A stretch of 64,000 nucleotides of DNA, from contig NC_008044.1 of the NCBI RefSeq assembly GCF_000014065.1, forward strand, positions 2,875,501-2,939,500, read 5' to 3'. Position 1 is the stretch's first letter. Each line of letters starts with the position of its first letter. Under the pieces are notes generated by a model. That model worked only from the letters and a program-made list of their open reading frames with translations, was not told the DNA's origin and searched no databases. Positions 1-64,000 of the stretch are shown here, piece by piece. The position numbers and the translations under genes are program-made. This DNA comes from Ruegeria sp. TM1040. Its GTDB lineage: Bacteria; Pseudomonadota; Alphaproteobacteria; Rhodobacterales; Rhodobacteraceae.

Positions 1-883
1 AGCCGTTGCGCGCGCGCACGTCTTCCCACTCGGGGGTGTCATACATCTTGGCCAGCACGTCCTGATAGGCGGCAACCTTGTCTTCAGACAGGCCCGGCGC
101 GCCAAAGAACCCACGCCAGTTCACAAAGGTCGTGTCCAGACCCTGCTCTTTCATAGTAGCGGCTGCATCGTAGGCCGGGACGCGCTCATCCGCGGTCACG
201 CCGAGGATTTTCACTTCGCCGGCTTCGGCCAATGCGATCGCCTCGGAGAACCCGGTGGAGAGCGCCTTGATTTCGCCAGACAGGAGCGCAGCCATCGCCT
301 TGCCGCCCGCATCATAGGGGATGTATTTCAGCGCGGTCGGATCTTCGCCCGCAGACTGCATCACCATCGCTGCAACAAGGTGATCCATGCCGCCGGGAAC
401 CGAGCCACCGCCGACAGCAGTGCCGCGCGGATCTTCACGGTAGGCCGCAAGGAACTCTTCCATGTTGTTGATCGGGCTGTCCTTGGCCACGACCAGTGCC
501 GCGTAGTCGCCAATGGTGCCCGCAACCAGCGTCAGGTCACGGAAGTTGTGCGGGAACACGCCGGTCAGGGAGCGGATCACGATCGGGGTGGAGTTCACCA
601 TCAGCGTGTCTTCAAGGCTCTCGGCGTTCTCGATGAGATACCCGATGGCCTTGCCACCGCCACCGCCGGACATGTTTTCATAGGATGCGGTGCCCACAAG
701 ACCGGATTTGGTCAGCGCCTCACCCGTGCCACGGGCGGTACCGTCCCAGCCACCACCGGCGCCACCGGGGATCAGAAAGTGCAGCTTATCGAGCGCCTGC
801 TCGGCCATCACCGGAGAGCCGAAAGTCAGAGCCGCAGCAGCAGCAGCCATCAGGGTGCGACGACCCAGTGCAAAAGATGTCAT
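1..883 (-). CDS. tctC: TctC-family tripartite tricarboxylate transporter substrate-binding protein (C-terminus cut by window edge)
   Basis: Periplasmic solute receptor of a TTT (TctABC) transporter, which delivers citrate or other carboxylates to a TctA/TctB membrane complex. The reading frame starts at the ATG at 883 with a GGGAGGAA ribosome binding site, and begins with an alanine-rich signal peptide ending near residue 27 (PVMA). It then shows the family pattern GGAGGGWDGTARG and later YIPYDAGGKAM and WRGFFGAPG. About 294 residues are visible; family members are usually about 320-330, so roughly 30 are missing. The membrane genes would lie beyond the left edge. It is divergent from a tctD/tctE pair, the classical arrangement in which that system controls this transporter. 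The real substrate cannot be read from the sequence. Confidence 0.9.
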   Translation of the reverse strand, partial: MTSFALGRRTLMAAAAAALTFGSPVMAEQALDKLHFLIPGGAGGGWDGTARGTGEALTKSGLVGTASYENMSGGGGGKAIGYLIENAESLEDTLMVNSTPIVIRSLTGVFPHNFRDLTLVAGTIGDYAALVVAKDSPINNMEEFLAAYREDPRGTAVGGGSVPGGMDHLVAAMVMQSAGEDPTALKYIPYDAGGKAMAALLSGEIKALSTGFSEAIALAEAGEVKILGVTADERVPAYDAAATMKEQGLDTTFVNWRGFFGAPGLSEDKVAAYQDVLAKMYDTPEWEDVRARNG

Positions 884-905
884 AATGTTCCTCCCATTTG
901 ACAAA

Positions 906-919
906 CGCGCAAAAGCGCG
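906..919. repeat. Short inverted repeat in tctC-tctD divergent region
   Basis: CGCGC-AAAA-GCGCG, a perfect 5-bp hairpin in the intergenic region between the divergent tctC and tctD starts. It lies in the leader of tctC and could be an mRNA hairpin or part of an operator. Too short to assign a role. Confidence 0.3.
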
Positions 920-947
920 ATCATGAATCATGGTATTCCGGCCCAAG

Positions 948-965
948 CTGACACAAACCTGACAC
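948..965 (+). promoter_or_regulatory. Direct repeat CTGACAC x2 with 11-bp period, candidate TctD binding site
   Basis: CTGACAC occurs at 948-954 and again at 959-965, so the repeats are offset by 11 bp, one helical turn. OmpR/PhoB-family regulators typically bind tandem half-sites with this spacing. The site sits 20 bp before the tctD start and 64 bp before the tctC start, so it could serve autoregulation and tctC control together. The repeat is seen; the binding is inferred. Confidence 0.5.
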
Positions 966-985
966 GGAGCAGATGTTTCGCCGCC

Positions 986-1651
986 ATGCGCTACTTACTC
1001 GTCGAAGATAACGATCAGCTGGCCAATGCGGTGCTCGATAGGCTCACGCTGGACGGACATGTTGTGGACCGGGCACCGGACCTTGGTACGGCGGATGATT
1101 TTATGGCGACCACGGAATACGACATGATCCTGCTCGATATCATGCTGCCGGATGGCGATGGGCGGCAGTTCCTGCAGGCGCATCGAGCTGCACAACGGGA
1201 TACACCTGTGATTGTATTGACCGCACGTTCTGAAGTTTCGGACCGGGTCAGTGTCCTGGATCTCGGCGCCGATGATTATATCGTCAAACCCTTCGATTTT
1301 TCCGAACTTGAGGCCCGGTGCCGGGCCGTACAACGCCGCAGATCCGGGGGAGCCAGCAATATTCACAGCTTTGGCGATGTGGTATTCGATCCTCTCGCCT
1401 GCACCCTGACAGTGAACGGACGCGAGGTGCGACTTCGCAACCGGGAATTGCGCCTCTTTGAGATCTTCATTGCGGCCCCCGATCAGGTTTTCTCCAAATC
1501 CAAGCTGGTGGATCGGCTGTTTTCCTACGACGTCGATGCTTCTGAAAACGCGATCGAAGTCTATGTCGGACGGCTGCGCAAACACCTTGAAGGGGCGCGG
1601 GCGCAAATCGTCACCGTGCGTGGGCTGGGCTACCGGCTGAGCCTCTCATGA
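986..1651 (+). CDS. tctD: OmpR/PhoB-family response regulator, TctD-like
   Basis: DNA-binding response regulator, 221 residues from the ATG at 986. This start (MRYLLVEDN) is preferred over upstream in-frame codons because the receiver domain begins immediately. The receiver has acidic residues at VEDN, the phospho-acceptor Asp51 in LLDIMLPDGDG, and the conserved Thr and Lys (VLTARS, VKPF). The C-terminal winged helix (about 125-221) ends GLGYRLS. Its stop overlaps the start of the kinase gene by 4 nt, so the two are translationally coupled. Divergence from tctC suggests that transporter as its target; a TctD role is inferred from context and family. Confidence 0.9.
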   Translation: MRYLLVEDNDQLANAVLDRLTLDGHVVDRAPDLGTADDFMATTEYDMILLDIMLPDGDGRQFLQAHRAAQRDTPVIVLTARSEVSDRVSVLDLGADDYIVKPFDFSELEARCRAVQRRRSGGASNIHSFGDVVFDPLACTLTVNGREVRLRNRELRLFEIFIAAPDQVFSKSKLVDRLFSYDVDASENAIEVYVGRLRKHLEGARAQIVTVRGLGYRLSLS

Positions 1652-3033
1652 GCACGCCAATCCTGCTCCGGGGCTCTATTCGCAGGCGGCTCATTATCCA
1701 GTTGCTGACAGGGGCCGCGCTGTTGGCGGGGCTGATGTTTTTGGTGGTTCAGAACTATGCGCGCGACCTCGCCGGGCAAAGTCAGGATGAAATCCTTTCG
1801 GCGTCTGTGACCGCGATTCTTGATTCGGCATCGGTGCGCAACGGAGATCTGACCGTCGACATCCCCTATTTCGCCTTCTCCATGCTGGGCAATATCAGCG
1901 AAGATCGCGTGTTCTACGCCATCACGCGCAACGGCGCCTTTATGACGGGATATTCCGATCTCCCGCGCCCGGTCGCCAGCACCGGTCTCTCGCCGCGGTT
2001 TCAAACCGCGCAATATGATGGAGAGGAGATCCGCATGGCCACGGCCACCCGGCGTCTTTCTGTAAGCGGCACACCCGATTTCATCGAAGTGACCGTCGCC
2101 CAGACACGGTATGGTTTGCGACAGCAGCTTGCTGGGATTTCGCAAACGGTGGCCGGGTTCGGCATTGGCTTTTTTGCGATTGCCGCCTTCTTTGGCATCC
2201 TCGCCGCCCAATCCGCGATCCAGCCCCTGCGTGCGCTTGCCGGGGCTGTGTCGCGCCGGGGGCTGTCGGACCTGCGTCCGGTTTCGGCTCCGGTGCCTGC
2301 CGAGATGGAATCTCTTGTGGGCGCGCTCAATGGTTTCATGAGCCGGCTCAAAACCTCTCTATCGCGCTCGGAGGACCTGATCGCAGAGGCTGCACATCGC
2401 GTCCGGACCCCGCTTACAACCGTACGCACACAGGCCGAGATCACCCTGCGGCGGGTCGACAAGCCCGAGAACCGCCAGGCCGTGCGCGAGATGATCCGCG
2501 CCATTGATGAGAGCAGCCGGGCCGCAGGGCAGCTTTTGGATCACGCCATGGTTTCCTTTCGCTCGGACCACCTGGAGATGGAAGACGTAGAGCTCACACG
2601 CCTTGCCCGCGACGCTGTTTCGCGCCTGCACCCGATGGCAGAGCTGCGCGACATCGACATAGAAATCACGCTGCCCGATGCGCACATGGTCGTCAAAGGC
2701 GACCCGATCTTGATGCAGAGCGCGCTTTTGAACCTTCTGGACAACGCCATCAAATACGCGCCCCCCGACAGCATCGTGCATGTCACCGTTCGCCCCACAG
2801 AGAGCGGCGCGGAGATCACTGTGCGCGACGAAGGCTCAGGCTTTCCAAAGGCCGACATGGGCCGGTTGACACGCCGCTTTGTGCGGGGCGGCAATACCGA
2901 AACCGTTGTGGGGTCTGGTCTCGGTCTCACGATTGCAAATGAGGTCGCCCGCGCCCATGGCGGCCGCCTGTTCCTGACCAATCACAGCGACAAAGGTGGC
3001 GCATGCGCAAGCTTGTCTTTTCCCTTGGCCTGA
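1648..3033 (+). CDS. tctE: TctE-like membrane sensor histidine kinase
   Basis: Inner-membrane sensor kinase of 461 residues. A first membrane segment (about 15-35) is followed by a periplasmic 2CSK_N-type sensor region, a second membrane segment (about 165-187) and a HAMP-like linker. The phospho-acceptor is His250 in an atypical H-box (AHRVRTPL). The ATP-binding domain shows an N-box (LLNLLDNAIKYAP), DEGSGF and GSGLGLTIA. Members of this family partner with TctD to sense carboxylates. It overlaps the regulator by 4 nt and the following binding-protein gene by 31 nt, so all three are probably one transcript. Confidence 0.9.
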   Translation: MSTPILLRGSIRRRLIIQLLTGAALLAGLMFLVVQNYARDLAGQSQDEILSASVTAILDSASVRNGDLTVDIPYFAFSMLGNISEDRVFYAITRNGAFMTGYSDLPRPVASTGLSPRFQTAQYDGEEIRMATATRRLSVSGTPDFIEVTVAQTRYGLRQQLAGISQTVAGFGIGFFAIAAFFGILAAQSAIQPLRALAGAVSRRGLSDLRPVSAPVPAEMESLVGALNGFMSRLKTSLSRSEDLIAEAAHRVRTPLTTVRTQAEITLRRVDKPENRQAVREMIRAIDESSRAAGQLLDHAMVSFRSDHLEMEDVELTRLARDAVSRLHPMAELRDIDIEITLPDAHMVVKGDPILMQSALLNLLDNAIKYAPPDSIVHVTVRPTESGAEITVRDEGSGFPKADMGRLTRRFVRGGNTETVVGSGLGLTIANEVARAHGGRLFLTNHSDKGGACASLSFPLA

Positions 3034-4040
3034 TTTTTTCGGGCCTGATCAGCCTTGCGCTTGCAGCGCCACTTCAGGCCTTTGAAATCGAGGATCAAAT
3101 CAGCGTAGGCCCTGCGGACGCGCGCCGGGTGCTTCGGGTGATCTCCACCGGGGACGCAGAGTTTTTTGAGCCGACGTTGCGTGAATTCCTGTCTGATCTT
3201 CCAGATGTCCGCATCGTTTATACCGTGGCCAGTTCCGGCGAGATGATGAAGGCGCTTGACGAGGACGGATTTGACGCTGATCTGGCGATCTCCATTGCAA
3301 CGGACCTGCAGACCAAGCTGGTGAATGACGGTCAAGCGCAGCCCTATAGTTCGGCCACAACAGAGCGGCTCCCGGCGTGGGCGCGCTGGCGCGATCATCT
3401 CTTTGCCTTTACCCAGGAACCGGCAGCGGTTGTATTGTCGCGCAAGGCGCTGGAAGGGTTGCCGATGCCCCAGAACCGCCAGGACCTGATCGCCCTGATC
3501 CGGGATTACCCGGAACGATTCCAAGACAAGGTCGGCACCTATGACATCCGCGCATCTGGTCTTGGCTATCTCTATGCCACACAGGATGCACGCACCTCGG
3601 AAACCTACTGGCGCCTCAGTGAGGTAATGGGGTCGGTCGGATTGCGGCTCTATTGCTGCTCCAGCCAGATGATCGACGATGTCGCTACTGGCGAATTGGC
3701 AATGGTTTACAACGTCTTGGGCAGCTATGCGCGCGAGAAAAGCAATTGGGATGACGTGATCGTGCTGCTGCCGCAGGATTACACGGTTGTCGCCCTGCGC
3801 ACCGCTTTCATCCCCCGCGACAGTCAGGCGCCCGAACTGGCGGGGTTGATGATCGACCATCTGATTGCCCGAGGCTGGCAGGCAGCCCCCGGTGCGTTCT
3901 CGGTGCTGGACGACGATTCATGGAGCGATGATGCCCAGGCCCTCCGTCGCATTCGCATGGGGCCCGGGCTGCTGGTCTATCTCGACGCGCTCAAGAAGGC
4001 AGCCTTCCTGGAGGAGTGGAGCAGCGCCGTATTGCGCTAG
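3003..4040 (+). CDS. Iron/organophosphate-type periplasmic binding protein encoded with the TctDE kinase
   Basis: A 345-residue exported protein with a signal peptide (positively charged start, hydrophobic run, likely cleavage after about residue 21-25, APLQA). The fold resembles the class of ABC binding proteins that bind Fe3+ or phosphorylated three-carbon compounds (motifs RVLRVISTGDAEFFEPTL, ADLAISIATD, VYNVLGSY). There is no ABC permease or ATPase gene nearby. Instead the start codon lies inside the end of the tctE gene, a 31-nt overlap. The arrangement recalls PgtC, the periplasmic accessory of the PgtA/PgtB phosphoglycerate sensing system, so I infer a ligand-presenting role for the kinase rather than transport. 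It ends 4 bp from the convergent mdeB stop. Confidence 0.75.
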   Translation: MRKLVFSLGLIFSGLISLALAAPLQAFEIEDQISVGPADARRVLRVISTGDAEFFEPTLREFLSDLPDVRIVYTVASSGEMMKALDEDGFDADLAISIATDLQTKLVNDGQAQPYSSATTERLPAWARWRDHLFAFTQEPAAVVLSRKALEGLPMPQNRQDLIALIRDYPERFQDKVGTYDIRASGLGYLYATQDARTSETYWRLSEVMGSVGLRLYCCSSQMIDDVATGELAMVYNVLGSYAREKSNWDDVIVLLPQDYTVVALRTAFIPRDSQAPELAGLMIDHLIARGWQAAPGAFSVLDDDSWSDDAQALRRIRMGPGLLVYLDALKKAAFLEEWSSAVLR

Positions 4041-4044
4041 GGTC

Positions 4045-6429
4045 CTAGCCCGCCTGCCCGCCGGGGATGCGGCGCGCGCCCGTGGTGAGCTCGCCCACGG
4101 AACGCGCGAGGCTGTGCCGATCGAGACCGAAGTGACGGTAAAGATCCCCGATGGTGCCGGTCTGGCCGAAATGCTCGACCCCATGCGACACAACCCGATG
4201 CCCTGCAACCGAGCCCAGCCACGAGAGCGTCGCCGGATGACCATCAATCGCGGTGATCAGGGTGCAATGGGCAGGCAGTTCCCCCAAGAGACGCTCCACA
4301 TGCGACACCGCCTGCGGGTTGCCCCGCGCCCGTTCCCGCTGCGCGGCGGTCCAGCCTGCATTGAGACGATCCGCCGAGGTCACCGCCAGAACGGCAACGT
4401 CGCGGCGATGCTCACCGACCAGACCTGCCGCCGCAATCGCCTCATCCGCGACCGCACCTTGATAGGCGATCACAACTGAACAGTTCGGCCCCGGCTTGCG
4501 CAGCCAATAGGCCCCATCAATGGCCCCCTGACGGAAGGCATCATCAACCCGTTGCCCCGGCTGTTCGAGCGGTTTGGTGGTCAGGCGCAGATAGACCGAT
4601 CCGCCGGTTTCATCGCGCAGCCAGGTGCGCTCGTCCGGGTCGCCTTCGCCATCGCGCTGCATGTAGTCAAAAGCCCATTCCATAATGACCGCGAGCTCAT
4701 CGGCAAAGGCCGGTTCAAAACTCGCAAGCCCATCCTGCGCCATGCCCGTAAGGGGCGTGCCCACGGATTGATGCGCGCCGCCCTCCGGCGCCAGCGTCAC
4801 CCCCGAGGGCGTGCCGACGATCATGAAGCGCGCATCCTGATAGCACGCGTAGTTGAGCGCATCCAAGCCCCGGTGCACAAAGGGATCATAAACCGTGCCA
4901 ATCGGGATCACCCGCTTGCCCCAGAGACTGTGCGACAGGCCCGCCGCGCCCAGCAGCAGGAACAGGTTCATCTCCGCGATACCCAGTTCGAGATGCTGGC
5001 CCTTGGGGTCAAAATTCCACTTGGCCGTCGAGGGAATGCGATGTTCGATAAAGGCGTCCTTTTGGGCCTCTCGCGCAAAGAGCTTGCGGCGATTGACCCA
5101 TGGACCAAGCCCCGTGGTGCCGGTCACATCCGGAGAGGTGGTCATGATCCGCGCCGCAAGATCGCTGTCGCCGCGCGCCAGATCGTCAAGGATCTTGCCA
5201 AAGGCCATCTGCGTTGAAATCTCGCGGCTTGTGTCCACCGCAACCGCCGGCACCGAAAGCCGCGCGTCCGAGTGGCGCCGCGCGCCCTTGGCAAAAAACG
5301 GCACCTGATCGAGATAGGCCTGAAAGCCCTTCGTGTCAGAAACGGTCGCCATCAGCTCCCACTCCTCGCCCTCGGCCACACCCATATGGGTCTGCCACTC
5401 GGCCATCTGCGCCTTGGTCATGAGGCCGCCGTGGTTGTCCTTGTGGCCCGCAATCGGCGTGCCCCAGCCCTTGATTGTGTAGGCCAGAAAGCAGGTCGGA
5501 CGGTCGTGGTCGATGGCGGCGAATGTATCGGCCATCGTTTCCACGCAATTGCCGCCGAGGTTCTCCATCAGCGCCGCCAGTTCCGCGTCGCTGCGCTTGT
5601 CGATCAGTGCCGAGACCGCGCCCTGGTCGCCCAGATCCTCCATCAGGCGTTTGCGCCAGTTGGCCCCGCCCATATAGGTCAGCGCGGAGTATTCCACGTT
5701 CGGGCAGGCGTCGATCCAGTCACGCAGGGCCTCGCCGCCGGGTTCCTCAAAGGCGGCCCGTTGGAGGGCGCCATATTTCACCCGGACCACATCCCAGCCG
5801 AACGCCTCGAAGATTTTCTCGATCCGGCCAAACAGCCCCTCGCGCACGATGCCATCAAGGCTCTGGCGGTTGTAGTCGATGATCCACCAGGTATTGCGCA
5901 GGTCGTTCTTCCAGCCCTCCTGCAAGACCTCATAGATATTGCCCTCATCAAGCTCGGCATCGCCCACAAGCGCCACCATCCGGCCCGGAGTGACATCGCC
6001 GCCCCAGTCCTTTGCGGTGATGAAATCCTGCACCATCGACGCAAGCGCGGTGATCCCCACGCCAAGGCCCACAGAGCCGGTGGAGAAGTCCACATCGTCA
6101 ATATCCTTGGTGCGGCTCGGGTAGCTTTGCACACCGCCGTAGCCGCGGAAGTTCTCCATCTTCTCGCGAGTCTGGTGGCCCATGAGGTATTGCATGGCGT
6201 GAAAGATGGGCGAGGCATGCGGCTTGACCGCCACCCGGTCCTCGGGGCGAAGCGCCGAGAAGTAGAGCGCGGTCATGATCGACACCATCGACGCAGAAGA
6301 CGCCTGATGGCCACCGATCTTGATGCCGTCCTCCTTGGCGCGCAAATGGTTGGCGTTGTGGATCATCCAATGGGACAGCCACAACAGTCGCTGCTCCACC
6401 GTTCTCAGATGTTCAATGTTCTGGGACAT
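4045..6429 (-). CDS. mdeB: AceE-like thiamine-diphosphate 2-oxoacid dehydrogenase E1 (2-oxobutyrate dehydrogenase)
   Basis: Homodimeric-type E1 related to the pyruvate dehydrogenase AceE, 794 residues from the ATG at 6429, which has an AAGGCGGG ribosome binding site; the in-frame GTG 15 nt upstream is less likely. The ThDP/Mg motif begins with GDAELDEG (Gly155/Asp156) and closes near DYNRQSLDG. It is somewhat shorter than E. coli AceE (887). It starts 11 nt after the stop of methionine gamma-lyase, the same order as in the mdeRAB locus of Pseudomonas putida. The inferred reaction is oxidative decarboxylation of 2-oxobutyrate, the product of MdeA, toward propionyl-CoA. No E2 or E3 gene lies in this operon, so it must borrow partners. 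Confidence 0.87.
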   Translation of the reverse strand: MSQNIEHLRTVEQRLLWLSHWMIHNANHLRAKEDGIKIGGHQASSASMVSIMTALYFSALRPEDRVAVKPHASPIFHAMQYLMGHQTREKMENFRGYGGVQSYPSRTKDIDDVDFSTGSVGLGVGITALASMVQDFITAKDWGGDVTPGRMVALVGDAELDEGNIYEVLQEGWKNDLRNTWWIIDYNRQSLDGIVREGLFGRIEKIFEAFGWDVVRVKYGALQRAAFEEPGGEALRDWIDACPNVEYSALTYMGGANWRKRLMEDLGDQGAVSALIDKRSDAELAALMENLGGNCVETMADTFAAIDHDRPTCFLAYTIKGWGTPIAGHKDNHGGLMTKAQMAEWQTHMGVAEGEEWELMATVSDTKGFQAYLDQVPFFAKGARRHSDARLSVPAVAVDTSREISTQMAFGKILDDLARGDSDLAARIMTTSPDVTGTTGLGPWVNRRKLFAREAQKDAFIEHRIPSTAKWNFDPKGQHLELGIAEMNLFLLLGAAGLSHSLWGKRVIPIGTVYDPFVHRGLDALNYACYQDARFMIVGTPSGVTLAPEGGAHQSVGTPLTGMAQDGLASFEPAFADELAVIMEWAFDYMQRDGEGDPDERTWLRDETGGSVYLRLTTKPLEQPGQRVDDAFRQGAIDGAYWLRKPGPNCSVVIAYQGAVADEAIAAAGLVGEHRRDVAVLAVTSADRLNAGWTAAQRERARGNPQAVSHVERLLGELPAHCTLITAIDGHPATLSWLGSVAGHRVVSHGVEHFGQTGTIGDLYRHFGLDRHSLARSVGELTTGARRIPGGQAG

Positions 6430-6440
6430 GGACCCGCCTT

Positions 6441-7643
6441 TCACTCGGCAGCCTGACGCATCTGAGGCGACAGAGCTTGCTGAAGATCATCGAGAATGTC
6501 CGAAACCTCTTCAAGCCCCACGGACAAGCGCACCAAGCCATCGCTGATGCCATGTTCCGCGCGTTCCTCGGGGGTATAGGTGGAATGTGTCATCGAAGCC
6601 GGGTGCTGGATGAGCGTCTCCGCATCGCCAAGCGACACCGCGCGCTGGATCATCTGCAGGCGGTTCATCAGGCTGATCCCGGCCTCCATGCCGCCCTCGA
6701 GTTCAAAGGCAATCATGCCGCCGGGCTGCGCCATCTGCGCCTTGGCGATCTCGTGCTGTTCAGAGCTCTTGAGACCGGGGAAATAGACCTTGGCGACGCC
6801 GGGCTGGGCCTCTAGCCACTCCGCGACGGTCTGCGCCGAGGCACAATGACGGTCCATCCGTAGCGCCAGTGTTTTCAAGCCGCGCATGATCAGCATCGCA
6901 TTGAAGGGCGCCATCACCGCACCGGTCATGTCCTTCATGCCGACAAGGCGGATTTCGGTCAAAAGCTCGGCGCTGCCCGCCACAAGCCCTGCGACCACAT
7001 CGCCGTGACCACCAAGGTATTTGGTCGCCGAATGCAGCACCAGATCCGCGCCAAGCTCGATCGGGCGCGTGAGGTAGGGCGTCGCATAGGTGTTGTCGAC
7101 CACAACGCGCGCGTCGACGGAATGCGCAATCTCTGCGGCGCGTTTGATGTCGACCAAGCGCATGTTGGGGTTGGCGGGCGTCTCGAAATAGACGACGCGG
7201 GTCTTCTCGCTCACGGCGGCGCTCAGGGCGGCGGGGTCGGTCATGTCGACGTGGGTGATGGTCACGCCCCATTTTGCAAGCCCATGGCGCATATAGGCAA
7301 AGGTGCACCCATAGAGCGTCTTGTCGACGATCACCTCGTCACCGGGGCTGAGGAGCGTCCAGAGAATCGCCGTCACCGCGCCCATGCCGCTTGCCAGCGC
7401 CAGACCGGCTTCGGCCCCTTCTAGCGTTGCGATACGCTGCTCCAGAAGCGAACAGGTCGGGTTCGAGATTCGGCTGTAGATATGCCCCTCGCGCTCGCCT
7501 GCGAACATCTCGCCGCCGGCTTCGGCATTTTCGAACACGAAGGTGGAGGTCAGATGCAGCGGCGGCGTCAGCGCGCCCTCGTTCTGCATCGGGTCATAGG
7601 CGTGGTGGATGGCGCGGGTGGCAAAGCCTTTGGTCTCGGACAT
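6441..7643 (-). CDS. mdeA: L-methionine gamma-lyase
   Basis: PLP enzyme of the Cys/Met metabolism family, 400 residues from the ATG at 7643 (ribosome binding site AAGGAG). It would split L-methionine into methanethiol, 2-oxobutyrate and ammonia in the cytoplasm. The PLP lysine is Lys208 in SATKYLGGHGD. Cys113 in LYGCTFAY corresponds to Cys116 of the P. putida enzyme, the residue that separates methionine gamma-lyases from cystathionine lyases. The length also matches (398 in P. putida). It is the first gene of the mdeA-mdeB operon and is divergent from the Lrp-type mdeR. Methanethiol release would matter in a marine sulfur context, but that is inference. Confidence 0.93.
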   Translation of the reverse strand: MSETKGFATRAIHHAYDPMQNEGALTPPLHLTSTFVFENAEAGGEMFAGEREGHIYSRISNPTCSLLEQRIATLEGAEAGLALASGMGAVTAILWTLLSPGDEVIVDKTLYGCTFAYMRHGLAKWGVTITHVDMTDPAALSAAVSEKTRVVYFETPANPNMRLVDIKRAAEIAHSVDARVVVDNTYATPYLTRPIELGADLVLHSATKYLGGHGDVVAGLVAGSAELLTEIRLVGMKDMTGAVMAPFNAMLIMRGLKTLALRMDRHCASAQTVAEWLEAQPGVAKVYFPGLKSSEQHEIAKAQMAQPGGMIAFELEGGMEAGISLMNRLQMIQRAVSLGDAETLIQHPASMTHSTYTPEERAEHGISDGLVRLSVGLEEVSDILDDLQQALSPQMRQAAE

Positions 7644-7726
7644 GGGGGTCTCCTTCCTCATTTGCCTGCCATGATGCGCCTCCACACAGGGCGAGAGATT
7701 GCAAAAACTACCAATGCGAGACATGA

Positions 7727-7747
7727 TATTGGCAGATTATGCCAATA
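7727..7747. promoter_or_regulatory. Palindrome TATTGGCA-N5-TGCCAATA, candidate MdeR operator
   Basis: A perfect 8-bp inverted repeat with a 5-bp spacer lies between the divergent mdeA and mdeR starts, ending 9 bp before the mdeR ATG. A looser outer pair (CCAAT near 7711 and ATTGG near 7728) suggests a further half-site. Lrp/AsnC proteins bind arrays of such sites, so activation of mdeA and autoregulation of mdeR from here is the natural inference. Confidence 0.65.
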
Positions 7748-7756
7748 GGTGACGAT

Positions 7757-8215
7757 ATGGACTCAAAGGATCGCCAGATCATTCGCGTGCTGCAGGCCAA
7801 GGGCCGGATGACCAATCAGGACCTGGCCGAGGCCGTGAACCTGTCGCCCTCGCCCTGCCTGCGCCGGGTCAAGAACCTGGAAACCGCCGGGGTAATCCGG
7901 GGCTACAGCGCCGATGTGGACGCCCGTGCCTACGGGTTGCCGATCACGGTATTTGTCCGCATCAAGCTAGAACGCCACAACGAGGAAGATGTCCGAAGTT
8001 TTGAGCGCCGGGTGCAGATGATCGACGAGGTGCTCGAATGTCACATCCTGACCGGAGCCACAGATTATCAACTGCGGGTGGTGGTCGCGGATCTCGATGC
8101 CTATGAGGATTTTATCCGCAATCGTATCCACCCCATCGGCGGGATCGCCTCCATTGATACCAGTTTTGTCTATAGCACCGTGAAGAATACATCGGTCTTT
8201 CCACGGCTGGGATAA
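7757..8215 (+). CDS. mdeR: Lrp/AsnC-family transcriptional regulator of methionine catabolism
   Basis: A 152-residue regulator. The ATG at 7757 (MDSKDRQII) is preferred because an AGGTG motif lies 7 nt upstream; an in-frame ATG at 7739 would overlap the palindrome. The N-terminal helix-turn-helix (about 5-60, with NLSPSPCLRRVKNLETAG) is followed by the RAM ligand-binding domain (about 65-150) with the usual GATDYQLRVVV segment. In P. putida the equivalent protein activates mdeA-mdeB in response to methionine. Divergent placement against mdeA supports the same job here. Confidence 0.9.
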   Translation: MDSKDRQIIRVLQAKGRMTNQDLAEAVNLSPSPCLRRVKNLETAGVIRGYSADVDARAYGLPITVFVRIKLERHNEEDVRSFERRVQMIDEVLECHILTGATDYQLRVVVADLDAYEDFIRNRIHPIGGIASIDTSFVYSTVKNTSVFPRLG

Positions 8216-8226
8216 CACCGGGATGA

Positions 8227-8257
8227 CAATGGCCCCGAGCGATCCCCGAGGCCATTG
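8227..8257. terminator. Inverted repeat between convergent mdeR and hexosaminidase genes
   Basis: CAATGGCC (8227-8234) pairs perfectly with GGCCATTG (8250-8257) across a 15-nt loop. It sits 11 nt after the mdeR stop and 15 bp before the end of the convergent hexosaminidase gene. There is no clear T-run on either side, so it may be a weak bidirectional terminator or an mRNA 3' end stabiliser. Confidence 0.5.
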
Positions 8258-8271
8258 GCTTGCCTTCCGCC

Positions 8272-10155
8272 TCAGAGGCGCGGCATCAACTCTGCAAGCG
8301 ACTTGAACCGGTCATAGGCTTTGTTTTCGGCTGCGCTCCACCCGGCCTCTGCAATGGCGCTGAGGCGCGGAAAGATCATGTGATTGCGCCGGGCCATTGT
8401 GGTCAGATGCTCACTCCAGACGCAGGCCTGCACACCTTTGAGCCGCCCCTGAAGCACTGGGTCGCCATTGTCGGCCTCAAACGCATAAGTCTTGTCGAGC
8501 GGGGTGAAACCCGCCCAGCTGGCGCCCGGTGCATACCACGCATCCGACAGCGCCATATCAAGGTAGTAGGCCTGCCCAGGCGTGCTGATGACGTCATAGC
8601 CTTCTTGCGCCAGCTCCGCGGTTTTCTCGATTGTGGTCCAGGCAAACAAAAGGCTGTGCTCGGGATCAAGACCACCGCCATGGGCCACCTCTTCCCAACC
8701 GCCAAGCTTGCGACCAAGCCCCGCCAGATAGGTCTGGATGTGACGCAGGAAATAAGCCTGCAATTGCGGCGTGTCCTTTAGACCCGTTTCGCGCATCATC
8801 GCCTGCGCTTTGGGCGATTGCATCCAAGCGCCCTCGGCCACCTCATCGCCCCCCACATGAACGACCTCAAACGGGAAGATCTCGCAGACCTCGGCCAAAA
8901 CGGTCTCGGCAAAGGTATAAGACTCCTCGATCGCCGGGTTGAGCGCGTTGTTGGCAAACCCCTGCACCGACCAGTAGCTCTCGGGCTCTTCGGGATCGAC
9001 CAGATCAGGCAACGCGCCCAGAACGCAAGCACAGTGACCGGGCACGTCGATCTCCGGCATTACTTCGATGCCGAACTGCGCGGCGTGTTTCACCACCTGA
9101 CGGGCCTCGTCCTGGGTGTAAAAACCGCTCTGCCCGGTCATGTCTGGGCCAAGCTGCGGCAAGACGGGCAGGTCCATGCCGGTATGTGCGGCGGTCTCAG
9201 TGAGCTGCGGATAGGCTTTGATCTCCAGCCGCCAGCCTTCATCGTCAGTCAGGTGCCAATGGAACCGGTTCATCTTGTGCCACGCCATGATGTCCACGTA
9301 GCGCAGAACCTGATCGAGCGGGTAAAACTGGCGCGAGACATCCAGATGCGCACCGCGCCAACCGTGGCGGGGGGCGTCCTCGATCTCTCCGCTGAGCGGC
9401 ACGCCATAGCGCTGAGGCTCAGCGTGGGCATGGGTGAGCATCTGCGCCAGCGACACCAGACCGTAAAACAGCCCCCGCCCGCTGCCGTGATGCAGGGTGG
9501 TTTTCCCTTCGTCCCAAGTGATACGATAGCCATCTGCGGGGAGTGTCTGATCCGGCGTAATGCAGAGCAGTGCCACGTCCTCCTTGGCGGTCAACACAAA
9601 CGGTGTCGGCGCAAGCGGATGCAAACGGCGAGTCAGCTCAGAGACGCGCGATACCAACTGCATCACCGCTGCGTCATCACTCTGAAGCGCGAGATGCACA
9701 GGGGCGGTCTCAGCCCAGTTCGAGATAGCGACACGCTTGGGTTCGGGCAGAATCCCGCATGTTAGAGCCGCATTTTGCACAGCTGTTGCGTGACCTTCCA
9801 CCACAGAGGCCTGCAAGTCCCCGGCAAATGCCAGCACGAGCGTGTCATCCTCCAAGAGGACTCCCGCTGATTTTGGCCCCTCATTGGAATGAAGCGCCGG
9901 ACGGGTGAGGCTATGCTCCGTGAACCGCCAAGTCTCTCCCGGTGCGAGCACGAATCCCTCGTCCGAGGCGTATTCGTGAAAGTTTGCCTGCCGCCGCACA
10001 AGCCGTGCCCCGGTGCAGTTCGAAGGCCGCAAACACCGCGTGAGCGTTGCGTAAACGAGGCGCGGGTTGGTCACGGGGGTTGTGCCACAATTGGTCAGCG
10101 CGAACTCCATCGCGCCTTCTTCGGCATGCCAGAGGCTATCGAGGTGAAAATGCAT
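8272..10155 (-). CDS. Beta-N-acetylhexosaminidase, glycoside hydrolase family 20
   Basis: A 627-residue GH20 enzyme that would release N-acetylglucosamine from imported chitobiose or short chito-oligosaccharides. The catalytic Asp-Glu pair is Asp437-Glu438 in VVHVGGDEV. Other family marks are HLDVSRQFYP, FHWHLTDDEGWRLEI and MPEIDVPGH. The N-terminal ~230 residues correspond to the carbohydrate-binding and GH20b-like regions. There is no signal peptide, so it should act in the cytoplasm after transport, as in the Vibrio chitobiose operon. It is the last gene of the transporter operon, 35 nt after the GNAT gene. Confidence 0.93.
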   Translation of the reverse strand: MHFHLDSLWHAEEGAMEFALTNCGTTPVTNPRLVYATLTRCLRPSNCTGARLVRRQANFHEYASDEGFVLAPGETWRFTEHSLTRPALHSNEGPKSAGVLLEDDTLVLAFAGDLQASVVEGHATAVQNAALTCGILPEPKRVAISNWAETAPVHLALQSDDAAVMQLVSRVSELTRRLHPLAPTPFVLTAKEDVALLCITPDQTLPADGYRITWDEGKTTLHHGSGRGLFYGLVSLAQMLTHAHAEPQRYGVPLSGEIEDAPRHGWRGAHLDVSRQFYPLDQVLRYVDIMAWHKMNRFHWHLTDDEGWRLEIKAYPQLTETAAHTGMDLPVLPQLGPDMTGQSGFYTQDEARQVVKHAAQFGIEVMPEIDVPGHCACVLGALPDLVDPEEPESYWSVQGFANNALNPAIEESYTFAETVLAEVCEIFPFEVVHVGGDEVAEGAWMQSPKAQAMMRETGLKDTPQLQAYFLRHIQTYLAGLGRKLGGWEEVAHGGGLDPEHSLLFAWTTIEKTAELAQEGYDVISTPGQAYYLDMALSDAWYAPGASWAGFTPLDKTYAFEADNGDPVLQGRLKGVQACVWSEHLTTMARRNHMIFPRLSAIAEAGWSAAENKAYDRFKSLAELMPRL

Positions 10156-10190
10156 TTGAACTGTCCTGTTGGGTCTATGTTCTGGAGCGT

Positions 10191-10646
10191 TCAGACGAGG
10201 GCATTGTCAAAGACACCGTCGTCTGAGTTCGGGATGACCACCGCGCCGCAGGCCTGTTCGTAAAAGGCCACCGGGCCTGCCTGACCGATGATGCCATAGG
10301 CAAACCCTTCGTCCCGAAGACGATGCAGCGCGGCCAGCAAGAGCGCCTTGCCGAGCCCCTTGCCACGGGCCTCCGGGTCGACGCCGGTCGGGCCAAAAAA
10401 GCCCCGGCAGGTGACGTCGAAACAGGCAAAGCCCAAAAGGCGTGATCCTTCGGTGGCAATCAGCACCCGCGAGGGCCGTGCAGCCAGTGCTACGGTACAT
10501 TCATCGACCCATTTAGAGCTGAAGTGCTGACCCACGAAGGCAAGGAGCACATGCGATTCAAACGGCAGCGCAGGGCGGATTTTGATGTCGGGTGCAAGAT
10601 CCGGCATCCGCGGAAGGCGATAGAGCGGCACCAACATGTCAGGCAT
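10191..10646 (-). CDS. GNAT-family N-acetyltransferase in the chitobiose operon
   Basis: A 151-residue acetyltransferase. The ATG at 10646 has a GGAGG site 6 nt upstream, and the coding region overlaps the end of the upstream ATPase gene by 8 nt. The acetyl-CoA pyrophosphate loop reads ARGKGLGKAL, followed by the C-terminal FYEQACG. The substrate is unknown. Its position between the transporter and the hexosaminidase makes an amino sugar or an oligosaccharide breakdown product a plausible acceptor, but that rests on context only. Confidence 0.8.
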   Translation of the reverse strand: MPDMLVPLYRLPRMPDLAPDIKIRPALPFESHVLLAFVGQHFSSKWVDECTVALAARPSRVLIATEGSRLLGFACFDVTCRGFFGPTGVDPEARGKGLGKALLLAALHRLRDEGFAYGIIGQAGPVAFYEQACGAVVIPNSDDGVFDNALV

Positions 10647-11568
10647 GGGCAACCTCCGCGTGTTCCGCGATCACATGACCGGGAGAGACCTCGCGAAAGG
10701 CCTGCACATCATGGGCGCTCTGTCCGCGGACCCGCCGCGCCTCGGCGGCAAAGCCCGCATCGCTGCCGGTAAGACGCAATTCCGGGTCGGGAACGGCAGC
10801 GCGCAGAAGTTTCGTATAGCCATGTTGCGGCGCACCGACGACCCGTGCTGTGGGGCCGCGCTCGACCACCTGGCCGCGAAACATCACCGCCGTGTCTTCG
10901 GCGAGATACTCGGCGGTGGCAATATCATGGGTGATATAGAGGAGCGACAGCCCGTGTTCGTCCTTCAGGCGCTGCATCAGACCAAGGATGGATTTTCGGA
11001 TCGACACATCGAGCATCGAGGTCGGCTCATCCGCCACGATCAGACGCGCCTTGACCGCCAGTGCGCGTGCGAAATTCACCCGCTGACGCTGCCCGCCGGA
11101 CAGTTCATGCGGGAACTTTGCGGGCGTCGAGACGGGATCCAGTTCCACATCCTCAAGGATCATGCGCAGGGCCGTTTCGGGGTCTGCGTCGGGCTGGTGC
11201 AGCGAGAGCGCGCGCAACAGGTGGTGACGGATCGTATGCGCGGGGTTAAGCGCCGAAAACGGATCCTGAAACACCATCTGAACCGCTTGCCGGTAGCGCA
11301 TCTGATCCGCGCGTGTGGTCAGCTCGGCGATATCTTGGCCCTCAAAGAGGATCCGCCCTGAGGTTGGCGTGTGATGCCCCACGATCATCCGACCCACGGT
11401 GCTTTTGCCCGAACCGCTCTCCCCGACCAGCGCCAGCGCACGGCCCGGCATCAGATCAAGCGAGACATTGCGCAGGGCATTCACTTGGGTTGCGCGGCCA
11501 AAGGCGGGGCGCAGGGTAAAGGTCTTGCTGAGGTTCTCGAGGCTCAGAATAGGCGTCTCAGACAGCAT
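10639..11568 (-). CDS. ABC transporter ATPase, OppF/DppF type (chitobiose importer)
   Basis: A 309-residue ATPase of an oligopeptide-type importer. It has Walker A (GESGSGKST), the signature LSGGQRQR and Walker B (LIVADEPTS). The ATG at 11568 has an AAGGAG site and overlaps the upstream ATPase by 11 nt. Oligopeptide-type ABC systems also carry sugars, and the linked CBP-like binding protein and GH20 enzyme indicate (GlcNAc)n. The C-terminal ~50 residues past the usual oligopeptide/dipeptide domain look poorly conserved. Confidence 0.9.
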   Translation of the reverse strand: MLSETPILSLENLSKTFTLRPAFGRATQVNALRNVSLDLMPGRALALVGESGSGKSTVGRMIVGHHTPTSGRILFEGQDIAELTTRADQMRYRQAVQMVFQDPFSALNPAHTIRHHLLRALSLHQPDADPETALRMILEDVELDPVSTPAKFPHELSGGQRQRVNFARALAVKARLIVADEPTSMLDVSIRKSILGLMQRLKDEHGLSLLYITHDIATAEYLAEDTAVMFRGQVVERGPTARVVGAPQHGYTKLLRAAVPDPELRLTGSDAGFAAEARRVRGQSAHDVQAFREVSPGHVIAEHAEVAHA

Positions 11569-12370
11569 GGCGCGCTCCTTCCGGGCGTTTGGCGAGGATC
11601 GGCATCGCCTCCCACAGGCTGCGGGTGTAGTCGTGGCTTGGGTTGGTCACGATCTGCGCGGCGGTGCCGATCTCGACGATCTCGCCCGCGCGCATGATGC
11701 CGATGCGATCCGAGATCTGCGCCATCAGGGCGATGTCGTGGGTGATGAACAGAACCGAGAACCCAAGCTTGTCCTTGAGGCGCAGCACCTCTTGCAGGAT
11801 CTCCCGCTGCACCACCACGTCAAGCGCCGTCGTTGGCTCATCCATGATAATAAGCTTGGGCTGCAAGGTGAGCGCCAGCGCAAGCGCCACCCGCTGCCGC
11901 ATCCCGCCCGACAGCTGATGCGGGTGGGCGTGCATGCGGTCTGCGGGGATACCGACCATTTCCAGCATGTCGGCGGTACGCGCCATGGCGTCTGCCTTGG
12001 TGATCGTCCCATGCGCGCGCAGCATGTCGTAGAACTGACGAAAGATCGTCATCACCGGGCTCAGAGAGTTCATCGCGCTCTGGAACACCATGGAGACCTC
12101 CGACCAGCGCCAGGCACGCAAATCCTTGTCAGAGAAAGACAGGACATCGCGCCCCTCAAAGAGGATGCGCCCCCGGCGCACCAAAGCCGGCGGTTTGTGC
12201 AAACGCATCAGCGCATAGGCCACCGTGCTCTTGCCACAGCCGGACTCGCCCGCAAGACCAAGGATCTCATTGGGCTGGATCTCAAAAGAGATGTCCCGAA
12301 CGGCGGTAAAAGGCGCGCCTGCAGTCAGATAATCGACCCGCAGGCCCTCGACGGAAAGAAGGGCGCTCAT
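11558..12370 (-). CDS. ABC transporter ATPase, OppD/DppD type (chitobiose importer)
   Basis: A 270-residue ATPase. The start is the ATG at 12370 (MSALLSVEGLRVDY), which overlaps the stop of the upstream permease as ATGA; the open frame extends further upstream but only inside the permease gene. Walker A is GESGCGKST, the signature LSGGMRQRVALA and Walker B LIIMDEPTT. It would pair with the downstream OppF-type ATPase as the heterodimeric motor of the importer. Confidence 0.9.
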   Translation of the reverse strand: MSALLSVEGLRVDYLTAGAPFTAVRDISFEIQPNEILGLAGESGCGKSTVAYALMRLHKPPALVRRGRILFEGRDVLSFSDKDLRAWRWSEVSMVFQSAMNSLSPVMTIFRQFYDMLRAHGTITKADAMARTADMLEMVGIPADRMHAHPHQLSGGMRQRVALALALTLQPKLIIMDEPTTALDVVVQREILQEVLRLKDKLGFSVLFITHDIALMAQISDRIGIMRAGEIVEIGTAAQIVTNPSHDYTRSLWEAMPILAKRPEGARHAV

Positions 12371-13275
12371 TGCTCGGCCTCCTGCATGCGTTGGCGCAGC
12401 AAGCGCTTTTCGATCCGCAGCGCCTTGGCGACATTGCCAAGGGTGCGCATCCGGGGGTTTGCGATCTCGTCCACGCCGAAGTTCATCAGCGACAGGCCGA
12501 CACCGATCAGCACGATCGCCGCACAAGGGGCCAGAACCTCCCACCATGCGCCAACCATGATCGCCGAAGCGGTCTGCGCATTATAAAGCATGGTGCCCCA
12601 CGACAGGGCCAAGGGGCTGCCAAGGCCGAGGAATTCAAGCGTGGCCTCGGTGATGATGGTGAAAATGACGGAGCCGATAAAGTTGAACCCTATGATCGAC
12701 AGCAGGTTCGGCAGCATCTCGACAAGGATCATCCGCCACGTAGGCTCTCCGATCATCGCGGAGGCCTGAATAAAGTCGCGGGTCTTGAGCGACATCGCCT
12801 GTGCACGGGTGACGCGTGCGCCCCAGGCCCAGGAGGTCAGACCGATAATAAGCGCGATCGCCCAGGGTCCGACCTGACCGAGGAAAGCGGCCAGAACCAG
12901 CAGGAGCGGCAGTTGTGGCAGCACCAGAACCACATTGGTAAAGAAGTTGAGGATATCATCCACAAGGCCGCCAAAATAGGCAGCGGTGATGCCGATGAAG
13001 GTGCCAATCGCGGTCACGATCAGGCCGGCAACAATCCCCACCATCAGCGAGGTACGCGTGCCCCAGACCAACTGGCTGAACACGTCGCGCCCCATGCGGG
13101 TGGTCCCGAGCCAGTGTTCGACCGAGGGCGGCTGATGCGGACGGCCCACGCGGGCAATGGGATCAAACGGTGCGATCAGGGGCGCGGCAATCGCAATCGC
13201 CACATAGATCAGCACGATGGTGAGCCCGATAGCGGCCTTGCGATTGCGCAGAAAGGTACGAAGGAGATCTGACAT
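12367..13275 (-). CDS. ABC transporter permease, DppC type (chitobiose importer)
   Basis: An inner-membrane permease of 302 residues. A first membrane helix (about 13-35) is followed by a short periplasmic region with the DppC hallmark HWLGTTRMGRDVFSQLVWG. Five further hydrophobic segments follow. The cytoplasmic coupling loop reads RAQAMSLKTRDFIQASAMIG. Its start overlaps the DppB-type stop by one base (TGATG), consistent with tight coupling of the two permease subunits. Confidence 0.9.
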   Translation of the reverse strand: MSDLLRTFLRNRKAAIGLTIVLIYVAIAIAAPLIAPFDPIARVGRPHQPPSVEHWLGTTRMGRDVFSQLVWGTRTSLMVGIVAGLIVTAIGTFIGITAAYFGGLVDDILNFFTNVVLVLPQLPLLLVLAAFLGQVGPWAIALIIGLTSWAWGARVTRAQAMSLKTRDFIQASAMIGEPTWRMILVEMLPNLLSIIGFNFIGSVIFTIITEATLEFLGLGSPLALSWGTMLYNAQTASAIMVGAWWEVLAPCAAIVLIGVGLSLMNFGVDEIANPRMRTLGNVAKALRIEKRLLRQRMQEAEQ

Positions 13276-14252
13276 CAGGCCCTCTTCAGTCGGGGGTCAA
13301 GGAAGACGTAGGCCAGGTCCACCGCGAGGTTCGCGAGCAGCATGGCAAGTGTCATGATGAGAAGCTGGCCCTGGATCAGCGGGAAATCCCGCCCCACGAT
13401 GCCGAGGTACAAAAGGTTGCCGACACCCGGATAGTTGAACACCACCTCGGTAATGAGCGAGCCACCAAAGAGTGCCCCGAAACTAAGCGCCAGCGCGGTG
13501 ACGGATGGCAGCAGTGCGTTGCGAGCGGCATAGGCATAGCGCACGCGCGCATCGCTCAGCCCCTTGGCTTCGGCCATGGCGAGGTAGTCCTCGCCCAGTT
13601 GCCCGATCATGTTGTTGCGCATGGTGATGAGGTAGCCGCCGATCAGCACCACGCTCAGCGTCACCACCGGCAAAAAACCGTGATATGCCACGGATGAGAT
13701 GAACTCCCAGCTCCAACTTGGGTCGAGCTTGGGATCAAAGGCGTAGGAGGTCGGGAAGAAGCGGTTGCGCACCGCAAGGAAATAAAGCCCGCAGAGCGCG
13801 ACGACCACGGCCGGAACCGACTGCAGCGCAAGCGCGGTGGGTGAGGCGATCACATCCGTAAGCTGCCCGCGCCGCCAGGCTGCCAGCACGCCCAGAAGGG
13901 TGCCTACGGAAAAGGAAATCAACAACGCCGCCCCCGTCAGGAACAGGGTCCACGGCAACGCCTGCGTCAGCACATCGGCAACCGGCATCGGGTAGAACTT
14001 GATCGACAACCCAAAGTCCCAGGTGAAGATCGAGCCAAGATAGGCAAAATACTGTTCGTGCAACGGTGCATCGATGAACCCGAAGGTGGCCATCAGCGCC
14101 TCGCGCGCTTCGGGTGCGATCATGCCACCGGAGTTCGCCAGCATGATATCCGCCGGGTTGCCGGGCAACAGGCGCGGGATCATGAAGTTGAAGGTCGCGG
14201 CCACCAGAAAGGCAACGGCATAAAAGCCGAGCCGCTTCAAAAGAAAACGCAT
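13275..14252 (-). CDS. ABC transporter permease, DppB type (chitobiose importer)
   Basis: An inner-membrane permease of 325 residues. The start chosen is the ATG at 14252 (MRFLLKRLGF), the usual N-terminus for DppB-type proteins; the frame extends 19 codons further up without family-like sequence. Six membrane segments are visible, and the coupling loop reads EDYLAMAEAKGLSD. It lies 88 nt after the binding-protein gene with a strong hairpin between, the usual way such operons produce more receptor than permease. Confidence 0.9.
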   Translation of the reverse strand: MRFLLKRLGFYAVAFLVAATFNFMIPRLLPGNPADIMLANSGGMIAPEAREALMATFGFIDAPLHEQYFAYLGSIFTWDFGLSIKFYPMPVADVLTQALPWTLFLTGAALLISFSVGTLLGVLAAWRRGQLTDVIASPTALALQSVPAVVVALCGLYFLAVRNRFFPTSYAFDPKLDPSWSWEFISSVAYHGFLPVVTLSVVLIGGYLITMRNNMIGQLGEDYLAMAEAKGLSDARVRYAYAARNALLPSVTALALSFGALFGGSLITEVVFNYPGVGNLLYLGIVGRDFPLIQGQLLIMTLAMLLANLAVDLAYVFLDPRLKRA

Positions 14253-14296
14253 CAGGTCAAACCATCTGTCGGGAGGGGAGTGTGGGGCGCCAAAAG

Positions 14297-14325
14297 CGGG
14301 ACCACTCATCAGATGAGCGGTCCCG
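14297..14325 (-). repeat. Intercistronic hairpin after the chitobiose-binding-protein gene
   Basis: CGGGACC-A-CTCAT pairs with ATGAG-C-GGTCCCG, 12 base pairs with one internal mismatch and a 3-nt loop. It lies 16 nt after the binding-protein stop and before the permease genes. Such hairpins usually stabilise the 5' segment and reduce read-through, giving excess binding protein. Confidence 0.6.
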
Positions 14326-14340
14326 AAGGTCGGGGAGGAA

Positions 14341-15996
14341 TTACTCGACCGGGCGCAGGTTCAGGAGGTGGATCAGACGGGCCGGGTTGGTTTTGTGAAC
14401 CACCGGGTTGGCCACCGGGTTGTCAGCGTTGAAGAAGCCTTCGAAACGCTTGGTGTTGTACTGATACCAGCGCGGGTTGTTGAACACATAGGCCAGCGGC
14501 ATGTCTTCACCGACGATCTCTTGTACATCGGACATGATCGCCATCTGCTTGTCGGTGTCGCTGGTCTGGGTGAAGGCATCCAGAAGGTCGCTCAGCTCTT
14601 CGTTGTAGTACCGCGACGCGGCAAAACGCGACTTGGCCTGATTAATCTCGTGGAGCGAGTCCAGATACTGGTTGAAGGGGGTCGCACCAACACGAACCGA
14701 GTTGATCGCCATGTCATAGTCGCCCTTGATCAGCTTTTCGGTCCAGATCGCGGATTCAGGTGTTGAGACATTGGCCTTGATCCCGGCTGCATTCAGGCCC
14801 TCGACCGCGATCTGGCTGCTGTTGACCCAGTCGGTCCAGCCGTTGGGCACGATGACTTCAATGTCGATCTGCTCACCGCTTGGGGTTTCCACAAAGCCGT
14901 CACCGTCAATGTCCTTGAACCCGGCCTCGGCCAGCTGTGCCTTGGCGCCCTCGATGTCATATTGGGTAAACGCGCCAAATTTGTCCTCGACTTCGGGGTT
15001 GTTCCACGCGTGATAAGCGCGGCCCAGACCAGAGGGATACTGGTTGATCGTCGGATAGCCATAGCCTGCAATTTCCACCATCGCTTCGCGGTCGAAGGCC
15101 ATCGACACCGCGCGGCGGAAGGCGACGTTGTTCACGGCTTCTTTGTCGCCGGCTTCTTTGGCCTCGAAGTTCATGTAGAACGCCACGAGAGAGCCTGCGG
15201 GCAGCCAATAGCTGTGATGCTCGGGGTCCTTGGCGACAAAGGTGTTGTCGATGTCGGGCAGGAAGGACCCCATCCAGTCCAGTTCGCCATTCGCGGCCGC
15301 TGCCAGCGCCTGATCGTTGTTGGCGATCTGCGGGAAACGCATGCAGTCGACCTTGAGGCTCTCAGCGTCCCAGTAATTGTTGTTGCGGCACTGGATGTAT
15401 TCCTGCGGCGTGAAACGGCGGATCTCTGTCAGCGGACCGGACCCCACGGGATCAGGGTTGGTAAAGGTCACGGGATCGGAGACGTTGCTCCAGACGTGTT
15501 CGGGGACGATTGGCACACGCACGATCTGGTACATGGCCTGGCTTGAAGGGGTGGAGAGGTTGAACTTCACCGTCATCTCGTCGAGTTTCTCGACACCAGA
15601 GAGCATCTGCGCCATGCCGACGCTGTCGAGGGCCGGATCGCTCAGCGCCAGATCAAAGGATTTGACCACATCATCGGCGGTGAATGCTTCGCCATCGGAC
15701 CACTGAACGCCATCGCGCAGGGTCACGGTGATGGAACTCAGATCATCGGAATACTCAAATGCGGTCGCCAGACGGTAGATCGGCTTGCCGCCGTCGAGCG
15801 CGTTGAAAATGATCAGCGGCTCGTACATGAAATGCATGACGGACGGCGCCGCGGTGGTCTGGTTGAACGGGTTGAAGTTCTCCACCCAAGCGGTGACCTG
15901 TTCCGGCAACGCGCTCAGCACGGTTTCCTCTGCCTGTGCGGCAGTGGTCCAGAGCGCAACCGAGGCCAAGAGCCCGGCGGTAGCAGTGAATTTCAT
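14341..15996 (-). CDS. Chitin-oligosaccharide binding protein (CBP-like, SBP family 5)
   Basis: A periplasmic receptor of 551 residues with a signal peptide cleaved near TTAAQA (about residue 22). It belongs to the oligopeptide-type binding proteins, but its motifs match the Vibrio chitin oligosaccharide binding protein closely from memory: ENFNPF, YEPLIIFN, the stretch beginning YIQCRNNNYW, and RFPQIANNDQ. PNGWTDW contains Trp387 and Asp389, in the place of the Trp/Asp pair that contacts the sugar in Vibrio CBP. It is the first gene of the transporter operon and is divergent from the ChiS-like kinase. In Vibrio the unliganded CBP holds ChiS in check; the same partnership is inferred here. 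Confidence 0.88.
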   Translation of the reverse strand: MKFTATAGLLASVALWTTAAQAEETVLSALPEQVTAWVENFNPFNQTTAAPSVMHFMYEPLIIFNALDGGKPIYRLATAFEYSDDLSSITVTLRDGVQWSDGEAFTADDVVKSFDLALSDPALDSVGMAQMLSGVEKLDEMTVKFNLSTPSSQAMYQIVRVPIVPEHVWSNVSDPVTFTNPDPVGSGPLTEIRRFTPQEYIQCRNNNYWDAESLKVDCMRFPQIANNDQALAAAANGELDWMGSFLPDIDNTFVAKDPEHHSYWLPAGSLVAFYMNFEAKEAGDKEAVNNVAFRRAVSMAFDREAMVEIAGYGYPTINQYPSGLGRAYHAWNNPEVEDKFGAFTQYDIEGAKAQLAEAGFKDIDGDGFVETPSGEQIDIEVIVPNGWTDWVNSSQIAVEGLNAAGIKANVSTPESAIWTEKLIKGDYDMAINSVRVGATPFNQYLDSLHEINQAKSRFAASRYYNEELSDLLDAFTQTSDTDKQMAIMSDVQEIVGEDMPLAYVFNNPRWYQYNTKRFEGFFNADNPVANPVVHKTNPARLIHLLNLRPVE

Positions 15997-16347
15997 GTTG
16001 TGTCTCCCTGTGATGACGGGTTTTCCCGCCTCGTGTCATTCCCCGTTCCCGCCCGGTGAAGGGCGCCCACGGAGCAAACCATGGGGGGCATTTGATCTCC
16101 TCACCAAACGCCGGGGATGTTCCACAATGAAGTCCGCGCTGCCCTCACAATGGTACCCGAAAAATCGGAAATATCGTCAAAACGCTGCGCACGCCGTTTT
16201 GACGTATCGCAATAGACAAGTCATTCCAAACTGTTAGAGACCCTTCTAGAGATTTATGCCTGCGCCGGGTTCTGTCCTCTCCCCTTGCCTCAGGTGAGGC
16301 TAGACCGCAGGATCGCGCAGATTGCTACCAAAAGAACCGGAGCCACC
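15997..16347. promoter_or_regulatory. Divergent promoter region of the CBP operon and chiS-like gene
   Basis: About 350 bp without a supported gene. The part from about 16120 to 16260 is clearly richer in A+T than its surroundings and holds the long palindrome at 16175-16204. The CBP ribosome binding site (AGGGAGA) is just upstream of 15996. I see no other coding potential; the in-frame TTG at 16285 is not needed as a start for the kinase. Confidence 0.6.
16175..16204. promoter_or_regulatory. Perfect 10-bp palindrome, candidate operator for the ChiS-like regulator
   Basis: CGTCAAAACG (16175-16184) and CGTTTTGACG (16195-16204) are exact inverted copies separated by 10 bp, so the half-site centres are 20 bp (two helical turns) apart. 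It lies 179 bp upstream of the CBP start and 144 bp upstream of the kinase start. The symmetry is seen directly; assignment to the ChiS-like protein is inferred from position. Confidence 0.6.
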
Positions 16348-19300
16348 GTGCCGCTACAGGGAATTCGCGCTCGCCTTTTGTTCACCTTCCTCCTCGCGTC
16401 CGTTTTGCCGCTGACGCTGGGCGGGATGGTGTTTTATCGGCTGGTCAATCAGACCATCGCCACCGAGACCTTTCAGAAGGTAGCCTTTGTGCGCGATGCC
16501 AAGGCCAGCGAGATCATGCAGTATATGACCTACGCGCGCAGGCAGGCGGAAAACCTCGCCCAATCGGCCAATGTGCGCTACTCGGTCGGAGAGTTTTACG
16601 GCTTCAGCCATGCGCTTCGGCAGATGCAGGGCACGCCCGAGGAAGCCGGTGCCAAGCTGCGCAATATCTTTGATATTGATGGCCCTGCAGCGCCGCCTTC
16701 GGGGATTGGCAGCGAAGACCGGCTGCTGCGCGAAGCTTTGGAGTATTCCAACACTCACCGCCGGTTTCATGCGGGATTCCTCGACTTTCTGAATGAGGCC
16801 GAGTTCGACAATCTCTATCTCGCCGATCGCCACGGGCAGGTGGTCTACTCGGTTCACAAGGATCGCTACCTCGGGCGCGTGCTGCAGCCGCAGACGCCGG
16901 GACTGGGACAGGCCTATACACGCGCGGTAAACCAGCCTGGGTTTGATCCGGTGTTTCAGGATTATGCGCGGGACGCGGTGACCGGTCAGCTTGTGGCTTA
17001 CCTCGCGGTGCCCGTGCGGCTCCATGGTAGTAATAAGGGCGCGATGATCCTACGGATGCCTCCGAACAGCCTGCACCGTCTGATGATCGAAAGCGAAACC
17101 GCCCTCACCGTGCTGTCGTCGCAGGGCACTATCATCGCCACCAGTGCGCCACCTCCAGACAATGCCACCGAAAGCCTTCCTGAAGCGATGCGTGCTAGCG
17201 AGGGTGTCGCACTGCTTGAGGCTGGCCTCTCCGGTGATCCGTCGCTTTCGGCCTGGCGTGTGTTGGAGCCCCCCTTCCCTGCATGGACCGTCGTCGCCGA
17301 GGCGGATCGGGATGCGGCATTCGCCAACAGCAGCCAGCTGCGAAACGCATTGTTCCTGATCGGCGCGGTTGCCGTCACGGGGCTTGGGCTTTTGTCATTT
17401 GTCTTTGCGAATGCGCTCACCCGCCCGGTTCGGCGTCTCTCGGAGGCGGCCAGCGCGGTTGCCACCGGCAGTCTGAATGAGGCCCTGCCAGAATACGAGC
17501 GCCCAGTCGAATACGCGCGCCTTTCACGCGCAGTGAACCAGATGCGGCGCGCTCTGCGTGACCAACTGGATATGATCCGGGACAAGAACGCGGAGCTGCA
17601 GGAAAACCTGCGCCAGATAGGTGAAAAGAACGCCAAACTCGAGGAGGCGGACCGGATGAAGGATCGCTTCCTCGCCAATACCTCGCACGAGTTGCGCACG
17701 CCGCTAAACGGCATCATCGGCATCCTCGAGACGCTCGAAGGCGGGGCCATGGGCGATATGCTGCCCGCGCAAGCCAGCCAGTTACGCCTGATCACCTTCA
17801 GCGCGCGCCGCCTGTCGCGGCTTGTGGACGATCTTCTGGACATCTACCGCATCCGCGAGGGTCGGATGCGGCTTGATCTGCAACCGGTGGATGCCTCGCA
17901 CGCGTTGCGCAATGTGCTGCAACTCCTGCAACCGACCTTTCAGGTGGATCCCGCCAAATTCCACGTCGATCTCCCCGGGGACTTGCCTGCCCTAACCGCG
18001 GACCCGGTGCGCTTTGAACAGATCCTGTTCAACCTGCTGTCAAATGCGGTGAAATACGGTGGTGGCAGCGAAGTCTACATCACCGCCGAAGAGCGCCCAT
18101 CTGGTCATGTGGCGCTGGCGATCCGCGATCACGGTCCCGGCATTGCCGCCGACAGCATGGAACGCATCTTTCACCCGTTGGAACAGCTGATGCCGGATGG
18201 ATCCGGGCAGGCCACAGGCACCGGACTGGGCCTGACGATCGCGCGCCACCTGGCCGATCTGATGGCGGGTAGCATCGAGGTCTCGAGCACCCCCGGCGAA
18301 GGATCGGAATTCCGGGTGGTGCTGCCGCTGTCTGACCTGCCCGCCGTGGCACCGCTTGAGGAGTGGCTGCCAAACCCGCCCGCCCCGGTGCCGATGATGC
18401 ACACCAAACCGGGCGAACCCAGCCCGATTGCGCCGGATGGTTCGCCCCTGATCCTTGCCGTGGATGACGAGCCGATCAATTTGCAGGTCCTGCAGAATGT
18501 CCTTCTACCGCAGGGATACCGCATCACCACCGCCCGCAACGGCTCCGAAGCGCTGCGCAGCGTGGCACAGGAGCGGCCAGACCTTATTGTGCTCGATGTC
18601 ATGATGGCGGGATTGAGCGGCCTCGACGTCGCCCGCGATTTGCGCCGTCGTCATGGGCTGCATGAGTTACCGATCATCTTGCTGACCGCACGCGGCCGCA
18701 CCAGCGATATGCTGGCGGGGTTTGAGGCGGGGGCAAACGACTATGTGGTGAAGCCCTTTGTCAAAGACGAACTACTGAGCCGTATCCGCACCCTTCTCGA
18801 AGCCAGCCGGGCGCGCAGCCGCGCCGAAGAGAACCGAGAACTGAAAGAAGAGATCGAGCGCCGGATCCAGATCGAGGACGCCCTGCGTCTGTCGCAACGG
18901 CGGATGACGCAGCTGCTCGATGTTTTGGAGGATGGGCTGATCTGCATCAACGCCCGCGGGGTCGTCACCTATGTCAACGAAGCCGCTCAACAGGTGCTGA
19001 AGCAGCGTGTGACTGTGAATCGTAGCCGGCTCAGCGATGTCCTGCCTCAGGACGTGCTGGCGCCGCTCGAACAAACGGAGGTCGAGGACGAGCCGATCCA
19101 TATGGAGATCACCCTGCGCGGCACCTCCCATCAGGTCAGCCTCTTTGCCATGCTGCCCGAAGCGGGTGGCGGGCGGGCGGTGCTCTTTACGCAGGCGCAG
19201 TCCTCGCGGGATCAGTTCGTCCACTCCCTGCGCGATGTGGTCGACACGTCGCTGCCCTCGCTGATCCCCGGCGACGTAACCGAAGACGCCAGCACCACCC

Positions 19301-19638
19301 CAGGCGACACCTATCGCGACACCATCGTCACGCTGATGTCGGACTCGCTGGACATCTGGAGTGCGGCCACGGGAAAGGGCAAGATTGACTTTGCCGAGAC
19401 CAGCGGCATCTGGCGGGTGAATCTCGACAAGACATCTTTGCAGACGCGCACACTCGACAAATATCTGCTGATCGAAACCCTGCCCGACAATCCGCGCTGG
19501 CGAGATGTTCTAAAAACCGTGAGCTTTGTGCTCTCTCTCAAGGAACGCGAGACCGCAGACCCGGCGCTCGCGCAGCGGTTCGAGGCACTGGAAACCCAGC
19601 TTGAAGCATTTCGTACTCTGATCGCCCAACGCGGGTGA
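16348..19638 (+). CDS. chiS: ChiS-like hybrid sensor kinase with C-terminal DNA-binding domain
   Basis: A 1096-residue one-protein regulator. The GTG at 16348 is chosen because GGAG lies 5 nt upstream; a TTG start at 16285 lacks a site. In order: membrane segment (about 8-28), periplasmic sensor domain (about 30-330), second membrane segment (about 332-352), HAMP, coiled coil, HisKA with His447 (SHELRTPLNG), ATPase domain (N-box near 560), receiver with Asp750 (LIVLDVMM) and a PAS-like region. The C-terminal segment (about 985-1060: LMSDSLDIW, SGIWRVNLDK, RTLDKYL, NPRWRDVLKT) resembles the DNA-binding domain of Vibrio cholerae ChiS as I remember it. Vibrio ChiS is about 1129 residues with this architecture and is governed by CBP. 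The gene is divergent from the CBP operon. Confidence 0.85.
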   Translation: MPLQGIRARLLFTFLLASVLPLTLGGMVFYRLVNQTIATETFQKVAFVRDAKASEIMQYMTYARRQAENLAQSANVRYSVGEFYGFSHALRQMQGTPEEAGAKLRNIFDIDGPAAPPSGIGSEDRLLREALEYSNTHRRFHAGFLDFLNEAEFDNLYLADRHGQVVYSVHKDRYLGRVLQPQTPGLGQAYTRAVNQPGFDPVFQDYARDAVTGQLVAYLAVPVRLHGSNKGAMILRMPPNSLHRLMIESETALTVLSSQGTIIATSAPPPDNATESLPEAMRASEGVALLEAGLSGDPSLSAWRVLEPPFPAWTVVAEADRDAAFANSSQLRNALFLIGAVAVTGLGLLSFVFANALTRPVRRLSEAASAVATGSLNEALPEYERPVEYARLSRAVNQMRRALRDQLDMIRDKNAELQENLRQIGEKNAKLEEADRMKDRFLANTSHELRTPLNGIIGILETLEGGAMGDMLPAQASQLRLITFSARRLSRLVDDLLDIYRIREGRMRLDLQPVDASHALRNVLQLLQPTFQVDPAKFHVDLPGDLPALTADPVRFEQILFNLLSNAVKYGGGSEVYITAEERPSGHVALAIRDHGPGIAADSMERIFHPLEQLMPDGSGQATGTGLGLTIARHLADLMAGSIEVSSTPGEGSEFRVVLPLSDLPAVAPLEEWLPNPPAPVPMMHTKPGEPSPIAPDGSPLILAVDDEPINLQVLQNVLLPQGYRITTARNGSEALRSVAQERPDLIVLDVMMAGLSGLDVARDLRRRHGLHELPIILLTARGRTSDMLAGFEAGANDYVVKPFVKDELLSRIRTLLEASRARSRAEENRELKEEIERRIQIEDALRLSQRRMTQLLDVLEDGLICINARGVVTYVNEAAQQVLKQRVTVNRSRLSDVLPQDVLAPLEQTEVEDEPIHMEITLRGTSHQVSLFAMLPEAGGGRAVLFTQAQSSRDQFVHSLRDVVDTSLPSLIPGDVTEDASTTPGDTYRDTIVTLMSDSLDIWSAATGKGKIDFAETSGIWRVNLDKTSLQTRTLDKYLLIETLPDNPRWRDVLKTVSFVLSLKERETADPALAQRFEALETQLEAFRTLIAQRG

Positions 19639-19643
19639 CCGTT

Positions 19644-20546
19644 TCAATCCCCGAGCGGCTGAGGTCCAGTGCGACCGTGATAAGCGGTGAGCGAGGCCCG
19701 GATGCGGCGCAGGTTCTCTGTCGTGGCCGCTGTCCGCGCCTGCGCCACGGACATCGCAAGCGCGTCGACGATCACCAGATGCGCATAGCGCGACGCGGTG
19801 GGCTTCAGAATGTCGGGATCTTCGGGCAGATCGGCTTCGATCGCGACTGTCGCTTCTTGCGCCAATCGGCTGCCTGGTCGGGCGATCGCCACTACGGTCG
19901 CACCATAGCCGCCGGCAATCGCTGCAGCGCTGACGATCTCATCCGCCGCGCCACTAGCAGAGACCAGCAGCAGGACGTCCCCCTTGACCAGGGTTGCGGC
20001 GCGCATTTGCAGCAAATAGCTGTCAGAGATCGAAACGGCTGGAATACCAAGCCGGAACATACGGTTGGCCGCCTCCTGTGCAACCATGGTCGAGCCCCCG
20101 CCAACCCCGGCCACAACAATCTGCCCCGCCGCGGCCAGGGCCGCCGCCGCCGCATCCAGCCGTTCTGGCACCAGCTGCTGACGCATCACATTGACGGTTG
20201 CATAGAGCGCGCCGAGCACCTGATCGACAGCGCCTGCACCACCTTCGGGAACCTCGCGCTGACTGGGCGCGAGGTATTGCAGGCTCACGGCGAGATTCTG
20301 CGCCAGCCGCAGCTTGAACTCGCGAAAGCCATCACAGCCCATGCTCCGACAGAAACGCACAACCGTCGGCGTGCTGACCCCCACTGCGCCCGCCAGCTCG
20401 GCAATCGTCATGTTGGAGATCTCTTCAAGGTGCGCCGAAACGAAGTCCGCGACCTTTTGCTCGCGCGCGGCAAAACTGCCGTTCAACTCCCGCAGGTTGG
20501 AGATCAGATCGACTGCTCCCTGCGTGGGACTGTTCTCAGGTGCCAT
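19644..20546 (-). CDS. MurR/RpiR-family transcriptional regulator
   Basis: A 300-residue regulator. The ATG at 20546 is preferred (GGGAG 6-7 nt upstream) over an in-frame ATG at 20567. The N-terminal RpiR helix-turn-helix (about 12-85) contains MTIAELAGAVGVSTPTVVRF, and the C-terminal SIS domain (about 125-260) contains VGGGSTMVAQEAANRM and LLVSASGAADE, which bind phosphosugars in this family. It is divergent from the TRAP-led catabolic operon, with three matching operator-like sites between. An effector such as KDG or KDPG is plausible. It ends 5 bp from the convergent chiS-like stop. Confidence 0.9.
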   Translation of the reverse strand: MAPENSPTQGAVDLISNLRELNGSFAAREQKVADFVSAHLEEISNMTIAELAGAVGVSTPTVVRFCRSMGCDGFREFKLRLAQNLAVSLQYLAPSQREVPEGGAGAVDQVLGALYATVNVMRQQLVPERLDAAAAALAAAGQIVVAGVGGGSTMVAQEAANRMFRLGIPAVSISDSYLLQMRAATLVKGDVLLLVSASGAADEIVSAAAIAGGYGATVVAIARPGSRLAQEATVAIEADLPEDPDILKPTASRYAHLVIVDALAMSVAQARTAATTENLRRIRASLTAYHGRTGPQPLGD

Positions 20547-20577
20547 CTGGCTCTCCCGTAATTTCATCCCGTGATTC

Positions 20578-20592
20578 TGTACCTAAGATACA
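20578..20592. promoter_or_regulatory. RpiR-type operator copy 1 (TGTACCTAAGATACA)
   Basis: A 15-bp element of the form TGTA-N7-ACA. It lies 31 bp upstream of the regulator's own start, so it could mediate autoregulation. The pattern resembles the TGTA(AT-rich)TACA sites of HexR, another RpiR-family protein. Confidence 0.6.
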
Positions 20593-20639
20593 TTTTCAGG
20601 TCAATTCGAGCCCGATTTCTTCGTTTCAGCGTCGATATT

Positions 20640-20654
20640 TGTAGCTTAGTAACA
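20640..20654. promoter_or_regulatory. RpiR-type operator copy 2 (TGTAGCTTAGTAACA)
   Basis: Second copy of the TGTA-N7-ACA element, in the middle of the divergent region and just upstream of a candidate -35 box for the TRAP operon (20663). It is more degenerate in the centre than copies 1 and 3. Confidence 0.55.
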
Positions 20655-20662
20655 AATAATGC

Positions 20663-20692
20663 TTGACTGAACGCCTACCTGCTCCTGAATAT
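20663..20692 (+). promoter_or_regulatory. Candidate sigma-70 promoter of the TRAP operon
   Basis: TTGACT (20663-20668) is followed after 18 bp by GAATAT (20687-20692) as a possible -10. Operator copy 3 begins at 20692, so a bound repressor would cover the -10/start region. Prediction by eye only. Confidence 0.4.
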
Positions 20693-20706
20693 GTACCTAA
20701 ATTACA
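20692..20706. promoter_or_regulatory. RpiR-type operator copy 3 (TGTACCTAAATTACA)
   Basis: Third copy, sharing TGTACCTAA with copy 1 and lying directly upstream of the ribosome binding site of the TRAP small-subunit gene. Its position is typical of a repressor site. Confidence 0.6.
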
Positions 20707-20721
20707 AATCAGGGAGTCATC

Positions 20722-21243
20722 ATGATCGGGGATTTTGCAGGGCGGCTCAGCCACCAGATCAATCGCGGCACGGAAGTGATCCTCGCCGCGTTGATGGTGG
20801 CGCTGGTGCTCGACGTCTGGATTGGCGTTGTGGATCGCTACTTCTTTCACTGGCAACTGCCCTGGCCCGAAGTCCTCGCGCGATACCTGATGATCTGGGC
20901 TGCGATGCTCGCTGTGTCATCGGGGATCGCGCGGCGCGAACATATCGGACTGACGGCTGTGCTAATGATCCTGCCTGCCCCTTTGCGTCGTGGCATGCTG
21001 ATCCTCATCGACCTGATGACCTTTGCCCTGTTTTTCTACGTCCTGTGGTTCGGGATCGGCTTTGCAGAGAGTGGCGCCAAACGGCAGGCGATGATCCTGG
21101 GCGCGACTTTGCAGCCCTTTTACATGGCGATCCCGGCCGCCGCGGCGTTGGCCTGCGTGCAAGTCGTCCTGGTGATGATCCGCGATGCAGGCGGCCAGCT
21201 CGACCTCAATGACACCGATTCCAAGGAAGGAGCAGGCGCATGA
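20722..21243 (+). CDS. TRAP transporter small membrane subunit (DctQ family)
   Basis: A 173-residue inner-membrane protein with four hydrophobic segments (about 18-38, 52-72, 88-112, 130-155), as usual for DctQ. The start ATG at 20722 follows GGGAG by 5 nt. It overlaps the large-subunit gene by 4 nt (ATGA). It bridges the periplasmic receptor and the large transport subunit; transport is driven by an ion gradient, not ATP. Confidence 0.92.
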   Translation: MIGDFAGRLSHQINRGTEVILAALMVALVLDVWIGVVDRYFFHWQLPWPEVLARYLMIWAAMLAVSSGIARREHIGLTAVLMILPAPLRRGMLILIDLMTFALFFYVLWFGIGFAESGAKRQAMILGATLQPFYMAIPAAAALACVQVVLVMIRDAGGQLDLNDTDSKEGAGA

Positions 21244-22526
21244 TCGTCGGCATCTGTTTTGTCGTGCTTCTCGCAGTTGGCATGCCCATCGGCTTTGCCA
21301 TTGGTCTTGCGGGTGTCATCGGGATTTTCACCATGGGGGGCGGCAGCACGTTCCTTGCAATTGGACCAAGCAAGATCTTCAACGGGCTCAATATTTTCCC
21401 GTTCCTTGCGATGCCGTTCTTTATCCTGGCGGGCGAGATCATGAACAGCACCGGGATCACCGGACGATTGGTGAAGCTGGCCGAGGTGCTTGTGGGCCGC
21501 TTTCGCGGTGGCCTTGCGCATACCAACATGCTGGCGTCGGTCTTTTTTGCGGGTCTTACCGGGTCTGCGACTGCGGATGCGGCCGCCTTTGGCCGTACGT
21601 TGGTGCCCGCGATGGTGAAACAGGGCTACAAACGCGATTACGCCTGCGCGGTCACGGCTGCCGGGTCAATCATCGGGCCGACCATTCCTCCCTCCGGGCT
21701 GATGGTGGTCTATGGCTCCTTGATGGGGGTCTCGATTGGCGGGTTGTTCGCAGCGGGATTGCTGCCGGGCCTGGTGATCTGTGCGGTCTGCATGGGCGTT
21801 ATTGCCATTGGCGGCAAACGCGAAAACCTGCCCAAAGCAGCGCGTGGCGCAAGCTTGGGTGAAGTATGGCGCACCTTCCTGTCGTCGATCACCGCGCTTT
21901 TGATGCCGATCATTATTCTCGGCGGTATTCTGGGCGGGATCGTCACCCCTACCGAAGCAGCCTCCATCGCCGTGGCCTACGCCCTCTTTATCGGCTTTTT
22001 CGTCTATCGCACGCTGACCTTCCCGGATCTCTACGGGATGCTGATCCGCACCGCGCGCATTACCGGGGTGATCTTCGTGATCATCGCCTTTGCGAGCATC
22101 CTCGGCTGGTGGATGAGTTTTGAGCGCATCCCGCAGGCCATCGCGGGCAGCGTGCTGGGCCTGTCGGAAAACCCCTATGCGGTGATCGCGATCATCATCT
22201 GCATCCTCCTGGTGATCGGCATGGTGATGGACATCACCGCGATCCTGATCATCCTCGGCCCGGTGCTTGTGCCGCTCACAGAGCAAATCGGACTGGAGCC
22301 AATCCACGCCGGGATCATCTTTGTGCTAGCGCTCAACATCTCCTTGATGACGCCCCCCGTTGGGGCCTGCCTCTTCGTATTGTCGTCGGTGACAGGCGAA
22401 AAGCTCGAGCGGATTTCGGTGAAGCTTGCCCCCTTCTTAATCGCGGAAGTGATCATTCTCTTCCTCTTCGCATTCTGGGAGGACGCGGCTCTGTTGCTGC
22501 CGCGTGCGCTCGGATTTGCCCCCTAA
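21240..22526 (+). CDS. TRAP transporter large membrane subunit (DctM family)
   Basis: A 428-residue transport subunit with about twelve hydrophobic segments. It shows the DctM patterns FLAMPFFILAGEIMNSTGIT, GSATADAAA, IIGPTIPPS and MTPPVGACLFV. It is the membrane carrier proper, working with the DctQ and DctP partners of the same operon. Its substrate is set by the binding protein downstream, probably a small organic or sugar acid. Confidence 0.93.
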   Translation: MIVGICFVVLLAVGMPIGFAIGLAGVIGIFTMGGGSTFLAIGPSKIFNGLNIFPFLAMPFFILAGEIMNSTGITGRLVKLAEVLVGRFRGGLAHTNMLASVFFAGLTGSATADAAAFGRTLVPAMVKQGYKRDYACAVTAAGSIIGPTIPPSGLMVVYGSLMGVSIGGLFAAGLLPGLVICAVCMGVIAIGGKRENLPKAARGASLGEVWRTFLSSITALLMPIIILGGILGGIVTPTEAASIAVAYALFIGFFVYRTLTFPDLYGMLIRTARITGVIFVIIAFASILGWWMSFERIPQAIAGSVLGLSENPYAVIAIIICILLVIGMVMDITAILIILGPVLVPLTEQIGLEPIHAGIIFVLALNISLMTPPVGACLFVLSSVTGEKLERISVKLAPFLIAEVIILFLFAFWEDAALLLPRALGFAP

Positions 22527-22575
22527 CCGGGGCCAAACAACCCCACCTTCAAAAACCAACAGTGAGGAAAAACAA

Positions 22576-23619
22576 ATGAAATCAGTCCTGAAGACAGCTG
22601 CCGTTGGCGCGATCGCCGCCCTGACCGCAAGCTCCGCCATGGCCGGTGGCACCATCCGCTTCGGCCACGACAACAAGACCGATCCGTTTGAAAACCCGGC
22701 TCACGCCTGTACCGCCGTGTTCCAGAACATCGTCACCGCAGACACCAACGGCAGCGTCACGGTCGAAGTCTTCGGTTCCAACCAGCTTGGCACTGCAGCA
22801 GAGCACGTCCAGCAGGTGCGCGATGGCGTCATTCAGGCAACACTCACCTCCACCGGTGCGCTTGCGTCTTATTATCCTCGCATCGACGTGCTGAACCTGC
22901 CGTTTGCATTTGCCAACAACGCCTCGACCTATTCCGTGTTCGACGGTGAATTCGGCGAGGCCCTGGCCGCGGACATCGAAGCCGAGCTCGGCGATGTCGT
23001 TGTGCTTGGTTTCCCGGACACCGGCGGCTTTTTTGCGGTGACCAACTCTCAGCGCCAGATCGCGAATCTTGAGGATTTCGACGGCATCCGCATCCGCACC
23101 ATGACCCTGCCGAGCCACCAGAAGATCGTGCAGGCGCTTGGGGCCGAGGCCTATCCGCTCAGCTGGGGTGAGGTCTATTCTGGCCTGCAAACCGGCGTAA
23201 TTGACGGTCAGATGAACCCGGTGCCGATCATCTCCTTTGCGAACTTCGCAGAGGTGCAAAAGCACATGACGCTCACCAACCACCTGTTCTCGCCCTACAC
23301 CTTCATGGTCAACAAGGCGTTCTATGACGGTCTGACCGAAGCGGAGCAGAACACCCTGCACACCGCCGCCGAAAGCTGCGTCACCGCGAGCCGCGGCCTG
23401 TCGCGCATCATCGAGGCATCCGATCGTGGTCTGGCGGGTCTGATGGACAAGATCGAAGTGACCGCCCTCTCCAGCGAGCAGCGTGCCGCGATGGCCGGTG
23501 CCACACAGCCCGCGTTTGAGACCCATGTGGCGGAGAACCTCGACGCCAAGGCTGGTGAACTCCTGGCGCTCTTCAAATCCGAAGTCGGGAAGGCAAACGA
23601 CGCCTCTTATCTCGACTAA
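22576..23619 (+). CDS. TRAP transporter periplasmic substrate-binding protein (DctP family)
   Basis: A 347-residue receptor starting at the ATG at 22576 (GAGGAAA site), with a signal peptide ending SSAMA (about residue 23). The DctP fold is shown by GFPDTGGFFAVTNSQRQI, the stretch RIRTMTLPSHQKIVQALGAEAYPLSWGEVYSGLQTGVIDGQ, and HLFSPYTFMVNK. The arginine in the GIRIRT segment is the usual carboxylate-binding residue, so the ligand should be an acid. A GC-rich hairpin follows the stop and separates it from the enzyme genes. Confidence 0.92.
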   Translation: MKSVLKTAAVGAIAALTASSAMAGGTIRFGHDNKTDPFENPAHACTAVFQNIVTADTNGSVTVEVFGSNQLGTAAEHVQQVRDGVIQATLTSTGALASYYPRIDVLNLPFAFANNASTYSVFDGEFGEALAADIEAELGDVVVLGFPDTGGFFAVTNSQRQIANLEDFDGIRIRTMTLPSHQKIVQALGAEAYPLSWGEVYSGLQTGVIDGQMNPVPIISFANFAEVQKHMTLTNHLFSPYTFMVNKAFYDGLTEAEQNTLHTAAESCVTASRGLSRIIEASDRGLAGLMDKIEVTALSSEQRAAMAGATQPAFETHVAENLDAKAGELLALFKSEVGKANDASYLD

Positions 23620-23629
23620 CGGTCCCCGA

Positions 23630-23657
23630 CCGGGGCGTGGGTTCGCTCACGCCCCGG
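23630..23657 (+). repeat. Intercistronic hairpin after the TRAP binding-protein gene
   Basis: CCGGGGCGTG and CACGCCCCGG form a perfect 10-bp stem with an 8-nt loop, 11 nt after the dctP-type stop. No T-run follows, so it is more likely an mRNA-stabilising or partial attenuating element than a full terminator. Confidence 0.6.
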
Positions 23658-23682
23658 AACCTCAATTTCAAGGATTTGTCTC

Positions 23683-25149
23683 ATGCGCGTCTTTTGCGCT
23701 TCTCTTGCCACAGAAACCAATACGTTCTCGCCGCTGCGCACCGATTTCTCTGATTTTGCGCAAAGCTTCTATGCCCCTCCCGGAGAACACCCGGAGACGC
23801 CAACGCTGTGTTCCGCCGTGTTCCCAGCCCTGCGGCGGCGCGCAAAAGCGGAAGGTTTCACCCTGATCGAGGGCACCGCCACATGGGCAGAACCCGGTGG
23901 TCTGGTCAGTGCGGCAACGTGGGAGCATCTGCGCGATGAGGTGCTGGGTCAGCTGAAGGCGGCCCTGCCCGTGGATGCCGTCGTGCTTGGTCTGCATGGC
24001 GCAATGATCGCGGATGGCTGCGTGGATTGCGAAGGCGAGTTGATCGCTGCTGCCCGCGCGCTGGCTGGACCGGAGGCCAAGATCGGCGTGAGCTTTGACC
24101 CCCACAGCCATCTCAGCGCCAAGCGCGTGGACAATGCAGACGTCATCACGGTGTTCAAGGAATTCCCCCATACCGATTTTGTCGAGGCGGGCGAAGCCTG
24201 CGTTGAGCTGACACTGCGTGCGGTGCGAGGCGAAATCACGCCTCGGATCTCGGTTTTTGATGTGCGCATGATGGATGTGCTGCCGACCAGCATCCAACCC
24301 ATGCGCGGCTTTGTCGACAAGATCGTGGAACTGGAGGCGCGCGCCGAGATTCTCTCGGGATCTGTCATTCATGGGTTCATGGCGGGCGACAGCCCTGATC
24401 TCGGTGCCAAGGTCATCGTGATCTCGGACGACGACGCGAGCAAAGGCGACAGGATCGCGCGAGAACTTGGTCTGGAGCTCTTTGGTTTTCGCGGACGCAC
24501 AAAACCTGATTTCTTGCCCGCGGCCGAGGCGCTGCGCCGAGCCGACACCAGTTCCAACACCCCGGTTGTGGTGGCCGATGTCTGGGACAATCCCGGCGGC
24601 GGGGTGGCGGGGGATTCTACAATTTTGCTGCGCGAAGTTCTCAAGCAGAACCTCGATGGGGTGGCCTTTGGCACCATCTGGGATCCAATGGCCGTCCGCC
24701 TGTGTTTCGCCGCAGGCGAGGGCGCCACGCTTGATCTGCGCTTTGGCGGCAAGACATCGGCCCATGCGGGCGCACCTGTGGATGCAACTGTCACAGTGAT
24801 GCGCCTTCAACGCGACGCGGTGCAGAGCTTTGGCACCTCGGTTGTGCCGCTTGGCGATTGCGCGGTGATCCGGATTGGTGATCTCGACATCGTCCTGAAC
24901 ACCAATCGCAGCCAGACGTTCTCGCCCGATCTCTTCACCAATCTCGGCATTGATATTGCGCAAAAACGCATCGTGATTGTTAAATCGACCAACCACTTCC
25001 ACGGGGCCTTCGCGCCTGTCGCCGGAGAGATCCTCTATGCGGCCGTCGACGGCCCCTACCCGAACGACCCCGCGCGCACGGATTATACCCGCCTCAAACG
25101 CGCGATCTGGCCGCGTGTCGAAACCCCGCATGCCGAGGAGACAGCCTGA
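23683..25149 (+). CDS. M81-family metallopeptidase (MlrC-like)
   Basis: A 488-residue protein of the M81/MlrC family, named for microcystinase C, a probable zinc enzyme that cleaves linearised microcystin. Family marks are ATETNTFSP, LGLHGAMIADG, GVSFDPHSHLS, FKEFPHTD and DVWDNPGGG; the His and Asp residues within them are likely metal ligands. There is no signal peptide. It overlaps the next gene by one base. In this operon it is unlikely to meet microcystin; an amide, lactam or N-acyl group on the imported acid is a more reasonable target, but this is speculation. Confidence 0.85.
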   Translation: MRVFCASLATETNTFSPLRTDFSDFAQSFYAPPGEHPETPTLCSAVFPALRRRAKAEGFTLIEGTATWAEPGGLVSAATWEHLRDEVLGQLKAALPVDAVVLGLHGAMIADGCVDCEGELIAAARALAGPEAKIGVSFDPHSHLSAKRVDNADVITVFKEFPHTDFVEAGEACVELTLRAVRGEITPRISVFDVRMMDVLPTSIQPMRGFVDKIVELEARAEILSGSVIHGFMAGDSPDLGAKVIVISDDDASKGDRIARELGLELFGFRGRTKPDFLPAAEALRRADTSSNTPVVVADVWDNPGGGVAGDSTILLREVLKQNLDGVAFGTIWDPMAVRLCFAAGEGATLDLRFGGKTSAHAGAPVDATVTVMRLQRDAVQSFGTSVVPLGDCAVIRIGDLDIVLNTNRSQTFSPDLFTNLGIDIAQKRIVIVKSTNHFHGAFAPVAGEILYAAVDGPYPNDPARTDYTRLKRAIWPRVETPHAEETA

Positions 25150-26204
25150 TGACCCTGCCCATCGATACCCCTGCCGTTCTGGTCGATCTGAACGTGGCAG
25201 AGGCCAATGTGCGCGCCTTCCAGAGCTATTGCGACCGGCACAGCCTCAAGATGCGCCCTCATATCAAAACCCATAAGCTGCCACAGCTGGCCGAGTATCA
25301 GATCGCGCAGGGAGCTATTGGCATCACCTGCCAGAAGATCACCGAAGCCGAAGCGATGGTCGCGGGCGGCGACATGCGCGACATCTTGATCACCTATAAT
25401 ATCCTCGGCGCAGAAAAGGTCGCCCGATTGCGCGCCCTCTCTGAACGGGTGGCGCTCTCGGTGGTGGCAGACAATCTCACTGTGGTGGAGGGGCTGAGCG
25501 CCGGGTTTGCCGGCGCGAATAAACCCCTGCCGGTGCTGGTCGAATGCAACACCGGAGCAGACCGATGTGGGGTGGAAACACCCGAGGCGGCGCTCGCGCT
25601 CGCGCAAGCGATTGACGCGGCGCCGGGGCTCAAGTTTGCAGGGCTGATGACCTACCCTCCGGTTGGCGGTGCCGCAAAGGTCACCACATGGCTCGCCGAA
25701 GCCAAGGCCCGGATAGAGGCCACGGATCTGACGGTGGAGGTGATTTCCTCGGGCGGATCGCCCGACATGTGGCAAGCACATGAGATGCCGCTCGCCACGG
25801 AGTACCGGGTCGGCACCTACGTCTACAATGACCGCTCGCTTGTGACACGCGGCATCTGCACCTGGGACGATTGTGCCCTAACCGTTCTGGCCACGGTGGT
25901 TTCCACCCCTTCCGCGACCCGCGCAGTCATTGATGCTGGTTCCAAGGTTCTAACCTCCGACCTGCTTGGGCTGGAAGGCTATGGGCATGTTCTGGGGTAT
26001 CCCGACTTCATGATTGATCAACTGAGCGAGGAACACGGGCGGATCACCTCGGCGCAGCCCACCGGGCTACGGGTCGGCGATCAGGTTCGGATTGTGCCGA
26101 ACCACGCCTGCGTTGTCGCCAATATGCTCGATCATATCACCCTGATGCGCGCGGAAGAGGTCGCAGGTCAGGAAACCGTCGCGGCACGGGGGCAAGTTTG
26201 GTGA
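25149..26204 (+). CDS. D-threonine-aldolase-family PLP/metal enzyme (possible D-glucosaminate dehydratase)
   Basis: A 351-residue fold-III PLP enzyme. The PLP lysine is Lys40 in RPHIKTHK. The C-terminal metal site is His319-x-Cys321 in PNHACVV, as in D-threonine aldolase and D-serine dehydratase of the DSD1 type. D-glucosaminate dehydratase, a PLP- and Mn-dependent enzyme also reported to have aldolase activity, is thought to belong here. With a KDG-kinase-like gene and RidA directly downstream, conversion of a 2-amino-2-deoxy acid to 2-keto-3-deoxy acid plus ammonia fits best. D-threonine aldolase or D-3-hydroxyaspartate activity remains possible. Confidence 0.8.
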   Translation: MTLPIDTPAVLVDLNVAEANVRAFQSYCDRHSLKMRPHIKTHKLPQLAEYQIAQGAIGITCQKITEAEAMVAGGDMRDILITYNILGAEKVARLRALSERVALSVVADNLTVVEGLSAGFAGANKPLPVLVECNTGADRCGVETPEAALALAQAIDAAPGLKFAGLMTYPPVGGAAKVTTWLAEAKARIEATDLTVEVISSGGSPDMWQAHEMPLATEYRVGTYVYNDRSLVTRGICTWDDCALTVLATVVSTPSATRAVIDAGSKVLTSDLLGLEGYGHVLGYPDFMIDQLSEEHGRITSAQPTGLRVGDQVRIVPNHACVVANMLDHITLMRAEEVAGQETVAARGQVW

Positions 26205-27127
26205 ATACGCCTCAGATCCTCTGTCTTGGTGAGCCGCTGGTAGAGTTCAACCAGACCCCCGAAGGCCCCTTTGCCATGGGGTTTGGTGGCGATGTCTCCA
26301 ACGTCGCCATCTCCGCCGCCCGTCACGGCGCACAGACCGGGTTGATCACCCGCGTGGGCGATGATCCGTTTGGCGCAGCGCTCTGCGATCTTTGGGCCAA
26401 CGAAGGCCTTGTAACTGATCATGCAGCGCGTGCTCAGGGAGAGGAAACAGGGGTCTATTTCGTGACCCATGATGCCAGCGGCCATCATTTCACCTACCGC
26501 CGCAAGGGCTCTGCCGCATCGCGCCTGACACCTCAAGATCTGCCGATGAACGCCCTACAGACCTGCCCCATTTTCTACGCCTCTGGCATCAGCCTTGCAG
26601 TGTCATCGAGCATGCAGGATGCGGTCATCGAAGCCGCCCAACAGGCGCGCGCTGGTGGCGGTATTTTTGCCTTTGACCCCAATCTGCGCGTGGCGCTCTG
26701 GCCGCTTGAGGTCGCGCGTGAGACCACGCATCGCTGCATGCAGATCTGCGACGTGGCCTTGCCAGGGCTTGAGGATGCGCGCCAGTTGACCGGCCTGCAT
26801 GATGCCAAGGACATCGCCAGCTTTTATCACGAGCTGGGACCACGCATTGTCGCACTGACGCTTGGCGCCGAAGGTGTTCTGATCTCAGTCGAAGGCACGC
26901 AGCGCGTTCTTTCCGGGCACCGGGTCGATGCCAAGGACGCCACCGGCGCAGGCGATTGTTTCAACGGAGCGTTCCTCGCGACCCTCTTGGCCACGAACGA
27001 TCCTTTTTCAGCGGCAGAGCACGCCAATATGGCGGCGGCTCTGTCGACCACTGGATATGGCGCTGTGACGCCGATCCCAACCCTTTCCCAAACCCGCAGC
27101 GCGCTTGAAACCGCTCAGCGGGCCTAA
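26201..27127 (+). CDS. PfkB-family sugar kinase, KDG-kinase-like
   Basis: A 308-residue ribokinase-family enzyme. Start is the GTG at 26201, overlapping the previous stop as GTGA; a TTG lies one codon upstream. PfkB signatures are GGDVSNVAISAARHG near the N-terminus and DATGAGDCFNGAF near the C-terminus, with catalytic Asp252. The FDPNLR motif is typical of 2-keto-3-deoxygluconate and fructokinase relatives. With the PLP enzyme upstream, phosphorylation of KDG to KDPG for Entner-Doudoroff cleavage is the inferred role. No KDPG aldolase gene is in the window. Confidence 0.85.
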   Translation: MNTPQILCLGEPLVEFNQTPEGPFAMGFGGDVSNVAISAARHGAQTGLITRVGDDPFGAALCDLWANEGLVTDHAARAQGEETGVYFVTHDASGHHFTYRRKGSAASRLTPQDLPMNALQTCPIFYASGISLAVSSSMQDAVIEAAQQARAGGGIFAFDPNLRVALWPLEVARETTHRCMQICDVALPGLEDARQLTGLHDAKDIASFYHELGPRIVALTLGAEGVLISVEGTQRVLSGHRVDAKDATGAGDCFNGAFLATLLATNDPFSAAEHANMAAALSTTGYGAVTPIPTLSQTRSALETAQRA

Positions 27128-27153
27128 ACTCCCCAACTATCAGGAGACTCCTC

Positions 27154-27543
27154 ATGACTATCGAACGTATCGGCGCAGAGCGCACCGGCGCAGGTGGACA
27201 GAACCTGCCGTTTTCCCCTGCCACCCGCGCGGGTGACTTCGTCTTTATCTCTGGTCAGGTCGCGATGAATGAGCGCGGTGAGATCGAGCCCGGCGGCATC
27301 GAGGCGCAGACCAAGCGCACCATGGAAAACGTGATTGCCGTGCTGGCCCAGGCGGGTTGCACGCTGGATGACGTGGCAAAGGTGAACGTGTGGCTCGATG
27401 ATCCCCGCGATTTCTGGACCTTCAACCGCGTCTACGCGAGCTATTTCCCCAACGGCGCGCCATCGCGCTCCACTGTGCGCTCGCAGCTGATGGTGGATGC
27501 AAAGATCGAAATCGACGTCACCGCCTATAAGCCGCTGGGCTGA
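27154..27543 (+). CDS. RidA family enamine/imine deaminase
   Basis: A 129-residue RidA (YjgF/YER057c) protein. Visible marks are GDFVFISGQVAMN, the TKRTMENVIAVLAQAGC segment, and the conserved arginine in PSRSTV. RidA proteins hydrolyse reactive enamine/imine intermediates released by PLP dehydratases. Its place at the end of an operon with a fold-III PLP enzyme supports such a supporting role and favours dehydratase over aldolase chemistry for that enzyme. Confidence 0.9.
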   Translation: MTIERIGAERTGAGGQNLPFSPATRAGDFVFISGQVAMNERGEIEPGGIEAQTKRTMENVIAVLAQAGCTLDDVAKVNVWLDDPRDFWTFNRVYASYFPNGAPSRSTVRSQLMVDAKIEIDVTAYKPLG

Positions 27544-27571
27544 TCCCGCGCCACGTCACGCAACGATGCAC

Positions 27572-27601
27572 AAAAAACGGGCCGCCCGATGGGGCGGCCC
27601 G
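27572..27601 (-). terminator. Rho-independent terminator of the gpmI-envC-ctpA operon
   Basis: CGGGCCGCCC and GGGCGGCCCG form a perfect 10-bp stem with a 4-nt loop (27578-27601). The run of six A at 27572-27577 is a U-tract on the minus strand, so it terminates leftward transcription 27 bp after the ctpA stop. The stem may also slow rightward transcription from ridA. Confidence 0.88.
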
Positions 27602-27627
27602 AATTCTGTCTGGAAGGCGCGTTTGAC

Positions 27628-28965
27628 TTAGTCTTTAGGACCCAGAGCCGAGAGGCCTTTCAGAATATCGATGGCGTAGGCCAGCTGATAATCCTGTTCA
27701 CGCAGTTCTGCGGCTTTTTCAGCCTTCTCGCGATCCGCTTCGATCTGGCGCACCTCATCCTCGGAGAGGCTGTCATTGTTCAGACGACCACGCAGGTCCG
27801 CCTCTGAACGGGGACCAAAGGCGCTGCTGGCGGGTTCATCTTCCTCAGCCTCGGGGCGGCGACGCGGCTGCGCTACAACGATGTCCGGGCTGACACCCAG
27901 TGCCTGAATGGAGCGGCCAGAGGGCGTGTAATACCGCGCGGTGGTGAGGCGCATGGCTCCGTCGCTGCGGAGGGGCATCACGGTCTGAACCGACCCTTTG
28001 CCAAAGGATTTGGTGCCCACAACGATCGCGCGGCGGTGGTCTTGCAGCGCGCCGGCGACAATCTCGGACGCGGAGGCGGAGCCACCGTTGATCAGCACCA
28101 CAATCGGCTTGCCACCAACCAGGTCCCCCGGCGTTGCATTGAACCGCTCGCCATCCTCGGGATTGCGACCACGGGTAGAGACGATTTCACCGCTTTCAAG
28201 GAAGCTGTCGGCTACGCTGATCGCCTGGGTCAGCAACCCGCCCGGGTTGTTGCGCAGGTCAAGCACGATGCCGTTCACGTTGTCCATGCCGCCCAGCGCC
28301 TCGACTTGCTCTTCGAGCTTGGCCTCGAGGTTGGGCGTGGTCTGTTCATTGAACGTCGTGACCCGCAGCACCACCGAGTCCCCTTCGGTCCGACCGCGTA
28401 CAGCCGTCAGCTTGATGGTGTCGCGAATAATGGAAACATCAAAAGGCTCGTCTTCGCCTTCGCGCACGATGGTGATGATGATTTCAGACCCCACCGGGCC
28501 GCGCATCAGTTCGACCGCTTCATCAAGTCCAAGCCCCAACAGGCTCTCGCCATCCACATGGGTGATAAAATCGCCCGCCTCGACTCCGGCTTCGTCTGCG
28601 GGTGTGCCATCCATCGGCGACACCACTTTGACAAAGCCGTCTTCCTGCGTGACTTCGATGCCAAGGCCACCGAACTCCCCACGGGTCTGCACCCGCATCT
28701 TGCTCGCATCATCAGGGGACAGATAGCTAGAGTGCGGATCCAGGGACTGCAGCATGCCGCCAATCGCCGCCTCGATCAGCTCTTTTTCGTCGACCTCTTC
28801 GACGTATTGCGCCCGAATGCGCTCGAAGATGTCACCAAACAGATCGAGTTGCTCATAGACGGTTGTGTTATTGCTCTCCTGTGCCAGCAACGGCGCTGCC
28901 ACGTAGGTTGTTGCCACAAAGCCCGCAAGCGTCCCGCCCAGAGCCGCCATCGCAAATTTCTTCAT
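27628..28965 (-). CDS. ctpA: Carboxyl-terminal processing protease, S41 family
   Basis: A 445-residue exported serine protease. The ATG at 28965 is preferred over an in-frame GTG at 28980. It has a signal segment (about 1-28), a PDZ domain (about 85-170, VQTRGEFGGLGIEV) and the S41 catalytic core with Ser in GGSASASEIVAG and Lys in KSFGKGSVQ. The C-terminus is charged and coiled. It degrades or processes periplasmic proteins, often peptidoglycan hydrolases, which fits its place 7 nt behind an EnvC-like activator. Confidence 0.93.
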   Translation of the reverse strand: MKKFAMAALGGTLAGFVATTYVAAPLLAQESNNTTVYEQLDLFGDIFERIRAQYVEEVDEKELIEAAIGGMLQSLDPHSSYLSPDDASKMRVQTRGEFGGLGIEVTQEDGFVKVVSPMDGTPADEAGVEAGDFITHVDGESLLGLGLDEAVELMRGPVGSEIIITIVREGEDEPFDVSIIRDTIKLTAVRGRTEGDSVVLRVTTFNEQTTPNLEAKLEEQVEALGGMDNVNGIVLDLRNNPGGLLTQAISVADSFLESGEIVSTRGRNPEDGERFNATPGDLVGGKPIVVLINGGSASASEIVAGALQDHRRAIVVGTKSFGKGSVQTVMPLRSDGAMRLTTARYYTPSGRSIQALGVSPDIVVAQPRRRPEAEEDEPASSAFGPRSEADLRGRLNNDSLSEDEVRQIEADREKAEKAAELREQDYQLAYAIDILKGLSALGPKD

Positions 28966-28972
28966 CTCTTGC

Positions 28973-30118
28973 CTATCCACCTTGCCCTGTCCGGAACCAC
29001 GTTTCAGGGTCCACGGGACTGTTTTCCATTCTGACTTCTATATAGAGCGTTTCCGAGCGACCAGTTCCACCCCCTTCACCGCTAAGTGACAAAATCGCGC
29101 TGCTCGCTGCCACCTCGCCGCCCATCAGCCCGACGGGCGTGCCTTCCGGGATCACCTGTCCTGCCTCGCCAAAGACTTCGGCAAGCCCCGACAGGATAAA
29201 GAGCGTGTCCGGCTGCGGCTCCAGAATCACCACATTGCCGAGATCCAGAAGCGGGCCAAGGTAGCGGATCGTCGCCGCCGTGGGCGTGCTAACAAGAGCG
29301 CGTGGACGCGTTGCCACAAGGATGCCCGCGCGGGCGACCCCGGCGGCGTCCTGCTCTCCGTATCCGCGCAACAGCAACCCCTCGACCGGAAGAGGCAGAT
29401 CGCCCCTCAAGTCGGAAATATCAGCGCCATTCGGTTCGACTCCACTGGCTTCGGCAATGAGCGTCAGCCCATCGGCAAATCCGGTGAGCGTCTCGGTCGA
29501 GGAAATCAGGATAGCAGTCTGCACCGGATCCTCGATAAAGCGTTTGGGCAAATCCTGCCGATCAGCAATAGCGGTCGAGAGCGCCGCCCGCGCGGCCTGC
29601 ACCCCTTGCAGCCCCTTCTCAAGTTGCAGGGCTGCGCTTTGCTGCAAATGCCGCAGATCGCGCACCTCCTGGAGGTCATTTCGCAGCGCATCGGCACGCG
29701 CTTGCAGGCCCGGTGTCACCTCTGCCAGCATCATGGCAGAACGGGCCGCCCCCAATGGACCGGATGGGTGCAGCATCAGCACCGGTGGAGTCGACGTCTC
29801 GATCGTGGTGATCACGCCAAGAAGATCGGCCACCTCATCCTCTCGGGCCTTCAATTGCGTGGTGAGCTGGGTTTCGCGCCGCGCCACCCGGCGCAGCCCC
29901 TCGCGCATGGCCTGAAGCCCGGCCTCATAAGCGCGAACGGTTTCCGTGAGCGCCTTCACCCGATCATTCGCGCTCTTGGCAGCATCAAGGCGTTCGGACG
30001 CCTCTTCGAGCGCCACCGCCGCCTCGAGGGCCGCATCGCCCGGATCCTGAGCGACAGCAGGGACGGGCAGAGCCATGCAAAGCCCCAGTGCCAGCATCAT
30101 CGCACGCAACGACGTCAT
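28973..30118 (-). CDS. EnvC-like murein hydrolase activator (degenerate M23/LytM)
   Basis: A 381-residue exported protein with a signal peptide (cleavage near PAVAQ, residue 23), a long coiled coil (about 28-190) and a C-terminal LytM-like domain (about 250-370). The metal-binding histidines of active M23 peptidases are absent (GVARAGILV and FILSGL at the expected places), as in EnvC, which activates amidases instead of cutting itself. It overlaps gpmI by 4 nt (ATGA). The gpmI-envC-ctpA order is recurrent in alphaproteobacteria. Confidence 0.87.
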   Translation of the reverse strand: MTSLRAMMLALGLCMALPVPAVAQDPGDAALEAAVALEEASERLDAAKSANDRVKALTETVRAYEAGLQAMREGLRRVARRETQLTTQLKAREDEVADLLGVITTIETSTPPVLMLHPSGPLGAARSAMMLAEVTPGLQARADALRNDLQEVRDLRHLQQSAALQLEKGLQGVQAARAALSTAIADRQDLPKRFIEDPVQTAILISSTETLTGFADGLTLIAEASGVEPNGADISDLRGDLPLPVEGLLLRGYGEQDAAGVARAGILVATRPRALVSTPTAATIRYLGPLLDLGNVVILEPQPDTLFILSGLAEVFGEAGQVIPEGTPVGLMGGEVAASSAILSLSGEGGGTGRSETLYIEVRMENSPVDPETWFRTGQGG

Positions 30119-31635
30119 ACGAGCAGGCTCTCTCCGGTCATCTCTTCGGGTTGATCGAGCCCCATCAGTGCCAGAAGCGTCGGCGCGAGATCCGCAAGCC
30201 GCCCATCCTTCAGCGCTGTCCCCTCTGGCCCACCAACAAGCGCCACCGGCACGAGATTGGTGGTATGGGCCGTATGTGCCCCTCCGGTTTCGGGATCAAC
30301 CATCAGCTCGCAGTTGCCGTGGTCGGCGGTCACGATCATCGCCCCGCCTGCATCTTTCAGGGCCGCGACAACCTCGCCAAGCCCCTGATCCACCGCCTCG
30401 CAGGCCTTGATGGCTGCATCGAGATCACCGGTATGGCCGACCATGTCGGGATTGGCGTAGTTGGTCACGATGAGGTCATAGCCAGCCCGGATGGCTTCGA
30501 CGAATTTCGCGGTGACTTCTGGCGCAGACATCTCGGGTTGCAGATCATAAGTCGCCACCTTGGGCGATTTGGGCATAAAGCGATCTTCGCCTACCTCGGG
30601 GGTTTCCTTGCCACCATTGAGGAAGAAGGTCACATGCGGGTACTTTTCGGTCTCGGCGAGACGGAACTGGCGCTTGCCCTGTTTGGCCACCCATTCGCCG
30701 AGCGTGTTGACGATGGCGCGCTTGGGGTAGGCAGTGGTCATATAGGCATTATGACCCTCAGAATACTCCACCATTCCCAAGAGCGCCGCCAGTGCAGGAC
30801 GCGGACCGGTGTCGAACTCGGCAAACCCTGGCTCACCAATAGCGCGCAGAATTTCCCGCGCGCGATCCGCGCGGAAGTTCAGGCAGAAGAAACCGTCTCC
30901 TTCCTTGATACCATCAAACCCCTCGACCACCGTTGCCTTGACAAACTCATCAAGCTCATCGCGGCCATAGGCATTTTCGACGGCGTCCCTCGCGGTGGCG
31001 GCGGTGAACTGACCGGCGCCCTTTACCATCGCGTCATAGGCCTCAGAGACCCGCTCCCAGCGATTATCGCGGTCCATGGCGAAATAACGTCCGGTGACGG
31101 TGGCAATCTGCGCGCCCGGCGCCATCCCGGCCTCCAGTTGATCGAGATAGGTGAGCGCAGATTTCGGGGCCACGTCACGCCCATCGGTGATCGCGTGCAG
31201 CCAGACCGGGACGCCCGCATCGCGGATCGCTTTGATCGCAGCCAGGATATGCGTCACATGGCCATGCACGCCACCATCCGAGACCAGCCCCATCAGATGC
31301 GCAGCACCACCTGTCTCTTTCAGCTTGGCGATGAACGCCTGAAGCGCGTCGTTATCGTAGAAAGACCCATCTTCGATCGCGAGGTCGATCTGACCCAGAT
31401 CCATCGCGACCACGCGACCCGCGCCGATATTGGTGTGGCCGACTTCGGAGTTCCCCATTTGCCCGCTTGGCAGGCCGACATCTGGACCATGCGTCACAAG
31501 CCGCGCGGTCGGGCAGCTCTGCATGATCGCATCCAGCGTCGGTGTCTTTGCAAGATAGGGCGCATTCGCAGGCCCCGGTTCGGCGCTGCCCCAGCCATCA
31601 AGGATGCAAAGTACAACGGGTTTGGGTGTGGTCAT
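30115..31635 (-). CDS. gpmI: 2,3-bisphosphoglycerate-independent phosphoglycerate mutase
   Basis: A 506-residue Mn-dependent mutase interconverting 3- and 2-phosphoglycerate. The start is the ATG at 31635 (MTTPKPVVLCILDGWG), with GGAG 9-10 nt upstream; the longer frame has no family-like sequence. The phosphorylated serine lies in QMGNSEVGHTNIG, and metal ligands in VTADHGNCE and AHTTNLVP. Length is normal (about 510). It heads the operon with the EnvC-like and CtpA genes. Confidence 0.95.
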   Translation of the reverse strand: MTTPKPVVLCILDGWGSAEPGPANAPYLAKTPTLDAIMQSCPTARLVTHGPDVGLPSGQMGNSEVGHTNIGAGRVVAMDLGQIDLAIEDGSFYDNDALQAFIAKLKETGGAAHLMGLVSDGGVHGHVTHILAAIKAIRDAGVPVWLHAITDGRDVAPKSALTYLDQLEAGMAPGAQIATVTGRYFAMDRDNRWERVSEAYDAMVKGAGQFTAATARDAVENAYGRDELDEFVKATVVEGFDGIKEGDGFFCLNFRADRAREILRAIGEPGFAEFDTGPRPALAALLGMVEYSEGHNAYMTTAYPKRAIVNTLGEWVAKQGKRQFRLAETEKYPHVTFFLNGGKETPEVGEDRFMPKSPKVATYDLQPEMSAPEVTAKFVEAIRAGYDLIVTNYANPDMVGHTGDLDAAIKACEAVDQGLGEVVAALKDAGGAMIVTADHGNCELMVDPETGGAHTAHTTNLVPVALVGGPEGTALKDGRLADLAPTLLALMGLDQPEEMTGESLLV

Positions 31636-31860
31636 GGCGCGTCTCCGGTTGGCGGGTGCGGGTTTCGTGTCGGGTTCTACAACCTGTCGCACGATTGGGA
31701 AACCGGGGAGTGCGCAATCCGCAGCATTGTGCGCCCTGCCGGTGTGTTTTTGCGCATGTCACGCCGTCTAAGCAGGAGCCGAAGCCGCAAGATCCGGGTC
31801 GCGGGCCAGCCCACGGGATTGCTAGCCAATGTCCTGACACGCAGCAACAGGATCGCGCCT

Positions 31861-32322
31861 ATGCCCCACATCATCGCCCTGCCCACCAATACCGTACGCG
31901 CATATCAGAGCGGTCAGGCAGACGCCTATGGCCAGACACCGAAGCGGACACTTTCAGACGGGGGCGGCAACCCCTGTCGTCACTGCCTGCGGTTCATTCC
32001 CAAAGGCGCCAAGATGCTGATCCTTGCGCATCGCCCGTTTCCCGCGCCACAGCCCTATGCGGAAACCGGGCCGATCTTTCTCTGTGCCGAGGCCTGCACG
32101 CGACACGACAGCGATATGGTGCCAGAGATTTTCACCCGCTCGCCCGACTACCTGATCAAAGGCTATTCTGAGGACGACCGGATTGTCTACGGCACCGGGG
32201 TCGTTATCCCAAAGGAGCAAATGATGGCGCAGGCAGAGAAAATCTTTGCTGATCCGCATGTGCGCTATATCCACGTCCGGTCCGCACGCAACAACTGCTA
32301 TCAGGCCCGGATCGAGCGCTGA
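31861..32322 (+). CDS. DUF1203 family protein
   Basis: A 153-residue cytosolic protein starting at the ATG at 31861. A CRHC motif lies near residue 40, followed by the characteristic KGAKMLILAHRPFP and EIFTRSPDYLIKGY. The function of the family is unknown. The gene is divergent from gpmI across a 225-bp region that shows no other coding potential, and it ends 3 bp from a convergent acetyltransferase gene. Confidence 0.8.
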   Translation: MPHIIALPTNTVRAYQSGQADAYGQTPKRTLSDGGGNPCRHCLRFIPKGAKMLILAHRPFPAPQPYAETGPIFLCAEACTRHDSDMVPEIFTRSPDYLIKGYSEDDRIVYGTGVVIPKEQMMAQAEKIFADPHVRYIHVRSARNNCYQARIER

Positions 32323-32325
32323 GCC

Positions 32326-32799
32326 TCAGAGCGTCTTTGACATCGCGTAGTTGTGGATCCTGACGCCTCGGCGCTCAAAATCGCGCCGGTGGTCCTCGGC
32401 AAATCCCTGGCGCAAAAAGAAACGCCGCGCGGCCTCGCTGGCTTCGACAAAGAGCGAGGCCAGCGCGAGGCTGCGCGCCTCATGCTCCAGTCGCGCATAA
32501 AGCGACGCACCAATGCCCGCACCGGCAACGTCAGGCGCAAGATAGAAGCAGTCGATATGCCCGTCGGGTTCGAGCTCGATAAACCCTTGCGCCACATCTT
32601 GTGTATCGGCAGCAACCCAAATGCGGCGCCCGTCTTGCGCACGTTCCAGCACGCGGTCAACGGGGGCAGGTTCCGGGCTCCAGGCAGCGCATTGTTCCGG
32701 GGTGTAGTCGCGCGCGCCCACCTCATGCACAGCGGTGTGAAAAATGCGGGCCCAATCGACAGCATCACGGGGTTCAAACGGACGGATCTGCATCAGCAT
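32326..32799 (-). CDS. GNAT-family N-acetyltransferase
   Basis: A 157-residue GNAT protein. The core strand and loop read FIELEPDGHIDCFYLAPDVAGAGIGASLY, and the C-terminal half has ARRFFLRQGF. The start ATG overlaps the stop of the upstream ABC ATPase by one base (TGATG); a second ATG two codons on is also possible. The substrate is unknown. Confidence 0.82.
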   Translation of the reverse strand: MLMQIRPFEPRDAVDWARIFHTAVHEVGARDYTPEQCAAWSPEPAPVDRVLERAQDGRRIWVAADTQDVAQGFIELEPDGHIDCFYLAPDVAGAGIGASLYARLEHEARSLALASLFVEASEAARRFFLRQGFAEDHRRDFERRGVRIHNYAMSKTL

Positions 32800-33728
32800 C
32801 AGCGGGACTTTGTCAGTGCGAGGAAGACATCCTCGAGGTCGGCTTCTTCGGTTTTGACGTCACGGATTGAAATCCCGGCGGCCCGCACCGCTTCGAGCAC
32901 CGCCTCGGCCGACGTTTCATTGCTGTGATAGCGCAACACCACGGCCCCATCGCCGCGCAGTTCCGCCTCAATCCCAGGCCCTTCTGGCAGGGTCGTCACT
33001 GGGGCGGCAGGCTGCACCACCATGGCGCGGGCATCCAGACGGCCCAAGAGGTTCGCGGTCGAGTCCCGTGCCACCACTTCGCCCTGATTGATGATGGCGA
33101 TCTCGTCGCACATCTCCTGCGCTTCCTCGAGATAATGCGTGGTGAGGATGATGGTCATGCCCTGCGCGTTCAGCTTACGGACGTTCTCCCACAGCATCTG
33201 GCGCAACTCGATGTCCACACCGGCGGTAGGTTCATCGAGCACCAGAATATTGGGGCGATGCACCAGCGCCTTGCCCAACAAAAGCCTGCGCCGCATGCCG
33301 CCCGAGAGCGTACGCGCATAGGCTTCGGCCTTGTCCTCCAGCCCGATGAGTTTCAGGATGCCGTCGCTGTCTCGCTCGGATTTTGGCACGCCATAGAGCC
33401 CCGCCTGCACCTCCAGCGCCCCGCGCGGGGTAAAGAACGGGTCGAGGTTCAATTCTTGCGGCATCACCCCGATCGAGGCGCGGCTTTGACGGGGATTGGC
33501 GTCCTGATCAAAGCCCCAGATCGTCACCTTGCCCGACGTTTTCAGCACCAGACCGGCGAGGATATTGATCAGCGTCGATTTGCCCGCGCCATTTGGCCCC
33601 AGAAGTCCAAAGACCGATCCACGCGGCACGGTGAGGTCGATCCCCTTCAGTGCGTGCTTCTCGGGCTGGCCTTTGCGGCCCTTGTAGGTTTTGCGCAAAG
33701 CTTCAATACGGATTGCCTCGTCAGTCAT
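32799..33728 (-). CDS. ABC-2-type transporter ATPase
   Basis: A 309-residue ATPase of the drug/polysaccharide export class. It starts at the ATG at 33728 ([17 protein letters not shown]). Walker A is GPNGAGKST, the signature LSGGMRRR and Walker [15 protein letters not shown]-terminal regulatory extension of about 80 residues resembles YadG-type proteins. No permease gene lies next to it; the following gene is a GNAT enzyme. Confidence 0.88.
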
Positions 33729-33798
33729 CGCGGCTCTTGCCCCCGGTATTTCCATGGCTCATAAAGCCCCTAACGCATTAGCCAGAGGATCGCCAGCG

Positions 33799-33981
33799 AT
33801 GACCATTGAAGCGCCGGAAACCAAGATCGTAGACAGCTACCGTGTCGCCTGCGACGGAGGCGAAGGCGCGCTGGGGCATCCGCGGGTCTATCTTCAGATC
33901 CCCGAGGACGAGGGCTTTGTGGAATGTCCCTACTGCGATTGCAAATACATCCACCGGGATTTTGAAGGCAAAGTCGCCTAA
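33799..33981 (+). CDS. Small zinc-finger protein (zf-CHCC type)
   Basis: A 60-residue protein starting at the ATG at 33799 with AGAGGA upstream. Cys18, His27, Cys43 and Cys46 form the C-H-C-C zinc site of the zf-CHCC family, which includes the mitochondrial complex I subunit NDUFS6. Stand-alone bacterial copies are common in alphaproteobacteria. A complex I link is only an inference from the family. Confidence 0.82.
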
Positions 33982-34034
33982 GCCAGGCCTGCCTGCGCTT
34001 TTGATCCGCACCCGGGTTCGTTAGTCTGCCGGAC

Positions 34035-34520
34035 ATGGCAGAGCTGTTGATCATATATCATTCCCGCACCGGCGGCAGCCGGCAGATGGCCGAGGCCGCT
34101 TATGCGGGCGCTTCGAGCGAGGGGTCCGCGCGTCTGGTCCACGCCGAGGAGGCCGGGCCGGAGGATTTGCGGGCGGCAAGCGGCTATCTGTTCTGCGCGC
34201 CAGAAAACCTCGCGGCGCTGTCTGGTGCGATGAAGGAGTTCTTTGACCGCTGTTACTATCCCGTTCTGGGTCAGCTAGAGGGCCGCGCGTATGCGCAGAT
34301 GATCTGCGCCGGATCGGATGGCGAGAGCGCCGCGCGGCAACTGGCACGGATCGCTCAGGGCTGGCGGCTGAAGCCGGTGCAGGAACCGCTGATTATCTGC
34401 ACCCACGCACAGACTCCGGAGGCGATTCTGGCCGACAAGGTCATCCCCGAGGAAGAATTGCAGATGTGCCGCGGCTTAGGTCAGGCCATGGCAGCAGGCC
34501 TTGTGATGGGAATGTTCTAA
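34035..34520 (+). CDS. Flavodoxin-like / NAD(P)H-dependent oxidoreductase family protein
   Basis: A 161-residue flavodoxin-fold protein. The FMN phosphate loop is visible as YHSRTGGSRQMA (residues about 8-19), then CAPENLAALSGAMKEFFDR. The partner and substrate are not known. It follows the zinc-finger gene by 53 nt on the same strand and may share its transcript. Confidence 0.8.
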   Translation: MAELLIIYHSRTGGSRQMAEAAYAGASSEGSARLVHAEEAGPEDLRAASGYLFCAPENLAALSGAMKEFFDRCYYPVLGQLEGRAYAQMICAGSDGESAARQLARIAQGWRLKPVQEPLIICTHAQTPEAILADKVIPEEELQMCRGLGQAMAAGLVMGMF

Positions 34521-34539
34521 ATCTGTCGAACTGACAGAT
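34521..34539. terminator. Inverted repeat directly after the flavodoxin-like gene
   Basis: ATCTGTC and GACAGAT form a perfect 7-bp stem with a 5-nt loop immediately after the TAA stop. The stem has moderate GC and no T-run, so it is a weak terminator candidate between convergent genes. Confidence 0.4.
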
Positions 34540-34587
34540 GGGCCAATACCCTACCTGAAGGCCACAACGATGCATGCGTGCAATATA

Positions 34588-35121
34588 TCACAGTGCGGAT
34601 CGGCGCTCTTTCAGGCCATTCAAAGCATCACATAGCTGATCAAAATGGCCCCCTGCCGATTGCAGCCGCTGAATGAGGTCCCAACCGCCCCAGACCTGAA
34701 ACGCCTCGGACGCATTTAATTCACCTCTCCCCCAAATCGTGCCGGGCTTCGCGCGATCATAGGAAAAACTTGCGTTTCCATAGCTGCCGTCCTCGCAGAT
34801 AAATTGAGCAGAACCACTGGCATCTGCTGTACTTAAAATCTCCCATTTTCCGCGGCACGCTACGCCATCTTGGGTCTTTCCCTCGATATTGCCCGACAAC
34901 CATCCAAACGTCGCCCCACGGATGCTTTGCCCATTTTCGAAACAGGCCAAAAGCGGTGTACAGTGGTCACTCCGACCCGGGTTCGAGGTGCAACCAGACA
35001 AGAAAGCTGCCGCCTCGGAACTTGAGGCTTCGCGTTGGCAGGATGTAATCAAGAGACCGCTCAGGCCGAGCAGAGTGATTGCAGTGACGCGACGGATCGG
35101 AGATAAGGCGGATAAGAACAT
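34588..35121 (-). CDS. Hypothetical lipoprotein
   Basis: A 177-residue protein with a lipoprotein signal: charged start, hydrophobic run and lipobox LLITSC with the lipidated Cys at residue 28. The mature part has several cysteines (CTSNPGRSDHC, LLAC, GVAC, ICEDG) that may form disulfides. I recognise no family. The gene is poorer in G+C than its neighbours and has no clear ribosome binding site, which would fit recent acquisition. It is divergent from polA with only 30 bp between starts. Confidence 0.65.
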   Translation of the reverse strand: MFLSALSPIRRVTAITLLGLSGLLITSCQREASSSEAAAFLSGCTSNPGRSDHCTPLLACFENGQSIRGATFGWLSGNIEGKTQDGVACRGKWEILSTADASGSAQFICEDGSYGNASFSYDRAKPGTIWGRGELNASEAFQVWGGWDLIQRLQSAGGHFDQLCDALNGLKERRSAL

Positions 35122-35151
35122 CTGGGAAACAATCAGTTGGGGTCAAACACC

Positions 35152-37959
35152 ATGAGCACTAGCAATTTTGGCAAAGGCTGTCACCTCCACCTGATCGATG
35201 GCTCCGCCTTCATCTTTCGCGCCTACCACGCGCTGCCGCCGCTGACGCGCAAATCCGACGGGCTGCCCATCGGCGCGGTCTCGGGGTTCTGCAACATGCT
35301 GTTCAAACAGGTCGAGGACAACAAGGGCCCCGATGCGCCGACCCATGTGGCGGTGATCTTTGACCACTCCGGCAAATCGTTTCGCAACGATATGTACGAT
35401 CAGTACAAGGCCAATCGCCCCCCCGCGCCGGAGGATCTGGTGCCGCAGTTCCCGCTGACGCGCGAGGCCACCCGCGCCTTCAACATCGCCTGCAAGGAGA
35501 TCGAAGGCTTTGAGGCCGATGACATCATCGCTACATTGGCCTGTCAGGCGCGCGAGGCCGGGGGCCGCGTGACGATCATCTCGTCAGATAAGGACCTGAT
35601 GCAGCTGGTCGGGGACGGGGTCGAGATGCTCGACGCGATGAAGAACAAGCGCATCGACAGCGATGGCGTGCGCGAGAAATTCGGCGTCGGCCCCGACCGG
35701 GTTGTGGATGTGCAGGCGCTTGCGGGCGACTCTGTTGACAACGTGCCCGGCGCGCCCGGCATCGGCATCAAGACCGCCGCGCTCCTGATCAACGAGTTCG
35801 GCTCGCTGGAGGATCTGCTGGATCGCGCCGAAGAGATCAAGCAGCCCAAGCGTCGTCAAACCCTGATCGAGAAGCGCGACCAGATCGAGATGTCGAAACG
35901 GCTGGTGCAGCTGGATTGCGACATGGAGCTGGACTTCACGCTCGACGATCTGGAGGTGCGCGATCCGGATGCAGATACGCTCTTGGGCTTCCTCGCCGAG
36001 ATGGAATTCCGCACCCTGTCCAAGCGAATGGCCGACCAGCTGGGCCGCGAGGCCCCGACCATCCCCGAAGCGCCCTCCGCCGCAGCCGCCGCGCTGGAGC
36101 TGCCCGAAGCGCCGGGCTTTGACAGTGCCGAATATACCACCGTGCGCGACGCCGAGACCCTTCAGCAGTGGATCGATCTCATTCGTGAGCATGGCTATGT
36201 CGCGGTCGATACCGAGACCACCGGCCTTAACGAGATGATCGCGGATCTCGTTGGCATCAGCCTATGTGTGGTTCCGGGGCAGGCCTGCTATGTGCCGCTC
36301 ACACATAAGACGGGGAACTCCGACGATCTCTTTGGCTCTGACGATCTGGCCGAGGGGCAGATGCCGCTCAAGGACGCGCTGGAGATGCTGAAACCGGTGC
36401 TGGAGGATGACGCCATCCTCAAGATCGGCCAGAACATGAAATACGATGCCAAGATCTTTGCCCGTAACGGCATCGACGTGACCCCGATCGACGACACCAT
36501 GTTGTTGTCCTATGCGCTTCATGGCGGCATGCACGGACATGGGATGGATACGCTGTCGGAGCGCTATCTCGACCATCAGCCGATCCCGATCAAATCGCTC
36601 TTGGGGAGCGGAAAATCCGCGATCACATTTGACCGGGTGTCGATAGAGGACGCCACGCCCTATGCGGCCGAGGACGCCGACATCACCCTGCGCCTCTGGC
36701 AGCAGTTCAAACCGCAGTTGCACCAGAAACAGGTGACCACCGTCTACGAGACCTTGGAACGCCCGCTGGTGCCGGTGCTGGCGCAGATGGAACAACATGG
36801 CATCAAGGTGGACCGCGACACGCTCAGCCGTATGTCGAACGCGTTCTCACAAAAAATGGCCGCGCTCGAGGCAGAGATCCACGAGCTCGCGGGCGAGACC
36901 TTCAATGTCGGCTCCCCCAAGCAGCTGGGCGAGATCCTTTTTGACAAGATGTCTCTGCCGGGGGGCAAGAAGGGCAAGACCGGTGCCTATGCCACCGGGG
37001 CGGACATTCTTGAGGATCTGGCCACGGAGCATACCTTGCCCGCGCGCGTGTTGGACTGGCGGCAACTCTCCAAGCTGAAATCCACGTACACAGACGCGCT
37101 TCAGGAGCACATCCATCCCGAAACCGGGCGGGTACATACGTCTTATTTGCAGACCGGCGCCAACACTGGGCGTCTGGCCTCGAGCGATCCCAACCTGCAA
37201 AACATCCCCGTGCGCAGCGAAGAGGGACGCCGCATCCGCGAGGCCTTTGTCGCAGACGAGGGCAATGTGCTTCTGTCGCTCGACTACAGCCAGATCGAGC
37301 TGCGCATCCTGGCCCATGTTGCGGGAATCGATGCGCTAAAACAGGCGTTTGCCGACGGCCACGACATCCACGCGATGACCGCCTCCGAGGTCTTTGATGT
37401 GCCACTTGAGGAGATGACTCCGGACATTCGCCGCAAGGCCAAGGCGATCAACTTTGGCGTGATCTATGGGATTTCGGGCTTTGGGCTTGCACGCAACCTG
37501 CGTATTCCGCGCGGCGAGGCCCAGGGATTTATCGACCGCTATTTCGAGCGTTTCCCCGGCATTCGTCAGTATATGGATGACACGGTGAACTTCGCCAAGG
37601 AGCACGGTTATGTGCAAACGCTCTTTGGCCGTAAGATCCACACGCCGGAGATCGCAGCCAAGGGACCGCGTGCGAGCTTTGCAAAACGCGCGGCTATCAA
37701 CGCGCCCATTCAGGGCACGGCCGCAGATGTCATCCGGCGCGCCATGGTGCGTATGCCAGAGGCCATCGCCCACCTGCCCGCGCGCATGCTGCTGCAGGTC
37801 CACGATGAATTGCTGTTCGAAGTGCCCGAGGATCACGTCGAAGAGACGATTTCCGTCGCCCGCGAGATCATGGAAGGCGCGGCTGATCCGGCAGTGCATA
37901 TGGATGTAAAACTGGTGGTCGACGCGGGACGCGGCCAAAACTGGGCCGAGGCGCATTAA
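35152..37959 (+). CDS. polA: DNA polymerase I
   Basis: A 935-residue repair and Okazaki-fragment polymerase (E. coli: 928). The ATG at 35152 is chosen; an upstream in-frame TTG adds only five codons. The 5'-3' exonuclease domain (about 1-290) has YHALPP and ADDIIATLA. The 3'-5' exonuclease domain (about 335-520) keeps the catalytic DTET, so proofreading should be active, unlike in Taq. The polymerase domain has LLSLDYSQIELR, RKAKAINFGVIYG and the motif C VHDE. Confidence 0.97.
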   Translation: MSTSNFGKGCHLHLIDGSAFIFRAYHALPPLTRKSDGLPIGAVSGFCNMLFKQVEDNKGPDAPTHVAVIFDHSGKSFRNDMYDQYKANRPPAPEDLVPQFPLTREATRAFNIACKEIEGFEADDIIATLACQAREAGGRVTIISSDKDLMQLVGDGVEMLDAMKNKRIDSDGVREKFGVGPDRVVDVQALAGDSVDNVPGAPGIGIKTAALLINEFGSLEDLLDRAEEIKQPKRRQTLIEKRDQIEMSKRLVQLDCDMELDFTLDDLEVRDPDADTLLGFLAEMEFRTLSKRMADQLGREAPTIPEAPSAAAAALELPEAPGFDSAEYTTVRDAETLQQWIDLIREHGYVAVDTETTGLNEMIADLVGISLCVVPGQACYVPLTHKTGNSDDLFGSDDLAEGQMPLKDALEMLKPVLEDDAILKIGQNMKYDAKIFARNGIDVTPIDDTMLLSYALHGGMHGHGMDTLSERYLDHQPIPIKSLLGSGKSAITFDRVSIEDATPYAAEDADITLRLWQQFKPQLHQKQVTTVYETLERPLVPVLAQMEQHGIKVDRDTLSRMSNAFSQKMAALEAEIHELAGETFNVGSPKQLGEILFDKMSLPGGKKGKTGAYATGADILEDLATEHTLPARVLDWRQLSKLKSTYTDALQEHIHPETGRVHTSYLQTGANTGRLASSDPNLQNIPVRSEEGRRIREAFVADEGNVLLSLDYSQIELRILAHVAGIDALKQAFADGHDIHAMTASEVFDVPLEEMTPDIRRKAKAINFGVIYGISGFGLARNLRIPRGEAQGFIDRYFERFPGIRQYMDDTVNFAKEHGYVQTLFGRKIHTPEIAAKGPRASFAKRAAINAPIQGTAADVIRRAMVRMPEAIAHLPARMLLQVHDELLFEVPEDHVEETISVAREIMEGAADPAVHMDVKLVVDAGRGQNWAEAH

Positions 37960-38127
37960 GCGGCAGGAAACAAAACACGGTTTTGCCCCCTCATCAGTTG
38001 TTCCGACGCCACGACAGCGGCGGCGGGATCGACGCTAGAAACTCATCTCTCGATGATTGTCTTTGGATGATCCCCAGAGCCGGCATTCGCCCCCCAAATT
38101 GCAGGGACGACGTCAAATAGAGCGCCG

Positions 38128-38895
38128 TCAAGCGGTCTGCAGGGCCTTCATCCAGCGCAGGCTGTCTTCGGTTCTTGGGGTGCTCGGGGTGTATTCCGCG
38201 CTGACCCAACCACTATAGCCGCTGTCATCGATCGCCTGAAACAACGCATCAAAATCCACCGGTCCGCGCCCCGGCTCGCAGCGTGACGGAGCTGCTGCAA
38301 ATTGCACATGGCTCGCGCGGCTCCCAAAAGTCTCCCAGACCTTGAGCGCATCTCCGTGGATAAGTTGGGCGTGATAAGCGTCGAACTGCAGGGTGACATT
38401 GTCGCGCCCAACCTCATCGAGAATGTCGATCGCAAGGTTGTAATCGTCGAGGAAATAGCCCGGGAAATCTCCGCTGTTAAGCGGTTCGATCGTGAATTGC
38501 TGCTGCGGCGCAGACTCCGCCGCTGCCTGCAGGTTCTGCACAAAGGTCCGCCGCGCGGCCTCCCCTTTGGCTGGCCCCGCCATGATGTGGATACGTCCCG
38601 CTTTCAACATGTCGGCATAGCGCAGTACCCGACGAATATCGCGCTGAAAGCGCTCCGCCTGTTCGGGAACGGCAGCATAGCCCGGATCGCCACCGGTGTA
38701 ATTGGGCGGCGGGGCATTGATCAACAAAAGCTCCAGCCCATTGGCAAGAAGCGCACGCTGCGTTTCTTTGGCGGCAAACTCATAAGGAAAGAGAACTTCC
38801 ACCGCCTCGAACCCAGCAGCCGCGGCAGCCGAGAATCGGTCAAGGTAAGGAAGCTCCGCAAAGAGCATGGATAGATTGGCCGCGAACTTAGGCAT
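38128..38895 (-). CDS. Hydroxypyruvate isomerase family TIM-barrel protein
   Basis: A 255-residue protein of the Hyi/xylose-isomerase-like TIM-barrel family. The ATG at 38895 has an AGGAGG site 5 nt upstream. Marks are MPKFAANLSMLF, LLINAPPPNY, the glutamate in FTIEPLN and the glutamate in VSAEYTPS, which correspond to the catalytic pair of E. coli Hyi. It may interconvert hydroxypyruvate and tartronate semialdehyde, or a related short sugar acid. No glyoxylate carboligase or reductase gene is adjacent, so the exact substrate is open. Confidence 0.8.
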   Translation of the reverse strand: MPKFAANLSMLFAELPYLDRFSAAAAAGFEAVEVLFPYEFAAKETQRALLANGLELLLINAPPPNYTGGDPGYAAVPEQAERFQRDIRRVLRYADMLKAGRIHIMAGPAKGEAARRTFVQNLQAAAESAPQQQFTIEPLNSGDFPGYFLDDYNLAIDILDEVGRDNVTLQFDAYHAQLIHGDALKVWETFGSRASHVQFAAAPSRCEPGRGPVDFDALFQAIDDSGYSGWVSAEYTPSTPRTEDSLRWMKALQTA

Positions 38896-39113
38896 TCTCA
38901 CCTCCTGCTAGATGTGCAGCCCTCGCCACGCCACTATAGCACAGTCCCCGGGCGCGCGTGTGCGGGTTTTGTTTTAAACTTGAACTGCACGTACCTTCGT
39001 AGTGCGCCGATATGCACCCGGCACGCAAAGAAGAAAACGCTGGCTTTTGCGCAATTTTAATGGAGTGCGCGGATCCTCGCCCAGAGCATGCTCACTGCGC
39101 CCAGCACCTGCCC
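38896..39113. other. Intergenic region without a supported gene
   Basis: About 220 bp between the isomerase start and the end of the DUF1285 gene, both on the minus strand. It contains an AT-rich patch (GTTTTGTTTTAAAC near 38970) that could hold the isomerase promoter. No convincing gene or hairpin is visible. Confidence 0.4.
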
Positions 39114-39707
39114 TCAGGTCAAATCAAGCGCATCGGCCTTGATGATGCGAAAGAAAGCGCCCTGCGACCAGACACCGAACCAGCCATCATGCGTCTCGCC
39201 CAATTCCATCAGGCGATAGAAGCTCTTGCGGTCCACCAGCGCCTCCAGTCCGGCGCGCACATGCACATAGGGCGCAGGCTCGCCCGTCTCAGGATCCGTC
39301 TCAACGCGAATGGCATTCTCTGGTCCGGCAAGGGTTTCATCCCCAACCTGCGTGGTGAAGGTCAAAATCTGTTCTTTTCCCACACCAGCCGCTTCAAAAT
39401 CCACCGCCACAAAAGGCGCGTCCTCAACGGTGATGCCGACTTTCTCTACCGGTGTAACCAGATAGAACTTGTCTGCCTCACGTTTCAGAATCGAGGAAAA
39501 CAGCTTCACCAGTTCAAAGCGGCGAATTTCAGAGCCAAGATAGCTCCAACGGCCGTCGCGATGAATGCGGATGTCGAGATCGCCGCAATAAGGCGGATTC
39601 CACAGGTGCACCGGAGGCAAACCGCCGTCGCCGGCCGCCTTTGCGCTGACTTCAAGAGCATCCGCATCCGGTTTCACAACTTTTTGTCCGCTCATTCGTT
39701 TTGCCAT
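39114..39707 (-). CDS. DUF1285 family protein
   Basis: A 197-residue cytosolic protein starting at the ATG at 39707 (MAKRMSGQ). The recognisable DUF1285 pattern is HLWNPPYCGDLDIRIHRDGRWSYLGSEI, then LVKLFSSIL and FYRLMELGE. The function is unknown. It is divergent from the MoxR operon with a 52-bp gap, so regulation is probably shared. Confidence 0.85.
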   Translation of the reverse strand: MAKRMSGQKVVKPDADALEVSAKAAGDGGLPPVHLWNPPYCGDLDIRIHRDGRWSYLGSEIRRFELVKLFSSILKREADKFYLVTPVEKVGITVEDAPFVAVDFEAAGVGKEQILTFTTQVGDETLAGPENAIRVETDPETGEPAPYVHVRAGLEALVDRKSFYRLMELGETHDGWFGVWSQGAFFRIIKADALDLT

Positions 39708-39759
39708 TCCATTCCCGCGCGATACACTCAAACCATATAAGCCCACAGAAAGGGAAGTC

Positions 39760-40767
39760 ATGAGCGAAGCACAGGATCTATTGACCGACATCGAAGCGCT
39801 GGAGGTTCGCCTGCAAGACGCGCGCGCCTCGATCAAACGTCGCTTCATCGGACAGGAGCGGGTCGTGGACCTGACTCTGGCGACCCTCTTGTGCGGAGGC
39901 CATGGGCTTTTGATCGGCCTACCCGGCCTTGGCAAAACCCGACTGGTCGAAGCGCTTTCGACCGTTATGGGCCTCAATGGAAACCGGGTGCAATTCACGC
40001 CGGACCTGATGCCCGCCGACATCCTTGGCTCCGAAGTTCTTGATACAGCCCCTGATGGCACCCGCGCCTTTCGCTTCGTACAGGGACCAATTTTTTGTCA
40101 GCTGCTGATGGCGGATGAAATAAACCGCGCCTCACCCCGGACCCAGTCGGCGCTCCTACAGGCGATGCAAGAGAAAACCGTGACCGTCGCGGGCGCCGAC
40201 CGGGCGTTGGATGCACCGTTTCATGTGCTTGCGACGCAAAACCCGATCGAGCAGGAAGGCACCTATCCGCTGCCTGAGGCACAGCTCGACCGGTTCCTCA
40301 TGCAGATCGACATCCACTACCCCGACCGCGAAACCGAGCGCGATATTCTCATCGCGACCACGGGTGTCGAAGAGGAAGCCGCGCATCAGGTCTTTACCGC
40401 CGAGGAATTAATCGCGGCCCAAACCCTCTTGCGCCGCATGCCAGTGGGCGAATCCGTGGTCGAAGTGATCCTTGACCTTGTGCGCGCCTTCCGTCCCGAA
40501 GACCCTGCTGCAAGTGAGCGCGTGGCGCAGACCGTGGCCTGGGGGCCCGGACCACGGGCGGCACAGGCGCTGATGCTGGCGGTGCGGGCACGCGCCTTGT
40601 TGCAAGGCCGACTGGCCCCCAATACCGAAGACGTCATCGACATGGCGCGCCCGATCCTGAGCCACCGCATGCAACTCAACTTTGCCGCGCGCGCCCGCGG
40701 CGACAGCCTTGCCGAGCTGATCGACGAAACCGCCGCCTCCCTCGTCAAAGCCGAGGCCGCCGCGTGA
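39760..40767 (+). CDS. MoxR-family AAA+ ATPase
   Basis: A 335-residue AAA+ protein with a GGGAAG site before the ATG. Walker A is GLPGLGKT (53-60), and Walker B LLMADEINRA, followed by the sensor region ATQNPIEQEGTYPLPEAQLDRF typical of MoxR proteins. These ATPases act as chaperones with von Willebrand-type partners to mature metal cofactors or envelope complexes. The next gene overlaps it as GTGA. Confidence 0.93.
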   Translation: MSEAQDLLTDIEALEVRLQDARASIKRRFIGQERVVDLTLATLLCGGHGLLIGLPGLGKTRLVEALSTVMGLNGNRVQFTPDLMPADILGSEVLDTAPDGTRAFRFVQGPIFCQLLMADEINRASPRTQSALLQAMQEKTVTVAGADRALDAPFHVLATQNPIEQEGTYPLPEAQLDRFLMQIDIHYPDRETERDILIATTGVEEEAAHQVFTAEELIAAQTLLRRMPVGESVVEVILDLVRAFRPEDPAASERVAQTVAWGPGPRAAQALMLAVRARALLQGRLAPNTEDVIDMARPILSHRMQLNFAARARGDSLAELIDETAASLVKAEAAA

Positions 40768-41672
40768 GCCTGCCCCTCGCCTCTCCCGACAGGACGGCGC
40801 GCGGCCCCGCAGGCCAGATCCGCAGCCGCGCCGAAGAGGCCGCCAGTGTCCTGCCGCCGCTGTTGGTGCAGGCCCAACAACTCGCCGGGGCGGTCTTGCT
40901 CGGCGAACACGGCCGCAGGCGCTCTGGGGTGGGCGATGATTTCTGGCAATATCGCCCCGTGCAGCAAGGCGATAGCCGTCGCATGATCGACCATCGCCGC
41001 TCCGCGCGTGGCGATCAGCAATTTGTCCGCGAGCGGGAATGGCAGATTGCCCAGACTGTCCATCTCTGGGTGGACCAGGGACAGTCCATGCGCTTTGCCT
41101 CAGATGGAAAACTGCCCCAAAAGATCGACCGCGCGCGCCTGCTGGCCCTAGCGTCTGCAGTGCTGATGGTGCGCGGTGGCGAACGTGTCGGGCTCACAGG
41201 TGGGCTGTTGCCGCCACGGCGCGGAAACATGCAAATCCTGCGATTGGCCGAGCATTTTACCACTCAGGACGACGCCACATATGCGCCACCCGAACATCGG
41301 GCCCTCATTCCGCATGCGCGGGCCTTGTTCATCTCTGACTTCCTCGGACCCTTTGAGGAGCTCGAGATCGCGCTGAGCAAAGCCGCAGATCGCGGCCTTC
41401 GAGGGGTGCTGTTGCAGGTGCTTGATCCAAGCGAAGAGCTGTTTCCCTTTGCAGGGCGCACCCGGTTCGAGGGACCGCACAAAGCGCATGTTCACGAAAC
41501 ACTCAAAGCATCTGCCCTGCGGGACCGGTATCTTGAGCGTCTCGCGCAACGGCGCGATGCACTCGAAACACTCTGCCGCGCGGCAGGCTGGACGCTTGGG
41601 CTGCATCACACCGGCGACAGCGCCCAATCGGGGCTGCTGTGGCTCTATCACGCATTGGAGCGGCGGCAATGA
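40764..41672 (+). CDS. DUF58 domain protein of the MoxR operon
   Basis: A 302-residue protein with GTG start overlapping the moxR stop by 4 nt. The DUF58 core is visible as GRRRSGVGDDFWQYRPVQQGDSRRMIDHRRSAR (about 50-82). The later part resembles a degenerate VWA fold (VWVDQGQSM type strand, then FISDFLG). It is the usual second gene of MoxR operons and probably a client or adaptor of the ATPase. The next gene overlaps as ATGA. Confidence 0.9.
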   Translation: MSLPLASPDRTARGPAGQIRSRAEEAASVLPPLLVQAQQLAGAVLLGEHGRRRSGVGDDFWQYRPVQQGDSRRMIDHRRSARGDQQFVREREWQIAQTVHLWVDQGQSMRFASDGKLPQKIDRARLLALASAVLMVRGGERVGLTGGLLPPRRGNMQILRLAEHFTTQDDATYAPPEHRALIPHARALFISDFLGPFEELEIALSKAADRGLRGVLLQVLDPSEELFPFAGRTRFEGPHKAHVHETLKASALRDRYLERLAQRRDALETLCRAAGWTLGLHHTGDSAQSGLLWLYHALERRQ

Positions 41673-44458
41673 CGATGATCGCGGGCATAGGTTTTGCAAG
41701 CCCCTGGCTTCTGCTTGGGCTCTTGGTGTTGCCGATCCTGTGGCTTTTGCTGCGTGCAATCCCGCCCGCGCCCAAACGGCAGCCCTTTCCTGCCGTGACG
41801 CTTTTGCTCGGGCTCAAGGATGACGAGAGCCTTTCGGATCGCACGCCTTGGTGGCTTTTGCTGTTGAGGATGCTGGCCGTCGCGGCAGCCATCGTGGGGC
41901 TCTCCGGGCCGGTGCTGAACCCCGCACAAGAACAGAGCGGCGATGGGCCGTTGCTGATCGTGATGGATTCCGGCTGGGGCGGCGCGCCTCATTGGGAGCA
42001 AAACCGCAGCCACATTGAGGCAGAACTCAGTGAGGCAGGCCGGGCCGGACGCCCGGTTGCCCTGTTGCGCCTGACCGAGCCTGAGCCACTGCAATTTCGC
42101 GCCGCAGGATATTGGGGACGCCAACTCCCGGGCATGACGCCAGCACCCTGGGTTGCGTCCCCTGAACAGGTGCGTGCCGCGATGGACCTCATTGCAGAGG
42201 TCGAGGGCGGATTTGACACGCTCTGGCTCAGTGACGGGCTGGCAATGGCGGCGCGCCAGGATCTGGTCACGGCCCTTGGTGAGCGCGGCAACATCGAAGT
42301 CTATGAAAGCGGCGCTCCCGTGATCGGGCTTCTGCCCGCGACCTATGCCGATGGAGCGATCACACTCAGTGCCCAGCGCAGTAATACCGGGCTGACGCAG
42401 GAAATCACGGTGCAGGCCTTGGGTCCGGATCCCAATGGCACCGAAAGGGCGCTGGCCTCCACCACGATCACCTTTGACGCAGCGGCCAGCGCTGCAGAGA
42501 CTCAGATCGCGCTGCCGATGGAGCTGCGCGCCCGCATCAGTCGCTTTGAAATCCTCAATACGCGTTCCGCCGGGGCGGTTTCGCTCACCGATGATCGCTT
42601 GCGGCGGCGGGAAGTGGCACTCATTTCCGCCCAGAGCGAGGATGAGGGCCTCGCGCTCTTGTCAGCGCTGCACTACCTGCGCCAAGCGCTGGAACCGACG
42701 GCGGAGCTGCTGGAAGGCTCGTTGACGGATCTGCTACCCGCAAACCCGGATGTCGTGGTTCTGGCGGATGTGGCCCGCCTTGCTCCCGCCCAGGAAGAAG
42801 CCCTGATCGACTGGGTCGAGTCGGGTGGGCTTTTGTTGCGGTTCGCCGGACCACGGCTTGCTGCCAGCGACACCGCACGCGACACTGAGGAACCCTTGAT
42901 GCCCGTGCGCCTGCGCATCGGCGGGCGCAGCATCGGCGGCGCGATGAGCTGGGGTGAGCCCAAGGCGCTTGCGCCCTTTGCAGAAGGCTCGCCCTTTTAC
43001 GGGTTGGACATTCCTCAGGATGTCGCAGTGAGCTCTCAGGTCATGGCACAGCCCGACCCGGAGCTGGCCAGCCGCGTGGTGGCGGAACTCAGCGATGGCA
43101 CCCCGCTGGTGACCCGCAAACCGCTTGGTCAGGGGCAGGTGATCCTGTTTCATGTCACTGCAAATGCAGAATGGAGCAGCCTGCCGCTTTCGGGGCTGTT
43201 CGTAGACATGCTTGAGCGCCTTGCAGTTTCTTCCGCTTCCAAACCGCCCAGCGCTGACGATCTGGAAGGCACCACGTGGCAAGCCGTCGAAGTGCTGGAT
43301 GGCTTTGGCCGGTTGACGGACGCGGACACGCTTTCAGGAGTCGCAGGTCCAGACCTCATCGACGCGCCCTCGGGTCCAACATTGCAACCCGGGCTCTATA
43401 CCAGCGGCAGCGGAGCCTATGCGCGCAATGTACTGCGCGATGGTGATGGTATTGAACCTTCGATCTGGCCTGCCTCGGTTCCAGTCCTTACCTACGAAGG
43501 CGCGGCTGAACGGCCCCTTGGGGGGCTGCTCCTCAGCCTGGCATTGGTGTTGCTTGCGGTGGATATTGCGGCGGCTCTGTGGGTCTCAGGCCTTTGGTCT
43601 CCGGCCAAAGTAGCTACAATTGCACTCGGGATGGGCCTCGCGGGTAGCGGCTTTATTGCTCTGCCGCCCGCAGCACAGGCGCAGATGGCCACCCCACTCA
43701 ACCTCCCCTCTGAAACCGAGCTCACCTCTGAGCTGACTCTGGGCCATGTTCTGACCGGCGATGCGCGAGTCGACCAGATCGCCGCAGAGGGGCTGCGCGG
43801 CCTCAGCAATGTCATGACGCTCAGAACATCTGTCGAACCCGCGGCACCCTATGGGGTGGACCTGGAAACTGATGAGCTCGCGTTCTTTCCCTTTCTGTAT
43901 TGGCCCGTCACCGAGGGCCAGCCGCTGCCCTCATCAGAGGCCTACAGCAAGCTCAACGCTTATCTGCGCACTGGTGGGATGATCCTGTTTGACACCCGCG
44001 ACGCGGATCTGACGCAGACAGGGGCCAGCTCGGGCGCGGCACGGCGCTTGCAACAACTGGCGCTGCCGCTGGATATCCCGCCACTGGAGCCGATCCCCGC
44101 CGACCACGTTCTGACTCGCGCTTTCTACCTGCTTCAGGATTTTCCCGGTCGTCACCCACGCGGACAGATCTGGGTCGAAGCCGCACCGCCGGATGCCAAG
44201 CAGGTCGACGGCCTCCCGTTTCGCAATCTAAACGACGGGGTGACACCCGTGGTGATCGGAGGCAATGACTGGGCGGCCGCATGGGCCGTGGATGAACGCA
44301 ATTCGCCGCTTTATCCAGTGGGGCGTGGTTTTTCAGGGGAACGCCAGCGCGAACTGGCCCGCCGTTTTGGGGTCAACCTGCTGATGCATGTGCTGACGGG
44401 GAACTATAAATCCGATCAGGTCCATGTGCCTGCGCTTCTGGACCGACTGGGGCAGTAA
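41669..44458 (+). CDS. Large membrane protein, BatA-like N-terminus and C-terminal DUF4159
   Basis: A 929-residue inner-membrane protein starting at the ATG at 41669 (ATGA overlap with DUF58). The BatA/aerotolerance-type N-terminus has two membrane segments (about 8-30 and 62-82) with FASPWLLLGLLVLPILWLLL. A periplasmic VWA-like region follows, then membrane segments near 630-680 and the C-terminal DUF4159 (ELTLGHVLTGDARVDQIAAEGL onward). The VWA metal site reads MDSGWG, a degenerate DxSxS. The role is unknown, but it is inseparable from the MoxR/DUF58 pair. Confidence 0.85.
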   Translation: MTMIAGIGFASPWLLLGLLVLPILWLLLRAIPPAPKRQPFPAVTLLLGLKDDESLSDRTPWWLLLLRMLAVAAAIVGLSGPVLNPAQEQSGDGPLLIVMDSGWGGAPHWEQNRSHIEAELSEAGRAGRPVALLRLTEPEPLQFRAAGYWGRQLPGMTPAPWVASPEQVRAAMDLIAEVEGGFDTLWLSDGLAMAARQDLVTALGERGNIEVYESGAPVIGLLPATYADGAITLSAQRSNTGLTQEITVQALGPDPNGTERALASTTITFDAAASAAETQIALPMELRARISRFEILNTRSAGAVSLTDDRLRRREVALISAQSEDEGLALLSALHYLRQALEPTAELLEGSLTDLLPANPDVVVLADVARLAPAQEEALIDWVESGGLLLRFAGPRLAASDTARDTEEPLMPVRLRIGGRSIGGAMSWGEPKALAPFAEGSPFYGLDIPQDVAVSSQVMAQPDPELASRVVAELSDGTPLVTRKPLGQGQVILFHVTANAEWSSLPLSGLFVDMLERLAVSSASKPPSADDLEGTTWQAVEVLDGFGRLTDADTLSGVAGPDLIDAPSGPTLQPGLYTSGSGAYARNVLRDGDGIEPSIWPASVPVLTYEGAAERPLGGLLLSLALVLLAVDIAAALWVSGLWSPAKVATIALGMGLAGSGFIALPPAAQAQMATPLNLPSETELTSELTLGHVLTGDARVDQIAAEGLRGLSNVMTLRTSVEPAAPYGVDLETDELAFFPFLYWPVTEGQPLPSSEAYSKLNAYLRTGGMILFDTRDADLTQTGASSGAARRLQQLALPLDIPPLEPIPADHVLTRAFYLLQDFPGRHPRGQIWVEAAPPDAKQVDGLPFRNLNDGVTPVVIGGNDWAAAWAVDERNSPLYPVGRGFSGERQRELARRFGVNLLMHVLTGNYKSDQVHVPALLDRLGQ

Positions 44459-44503
44459 AATGATGCAGAAACCAAATCCTGCGGCGCAAGGAGCTCGTGT
44501 GGC

Positions 44504-46546
44504 ATGACCCAGACCATCCTCTTTGATCCCCTTGTGCCCTTGGCGCTGCTGGCCGTGTTGGCAGGCCTGAGTGTACTGGCCATGGCCCTCGCCATCTGGC
44601 GCAGGCTAGCCGGCTGGGCCTTGCGCGCGGGGGCTGCGCTGGTGCTCTTGGCGGCGCTCTCTGGGCCAGTCATCCAAGTGGAGGACCGCAGCCCCCTCAG
44701 CGACATTGTGATCGTGGCAGAGGACCGCACCGCCAGTCAGACCCTTTCCGATCGCCCTGATCAGATGGCGGCGGCCCGCACGGAACTGGAGGCGGCGCTG
44801 GCCAAGCGGGCCAATACGGATGTACGCTGGATCGCCGTCGAAGACAGCCCCGATGACGGTGGTACGCAGCTGATGGACGCGCTGACCCGCGCCCTCGCGG
44901 ATGAGCCGCGCGCGCGCGTGGCAGGGCTCATCGCGCTCTCGGATGGACAGGTGCATGATATGGAGCGCGCACCAGAGCTGCCCGCCCCTTTGCACCTTTT
45001 GATGACCGGCCGCGACAGCGACTGGGATCGCCGCCTGATTGTCCGCAACGCACCCTCTTTCGGCATCATAGGCGAGCCAATCACCCTGACACTCCGGGTT
45101 GAAGATCAAGGCGCCGCGCCCGAGGGACTTCAGTCCACTGAGTTGCAAATCGCGATTGATGGCGGCGCGGCGCAGAGCTTTCGACTGCCCGTCGGAGTTG
45201 ATTTTGACCTGCCGCTGACGCTGCCGCACGGTGGGCGCAACGTGATCGAATTCCGCGTGCCCGAGGCAGAGGGCGAGCTCACAACCCGCAACAATGCCGC
45301 ACTTTTGCAGATCAATGGCGTGCGCGACCGGCTGCGGGTTCTTCTGGTTTCCGGCGCGCCACACCCCGGAGGGCGGACGTGGCGCAACCTCTTGAAGTCG
45401 GACAGTGCGGTGGATCTGGTCCATTTCACCATTCTGCGCCCGCCGGAGAAACAGGACGGCGTTCCCGTCGACGAACTGTCTCTGATCGCTTTTCCAACCC
45501 GCGAGCTGTTCCTCGAAAAGATTGAGGATTTTGATCTCATTATCTTTGACCGTTACAAACGGCGCGGCATCCTGCCCTCTGCCTATCTGGAGAATGTGGC
45601 CAATTATGTGCGCCGAGGTGGGGCTGTTCTGGTTGCCGCAGGCCCCGATTTTGCAAGCGCCGACAGCATCTTTCGCACCCCTCTGGCTGAGGTTCTGCCG
45701 GCGCGCCCCTCCGCCCGCGTCCTTGAGGAGCCTTACCGTCCTGTCATCAGCGAGTCCGGTCTTCAGCATCCGGTGACAGCAGAGCTGACCGGTGCAGAGA
45801 GCTGGGGTCGCTGGATGCGGCAAGTCGAACTCGACACCACGGGCGGCGTCACATTGATGCACGGCGTGGGCGAGCGTCCGCTGCTCACGCTTGACCGGGT
45901 CGAGGAGGGGCGTGTAGCGCTGCTGGCCTCTGATCATGCTTGGCTCTGGAGTCGCGGGTATGACGGCGGTGGCCCGCAGCTGGAGCTTTTGCGACGCCTC
46001 GCGCATTGGATGATGAAGGAGCCCGAGCTTGAAGAAGAGGTCCTCACCGCTGAAGCCACGGGGCAACGTATGCGGATTGAACGCCGCACGCTTGGCGAAA
46101 CCGTAGGACCAGTCACCATCACGGCTCCTGACGGCACCACTTCCGAGATCGCGTTGCGACAACAGCGTCCTGGCCTTTGGGAAGGTCGCTATGAAAGTGA
46201 TCAGATCGGGCTCTACCATCTCGAAGAGGGTGAAGAGCGTACCGTGATCGGGCTTGGTCCCGCCGCGCCACGCGAATTCGAGCAAACAATTGCGACAGCC
46301 GATCTGGTGGGGCCACTCGTGCGCTCGCTACGCGGCGGTACCGTCGCTCTTGAGGACGGCATGCCCTCTTTGCGCAACATTCGCGAGGGGCGCCCCGCTG
46401 CGGGGCGCGGCTGGATCGGGCTGGTACCACGGGGCGCATATGAGACAACCGCCGTGACCCAATCCCCGCTGCTTCCTTCATGGTTCTTGCTACTTCTGGC
46501 GGCGACACTCATGATTGGCGCGTGGCTGCGAGAGGGGCGCAGCTGA
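44504..46546 (+). CDS. Membrane protein of the MoxR operon with glutamine-amidotransferase-like domain
   Basis: A 680-residue protein with an AGGAG site before the ATG. Two N-terminal membrane segments (about 12-30, 38-58) and one at the C-terminus (about 655-673) enclose a large periplasmic part. The central region (about 280-450: LRVLLVSGAPHPGG, NYVRRGGAVLVAAGP) resembles class I glutamine amidotransferase-like domains, which are widespread next to MoxR/DUF58 and lack enzyme activity as far as known. No catalytic Cys is obvious. It closes the operon. Confidence 0.82.
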   Translation: MTQTILFDPLVPLALLAVLAGLSVLAMALAIWRRLAGWALRAGAALVLLAALSGPVIQVEDRSPLSDIVIVAEDRTASQTLSDRPDQMAAARTELEAALAKRANTDVRWIAVEDSPDDGGTQLMDALTRALADEPRARVAGLIALSDGQVHDMERAPELPAPLHLLMTGRDSDWDRRLIVRNAPSFGIIGEPITLTLRVEDQGAAPEGLQSTELQIAIDGGAAQSFRLPVGVDFDLPLTLPHGGRNVIEFRVPEAEGELTTRNNAALLQINGVRDRLRVLLVSGAPHPGGRTWRNLLKSDSAVDLVHFTILRPPEKQDGVPVDELSLIAFPTRELFLEKIEDFDLIIFDRYKRRGILPSAYLENVANYVRRGGAVLVAAGPDFASADSIFRTPLAEVLPARPSARVLEEPYRPVISESGLQHPVTAELTGAESWGRWMRQVELDTTGGVTLMHGVGERPLLTLDRVEEGRVALLASDHAWLWSRGYDGGGPQLELLRRLAHWMMKEPELEEEVLTAEATGQRMRIERRTLGETVGPVTITAPDGTTSEIALRQQRPGLWEGRYESDQIGLYHLEEGEERTVIGLGPAAPREFEQTIATADLVGPLVRSLRGGTVALEDGMPSLRNIREGRPAAGRGWIGLVPRGAYETTAVTQSPLLPSWFLLLLAATLMIGAWLREGRS

Positions 46547-46656
46547 GTCAGTTGTCATATCCATCGGAGCCGCCCCCTCGATCTCTAGAGCATCATTGAA
46601 GCGGGCACATGCGCCATGCTTTGTGACGGGCAGATCCCAGCACACCCGTTGGATTA

Positions 46657-46679
46657 GGCGCCGCGCCCTTCGCGCGGCG
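46657..46679. terminator. GC-rich hairpin after the MoxR operon
   Basis: GCGCCGCGC and GCGCGGCGC form a perfect 9-bp stem with a 5-nt loop, about 110 bp after the last MoxR-operon stop and 65 bp before the end of the convergent hydratase-like gene. There is no T-run. The rest of the ~200-bp gap shows no gene. Coordinates may be off by one. Confidence 0.45.
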
Positions 46680-46744
46680 CATCGGGCAAAGACCGGTGTG
46701 AAAACCCTCGAGGTGTAACAGTCTCACGGGTTCATTCGGCCCAG

Positions 46745-47647
46745 TCAGGATGTCGGCGCAAAACGAATGGAGACCTCCGGATCCCCCGGCAGCCCCATAT
46801 AGATCACCGACGCGCCTCCTCTAAGATCTGCCGGAGGCACCAAGGGACCAAAAGAGCCGACAGAGACCAAATCACCGGCCTTGAAGGTCACGCCCACCTC
46901 GTGCAGCCAAAGGATCGTCTCTGCAGGATGGCCCAAAACAGCGGTACCCGAAGCAGAGACAACCGTATCACCTGTGCCGTCGCGCAGAGTCACGGTCATT
47001 TCCGCCAACGCCGCTGTGAGCGCGGTGGGATCCGTGACGGGCACCTCTGCACCCAAGACGCCTTTGCGCGCACCAACTCCCATTGCGGTGATCGTCTCGA
47101 CCGTCATCGGCTCACCCGGTGCCAAAGCCAGATCCGGCAACTCGATAAAGGGCCGGATGCTTTTGATATTCTGCATCACTTCCTCGGGGGTGGTGGCCCA
47201 GTTCACCGCCGAGTCTCCGATCTCAAGAACCAGATCCGCTTCCACCATGGGCACCGTGCCCCAAGGCATCTCGATCGTCGCGCCACTCTCCAGCATCATG
47301 TCACGATAAAGCACACCACGAACCGGTTCGCTGGCCTCGAAACGCGCCTGTGCCGCCGCGCTGGTCAATCCCGCCTTATACCCAATCACCGGGCCGAAGT
47401 GTTCCGAGAGCGCTTCTGCGACCCGCGCTTGTGTGCAGAGCGCATCCACCATGCTCCCCCCTGCGCCAAGCGCGGTCGCGGGCTGGCGGTCAACATAGGC
47501 GGACACGAACTGCGCAACTTCTTCTTCGCTTGCGCATTCAGCCCGGGCAATATCTGTTCCAAGGGTCAGAGCTACGCTCATCGTCAGGATTCCAACCAGA
47601 CCCGATGTTCTCAACGAAATGCCTCTTTTCTCCTCAAGCCAGCGCAT
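46745..47647 (-). CDS. Exported 2-keto-4-pentenoate-hydratase-like protein (FAH superfamily)
   Basis: A 300-residue protein. Residues about 40-300 match 2-keto-4-pentenoate hydratase-like enzymes: GYKAGLTSAAAQ, VEADLVLEI, IRPFIELPDLAL, VGARKGVLGA, and WLHEVGVTFKAGDLVSVGSF. The acidic metal ligands appear kept. Unusually it begins with a signal peptide (GILTMSVALTLGTDIARA, cleavage about residue 37), so it should be periplasmic. It overlaps the pbpC stop (TAATG) and so belongs to the A2M-PBP1C operon. A secreted hydratase has no clear pathway; a structural or wall-related role is possible. Confidence 0.82.
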   Translation of the reverse strand: MRWLEEKRGISLRTSGLVGILTMSVALTLGTDIARAECASEEEVAQFVSAYVDRQPATALGAGGSMVDALCTQARVAEALSEHFGPVIGYKAGLTSAAAQARFEASEPVRGVLYRDMMLESGATIEMPWGTVPMVEADLVLEIGDSAVNWATTPEEVMQNIKSIRPFIELPDLALAPGEPMTVETITAMGVGARKGVLGAEVPVTDPTALTAALAEMTVTLRDGTGDTVVSASGTAVLGHPAETILWLHEVGVTFKAGDLVSVGSFGPLVPPADLRGGASVIYMGLPGDPEVSIRFAPTS

Positions 47648-49827
47648 TAGCCGGTCTCCTCGATTTCAACGGTCACCCGTGCAGATTGCCCGTCTGCATC
47701 GATCACCACAAGCGTTGCATGGCCCGGCCCGGGGCTCGGAAGGTCGAGGTCGCGTGACCTCAGGCCTTGGGCCACCGGCACGCCATTGGCCAGCACGGTA
47801 AAGGGCAACCGACCTCCCCGCAATTTCAACGCCATCCGCCCCTCCACCAACGAAAGCCGGGCATGGGTGGGTGGGAAAAGCACCTCTGGCGCCCCGGCGC
47901 CGGCCTCTGAAAAAGTCTCTGACCGGGCGCGAAACCGTTGCAGAGGGGCCGGGAGCTCTGCGGTCTCCAACACCAGTGCGTTCGAAGGGGGCGGGGACAG
48001 AGGATCAATCTCCGGTTTTAAAACGGCAAAGGCTTCGAACAGCACCGGTGCCGCCAGCTCCGCGCCAAAGACACCCGGCACCGGCGTGCCGTCCGCTCGT
48101 CCGAGCCAGACTCCGATCACATGCCGCCCGTCCCAGCCCACAGCCCAAGCATCTCGGTGCCCGTAAGACGTGCCTGTCTTGTAGGGCAACATACCACCGC
48201 GCGCCCCGGCGGGCGCCGGAGCATCGCGCAGGATGTCCCCAAGATACCAAGCTGCAACCGGCGACATTACCCTTGGGGTCTTTTCCCGCGCAGCTCCGGT
48301 CTCGGAGGTAAGCCTCGGTGCCGTTCCGCCGGCAGCAACGACCGCATACATTTGCACCAGATCATGAAGACTCACACCAACACCGCCGAGGCTGACCGCC
48401 AGCCCCGGCTTTCCGCTAGGGAGTTGGGGTCGCATGCCGACCTGCCGCATTGCGGCCATCAGCCGCGACGGTCCAAGCGCCTCGGTCAAGGTGACGACCG
48501 GGGTGTTCAAAGACATCTGCAACGCGTCGCGCACCCGCACATCTCCGCGAAATGCACCATCAAAGTTCTGAGGTGCGTAGCCACCAAAGGACACGGGCGC
48601 ATCGCGGATCAGCGTATCAGGATGCGCAAGCCCATCGTCAAAGGCGAGACCGTAGACCAGCGGTTTCAGAGTAGAGCCCGGCGAACGCACCGCGCGCGCC
48701 ATATCGACGTAACTCCGCCGCGCGGTATCCGTGTAATCGGGCGCCCCGATCCGCACCAATATCTCCCCGCTTTGGTGATCGGCAACAATCATCGCTGCGC
48801 TCAGCCGTGCACCAGAGACCTTGACCCTGCGCGATAGCACCGCCTGAAGCCGCGCCTGAAGCATCGCATCCAATGTGGTGTCAAACCGCGCCTGTGCCGG
48901 GGCTGTCGCGCGGAGTTGATCGCTCAGATGAGGTGCCAGCAGGGGGAACGCCCGCCGCCTGTCAGGTAGCGGCGCAACGGCGGCGAGATGTGCCACTTCC
49001 GTCGTCAGTACGCCTGCGTCTTGGCTGCGATTGAGCACGCGTCTCCGTGCCTCTCGCGCCGCACTTACCGATCGGTCAGGACGGCGTGTCTCTGGTGATT
49101 GCGGCAGTGCCACCAGAAGCGCAGCTTCCGCAGCGGTCAAGCGATGTGGCTCCTTGCCAAACCAGGAAAGACTTGCGGCGCGCACCCCTTCGAGATTCCC
49201 ACCAAATGGTGCGTGAATGAGGTAGAGATTGAGGATCTCGGTCTTGGAGAGCTTGCGTTCCAGAGCCAGCGCGACACGGATCTGGCGCAGCTTTCCAGAC
49301 CAGCGCCCGGTCGGCCCATCCTCGAGCAACCGTGCGACCTGCATCGTGAGAGTGGAGCCCCCCGAGACGGTCCGTCCATTCCACACGGCCTGCCCAAAGG
49401 CGCGCAGCATCGCGACCGGATCTACTCCGAAGTGGGTGTCGAACCGTTTGTCTTCATAGGCGCGCAACATGCGCAGATACGTGGGGTCCACTTCTTCAGA
49501 GCGGACCGCCATGCGCCAGATGCCATCTTCTACCGGAAAAGCGCGCAGGAGCCGACCATGGCGGTCCCGCACTTCAACCGAAGTTTCGGCCAAGGTCTGT
49601 GGTAGGCGCGTGTCCTCAACCCATTGATCCAGCGCTTTTCCCGCAATGACCGCTGCAATCAGCAGGCCCAGAAGTGGAAGCCTGAGCGGTGAGCGCCAGC
49701 GCCTGTGAGGGCCTGCCACACTGCCAACTGACCGATCGGTAAGGACACGCCCGGGCGCAGCAGAAGTCTGATGCGCCCGCCGCTCAGCGGGCGCCCTTTG
49801 CAGGCGAAGCCAATCCGGCGTGATCAT
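47647..49827 (-). CDS. pbpC: Penicillin-binding protein 1C
   Basis: A 726-residue bifunctional peptidoglycan synthase. A membrane anchor (about 48-64) precedes the glycosyltransferase domain (about 75-250, with catalytic Glu in YEDKRFDTHFGVDP and GGSTLTMQVARLLE). The transpeptidase domain has the active Ser in SPGSTLKP, SLN in QMSLNTP and KTGTS. A PBP1C C-terminal domain (about 640-726) ends the protein. It overlaps the alpha-2-macroglobulin gene by 4 nt, the standard pairing (yfhM-pbpC in E. coli), where the macroglobulin is thought to guard PBP1C-repaired wall. Confidence 0.95.
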   Translation of the reverse strand: MITPDWLRLQRAPAERRAHQTSAAPGRVLTDRSVGSVAGPHRRWRSPLRLPLLGLLIAAVIAGKALDQWVEDTRLPQTLAETSVEVRDRHGRLLRAFPVEDGIWRMAVRSEEVDPTYLRMLRAYEDKRFDTHFGVDPVAMLRAFGQAVWNGRTVSGGSTLTMQVARLLEDGPTGRWSGKLRQIRVALALERKLSKTEILNLYLIHAPFGGNLEGVRAASLSWFGKEPHRLTAAEAALLVALPQSPETRRPDRSVSAAREARRRVLNRSQDAGVLTTEVAHLAAVAPLPDRRRAFPLLAPHLSDQLRATAPAQARFDTTLDAMLQARLQAVLSRRVKVSGARLSAAMIVADHQSGEILVRIGAPDYTDTARRSYVDMARAVRSPGSTLKPLVYGLAFDDGLAHPDTLIRDAPVSFGGYAPQNFDGAFRGDVRVRDALQMSLNTPVVTLTEALGPSRLMAAMRQVGMRPQLPSGKPGLAVSLGGVGVSLHDLVQMYAVVAAGGTAPRLTSETGAAREKTPRVMSPVAAWYLGDILRDAPAPAGARGGMLPYKTGTSYGHRDAWAVGWDGRHVIGVWLGRADGTPVPGVFGAELAAPVLFEAFAVLKPEIDPLSPPPSNALVLETAELPAPLQRFRARSETFSEAGAGAPEVLFPPTHARLSLVEGRMALKLRGGRLPFTVLANGVPVAQGLRSRDLDLPSPGPGHATLVVIDADGQSARVTVEIEETG

Positions 49828-52800
49828 CGCACCTGCAAACGTCCTGCCGCGGTATTGGCGCGATAGGCAGGCCGGTACATATCCTCGACCGAGGCCGCGG
49901 GATGGTGGAAGGACCCGGGACTCACCGCGCGCACCATATAGGCCAGCGTGATCGGGTCCGTGCCCCGCGACGTCACCGCCGCAAGGAAACGGTCAGATCG
50001 GAACTCAGCATGATCCGCGTCCCAGAGGCTCAGCCAATCCAGATCCCTAAGATCGCCCGAGCGCAGCAGATTCGGATTGTCGATTTCAAGACCGGCCGGA
50101 AGCGGATCATTCACCATCAAACGTGCGCCAATGTCTTCCTGTGGCAAGACCCGCAGAACCGTCACCAACCGTGTTCCAACATCGACCTCTGTCAGATCGA
50201 CCGGCGCCCCTTCGAGAGTGTAATACTCCCGCGTCAGAGCAAAGCCATAGCCCCGCGCAGCCGGCGGCACGACGGGCACCCCGATCCGCGTCAACGTGAT
50301 GTCGGTGCTGCGCCCAGAGGCGGCCGTCACCGACAGCTCTTTTGGGCTGCCCCCTGCCATCACCTCGACAAATGCTCCGGCAACAGGCTGGCCATTCACA
50401 CGCAGCCCCGAGTCCTCGGGGGCGTCGACCAAGGCCTGCGCCGCCAGCAAGCTCCAAGCTGCCTCCTGAGTGGAGCGCAGACCATCGCTATCCGCAACGC
50501 GCGCGGTGAGGTAGTCGCGATTGACGGCCGCACTGCCAGCCTCGACTGCAAGCGCCAGAACTGCGGCCGTGTCGCGGAGTTGAGTGCCGTAATCTACACG
50601 CCACAAAGGCTGTTCCGCCCCCTGGCCCGCGATCATCTGCGCGGCGCGGGCAAACATCTTGTCCGCGCGGCGCTGATCCCCGTAAGCCGCCAACGCGGCC
50701 CCAAGCTGGGCCGCTCCCATCGGGGTCGAGAAGGCCTCTGCCTTCACATCGGCGTAGTAGCGCAGATCCCCCATTGCGGCAGCCCCCTCCCGCGCCAGCA
50801 CCAGGAGCGCATAGGCGATTTCTTCACCGCCGTTGTCAAAGTCGGGCGCATAATTCAGGCGGTTGCGCAAATTATCCATCGCGCGGGCAAAGGCCTGATC
50901 GGGAACCACATAGCCTTTGGCGCGCGCGCGGCTCAGGAAATCCGAAGCATAGGCATCCAACCACAAATCGCCGCTCTCGGCACGCCACAGGCCAAACGCT
51001 CCGTTCGCGGCCTGCCGGGTTAGCACCTTGCGGATCGCGCTGTTGATACGGGCATCGACTTTCGGACGATCCCCGAGGCCAGCGGCATCCGCGACGGAAG
51101 ACAGGTACAACAAGGGTAGCGCTTTGGAGGTGACCTGCTCGGTGCAGCCATAGGGGTAGCCATCAAGCTGCGCCAGCAAACCTGGCACATCGAACTTCGC
51201 CAAAGGACCCGCAGACATCACTGCCCGCGCAGATCCCGGCCTCAGCCCTTCGAACACATCTGCGTTGAAGAGGAAGCTGTCTCCGCTCGCTAGCGAGAAG
51301 CGCCGAGTTTCCGAGACCTCTGGGTCATTGGCCCGCACGGGCAACCGCAGCATTTGCTCGAGAACCGCACCGCCCGGCGTTGTCAGACTGAGCCGCAGCT
51401 CGGGATCCCCGACCGCGTCTGCCGTCACTGGCACCTCAAGGATAACGCGGCCCTTCTCAGCAAGGCCCACAGAGGCAGGGACAGCACCGAGGCGCACGCC
51501 CGCTCCACGGACGTCGACCGCCAGCCCAACCTCGCCTGCCGGCCCGTCGGCATGGGTAATATCAAGCCGGATGCGGCTCTGATCTCCCGGGGCGAGGAAA
51601 CGTGGCAGCGAGGCTGTCAGCACGACAGGGTCTCGTACGACCATATCGGCCTCAGCCTGCCCCACGGATCGATCCGTCCAGGCCACCGCCATCAAACGTA
51701 CAGTGCCATTGAAGTCGGGCAATGTGATCGGCAAGCGCAGGCTGCCGGTTTCATCCACTTTGACAGCGCCGTGAAAGACCGACATCAGATCCTGTGTCGG
51801 AGGCGGAGATTGAAATTGCCCACCAAGGCCCGCGTCCCCTCCAGAGCGCACGCGCCCCAAGGCGCCGTTGCCCGGATCAATGAGACGGCCATAGATATCG
51901 CGCAGTTCCATCCCGAGACGCCGTTGGCCGTGGAAATATCCTACCGGGTCCGGGCTCTGATAGCCGGTGAGGTTCAAGATACCAACATCCACGGCGGCGA
52001 GCGTCAGCCAGACTTCTTCTCCTGCGTCGGCACCTGCAACCTTCACGGTCGCTTCGATCGTTTGGCGTGGGCGAGTGATCTCTGGCACGGTGATGGCGAC
52101 ATCCAACTCCTGCCCCGGCTGCGCCACTGTCGCATGGGCGATGCCCAGGGCACGGGTTGGCGTCCGCCCCTCACGGCTGGCAACCGGCTGCACCACAGAG
52201 GCGCTGACATAGGCCCCGCTGCCCCATTCGGAGGTGACCTCAAGCGGGATCACATTTTCCCCCGCCTTCACTGCGACCGCTTGTCGATGGATCAACTCGC
52301 TTCCCATGACAGAAATCAGCGCGGTTCCTGCCGTTTGTGGCACGATGCGCAGACGCGCAGTGTCACCGGGGGCGTAGCTCTCACGGTCCAGTGACAGTTC
52401 CAATCGATCCGGAGTCTGCGCATCGGATGCGGGCACGTACCACCCCGCATAGAAATCCTGCGCCGCAGTGACATATTCGCCATCCAGGCGTTCCACCACC
52501 AGCTCGTAACGTCCCCAGTCCACGGGCGCTGTGATCGCCACCGGCTCACTGCCCAGCATGGCTTCGCCCGAGGCTACGCGGGTGCGGCGCGTGATCGGCT
52601 CCCACTGCCAATCGCCATAAAGCTGATACCACTGATAGCGCGTCTCTACGCGATTCATCACCCATTGCACCTGCATTGGCATGGGACTGAGATCCGGCCC
52701 CAGAGCGACCAGCTCGAAACCAGCCTCGGTGCCTTCGGCGACCACGTCATCTGCAAACTGAGCCTTAAGCCCGATCACAGGGGTTGCGGGGCGCACGGGC

Positions 52801-55271
52801 ACGGTCTGCGCGCGCTCTACCGGGCGTGCGGAGCCATCCGCAAGCCTGAGCCGCAGCCGCGCTTCAAGCGGAAGGCCTGCTGCCTCGATGTCGGGCAGGT
52901 CACCGGTCGCAACAGCGCGCCCCTGGGCGTCGGTGTCATCGGCGCTGAAATAACGGGTCTGGCGGGTGGTCTCCGCATCATAGCGCCCAAAACGGTAACC
53001 GGGCCAATCAGAGAGTTGGCGTACCGGGCTGAGCGAAACATCGCCTTCGACACTCAGACCTGCACCCGGCGCTCCGAACAGGAAGCGCGCTTTTACATCG
53101 ACAACCATCTGCCCGCCTGGACGCAGGCGCGCCACGTCGCGAATTTCCTGTTCGAAATCAATACGCTCCGGCAGAAAGTCCTCCACAAGAACGGTTTGGC
53201 GGGCGAGTGGGTCAGCCTTGGGGTCCGTGTAGATTTCAACGCTCCAGGAGCCGCGCGGCACACTGTCCCCGACGGGCAGGGCAAAGACATGTCCGCCTGC
53301 ACTGCCGCCGTCTGAGATATGGCGCGAATATTCAACACCATCCGGACGTTTCAGCACTGCGATGAGCGGCAGTCCCTCGATGGCCTGTGCGCGAGGATCG
53401 CGAGACAGAGCGGTGACATTGATGGTTTCACCAGCACGATAGGCTCCGCGATCGGTGGTCAGGAAGACATCCACTGGCCCCGGCGCAGGCCGCCCCTCGA
53501 CACCGCGATCAGAGAGATCAAACCCCGCATCCCGCAGCGACAAGAAGGCAAAATCCTCTTCACCTGCGCGCGCCAGCAGCATCGCCGGTGCAGCGCTTCC
53601 CGTACCGCGTGTAAGCCCCGGCGCGAAGCGCGCATACCCGGTGACGTCACTGGTCGCTCGCGCAATCACCGCATTGGCTTCGGAAATCAGCTCCACCTCG
53701 ACCCCTGCGCGGGCCTTGGCATCGGAAAGCCCCTGCACCTGCACATGCAAGCCGTCTGCCCCCGACATGGAGCTAAGGCCAAGGTCAGTCAGAACGAACC
53801 ACTGCATCGCCGCAGGGCTGTCATAAGGGTCCGCACCCGGGATCGAGGCGCTGAGGGCGTAGATGCCAACAGGTTGATCCGCCAGCACATCATTCAGTGG
53901 CAGCCGGGTCGTCATGTCCCGGTTCAGCTCTTGCTGGACCTCTGCAGTGCCACTCCAGAGCACTTCTGCCAGGGTGGCGTCAAAATTTTCGCTCTGCCAT
54001 TGATTCAGCGGGCGCGCAAAGAGATCGTCCTGCATGCTGCGCAGAAGGTTGCGATCGCTGACCCGAGAGAGTTTCAGGTCGAGCATGTCAACATTTACGG
54101 TTTCAACCGGAAGGGCGGTCACATCGCTGCGCGCGAGCACATAGGCCCGACCGGGAAAGCGCACCGAGGGACTGCGGTCGCGAATATAGTGACGCAGGTC
54201 CACATCCTTCACGAGCGCCTCACCGTTGGCTGCAGGCAGACCACGGCGCAGCGTCACCCGGAGGTGCTGGCCGTGGGTCAATCCCGTCAGACACAGCTCT
54301 TGCCCCGAAGCCTCTGCGGCCAGTCCCTTGGCGTCGGATTTCAGATAATCGCCGTAGGTTACACCCGTTTGGGCCAGCTCTTCGGAGAACACGATGCATA
54401 TACGCGGATCGGCACTGTCGGCTTCGACCCGCGTATCACTGACCCGAAACCCGTATTTTGCTACCGCGCGATCCAAGAGAGCGGCAATATCCTGACGCGG
54501 AGCGATATCCTGCGCCAGCCGAAGCATGGAGACCATGTCGCGGCCACGTCCGAGTTTTTCCAGCGCAAGTGCAGCTTCTGTGAGGGCGGTTGCCTGCAAG
54601 GGCGCAGCATCCGCGCGTAAATAGCCGTTGAGCGCCGCCGAAGCCGCCTCGGCAAGATTGCGACGGGTCTCGCTGCTACGGTCTGTCGGTATCGCCCTTA
54701 CGAAACGCGCATATTCCACCCAGAGGTCCGGCGCATCGCTGAGGGCCACCGCCTCGCCCATCCAGCGTGCGGCCATTGTCGCATTGTTGCCAGCGAAGAA
54801 CTGTTGCGAACCGTCAACCAAAACGCCGAGATCACGCCCGCTCAGGGGGTATCGCGACCCGATGTCGCTCGCGAGGGTGCGCGCTGCGGACAGATCGTTA
54901 CCTCCTCGCAACGGCAAACGGGATGCCCGATCAGCCGCACGCGCTGCCAGATCTGAATCAACAGGTACTTTGCGCACGGTGAGCGCGCCCACAAAGGTCG
55001 AAGGCGCGCTGAGTTCCGATTTGGGGAAACAGGCGTTGGATTTCAGATTGTAGACGAATCCCACACAAGCCCCCTGAGTCGCGCAAGCGCGCTGGCAGGC
55101 TTCGAGCGAGGTATCAAACAGTGCCTGAAGATCAGCGCCGAAATGATCGGTATCGGGTTGGGTCACAAACCGATGCGCTGGCAATGGTTTAGATTCGCTT
55201 GTCTGTGCAATCGCAACAGAGCCAAGAACATTAGAAAAAAGAAAAACGAGTAAAATCAAAAGGCGCTGCAT
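49824..55271 (-). CDS. Bacterial alpha-2-macroglobulin with N-terminal PAN/Apple domain
   Basis: An 1815-residue periplasmic protease trap. The ATG at 55271 has a GGGAGG site and starts a signal peptide (cleavage near residue 22, AIAQ); an upstream in-frame start is less likely. The N-terminal region (about 30-85) looks like a PAN/Apple domain with paired cysteines (CQRACATQGACVGF). The macroglobulin domains, a bait region and the thioester motif CTEQ (Cys1376-Gln1379) follow, so the trap should be covalent. No lipobox cysteine is evident, unlike E. coli YfhM. It heads the operon with pbpC and the exported hydratase-like gene. Confidence 0.93.
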   Translation of the reverse strand: MQRLLILLVFLFSNVLGSVAIAQTSESKPLPAHRFVTQPDTDHFGADLQALFDTSLEACQRACATQGACVGFVYNLKSNACFPKSELSAPSTFVGALTVRKVPVDSDLAARAADRASRLPLRGGNDLSAARTLASDIGSRYPLSGRDLGVLVDGSQQFFAGNNATMAARWMGEAVALSDAPDLWVEYARFVRAIPTDRSSETRRNLAEAASAALNGYLRADAAPLQATALTEAALALEKLGRGRDMVSMLRLAQDIAPRQDIAALLDRAVAKYGFRVSDTRVEADSADPRICIVFSEELAQTGVTYGDYLKSDAKGLAAEASGQELCLTGLTHGQHLRVTLRRGLPAANGEALVKDVDLRHYIRDRSPSVRFPGRAYVLARSDVTALPVETVNVDMLDLKLSRVSDRNLLRSMQDDLFARPLNQWQSENFDATLAEVLWSGTAEVQQELNRDMTTRLPLNDVLADQPVGIYALSASIPGADPYDSPAAMQWFVLTDLGLSSMSGADGLHVQVQGLSDAKARAGVEVELISEANAVIARATSDVTGYARFAPGLTRGTGSAAPAMLLARAGEEDFAFLSLRDAGFDLSDRGVEGRPAPGPVDVFLTTDRGAYRAGETINVTALSRDPRAQAIEGLPLIAVLKRPDGVEYSRHISDGGSAGGHVFALPVGDSVPRGSWSVEIYTDPKADPLARQTVLVEDFLPERIDFEQEIRDVARLRPGGQMVVDVKARFLFGAPGAGLSVEGDVSLSPVRQLSDWPGYRFGRYDAETTRQTRYFSADDTDAQGRAVATGDLPDIEAAGLPLEARLRLRLADGSARPVERAQTVPVRPATPVIGLKAQFADDVVAEGTEAGFELVALGPDLSPMPMQVQWVMNRVETRYQWYQLYGDWQWEPITRRTRVASGEAMLGSEPVAITAPVDWGRYELVVERLDGEYVTAAQDFYAGWYVPASDAQTPDRLELSLDRESYAPGDTARLRIVPQTAGTALISVMGSELIHRQAVAVKAGENVIPLEVTSEWGSGAYVSASVVQPVASREGRTPTRALGIAHATVAQPGQELDVAITVPEITRPRQTIEATVKVAGADAGEEVWLTLAAVDVGILNLTGYQSPDPVGYFHGQRRLGMELRDIYGRLIDPGNGALGRVRSGGDAGLGGQFQSPPPTQDLMSVFHGAVKVDETGSLRLPITLPDFNGTVRLMAVAWTDRSVGQAEADMVVRDPVVLTASLPRFLAPGDQSRIRLDITHADGPAGEVGLAVDVRGAGVRLGAVPASVGLAEKGRVILEVPVTADAVGDPELRLSLTTPGGAVLEQMLRLPVRANDPEVSETRRFSLASGDSFLFNADVFEGLRPGSARAVMSAGPLAKFDVPGLLAQLDGYPYGCTEQVTSKALPLLYLSSVADAAGLGDRPKVDARINSAIRKVLTRQAANGAFGLWRAESGDLWLDAYASDFLSRARAKGYVVPDQAFARAMDNLRNRLNYAPDFDNGGEEIAYALLVLAREGAAAMGDLRYYADVKAEAFSTPMGAAQLGAALAAYGDQRRADKMFARAAQMIAGQGAEQPLWRVDYGTQLRDTAAVLALAVEAGSAAVNRDYLTARVADSDGLRSTQEAAWSLLAAQALVDAPEDSGLRVNGQPVAGAFVEVMAGGSPKELSVTAASGRSTDITLTRIGVPVVPPAARGYGFALTREYYTLEGAPVDLTEVDVGTRLVTVLRVLPQEDIGARLMVNDPLPAGLEIDNPNLLRSGDLRDLDWLSLWDADHAEFRSDRFLAAVTSRGTDPITLAYMVRAVSPGSFHHPAASVEDMYRPAYRANTAAGRLQVR

Positions 55272-55422
55272 GGAATCCTCCCTGTCACCAGAGAAAGGCT
55301 CGCATGCGGTTAACCTCATAGCAAGCATGCGCGCCATAACACCAACGCTAAAGGCAAATTAAGGAATGCCTGCGAGATTGGTGCCGCGGGCAGGGAAACA
55401 ACTAGTGTTGGAGTTGGCGCAT

Positions 55423-57708
55423 ATGTCGCTTGCTGAAAAATTGGCTCAGGAACGCAGGGCGCGATTGGCAGCCGAGCGACTTCTGGAGCTGAAACAAGCT
55501 GAACTGACCGATGCGAACCGCAAGCTCGGCCGCCATGCGCTTGCGCTAACCAAACGGATCGGCGCCACTCAGGCAGAAATCGCGACCTTCAAGAACGAAA
55601 ATGAAAAGGTCAAAAGCGACCTCAACACAGCCAATGAAAAGGTCGAGCAGGCCGAACGGCGCCTGTGGCACTCTATTCAGGCCTTTCAGGACGGTTTTGC
55701 CTTCTTTGACAGTGACAGCAAGTTGATCGGCGCCAACACTGCCTATCTCAATATCTTTGAGGGGGTAGAGGAGGTATCGCCGGGCGTCTCCTATGTGCGC
55801 ATCCTGCAAATCCTGACCGATGAGGGGCTGATCGACACCGAGGAGCTCTCGGCGGATTCGTGGCGCGCGATGATGACGGAGCGCTGGATGTCGCCCGCGC
55901 CAGAACCAACGGTGGTGCGGCTGTGGAATGATCGCTACCTGAAGCTGATCGACCAACGCGGCCATGACGGTGACATCGTGAGTCTCGCCCTCGATATCAC
56001 CGCAACTGTCCACTACGAGGAAGAGCTTCGCAGCGCCCGAGAGCGCGCCGAGGCTGCGAATCGCGCGAAATCCGCCTTTCTGGCCAATATGAGCCACGAG
56101 ATCCGTACGCCAATGAACGGTGTCGTCGGCATGGCCGAGCTCCTGAGCGACACCACGCTGACCGAAGAGCAGCGCCTTTATGCCAATACAATCAAGAACT
56201 CGGGCGAGGCGCTTCTGGTCATCATCAACGACGTTCTCGACTATTCCAAGATCGAGGCGGACAAATTGGCGCTGCATCCCGAGGCCTTTGATCTTGAAGC
56301 CTGCATGCATGAGGTCGTCATGCTGCTGCAGGCCAATGCCCGCGACAAAGGGCTGACGCTGCTGGTTGACTACGACCTCTTTATGCCGACGAATTTCATT
56401 GGCGACCCAGGGCGCATCCGCCAAATCCTCACCAATCTTATCGGCAATGCGATCAAATTCACCAACGAAGGGCATGTTACGGCTCGCGTGACCGGGGTGC
56501 CGCATCCCGAAGACAATACCGTGATGCTGCATATCTCGATCGAGGACAGCGGCATCGGCATTCCTGACGACAAGATTCAGCACATCTTTGGCGAATTCAA
56601 TCAGGTCGAGGATGAAACCAACCGGCAGTTTGAGGGCACGGGGCTTGGTCTCGCGATCACCGAACGCCTGATCAAGTTGATGGACGGCGAGATCTGGGTC
56701 GAAAGCCAGTTGGGCAAAGGCTCGTGTTTTGGCTTCCGCCTGCCGCTTGTGGTGGCGGATGGCTCACAGGTGAATGCGCCCGAACTGCCCGAAAACCTGA
56801 ACTGCGTGATGATCGTCGATGATATGGATATCAACCGCGAGATCCTGAACCGTCAACTTCAGCGCCTGGACCTCAAGGTGGTGGCCGTAACCAGCGGTGC
56901 CGAGGCACTCGACGTTCTCAATGCCGAAATCGATTTGGTCATCACCGATCGCAACCTACCGGGGATGGACGGGCTGAAACTGGCGCGCAGCCTGCACCAT
57001 GCTTCGCCACAGACGCCGGTACTGCTGCTTTCTTCTGATCCTGCTGATGGGAGCGACCCTGCCCTCAGCGATCTCTTTGCTGGCATTCTGCAGAAACCGA
57101 TTCCTCGCGGCGCCCTGTTCCGAGCCCTCTCCAAACTTGATGCGCCATCTGTACATCCCGCCCGACCGCAAGATGTGCCACCGGCTGCTCCCGCCATCGA
57201 GCCGCCTTCAGACGCCCCCGTGCAAGTGCCTGCACCCGAAGCGGGCGTGGACTTCGGATCCGGCGCGACGATCGCTTCGGATCTGCGCCGGATGCGGGTT
57301 CTGGCGGCGGAGGACAACCGCACCAACCAGCTGGTCTTCCGCAAGATGGTCAAGGATATGAACATCGACTTGCGCTTTGCAGGCAACGGGTTGGAGGCGG
57401 TTGAGCTCTACCAGAGTTTTAAACCGGATATGATTTTCATGGATATTTCCATGCCCAAAATGGATGGCAAAGAGGCCACGCAGGCCATTCGCGAGCTTGA
57501 AAAAGAAAACGGTCGCAGAGTGCAGATAGTGGCCTTGACGGCGCATGCGATGGATGGCGATTCCGAGGGCATACTGGCCGCAGGCCTTGACGACTACCTC
57601 ACCAAGCCCCTGCGGAAATCGGTGATCCACGACCGGATCATGAAAAACATGCCCACGGCCGTGGCTCCGCTGCAAGGCGAAGGCGATGATCTGCAAGCCA
57701 CAGGCTGA
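55423..57708 (+). CDS. Cytosolic hybrid histidine kinase with two receiver domains
   Basis: A 761-residue kinase without membrane segments. The ATG at 55423 (MSLAEKLAQER) has GGAG 9 nt upstream; an ATG at 55366 is in frame but its purine run abuts it. An N-terminal coiled coil (about 1-80) precedes a PAS-like domain (about 82-200), HisKA with His225 (MSHEIRTPMNG), an ATPase domain (GLGLAIT), a first receiver with Asp509 (LVITDRNLPGMDG) and a second with Asp674 (MIFMDISMPKMDG). No response regulator or Hpt gene is adjacent. It is divergent from the macroglobulin operon; any functional link is unproven. Confidence 0.9.
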   Translation: MSLAEKLAQERRARLAAERLLELKQAELTDANRKLGRHALALTKRIGATQAEIATFKNENEKVKSDLNTANEKVEQAERRLWHSIQAFQDGFAFFDSDSKLIGANTAYLNIFEGVEEVSPGVSYVRILQILTDEGLIDTEELSADSWRAMMTERWMSPAPEPTVVRLWNDRYLKLIDQRGHDGDIVSLALDITATVHYEEELRSARERAEAANRAKSAFLANMSHEIRTPMNGVVGMAELLSDTTLTEEQRLYANTIKNSGEALLVIINDVLDYSKIEADKLALHPEAFDLEACMHEVVMLLQANARDKGLTLLVDYDLFMPTNFIGDPGRIRQILTNLIGNAIKFTNEGHVTARVTGVPHPEDNTVMLHISIEDSGIGIPDDKIQHIFGEFNQVEDETNRQFEGTGLGLAITERLIKLMDGEIWVESQLGKGSCFGFRLPLVVADGSQVNAPELPENLNCVMIVDDMDINREILNRQLQRLDLKVVAVTSGAEALDVLNAEIDLVITDRNLPGMDGLKLARSLHHASPQTPVLLLSSDPADGSDPALSDLFAGILQKPIPRGALFRALSKLDAPSVHPARPQDVPPAAPAIEPPSDAPVQVPAPEAGVDFGSGATIASDLRRMRVLAAEDNRTNQLVFRKMVKDMNIDLRFAGNGLEAVELYQSFKPDMIFMDISMPKMDGKEATQAIRELEKENGRRVQIVALTAHAMDGDSEGILAAGLDDYLTKPLRKSVIHDRIMKNMPTAVAPLQGEGDDLQATG

Positions 57709-57710
57709 GA

Positions 57711-57729
57711 CCGCCTGACACGTAGGCGG
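57711..57729. terminator. Inverted repeat between the hybrid kinase and lpdV
   Basis: CCGCCT and AGGCGG form a perfect 6-bp stem with a 7-nt loop, starting 2 nt after the kinase stop and 23 bp before the end of the convergent dihydrolipoamide dehydrogenase gene. A modest bidirectional terminator candidate. Confidence 0.45.
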
Positions 57730-57752
57730 CCCAGATTTCTGCGCTCTCGCTG

Positions 57753-59111
57753 TCAGATGTGCAACGCGTGACCAAGCGCCTTCAGACAGGCCTCTTGCAA
57801 ACCCTCGGACTGTGTTGGATGCGCATGGATGGTGGCGGCGATATCCTCAAGGCAGGCGCCCATCTCGATGGCGAGCGAAAACGCCGAAGAGAGCTCGGAT
57901 ATGCCCACGCCGACACCCTGCAGCCCCAGAACCGCATTGTCCGCTTCGCGCCAGACCACCCGAATGAAACCCTCATCGCGTTCGGTTGTCATCGCACGAC
58001 CATTGGCCACAAACGGAAACTCGGCCGATTTGGTGCCCTCGACCTCGCCGGGGAGCACGCCACAGGTGACAATCTCCGGATCGGTAAAACACACGGCAGG
58101 GATCGCGCGCTTGTCCCACTCTACCGCTTGCCCGGCCAGATATTCCGCCACCATCTCCCCCTGCGCCATCGCACGATGGGCAAGCATGGGCTCTCCGGTC
58201 ACGTCCCCGATTGCATAGATCCCCCGCATCGAGGTCTGGCAGACCTTGTCGATGCGGATGAAAGGCCCGTTCATCGTCAGAGACAACTCATCAATACCAA
58301 TGCCCTGAGTGCGCGGCCTGCGCCCGACCGTCACAAGCACACGCTCTGCAGCGATTTCACCAGCATCAGTTTGCAGCGCGCCGCCCTCATGTGACTGCGC
58401 TTTGGTGCCCGTCATGACCGTCACGCCGAGCTCCTCAAGGCGTTTGTGAACAGGACGTGTCAGCGCCTTGTCATATAGCGGCAGTATACGGTCCTCGGCC
58501 TCAACCACGGTGACCTTGGACCCAAGTTTTGCAAACACGGTGCCAAGTTCGAGGCCGATATAGCCGCCGCCGACCACGGCTAGGCTCTCGGGCACTTCGG
58601 TCAGGGAGAGCGCTTCGGTCGAAGACATCACCGCCCCCCCAAATGGCAGGAAGGGCAGTTCCACCGGGGCCGACCCGGTTGCGATCACGATGTAGTCGGC
58701 ACGGATCTGTATCTCGCCCTCGTCGCCTGCAACGGTAACAGTCTTGCCATCCACAAAGCGGGCGCGGCCTGAGATCATCTTGACGCCTGCTTTACGCAAG
58801 AGCCCGCCTACCCCGCCAGTCAAGCGCTCTACAATGCCATCTTTCCACGCAACGGTTTGCTCAAGATCAATAGTCGGGCCTGCGGCCGAAATCCCAAGCG
58901 GGCCTGCGCCTGCATGGGTCATTTTGTAGAACTCGTCGGCGGCATGGATCATCGCCTTGGACGGAATACAGCCGATATTGAGACAGGTGCCACCGGGGCG
59001 GGCCTCATCGACGATGACCGTATCGAGCCCGAGCTGCCCAGCGCGAATGGCGCAGACATAGCCGCCGGGGCCAGCGCCGATCACCAGAACTTTGCGTTTT
59101 ATATCAGTCAT
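57753..59111 (-). CDS. lpdV: Dihydrolipoamide dehydrogenase (E3) of the branched-chain complex
   Basis: A 452-residue FAD disulfide oxidoreductase. It has the FAD motif GAGPGGYVCA, the redox disulfide in GGTCLNIGCIPSK, the NAD motif GGGYIGLELG and the C-terminal His-Glu region AHPTQSEG. It re-oxidises the E2 lipoyl group with NAD+. The gene directly abuts the E2 stop and is last of the operon, as lpdV is in P. putida. Confidence 0.94.
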   Translation of the reverse strand: MTDIKRKVLVIGAGPGGYVCAIRAGQLGLDTVIVDEARPGGTCLNIGCIPSKAMIHAADEFYKMTHAGAGPLGISAAGPTIDLEQTVAWKDGIVERLTGGVGGLLRKAGVKMISGRARFVDGKTVTVAGDEGEIQIRADYIVIATGSAPVELPFLPFGGAVMSSTEALSLTEVPESLAVVGGGYIGLELGTVFAKLGSKVTVVEAEDRILPLYDKALTRPVHKRLEELGVTVMTGTKAQSHEGGALQTDAGEIAAERVLVTVGRRPRTQGIGIDELSLTMNGPFIRIDKVCQTSMRGIYAIGDVTGEPMLAHRAMAQGEMVAEYLAGQAVEWDKRAIPAVCFTDPEIVTCGVLPGEVEGTKSAEFPFVANGRAMTTERDEGFIRVVWREADNAVLGLQGVGVGISELSSAFSLAIEMGACLEDIAATIHAHPTQSEGLQEACLKALGHALHI

Positions 59112-60377
59112 CTAGCCCTCAACAAACAGCATCGCTGGCGTTTCCAGCAGGAGTTTCAGTTTTTGCACGAACACCGCCGCATCCCAGCCGTCGATCACCC
59201 GGTGGTCGAAAGAGCAGGAGATATTCATCATCTTGCAGGGCTGGAATTGCTGACCGTCCCAAACCGGGCGCATCTGCATTTTGTTGACCCCAACAATGGC
59301 TACTTCGGGGTGGTTGATGATCGGCGTGGTCGCAATCGCGCCCAGCGCACCAAGCGAGGTAATGGTGATGGTGCCACCCGTGAGCTCATCCCGCTTGATC
59401 GATCCATCCCGCGCCGCTTCTGCAAGGCGCGCGAGTTCGGCCGCATTGTCCCACAGGCTACCCGCCTCAGCGTGATGCACCACGGGTACATTGAGCCCGT
59501 TCGGCGTCTGGGTCGCAATACCGACATGCACGCCGCCGTGGCGGTGAATGATGCCCTTTTCATCATCGTAGCGCGCATTGAGCTCCGGCTGTTCACGCAC
59601 CGCCTCCACGATGGCACGCATCAGGAAAGGCAGCAGCGTGAGCTTGGGGCGCTGGTCCTTGTATTTGCGGTTCAATGCTGCCCGCAGATCTTCGAGCGCC
59701 TCCATCTCGATTTCTTCGACGATGGTGATATGCGGGATCTGGCGTTTGGAAATCGCCATCTTCTCCGCGATCTTGCGGCGCATGCCGACCACACGCACAT
59801 CCTCGACGCCCGTGTTCTTGCCGCGCTTGACGCTGCCTTGTTGGATGCCGCCAGAGGCGATCCAGTTCTCGAGATCCCCGTGGCTGATACGCCCACCCGG
59901 GCCGCTCCCGGGCACTTGACGCAGATCCACACCTTCCTCGCGCGCCCGTGCGCGGACCGAGGGTGCCGCCAGAGGTTTGGTGTTCTTTGCGCGCGCGACG
60001 GGTTTTCCGGTTTTCACCACGGGTCGCGCGGGCTCTGCCGGCTTGTCCCCTCGTTCTGGCTCCGGCTCCGCCTTCTGCTCTTTGGGGGCCGGGGTTGGTT
60101 CGGGTTCAGCGACAGAGGCTGCCTCATTGCCTTCACCATCCACTTCGATTCGTACCAGCACGCAGCCGATCGCGAGCATATCGCCGATCTCTCCCCCGAG
60201 TTCGACCACCTTGCCCTCTACCGAGGAAGGCACCTCGACGGCAGCCTTGTCGGTCATGACAGCTGCGAGCACATCGTCTTCCTTGACGATGTCACCCGGC
60301 TTTACATGCCACTCCGTAAGCTCGGCCTCAGCGATACCTTCACCTACGTCGGGCAAGCGAATTGCAAAGATTCCCAT
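59112..60377 (-). CDS. bkdB: Branched-chain 2-oxoacid dehydrogenase E2 (lipoamide acyltransferase)
   Basis: A 421-residue E2. One lipoyl domain (1-80) carries the lipoylated Lys44 in MTDKAAVEV. A charged Pro/Glu/Ala linker follows, then the E1/E3-binding domain (about 130-165) and the catalytic domain (about 190-421) with SFDHRVIDGWDA near the C-terminus. It transfers the acyl group to CoA to give isobutyryl-, isovaleryl- or 2-methylbutyryl-CoA. It starts 4 nt after the E1 beta stop. Confidence 0.93.
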   Translation of the reverse strand: MGIFAIRLPDVGEGIAEAELTEWHVKPGDIVKEDDVLAAVMTDKAAVEVPSSVEGKVVELGGEIGDMLAIGCVLVRIEVDGEGNEAASVAEPEPTPAPKEQKAEPEPERGDKPAEPARPVVKTGKPVARAKNTKPLAAPSVRARAREEGVDLRQVPGSGPGGRISHGDLENWIASGGIQQGSVKRGKNTGVEDVRVVGMRRKIAEKMAISKRQIPHITIVEEIEMEALEDLRAALNRKYKDQRPKLTLLPFLMRAIVEAVREQPELNARYDDEKGIIHRHGGVHVGIATQTPNGLNVPVVHHAEAGSLWDNAAELARLAEAARDGSIKRDELTGGTITITSLGALGAIATTPIINHPEVAIVGVNKMQMRPVWDGQQFQPCKMMNISCSFDHRVIDGWDAAVFVQKLKLLLETPAMLFVEG

Positions 60378-60381
60378 CCGC

Positions 60382-61395
60382 TCAGTCCTCCATGCATTTC
60401 TTCAGCGCTTCGCCCACCCGTTCTGGGCCGGGGAAGTAATTCCATTCCTGCGCATGCGGGTAGGGCGTATCCCAGCCAGTAACGCGAATGATGGGCGCTT
60501 CGAGGCTGTAGAAACAGTTTTCCTGCACAATCGACATCAGTTCCGCGCCAAAGCCAGAGGTCTTGGTCGCCTCATGCACGATGACGCAGCGCCCGGTCTT
60601 TTCCACAGAGGCCACGATGGTCTCGAGGTCCAGGGGCAGCAGAGTGCGCAGGTCGATCACCTCGGCGTCGACGCCGCTTTCTTCGGCGGCGGCTTCGGCG
60701 ACATAGACCATGGTGCCATAGGCCAGCACCGTGACGTCGTTGCCTTTGCGACGGATGGCGGCCTTGCCAAGCGGGATCGGGTTGTAGCCGTCTGCGACAT
60801 CACCCAGTGGGTGCTTCTTCCAACTGGTAACGGGACGGTCGTGATATCCGTCAAAAGGCCCATTATAGAGCCGCTTTGGCTCCAGAAAGATCACCGGATC
60901 CGGGTCTTCGATCGCAGCGAGGAGCAGCCCCTTGGCATCGCTTGGATTGGAAGGCACTACCGTTTTCAGACCAGAGGAATGGGTAAAGAATGCCTCGGGC
61001 GACTGGCTGTGGGTCTGCCCGCCAAAGATGCCCCCACCGGTGGGCATGCGGATCACGATCGGGCAGGTGAAATCCCCCGCCGAGCGATGCCGCAGGCGGG
61101 CGGCCTCTGAGACGATCTGGTCAATGGCCGGATAGACGTAATCGGCGAACTGGATTTCGATCACAGGGCGCAGACCATAGGCGGCCATCCCGATCGCGGT
61201 GCCAACAATACCCGCCTCGTTGATAGGCGTATCAAAGCAGCGTGACTTGCCGTATTTCGCCTGCAGGCCTGCAGTGACACGAAACACACCGCCAAAATAC
61301 CCGACATCCTCACCGTAGACGACAACACGGTCGTCTTTCTCCATGGCCACATCATGCGCGTCGCGCAGGGCCTCAATCATGGTCATCTGGGCCAT
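60382..61395 (-). CDS. bkdA2: Branched-chain 2-oxoacid dehydrogenase E1 beta subunit
   Basis: A 337-residue beta subunit. Marks are VVYGEDVGYFGGVFRVT, DTPINEAGIVGTAIGMA, GGGIFGGQTHSQSPEAFFTH and the C-terminal GWDTPYP. It forms the alpha2beta2 E1 with the gene upstream, from which it is separated by one base. Confidence 0.94.
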   Translation of the reverse strand: MAQMTMIEALRDAHDVAMEKDDRVVVYGEDVGYFGGVFRVTAGLQAKYGKSRCFDTPINEAGIVGTAIGMAAYGLRPVIEIQFADYVYPAIDQIVSEAARLRHRSAGDFTCPIVIRMPTGGGIFGGQTHSQSPEAFFTHSSGLKTVVPSNPSDAKGLLLAAIEDPDPVIFLEPKRLYNGPFDGYHDRPVTSWKKHPLGDVADGYNPIPLGKAAIRRKGNDVTVLAYGTMVYVAEAAAEESGVDAEVIDLRTLLPLDLETIVASVEKTGRCVIVHEATKTSGFGAELMSIVQENCFYSLEAPIIRVTGWDTPYPHAQEWNYFPGPERVGEALKKCMED

Positions 61396-61396
61396 G

Positions 61397-63705
<2,309 letters not shown>

Positions 63706-63758
63706 GGTCTCTCCACCGCGCAGAAATCTGATTTGGAGATTTTATCGCGAAACACTGG

Positions 63759-63771
63759 TGGAAAAATTCCA
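63759..63771. promoter_or_regulatory. Inverted repeat TGGAA-AAA-TTCCA, candidate BkdR site
   Basis: A perfect 5-bp inverted repeat with a 3-bp centre in the AT-rich 119-bp region between the divergent leucine dehydrogenase and Lrp-family regulator genes. It fits the size of Lrp-type half-site pairs. Binding is inferred from position. Confidence 0.45.
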
Positions 63772-63824
63772 TATCCCCCATAATAACACGCAAACATTAG
63801 TGCTTATCACTACACAAGGGGTTT

Positions 63825-64000
63825 ATGTTGGCGAAATACGCTGCAGACCGATTGGACCGCGCGATTCTACGCGCCCTCCGCGAGGATGGCCGCATGTCGT
63901 TGGTACAATTGTCGGAACGTGTTGGATTGTCTGCGACCCCGGTCAAACGACGCCTGCGCCAGCTCGAAGATAGCGGCTTGATCGAGGGTTATGTGGCGCG
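63825..64000 (+). CDS. bkdR: Lrp/AsnC-family regulator, N-terminal part (BkdR-like)
   Basis: The first 58 residues are present before the window ends. The ATG at 63825 follows AAGGGG. The visible part is the Lrp helix-turn-helix, with RLDRAILRALREDGRM, LSERVGLSATPVKRRL and LEDSGLIEGY. The ligand-binding half is off the edge. In P. putida the Lrp-type BkdR is encoded divergently from the bkd operon and activates it with branched-chain amino acids as effectors; the layout here is the same. Confidence 0.85.
   Translation, partial: MLAKYAADRLDRAILRALREDGRMSLVQLSERVGLSATPVKRRLRQLEDSGLIEGYVA

Follow-up and report, generated by a model that had tools for sequence, protein, structure and literature searches.

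A ChiS orthologue in a roseobacter: its C-terminal DNA-binding domain, a predicted operator and kinase-less relatives

The window analysed here is the whole stretch of 64,000 nucleotides from Ruegeria sp. TM1040. Its chiS gene is divergent from a run of genes for a chito-oligosaccharide-binding protein (CBP), an ABC importer, a GNAT acetyltransferase and a GH20 enzyme (Table 1). In the open reading frame (ORF) list of the window, chiS starts with a GTG and encodes 1096 residues up to the stop codon ending at 19638. An in-frame TTG at 16285 is a possible alternative start; a GGAG lies a few bases 5' of the GTG, and the alignment of the closest relatives begins at residue 1 of the GTG start. All 46 grouped alphaproteobacterial loci have cbp and chiS in divergent orientation, as do 12 of 12 loci of a second set, 11 of which are on contigs already counted among the named loci.

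Table 1 Features of the chiS-cbp locus, in window positions
Feature	ChiS residues	Position	Strand	Remark
GH20, beta-N-acetylhexosaminidase family		8272..10155	-	
GNAT acetyltransferase		10191..10652	-	
Importer ATPase 2		10639..11568	-	
Importer ATPase 1		11558..12547	-	
Importer permease 2		12367..13275	-	
Importer permease 1		13275..14309	-	
cbp, chito-oligosaccharide-binding protein, SBP_bac_5		14341..15996	-	
Predicted ChiS operator, three units, 9-bp step, CGAAAAAT CGGAAATAT CGTCAAAACG		16158..16184	+	
Perfect inverted repeat CGTCAAAACG-N10-CGTTTTGACG		16175..16204	.	right arm unconserved in most relatives
chiS, membrane hybrid kinase with C-terminal ChiS-family DNA-binding domain	1-1096	16348..19638	+	
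First hydrophobic (TM) stretch	10-30	16375..16437	+	letter run, not TM predictor
Periplasmic sensor, weak dCache	30-345	16435..17382	+	homologous to Vibrionaceae ChiS sensor
Second hydrophobic (TM) stretch	334-354	17347..17409	+	letter run
HAMP	353-405	17404..17562	+	Pfam, above cut-off
HisKA, phospho-acceptor H447	437-505	17656..17862	+	Pfam, above cut-off
HATPase_c	552-662	18001..18333	+	Pfam, above cut-off
Receiver, phospho-acceptor D750	702-814	18451..18789	+	Pfam, above cut-off
PAS-like region	852-925	18901..19122	+	Pfam, below cut-off
ChiS-family DNA-binding domain, helix-sheet-helix	986-1064	19303..19539	+	sequence and predicted fold

The domain order of ChiS is TM, sensor, TM, HAMP, kinase, receiver, PAS and DNA-binding domain, the dCache match (residues 123-272) and the PAS match both scoring below the Pfam cut-off. 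The layout given in the preliminary description (membrane sensor, HisKA, ATPase and receiver) was recovered in the 1096-residue ORF by Pfam and hydrophobic letter runs. The C-terminal segment quoted there is present too, and the kinase H-box and receiver Asp, said there to be intact, are kept as H447 and D750 in 60 of 60 aligned full-length ChiS sequences, including the window protein. The sensor is homologous to that of Vibrionaceae ChiS (hhalign 99.9%, E 3.3e-36) with only about 20% identity. Pfam was applied to 20 ORFs, a subset of those in the window, and showed no response regulator gene, in agreement with the claim that none lies nearby. A separate histidine kinase is encoded at 1648-3033, 13 kb from chiS.

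The C-terminal segment had been proposed to be a ChiS-like DNA-binding domain, and residues 986-1064 match PDB 7KPO by sequence and predicted fold. This structure is described as the helix-sheet-helix DNA-binding domain of V. cholerae ChiS (PMC8092284). The phmmer E value was 4.1e-23 with the C terminus alone and 1.4e-21 with the whole protein; within a limit of E 10 the C terminus had one further match, at E 0.8. Searching the PDB with an AF2 model of the C terminus gave 7KPO at E 1.4e-8 (TM 0.88 by target and 0.65 by query, rmsd 2.4), and 7KPO is the only significant match in both comparisons. Pfam has no match in this segment, Hpt and dimerisation domains included. The profile and structure check set beforehand pointed to the ChiS domain. 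DNA binding by V. cholerae ChiS is reported to depend on R1068, R1074, K1078, R1090 and R1092, with R1068 described as poorly conserved (PMC8092284). At these positions the window protein has K, R, K, R and R, i.e. four of five identical and the fifth changed from Arg to Lys. All 60 full-length sequences keep R1034, K1038, R1050 and R1052; at the fifth position 37 have R and 23 have K. The genome contains one copy of this type of domain.

The window CBP matches Vibrio-type CBPs over the full length with E values of about 1e-168 to 1e-165, the next kind being at 7e-57. We compared it with the Vibrio proteins 1ZTY and 5YQW, the latter presumably the V. harveyi CBP. Six of ten sugar-contact residues are kept; W363, D365, R436 and F437 are shared, whereas E10, N409, F411 and W513 are replaced by Gln, Ser, Arg and His, and the ligand may therefore differ. 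R436 and F437 are said to contact the N-acetyl group (PMC8449061). No GH18 chitinase (PF00704) was found in the genome, the same search matching in 6 of 14 control genomes; GH19 (PF00182) also gave 0, but with 0 of 14 controls matched. Since GH18 was not found, the input of ChiS in this roseobacter is probably a scavenged oligosaccharide. The role in chitin use first proposed is supported as to function by the CBP, importer and GH20 neighbours, but is better stated as uptake and use of chito-oligosaccharides. Regarding the other Vibrio regulators, the co-activator SlmA gave three weak NF007015 matches in this genome, all below the cut-off, and no EIIA-Glc repressor (PF00358) was found there, with 5 of 14 control genomes matched.

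Upstream of cbp, alpha- and gammaproteobacteria alike have a tandem element whose units follow one another at a 9-bp step. It was recovered separately in four clades, used as promoter groups, and its conservation within a clade reflects kinship in part. These groups cover the 80 loci minus six (L039, L051, L070, L073, L074 and L100); L039 carries the element as well, and the other five are cut short or without cbp. In four of the gammaproteobacterial loci that supplied promoters, the chiS frame is broken or cut. The simple form of the element, CGTnA-N4-CGTnA, has a density of 0.97-3.41 per kb in cbp promoters and of 0.02-0.07 per kb in the remainder of these loci. The gammaproteobacterial motif search was run without the last 60 bp of the promoters, since the full-length run settled on the cbp start region. 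Promoters without a good site were L103 and, in the 20-base run, L111, L097, L102 and L107; the three Motilimonas promoters among these have a weak site in the 26-base run. In the three alphaproteobacterial groups, the matrix trained on gammaproteobacteria reached p<0.05 in 14 of 16 promoters of one group, 14 of 18 of another and just 5 of 13 of the last, in several of these promoters at another site.

In 16 of the 28 gammaproteobacterial cbp promoters, pairs of elements lie exactly 30 bp apart, which is consistent with the two helically phased ChiS sites reported for Pchb (PMC13316777). The simple element is also found upstream of Vibrionaceae tfoR, a reported ChIP-seq target of ChiS (PMC11856585), in 17 of 19 loci against 0.23 expected. 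As the 19 tfoR promoters also have other gaps (gap 7 in eight, gap 6 in four and gap 8 in three), spacing at tfoR is a strong signal, though not a clean one. One exact match in V. mytili (L116) was rejected as a tfoR promoter, as it sits inside the adjoining AraC-type gene (HTH_18), which we take to be TfoS-like by its position; tfoR of V. mytili has its own element sites apart from this match.

In the window, the cbp promoter carries the loose form of the element only, the first unit having CGG. This loose pattern has 8 further occurrences in the window, and the simple form occurs twice elsewhere in it. Across the genome, the longer pattern with at most one mismatch has five further matches: three within long frames, one (L135) some 94 bp upstream of a frame that resembles thiamine-pyrophosphate enzymes and one (L134) unclear. 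The inverted repeat was discarded as operator because its right arm is kept in few relatives; the conserved part of the promoter is the left arm, CGTCAAAACG, together with the 9-bp units upstream of it. A search of the chiS-cbp intergenic region found no sigma-70-like promoter. Its pattern of conservation makes the tandem element of the window the probable operator of ChiS.

Rhodospirillales-type bacteria and one Devosia metagenome-assembled genome (MAG) encode ChiS proteins with sensor and DNA-binding domain and without kinase or receiver. Thirteen Rhodospirillales-type loci agree in layout, with a sensor portion comprising two hydrophobic stretches and a DNA-binding domain that is intact. 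Of six such proteins given to Pfam, none had a kinase or receiver match. The kinase-less protein (sensor, TM and DNA-binding domain) adjoins cbp. The short Rhodospirillales-type frames had been considered as response regulators of a split two-component ChiS, which was rejected, as their translations comprise sensor and DNA-binding domain and no receiver. The kinase state was scored for 70 of the 74 rows of the CBP tree, L053, L077, L105 and L112 being dropped as doubtful, although L053 is a full-length ChiS; both trees were quick ones. We lean, with moderate confidence, towards ChiS being essentially a membrane transcription factor gated by CBP. Its core common to alpha- and gammaproteobacteria would be sensor, DNA-binding domain and 9-bp-step operator, with an optional kinase, receiver and PAS module whose state changed at least twice (Rhodospirillales-type, Devosia MAG). 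If so, the kinase would tune the signal rather than carry it. The kinase-less relatives offer a natural experiment on the role of kinase and receiver in a membrane-bound transcription factor.

Taken with the gene order, the domain identity, the essential residues and an element kept across two classes and at an independent ChiS target support the assignment of the ORF as a ChiS orthologue, very likely an inner-membrane sensor that itself acts as transcription factor for the divergent cbp genes. Element binding, a role of phosphorylation and gene activation are predicted from sequence, and gating by CBP is proposed by analogy with V. cholerae. The periplasmic domain would read the state of the CBP encoded next door, and sugar-loaded CBP would lift the inhibition of ChiS. 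The signal may then travel through HAMP and the kinase/receiver module, allowing the membrane-held helix-sheet-helix domain to bind the element at 16158-16184 and activate the cbp-importer-GNAT-GH20 genes, and perhaps chiS too.

The intact kinase and receiver residues would suit an ordinary hybrid kinase that ends in an Hpt or dimerisation domain and signals to an unlinked response regulator by phosphotransfer. We hold this to be very improbable: 7KPO alone matches the C terminus, Pfam gives it no Hpt or dimerisation match, its DNA-contact residues are conserved, and the domain is retained in kinase-less relatives. It is also improbable, if less so, that ChiS binds DNA elsewhere and the element serves another cbp regulator, for which an RpiR-like gene adjoining chiS, in the same 6 of 18 genomes of the genus, would be a candidate. 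Such a regulator would have to explain the element upstream of the ChiS target tfoR and in clades without an RpiR match in the locus, as well as a recognition stretch, QTRT, kept while the sites have one common core.

Two further alternatives concern the relatives and the ligand. Receiver-like or kinase-like matches several kb away in L076 and L161, and the single MAG contig on which L049 rests, would fit the view that the kinase-less proteins are not one-component regulators but gene fragments, or partners of a kinase or receiver encoded separately. The repetition of one layout with an intact domain in 13 loci, together with the Pfam results for six proteins, makes this rather unlikely. That the system senses a different N-acetylated or modified oligosaccharide instead of chitobiose is a minor possibility, favoured by the replacement of W513 by His in all 16 Rhodobacteraceae/Stappiaceae rows, by the changes at E10, N409 and F411 in the window CBP, and by the missing GH18 match. 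The retention of W363, D365 and the N-acetyl contacts R436 and F437, and the GH20 gene in the same run as cbp, argue for chitobiose.

Histidine kinases that bind DNA directly, as ChiS does, are rare, and the mechanistic work on ChiS that we found concerns V. cholerae. The window protein resembles V. cholerae ChiS in domain order, DNA-binding fold and essential residues (PMC8092284), and in its homologous sensor, cbp and importer neighbours and similar predicted operator. It differs in that a single conserved element of three units takes the place of the two sites at a distance of 30 bp, the sensor is distant and the CBP pocket is altered; SlmA over the cut-off, EIIA-Glc and GH18, parts of the Vibrio system, were not found in its genome. 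In Vibrionaceae loci chiS is colinear with cbp, and in the window divergent. ToxR, TcpP and CadC are transmembrane transcription regulators; they too are membrane-anchored DNA-binding proteins, with the plain layout of the kinase-less ChiS relatives, whereas ChiS has a ChiS-family domain at its C terminus. A census of such regulators (PMC10269533) does not mention ChiS; as the domain has no Pfam match, a Pfam-based census would miss the family.

The preliminary description placed this ChiS outside Vibrio, which stands for a roseobacter orthologue, although it is not new: the DNA-binding domain was reported in diverse proteobacteria in 2021 (mBio; PMC8092284), and ChiS was tabulated in 2015 in a genome survey of two Ruegeria mobilis strains (PMC4359443). 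What may go further is the predicted operator common to two bacterial classes, through which DNA recognition by ChiS becomes testable in harmless hosts, and the putative kinase-less ChiS of Rhodospirillales-type bacteria and one Devosia MAG. In the portion of the 2015 survey available, the DNA-binding domain, operon and operator are not discussed (PMC4359443). R. mobilis is now Tritonibacter mobilis, of the same genus as the window organism. Its two strains are listed with ChiS as a table entry only, with CBP at 0, without chitinase genes and without chitin degradation (PMC4359443).

The preliminary description had read the C terminus of the window ChiS as a ChiS-type DNA-binding domain, and this reading was borne out by both sequence and predicted structure. 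HAMP, HisKA, HATPase_c and receiver domains are matched by Pfam, the dCache and PAS matches fall under the cut-off and the C terminus has no Pfam match. A phmmer search of PDB sequences aligned residues 986-1064 with the crystallised DNA-binding domain of V. cholerae ChiS (7KPO) at E 1.4e-21 for the whole protein and 4.1e-23 for the C terminus alone, for which a single further match (E 0.8) was found up to E 10. For the AlphaFold2 model of residues 951-1096, 30 window and locus sequences were aligned; its mean pLDDT is 79, with model residues 1-34 disordered, blocks from residue 41 onward at 83-97 and two short strands between helices. With this model, Foldseek returned 7KPO as the sole match at E<=0.001 (E 1.4e-8; TM 0.88 by target, 0.65 by query, rmsd 2.4). 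The residues reported as essential in V. cholerae ChiS, R1068, R1074, K1078, R1090 and R1092 (PMC8092284), are K, R, K, R and R in the window protein.

The domain family and its spread among proteobacteria are published, 3,242 of 3,829 matches being called direct ChiS homologues, and the kinase-less forms described below may already be shown in Data Set S1 or Fig. 5A of the same paper (PMC8092284). The Tritonibacter mobilis ChiS has likewise been published, as an entry in a table (PMC4359443). A search by title and abstract, mostly outside the subscription literature, found no study of how alphaproteobacterial ChiS works, of its operator or of its kinase-less forms; the points most worth following are the operator shared across classes and the variants without a kinase.

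Divergently from the window chiS lie cbp and the genes for two permeases, two ATPases, a GNAT protein and a GH20 protein. The window CBP has its strongest matches among Vibrio-type chito-oligosaccharide-binding proteins (E about 1e-168 to 1e-165), the next-best kind reaching 7e-57. With the VhCBP numbering of PMC8449061, its offset of two fixed by matching residues in the CBP alignment, the equivalents of N204, S221, W363, D365, R436 and F437 are conserved; E10, N409, F411 and W513 have altered counterparts. In V. cholerae, CBP is reported to repress ChiS and chitin to lift this repression (PMC10208484). By analogy, the window ChiS would sense loaded CBP and then activate the divergent genes from the membrane, and a reader of loaded CBP that activates these genes is its most likely role. 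The V. cholerae system differs in its partners, SlmA, described as co-activator at Pchb (PMC5519180), and EIIA-Glc, described as ChiS repressor (PMC10208484): profile searches of the window's genome found neither, no SlmA match exceeding the cut-off.

As for the substrate, a profile search found no GH18 in the window's genome, 6 of 14 control genomes being positive, while GH19 gave no match in this genome and none in the controls either. The organism probably scavenges oligosaccharides freed by others. This fits the two Ruegeria mobilis (now Tritonibacter mobilis) strains to which a 2015 survey assigns ChiS but neither chitinase genes nor chitin degradation; the survey gives no CBP for them (PMC4359443).

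The best-conserved part of the cbp/chiS intergenic region was located in 16 Rhodobacteraceae/Stappiaceae promoters, where the top 20-column windows score 0.91 vs an intergenic median of 0.56. Motif discovery, done separately in four clades, gave AAaATCGgAAaTTTCGTCAA in 16/16 promoters of this group, CGAAttTGACGAttTTTaCG (in reverse CGtAAAaaTCGTCAaatTCG) in 17/18 of Devosia, Nitratireductor, Maritalea and kin, CAAacTCGTcanTTTCGTCA in 13/13 of Rhodospirillales type and gCcCGTTAAAAaCGTnAAAA, as a good site, in 24/28 gamma promoters. The likelihood scores, 182-326 vs 57-83 for shuffled sets, are inflated by kinship within clades, and the weight lies on the agreement between clades, CGT-like units repeated every 9 bp being common to all four motifs. 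CGTnA-N4-CGTnA, the simple form, occurs in 7/16 Rhodobacteraceae/Stappiaceae, 9/18 other Hyphomicrobiales, 7/13 Rhodospirillales-type and 24/28 gamma promoters, and any other gap of 0-11 in at most 1, 1, 1 and 5, respectively. The cbp promoters carry it at 0.97-3.41 per kb, the remainder of the same loci at 0.02-0.07 per kb. The simple form is missing from the window promoter, whose second unit is CGG; CGnnA-N4-CGTCA, a looser version, is found in all 16 promoters of that group and at 8 further places in the 64-kb window. A matrix trained on gamma sites alone matched 14/16, 14/18 and 5/13 promoters of the three alpha groups at p<0.05, several of these matches falling away from the clade's own motif. 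Six Devosia cbp promoters (L049, L054, L056, L059, L060, L066) carry two such matches 21 bp apart, vs 30 bp in Vibrionaceae.

Coordinates of features in the window and in relatives' loci
Feature	Sequence	Positions	Strand
chiS open reading frame, 1096 aa	window	16348-19638	+
cbp	window	14341-15996	-
Best-conserved intergenic part	window	about 16147-16186	
Predicted ChiS operator, three units at 9-bp step	window	16158-16184	
GNAT acetyltransferase gene in the cbp gene run	window	10191-10652	
RpiR/TRAP module beside chiS	window	19644-27127	
GH3 enzyme and TonB-dependent receptor flanking kinase-less ChiS	L076 (Niveispirillum lacus)	7548-8678 and 10520-13240	
ChiS-type element, 1 mismatch	L121 (Grimontia hollisae)	1501-1516	

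An independent check came from the sRNA gene tfoR (RF02100), whose promoter is a published ChiS ChIP-seq peak (PMC11856585). Of 25 gamma genomes searched, 19 have this gene; in 17/19 loci the simple form is found <=350 bp upstream of it, vs 0.23 expected, other unit gaps being seen in up to 8/19. Paired copies exactly 30 bp apart occur in 16/28 gamma cbp promoters, which fits the two helically phased ChiS sites that Pchb is reported to require (PMC13316777), the likeness being one of spacing. In the window's genome TCGNNAANTTCGTCAAA with <=1 mismatch has 6 matches vs 1 for the reversed pattern: one in the cbp/chiS region, three inside long frames, one unclear and one before an enzyme-like frame. 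This last element, with one mismatch, lies in the middle of locus L135, some 94 bp before the start of a frame resembling by eye a thiamine-pyrophosphate enzyme, a possible second ChiS target judged from sequence. In Grimontia hollisae a ChiS-type element with one mismatch precedes the chiS frame by about 140 bp, and ChiS autoregulation there is possible.

Kinase-less frames of about 500-690 codons were found in 13 Rhodospirillales-type loci (L068, L069, L071, L074, L075, L076, L080, L082, L083, L085, L087, L088, L096) and in one Devosia MAG (L049, known from one contig), the latter also retaining HAMP. Their similarity to ChiS covers the sensor and the DNA-binding domain but leaves out the kinase core and the receiver; Pfam finds no HisKA, HATPase or receiver in L076, L068, L075, L080, L049 or L010, the last from a further family. 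By hhalign, their sensor and the one of full-length ChiS are homologous (E 7e-51, helped by a Devosia row in the kinase-less alignment), single tblastn matches of Rhodospirillales-type proteins giving about 1e-16 to 1e-21. In the class draw, 7/8 matches besides the own genome are frames of 498-632 codons; two of its loci, L162 and L163, show the same sensor and domain matches with cbp about 1.7 kb off, and in L161 the kinase-less protein lies downstream of importer genes on the same strand. In L076, the flanking GH3 enzyme and TonB-dependent receptor suggest outer-membrane oligosaccharide uptake.

A kinase or receiver may work in trans with these proteins. Their promoters retain the 9-bp-step element, and the kinase state requires two changes, by loss or by gain, on the CBP tree (58 full and 12 kinase-less among its 74 rows were scored) and two on the ChiS tree. 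In full-length ChiS, H447, D750 and four other catalytic residues tested are kept in 60/60 aligned sequences, which argues that phosphorylation is under selection where the kinase/receiver module exists. Short chiS frames (274-820 codons) in four gamma loci (L077, L091, L105, L112) are assembly errors or broken genes.

The cbp and chiS genes are divergent in 15/15 Rhodobacteraceae/Stappiaceae, 18/18 other Hyphomicrobiales and 13/13 Rhodospirillales-type grouped loci; chiS is upstream of and colinear with cbp in 27 of 28 gamma loci, the Osedax symbiont L111 being divergent. On the CBP tree, a branch with full SH-aLRT support separates the alpha rows from the others; L111 falls on the alpha side, next to a Hyphomicrobiales MAG, and this gammaproteobacterial symbiont may have gained its cluster by transfer between classes or come from a misplaced bin. 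The alpha-type divergent cluster of the Osedax symbiont is recorded under L111 and L103. The window gene order is repeated in 12/12 loci of one relative set, 11 of them contigs also in the larger set, and the GNAT gene has a match in 20/80 loci, of which one is partial and one lies at another place in its locus.

Scanning the species genomes of GTDB gave 279 relatives of the DNA-binding domain; among the best 80 of 279 analysed, the closest come from Epibacterium sp. (89%) and Tritonibacter species, so the host is probably Tritonibacter-like. Whole-genome draws show the domain to be rare: it was found, own genome counted, in 9/385 genomes of the class draw, 8/390 of the order draw and 7/101 relatives' genomes, and in 6/18 of the window's genus. 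The RpiR-like gene adjoining chiS is present in exactly these 6 genus genomes, so the ChiS and RpiR/TRAP modules may travel together. The latter comprises an RpiR/HexR-like regulator, a TRAP transporter (DctQ, DctM, DctP), an M81/MlrC-like protein, a D-serine dehydratase-like protein and a PfkB kinase.
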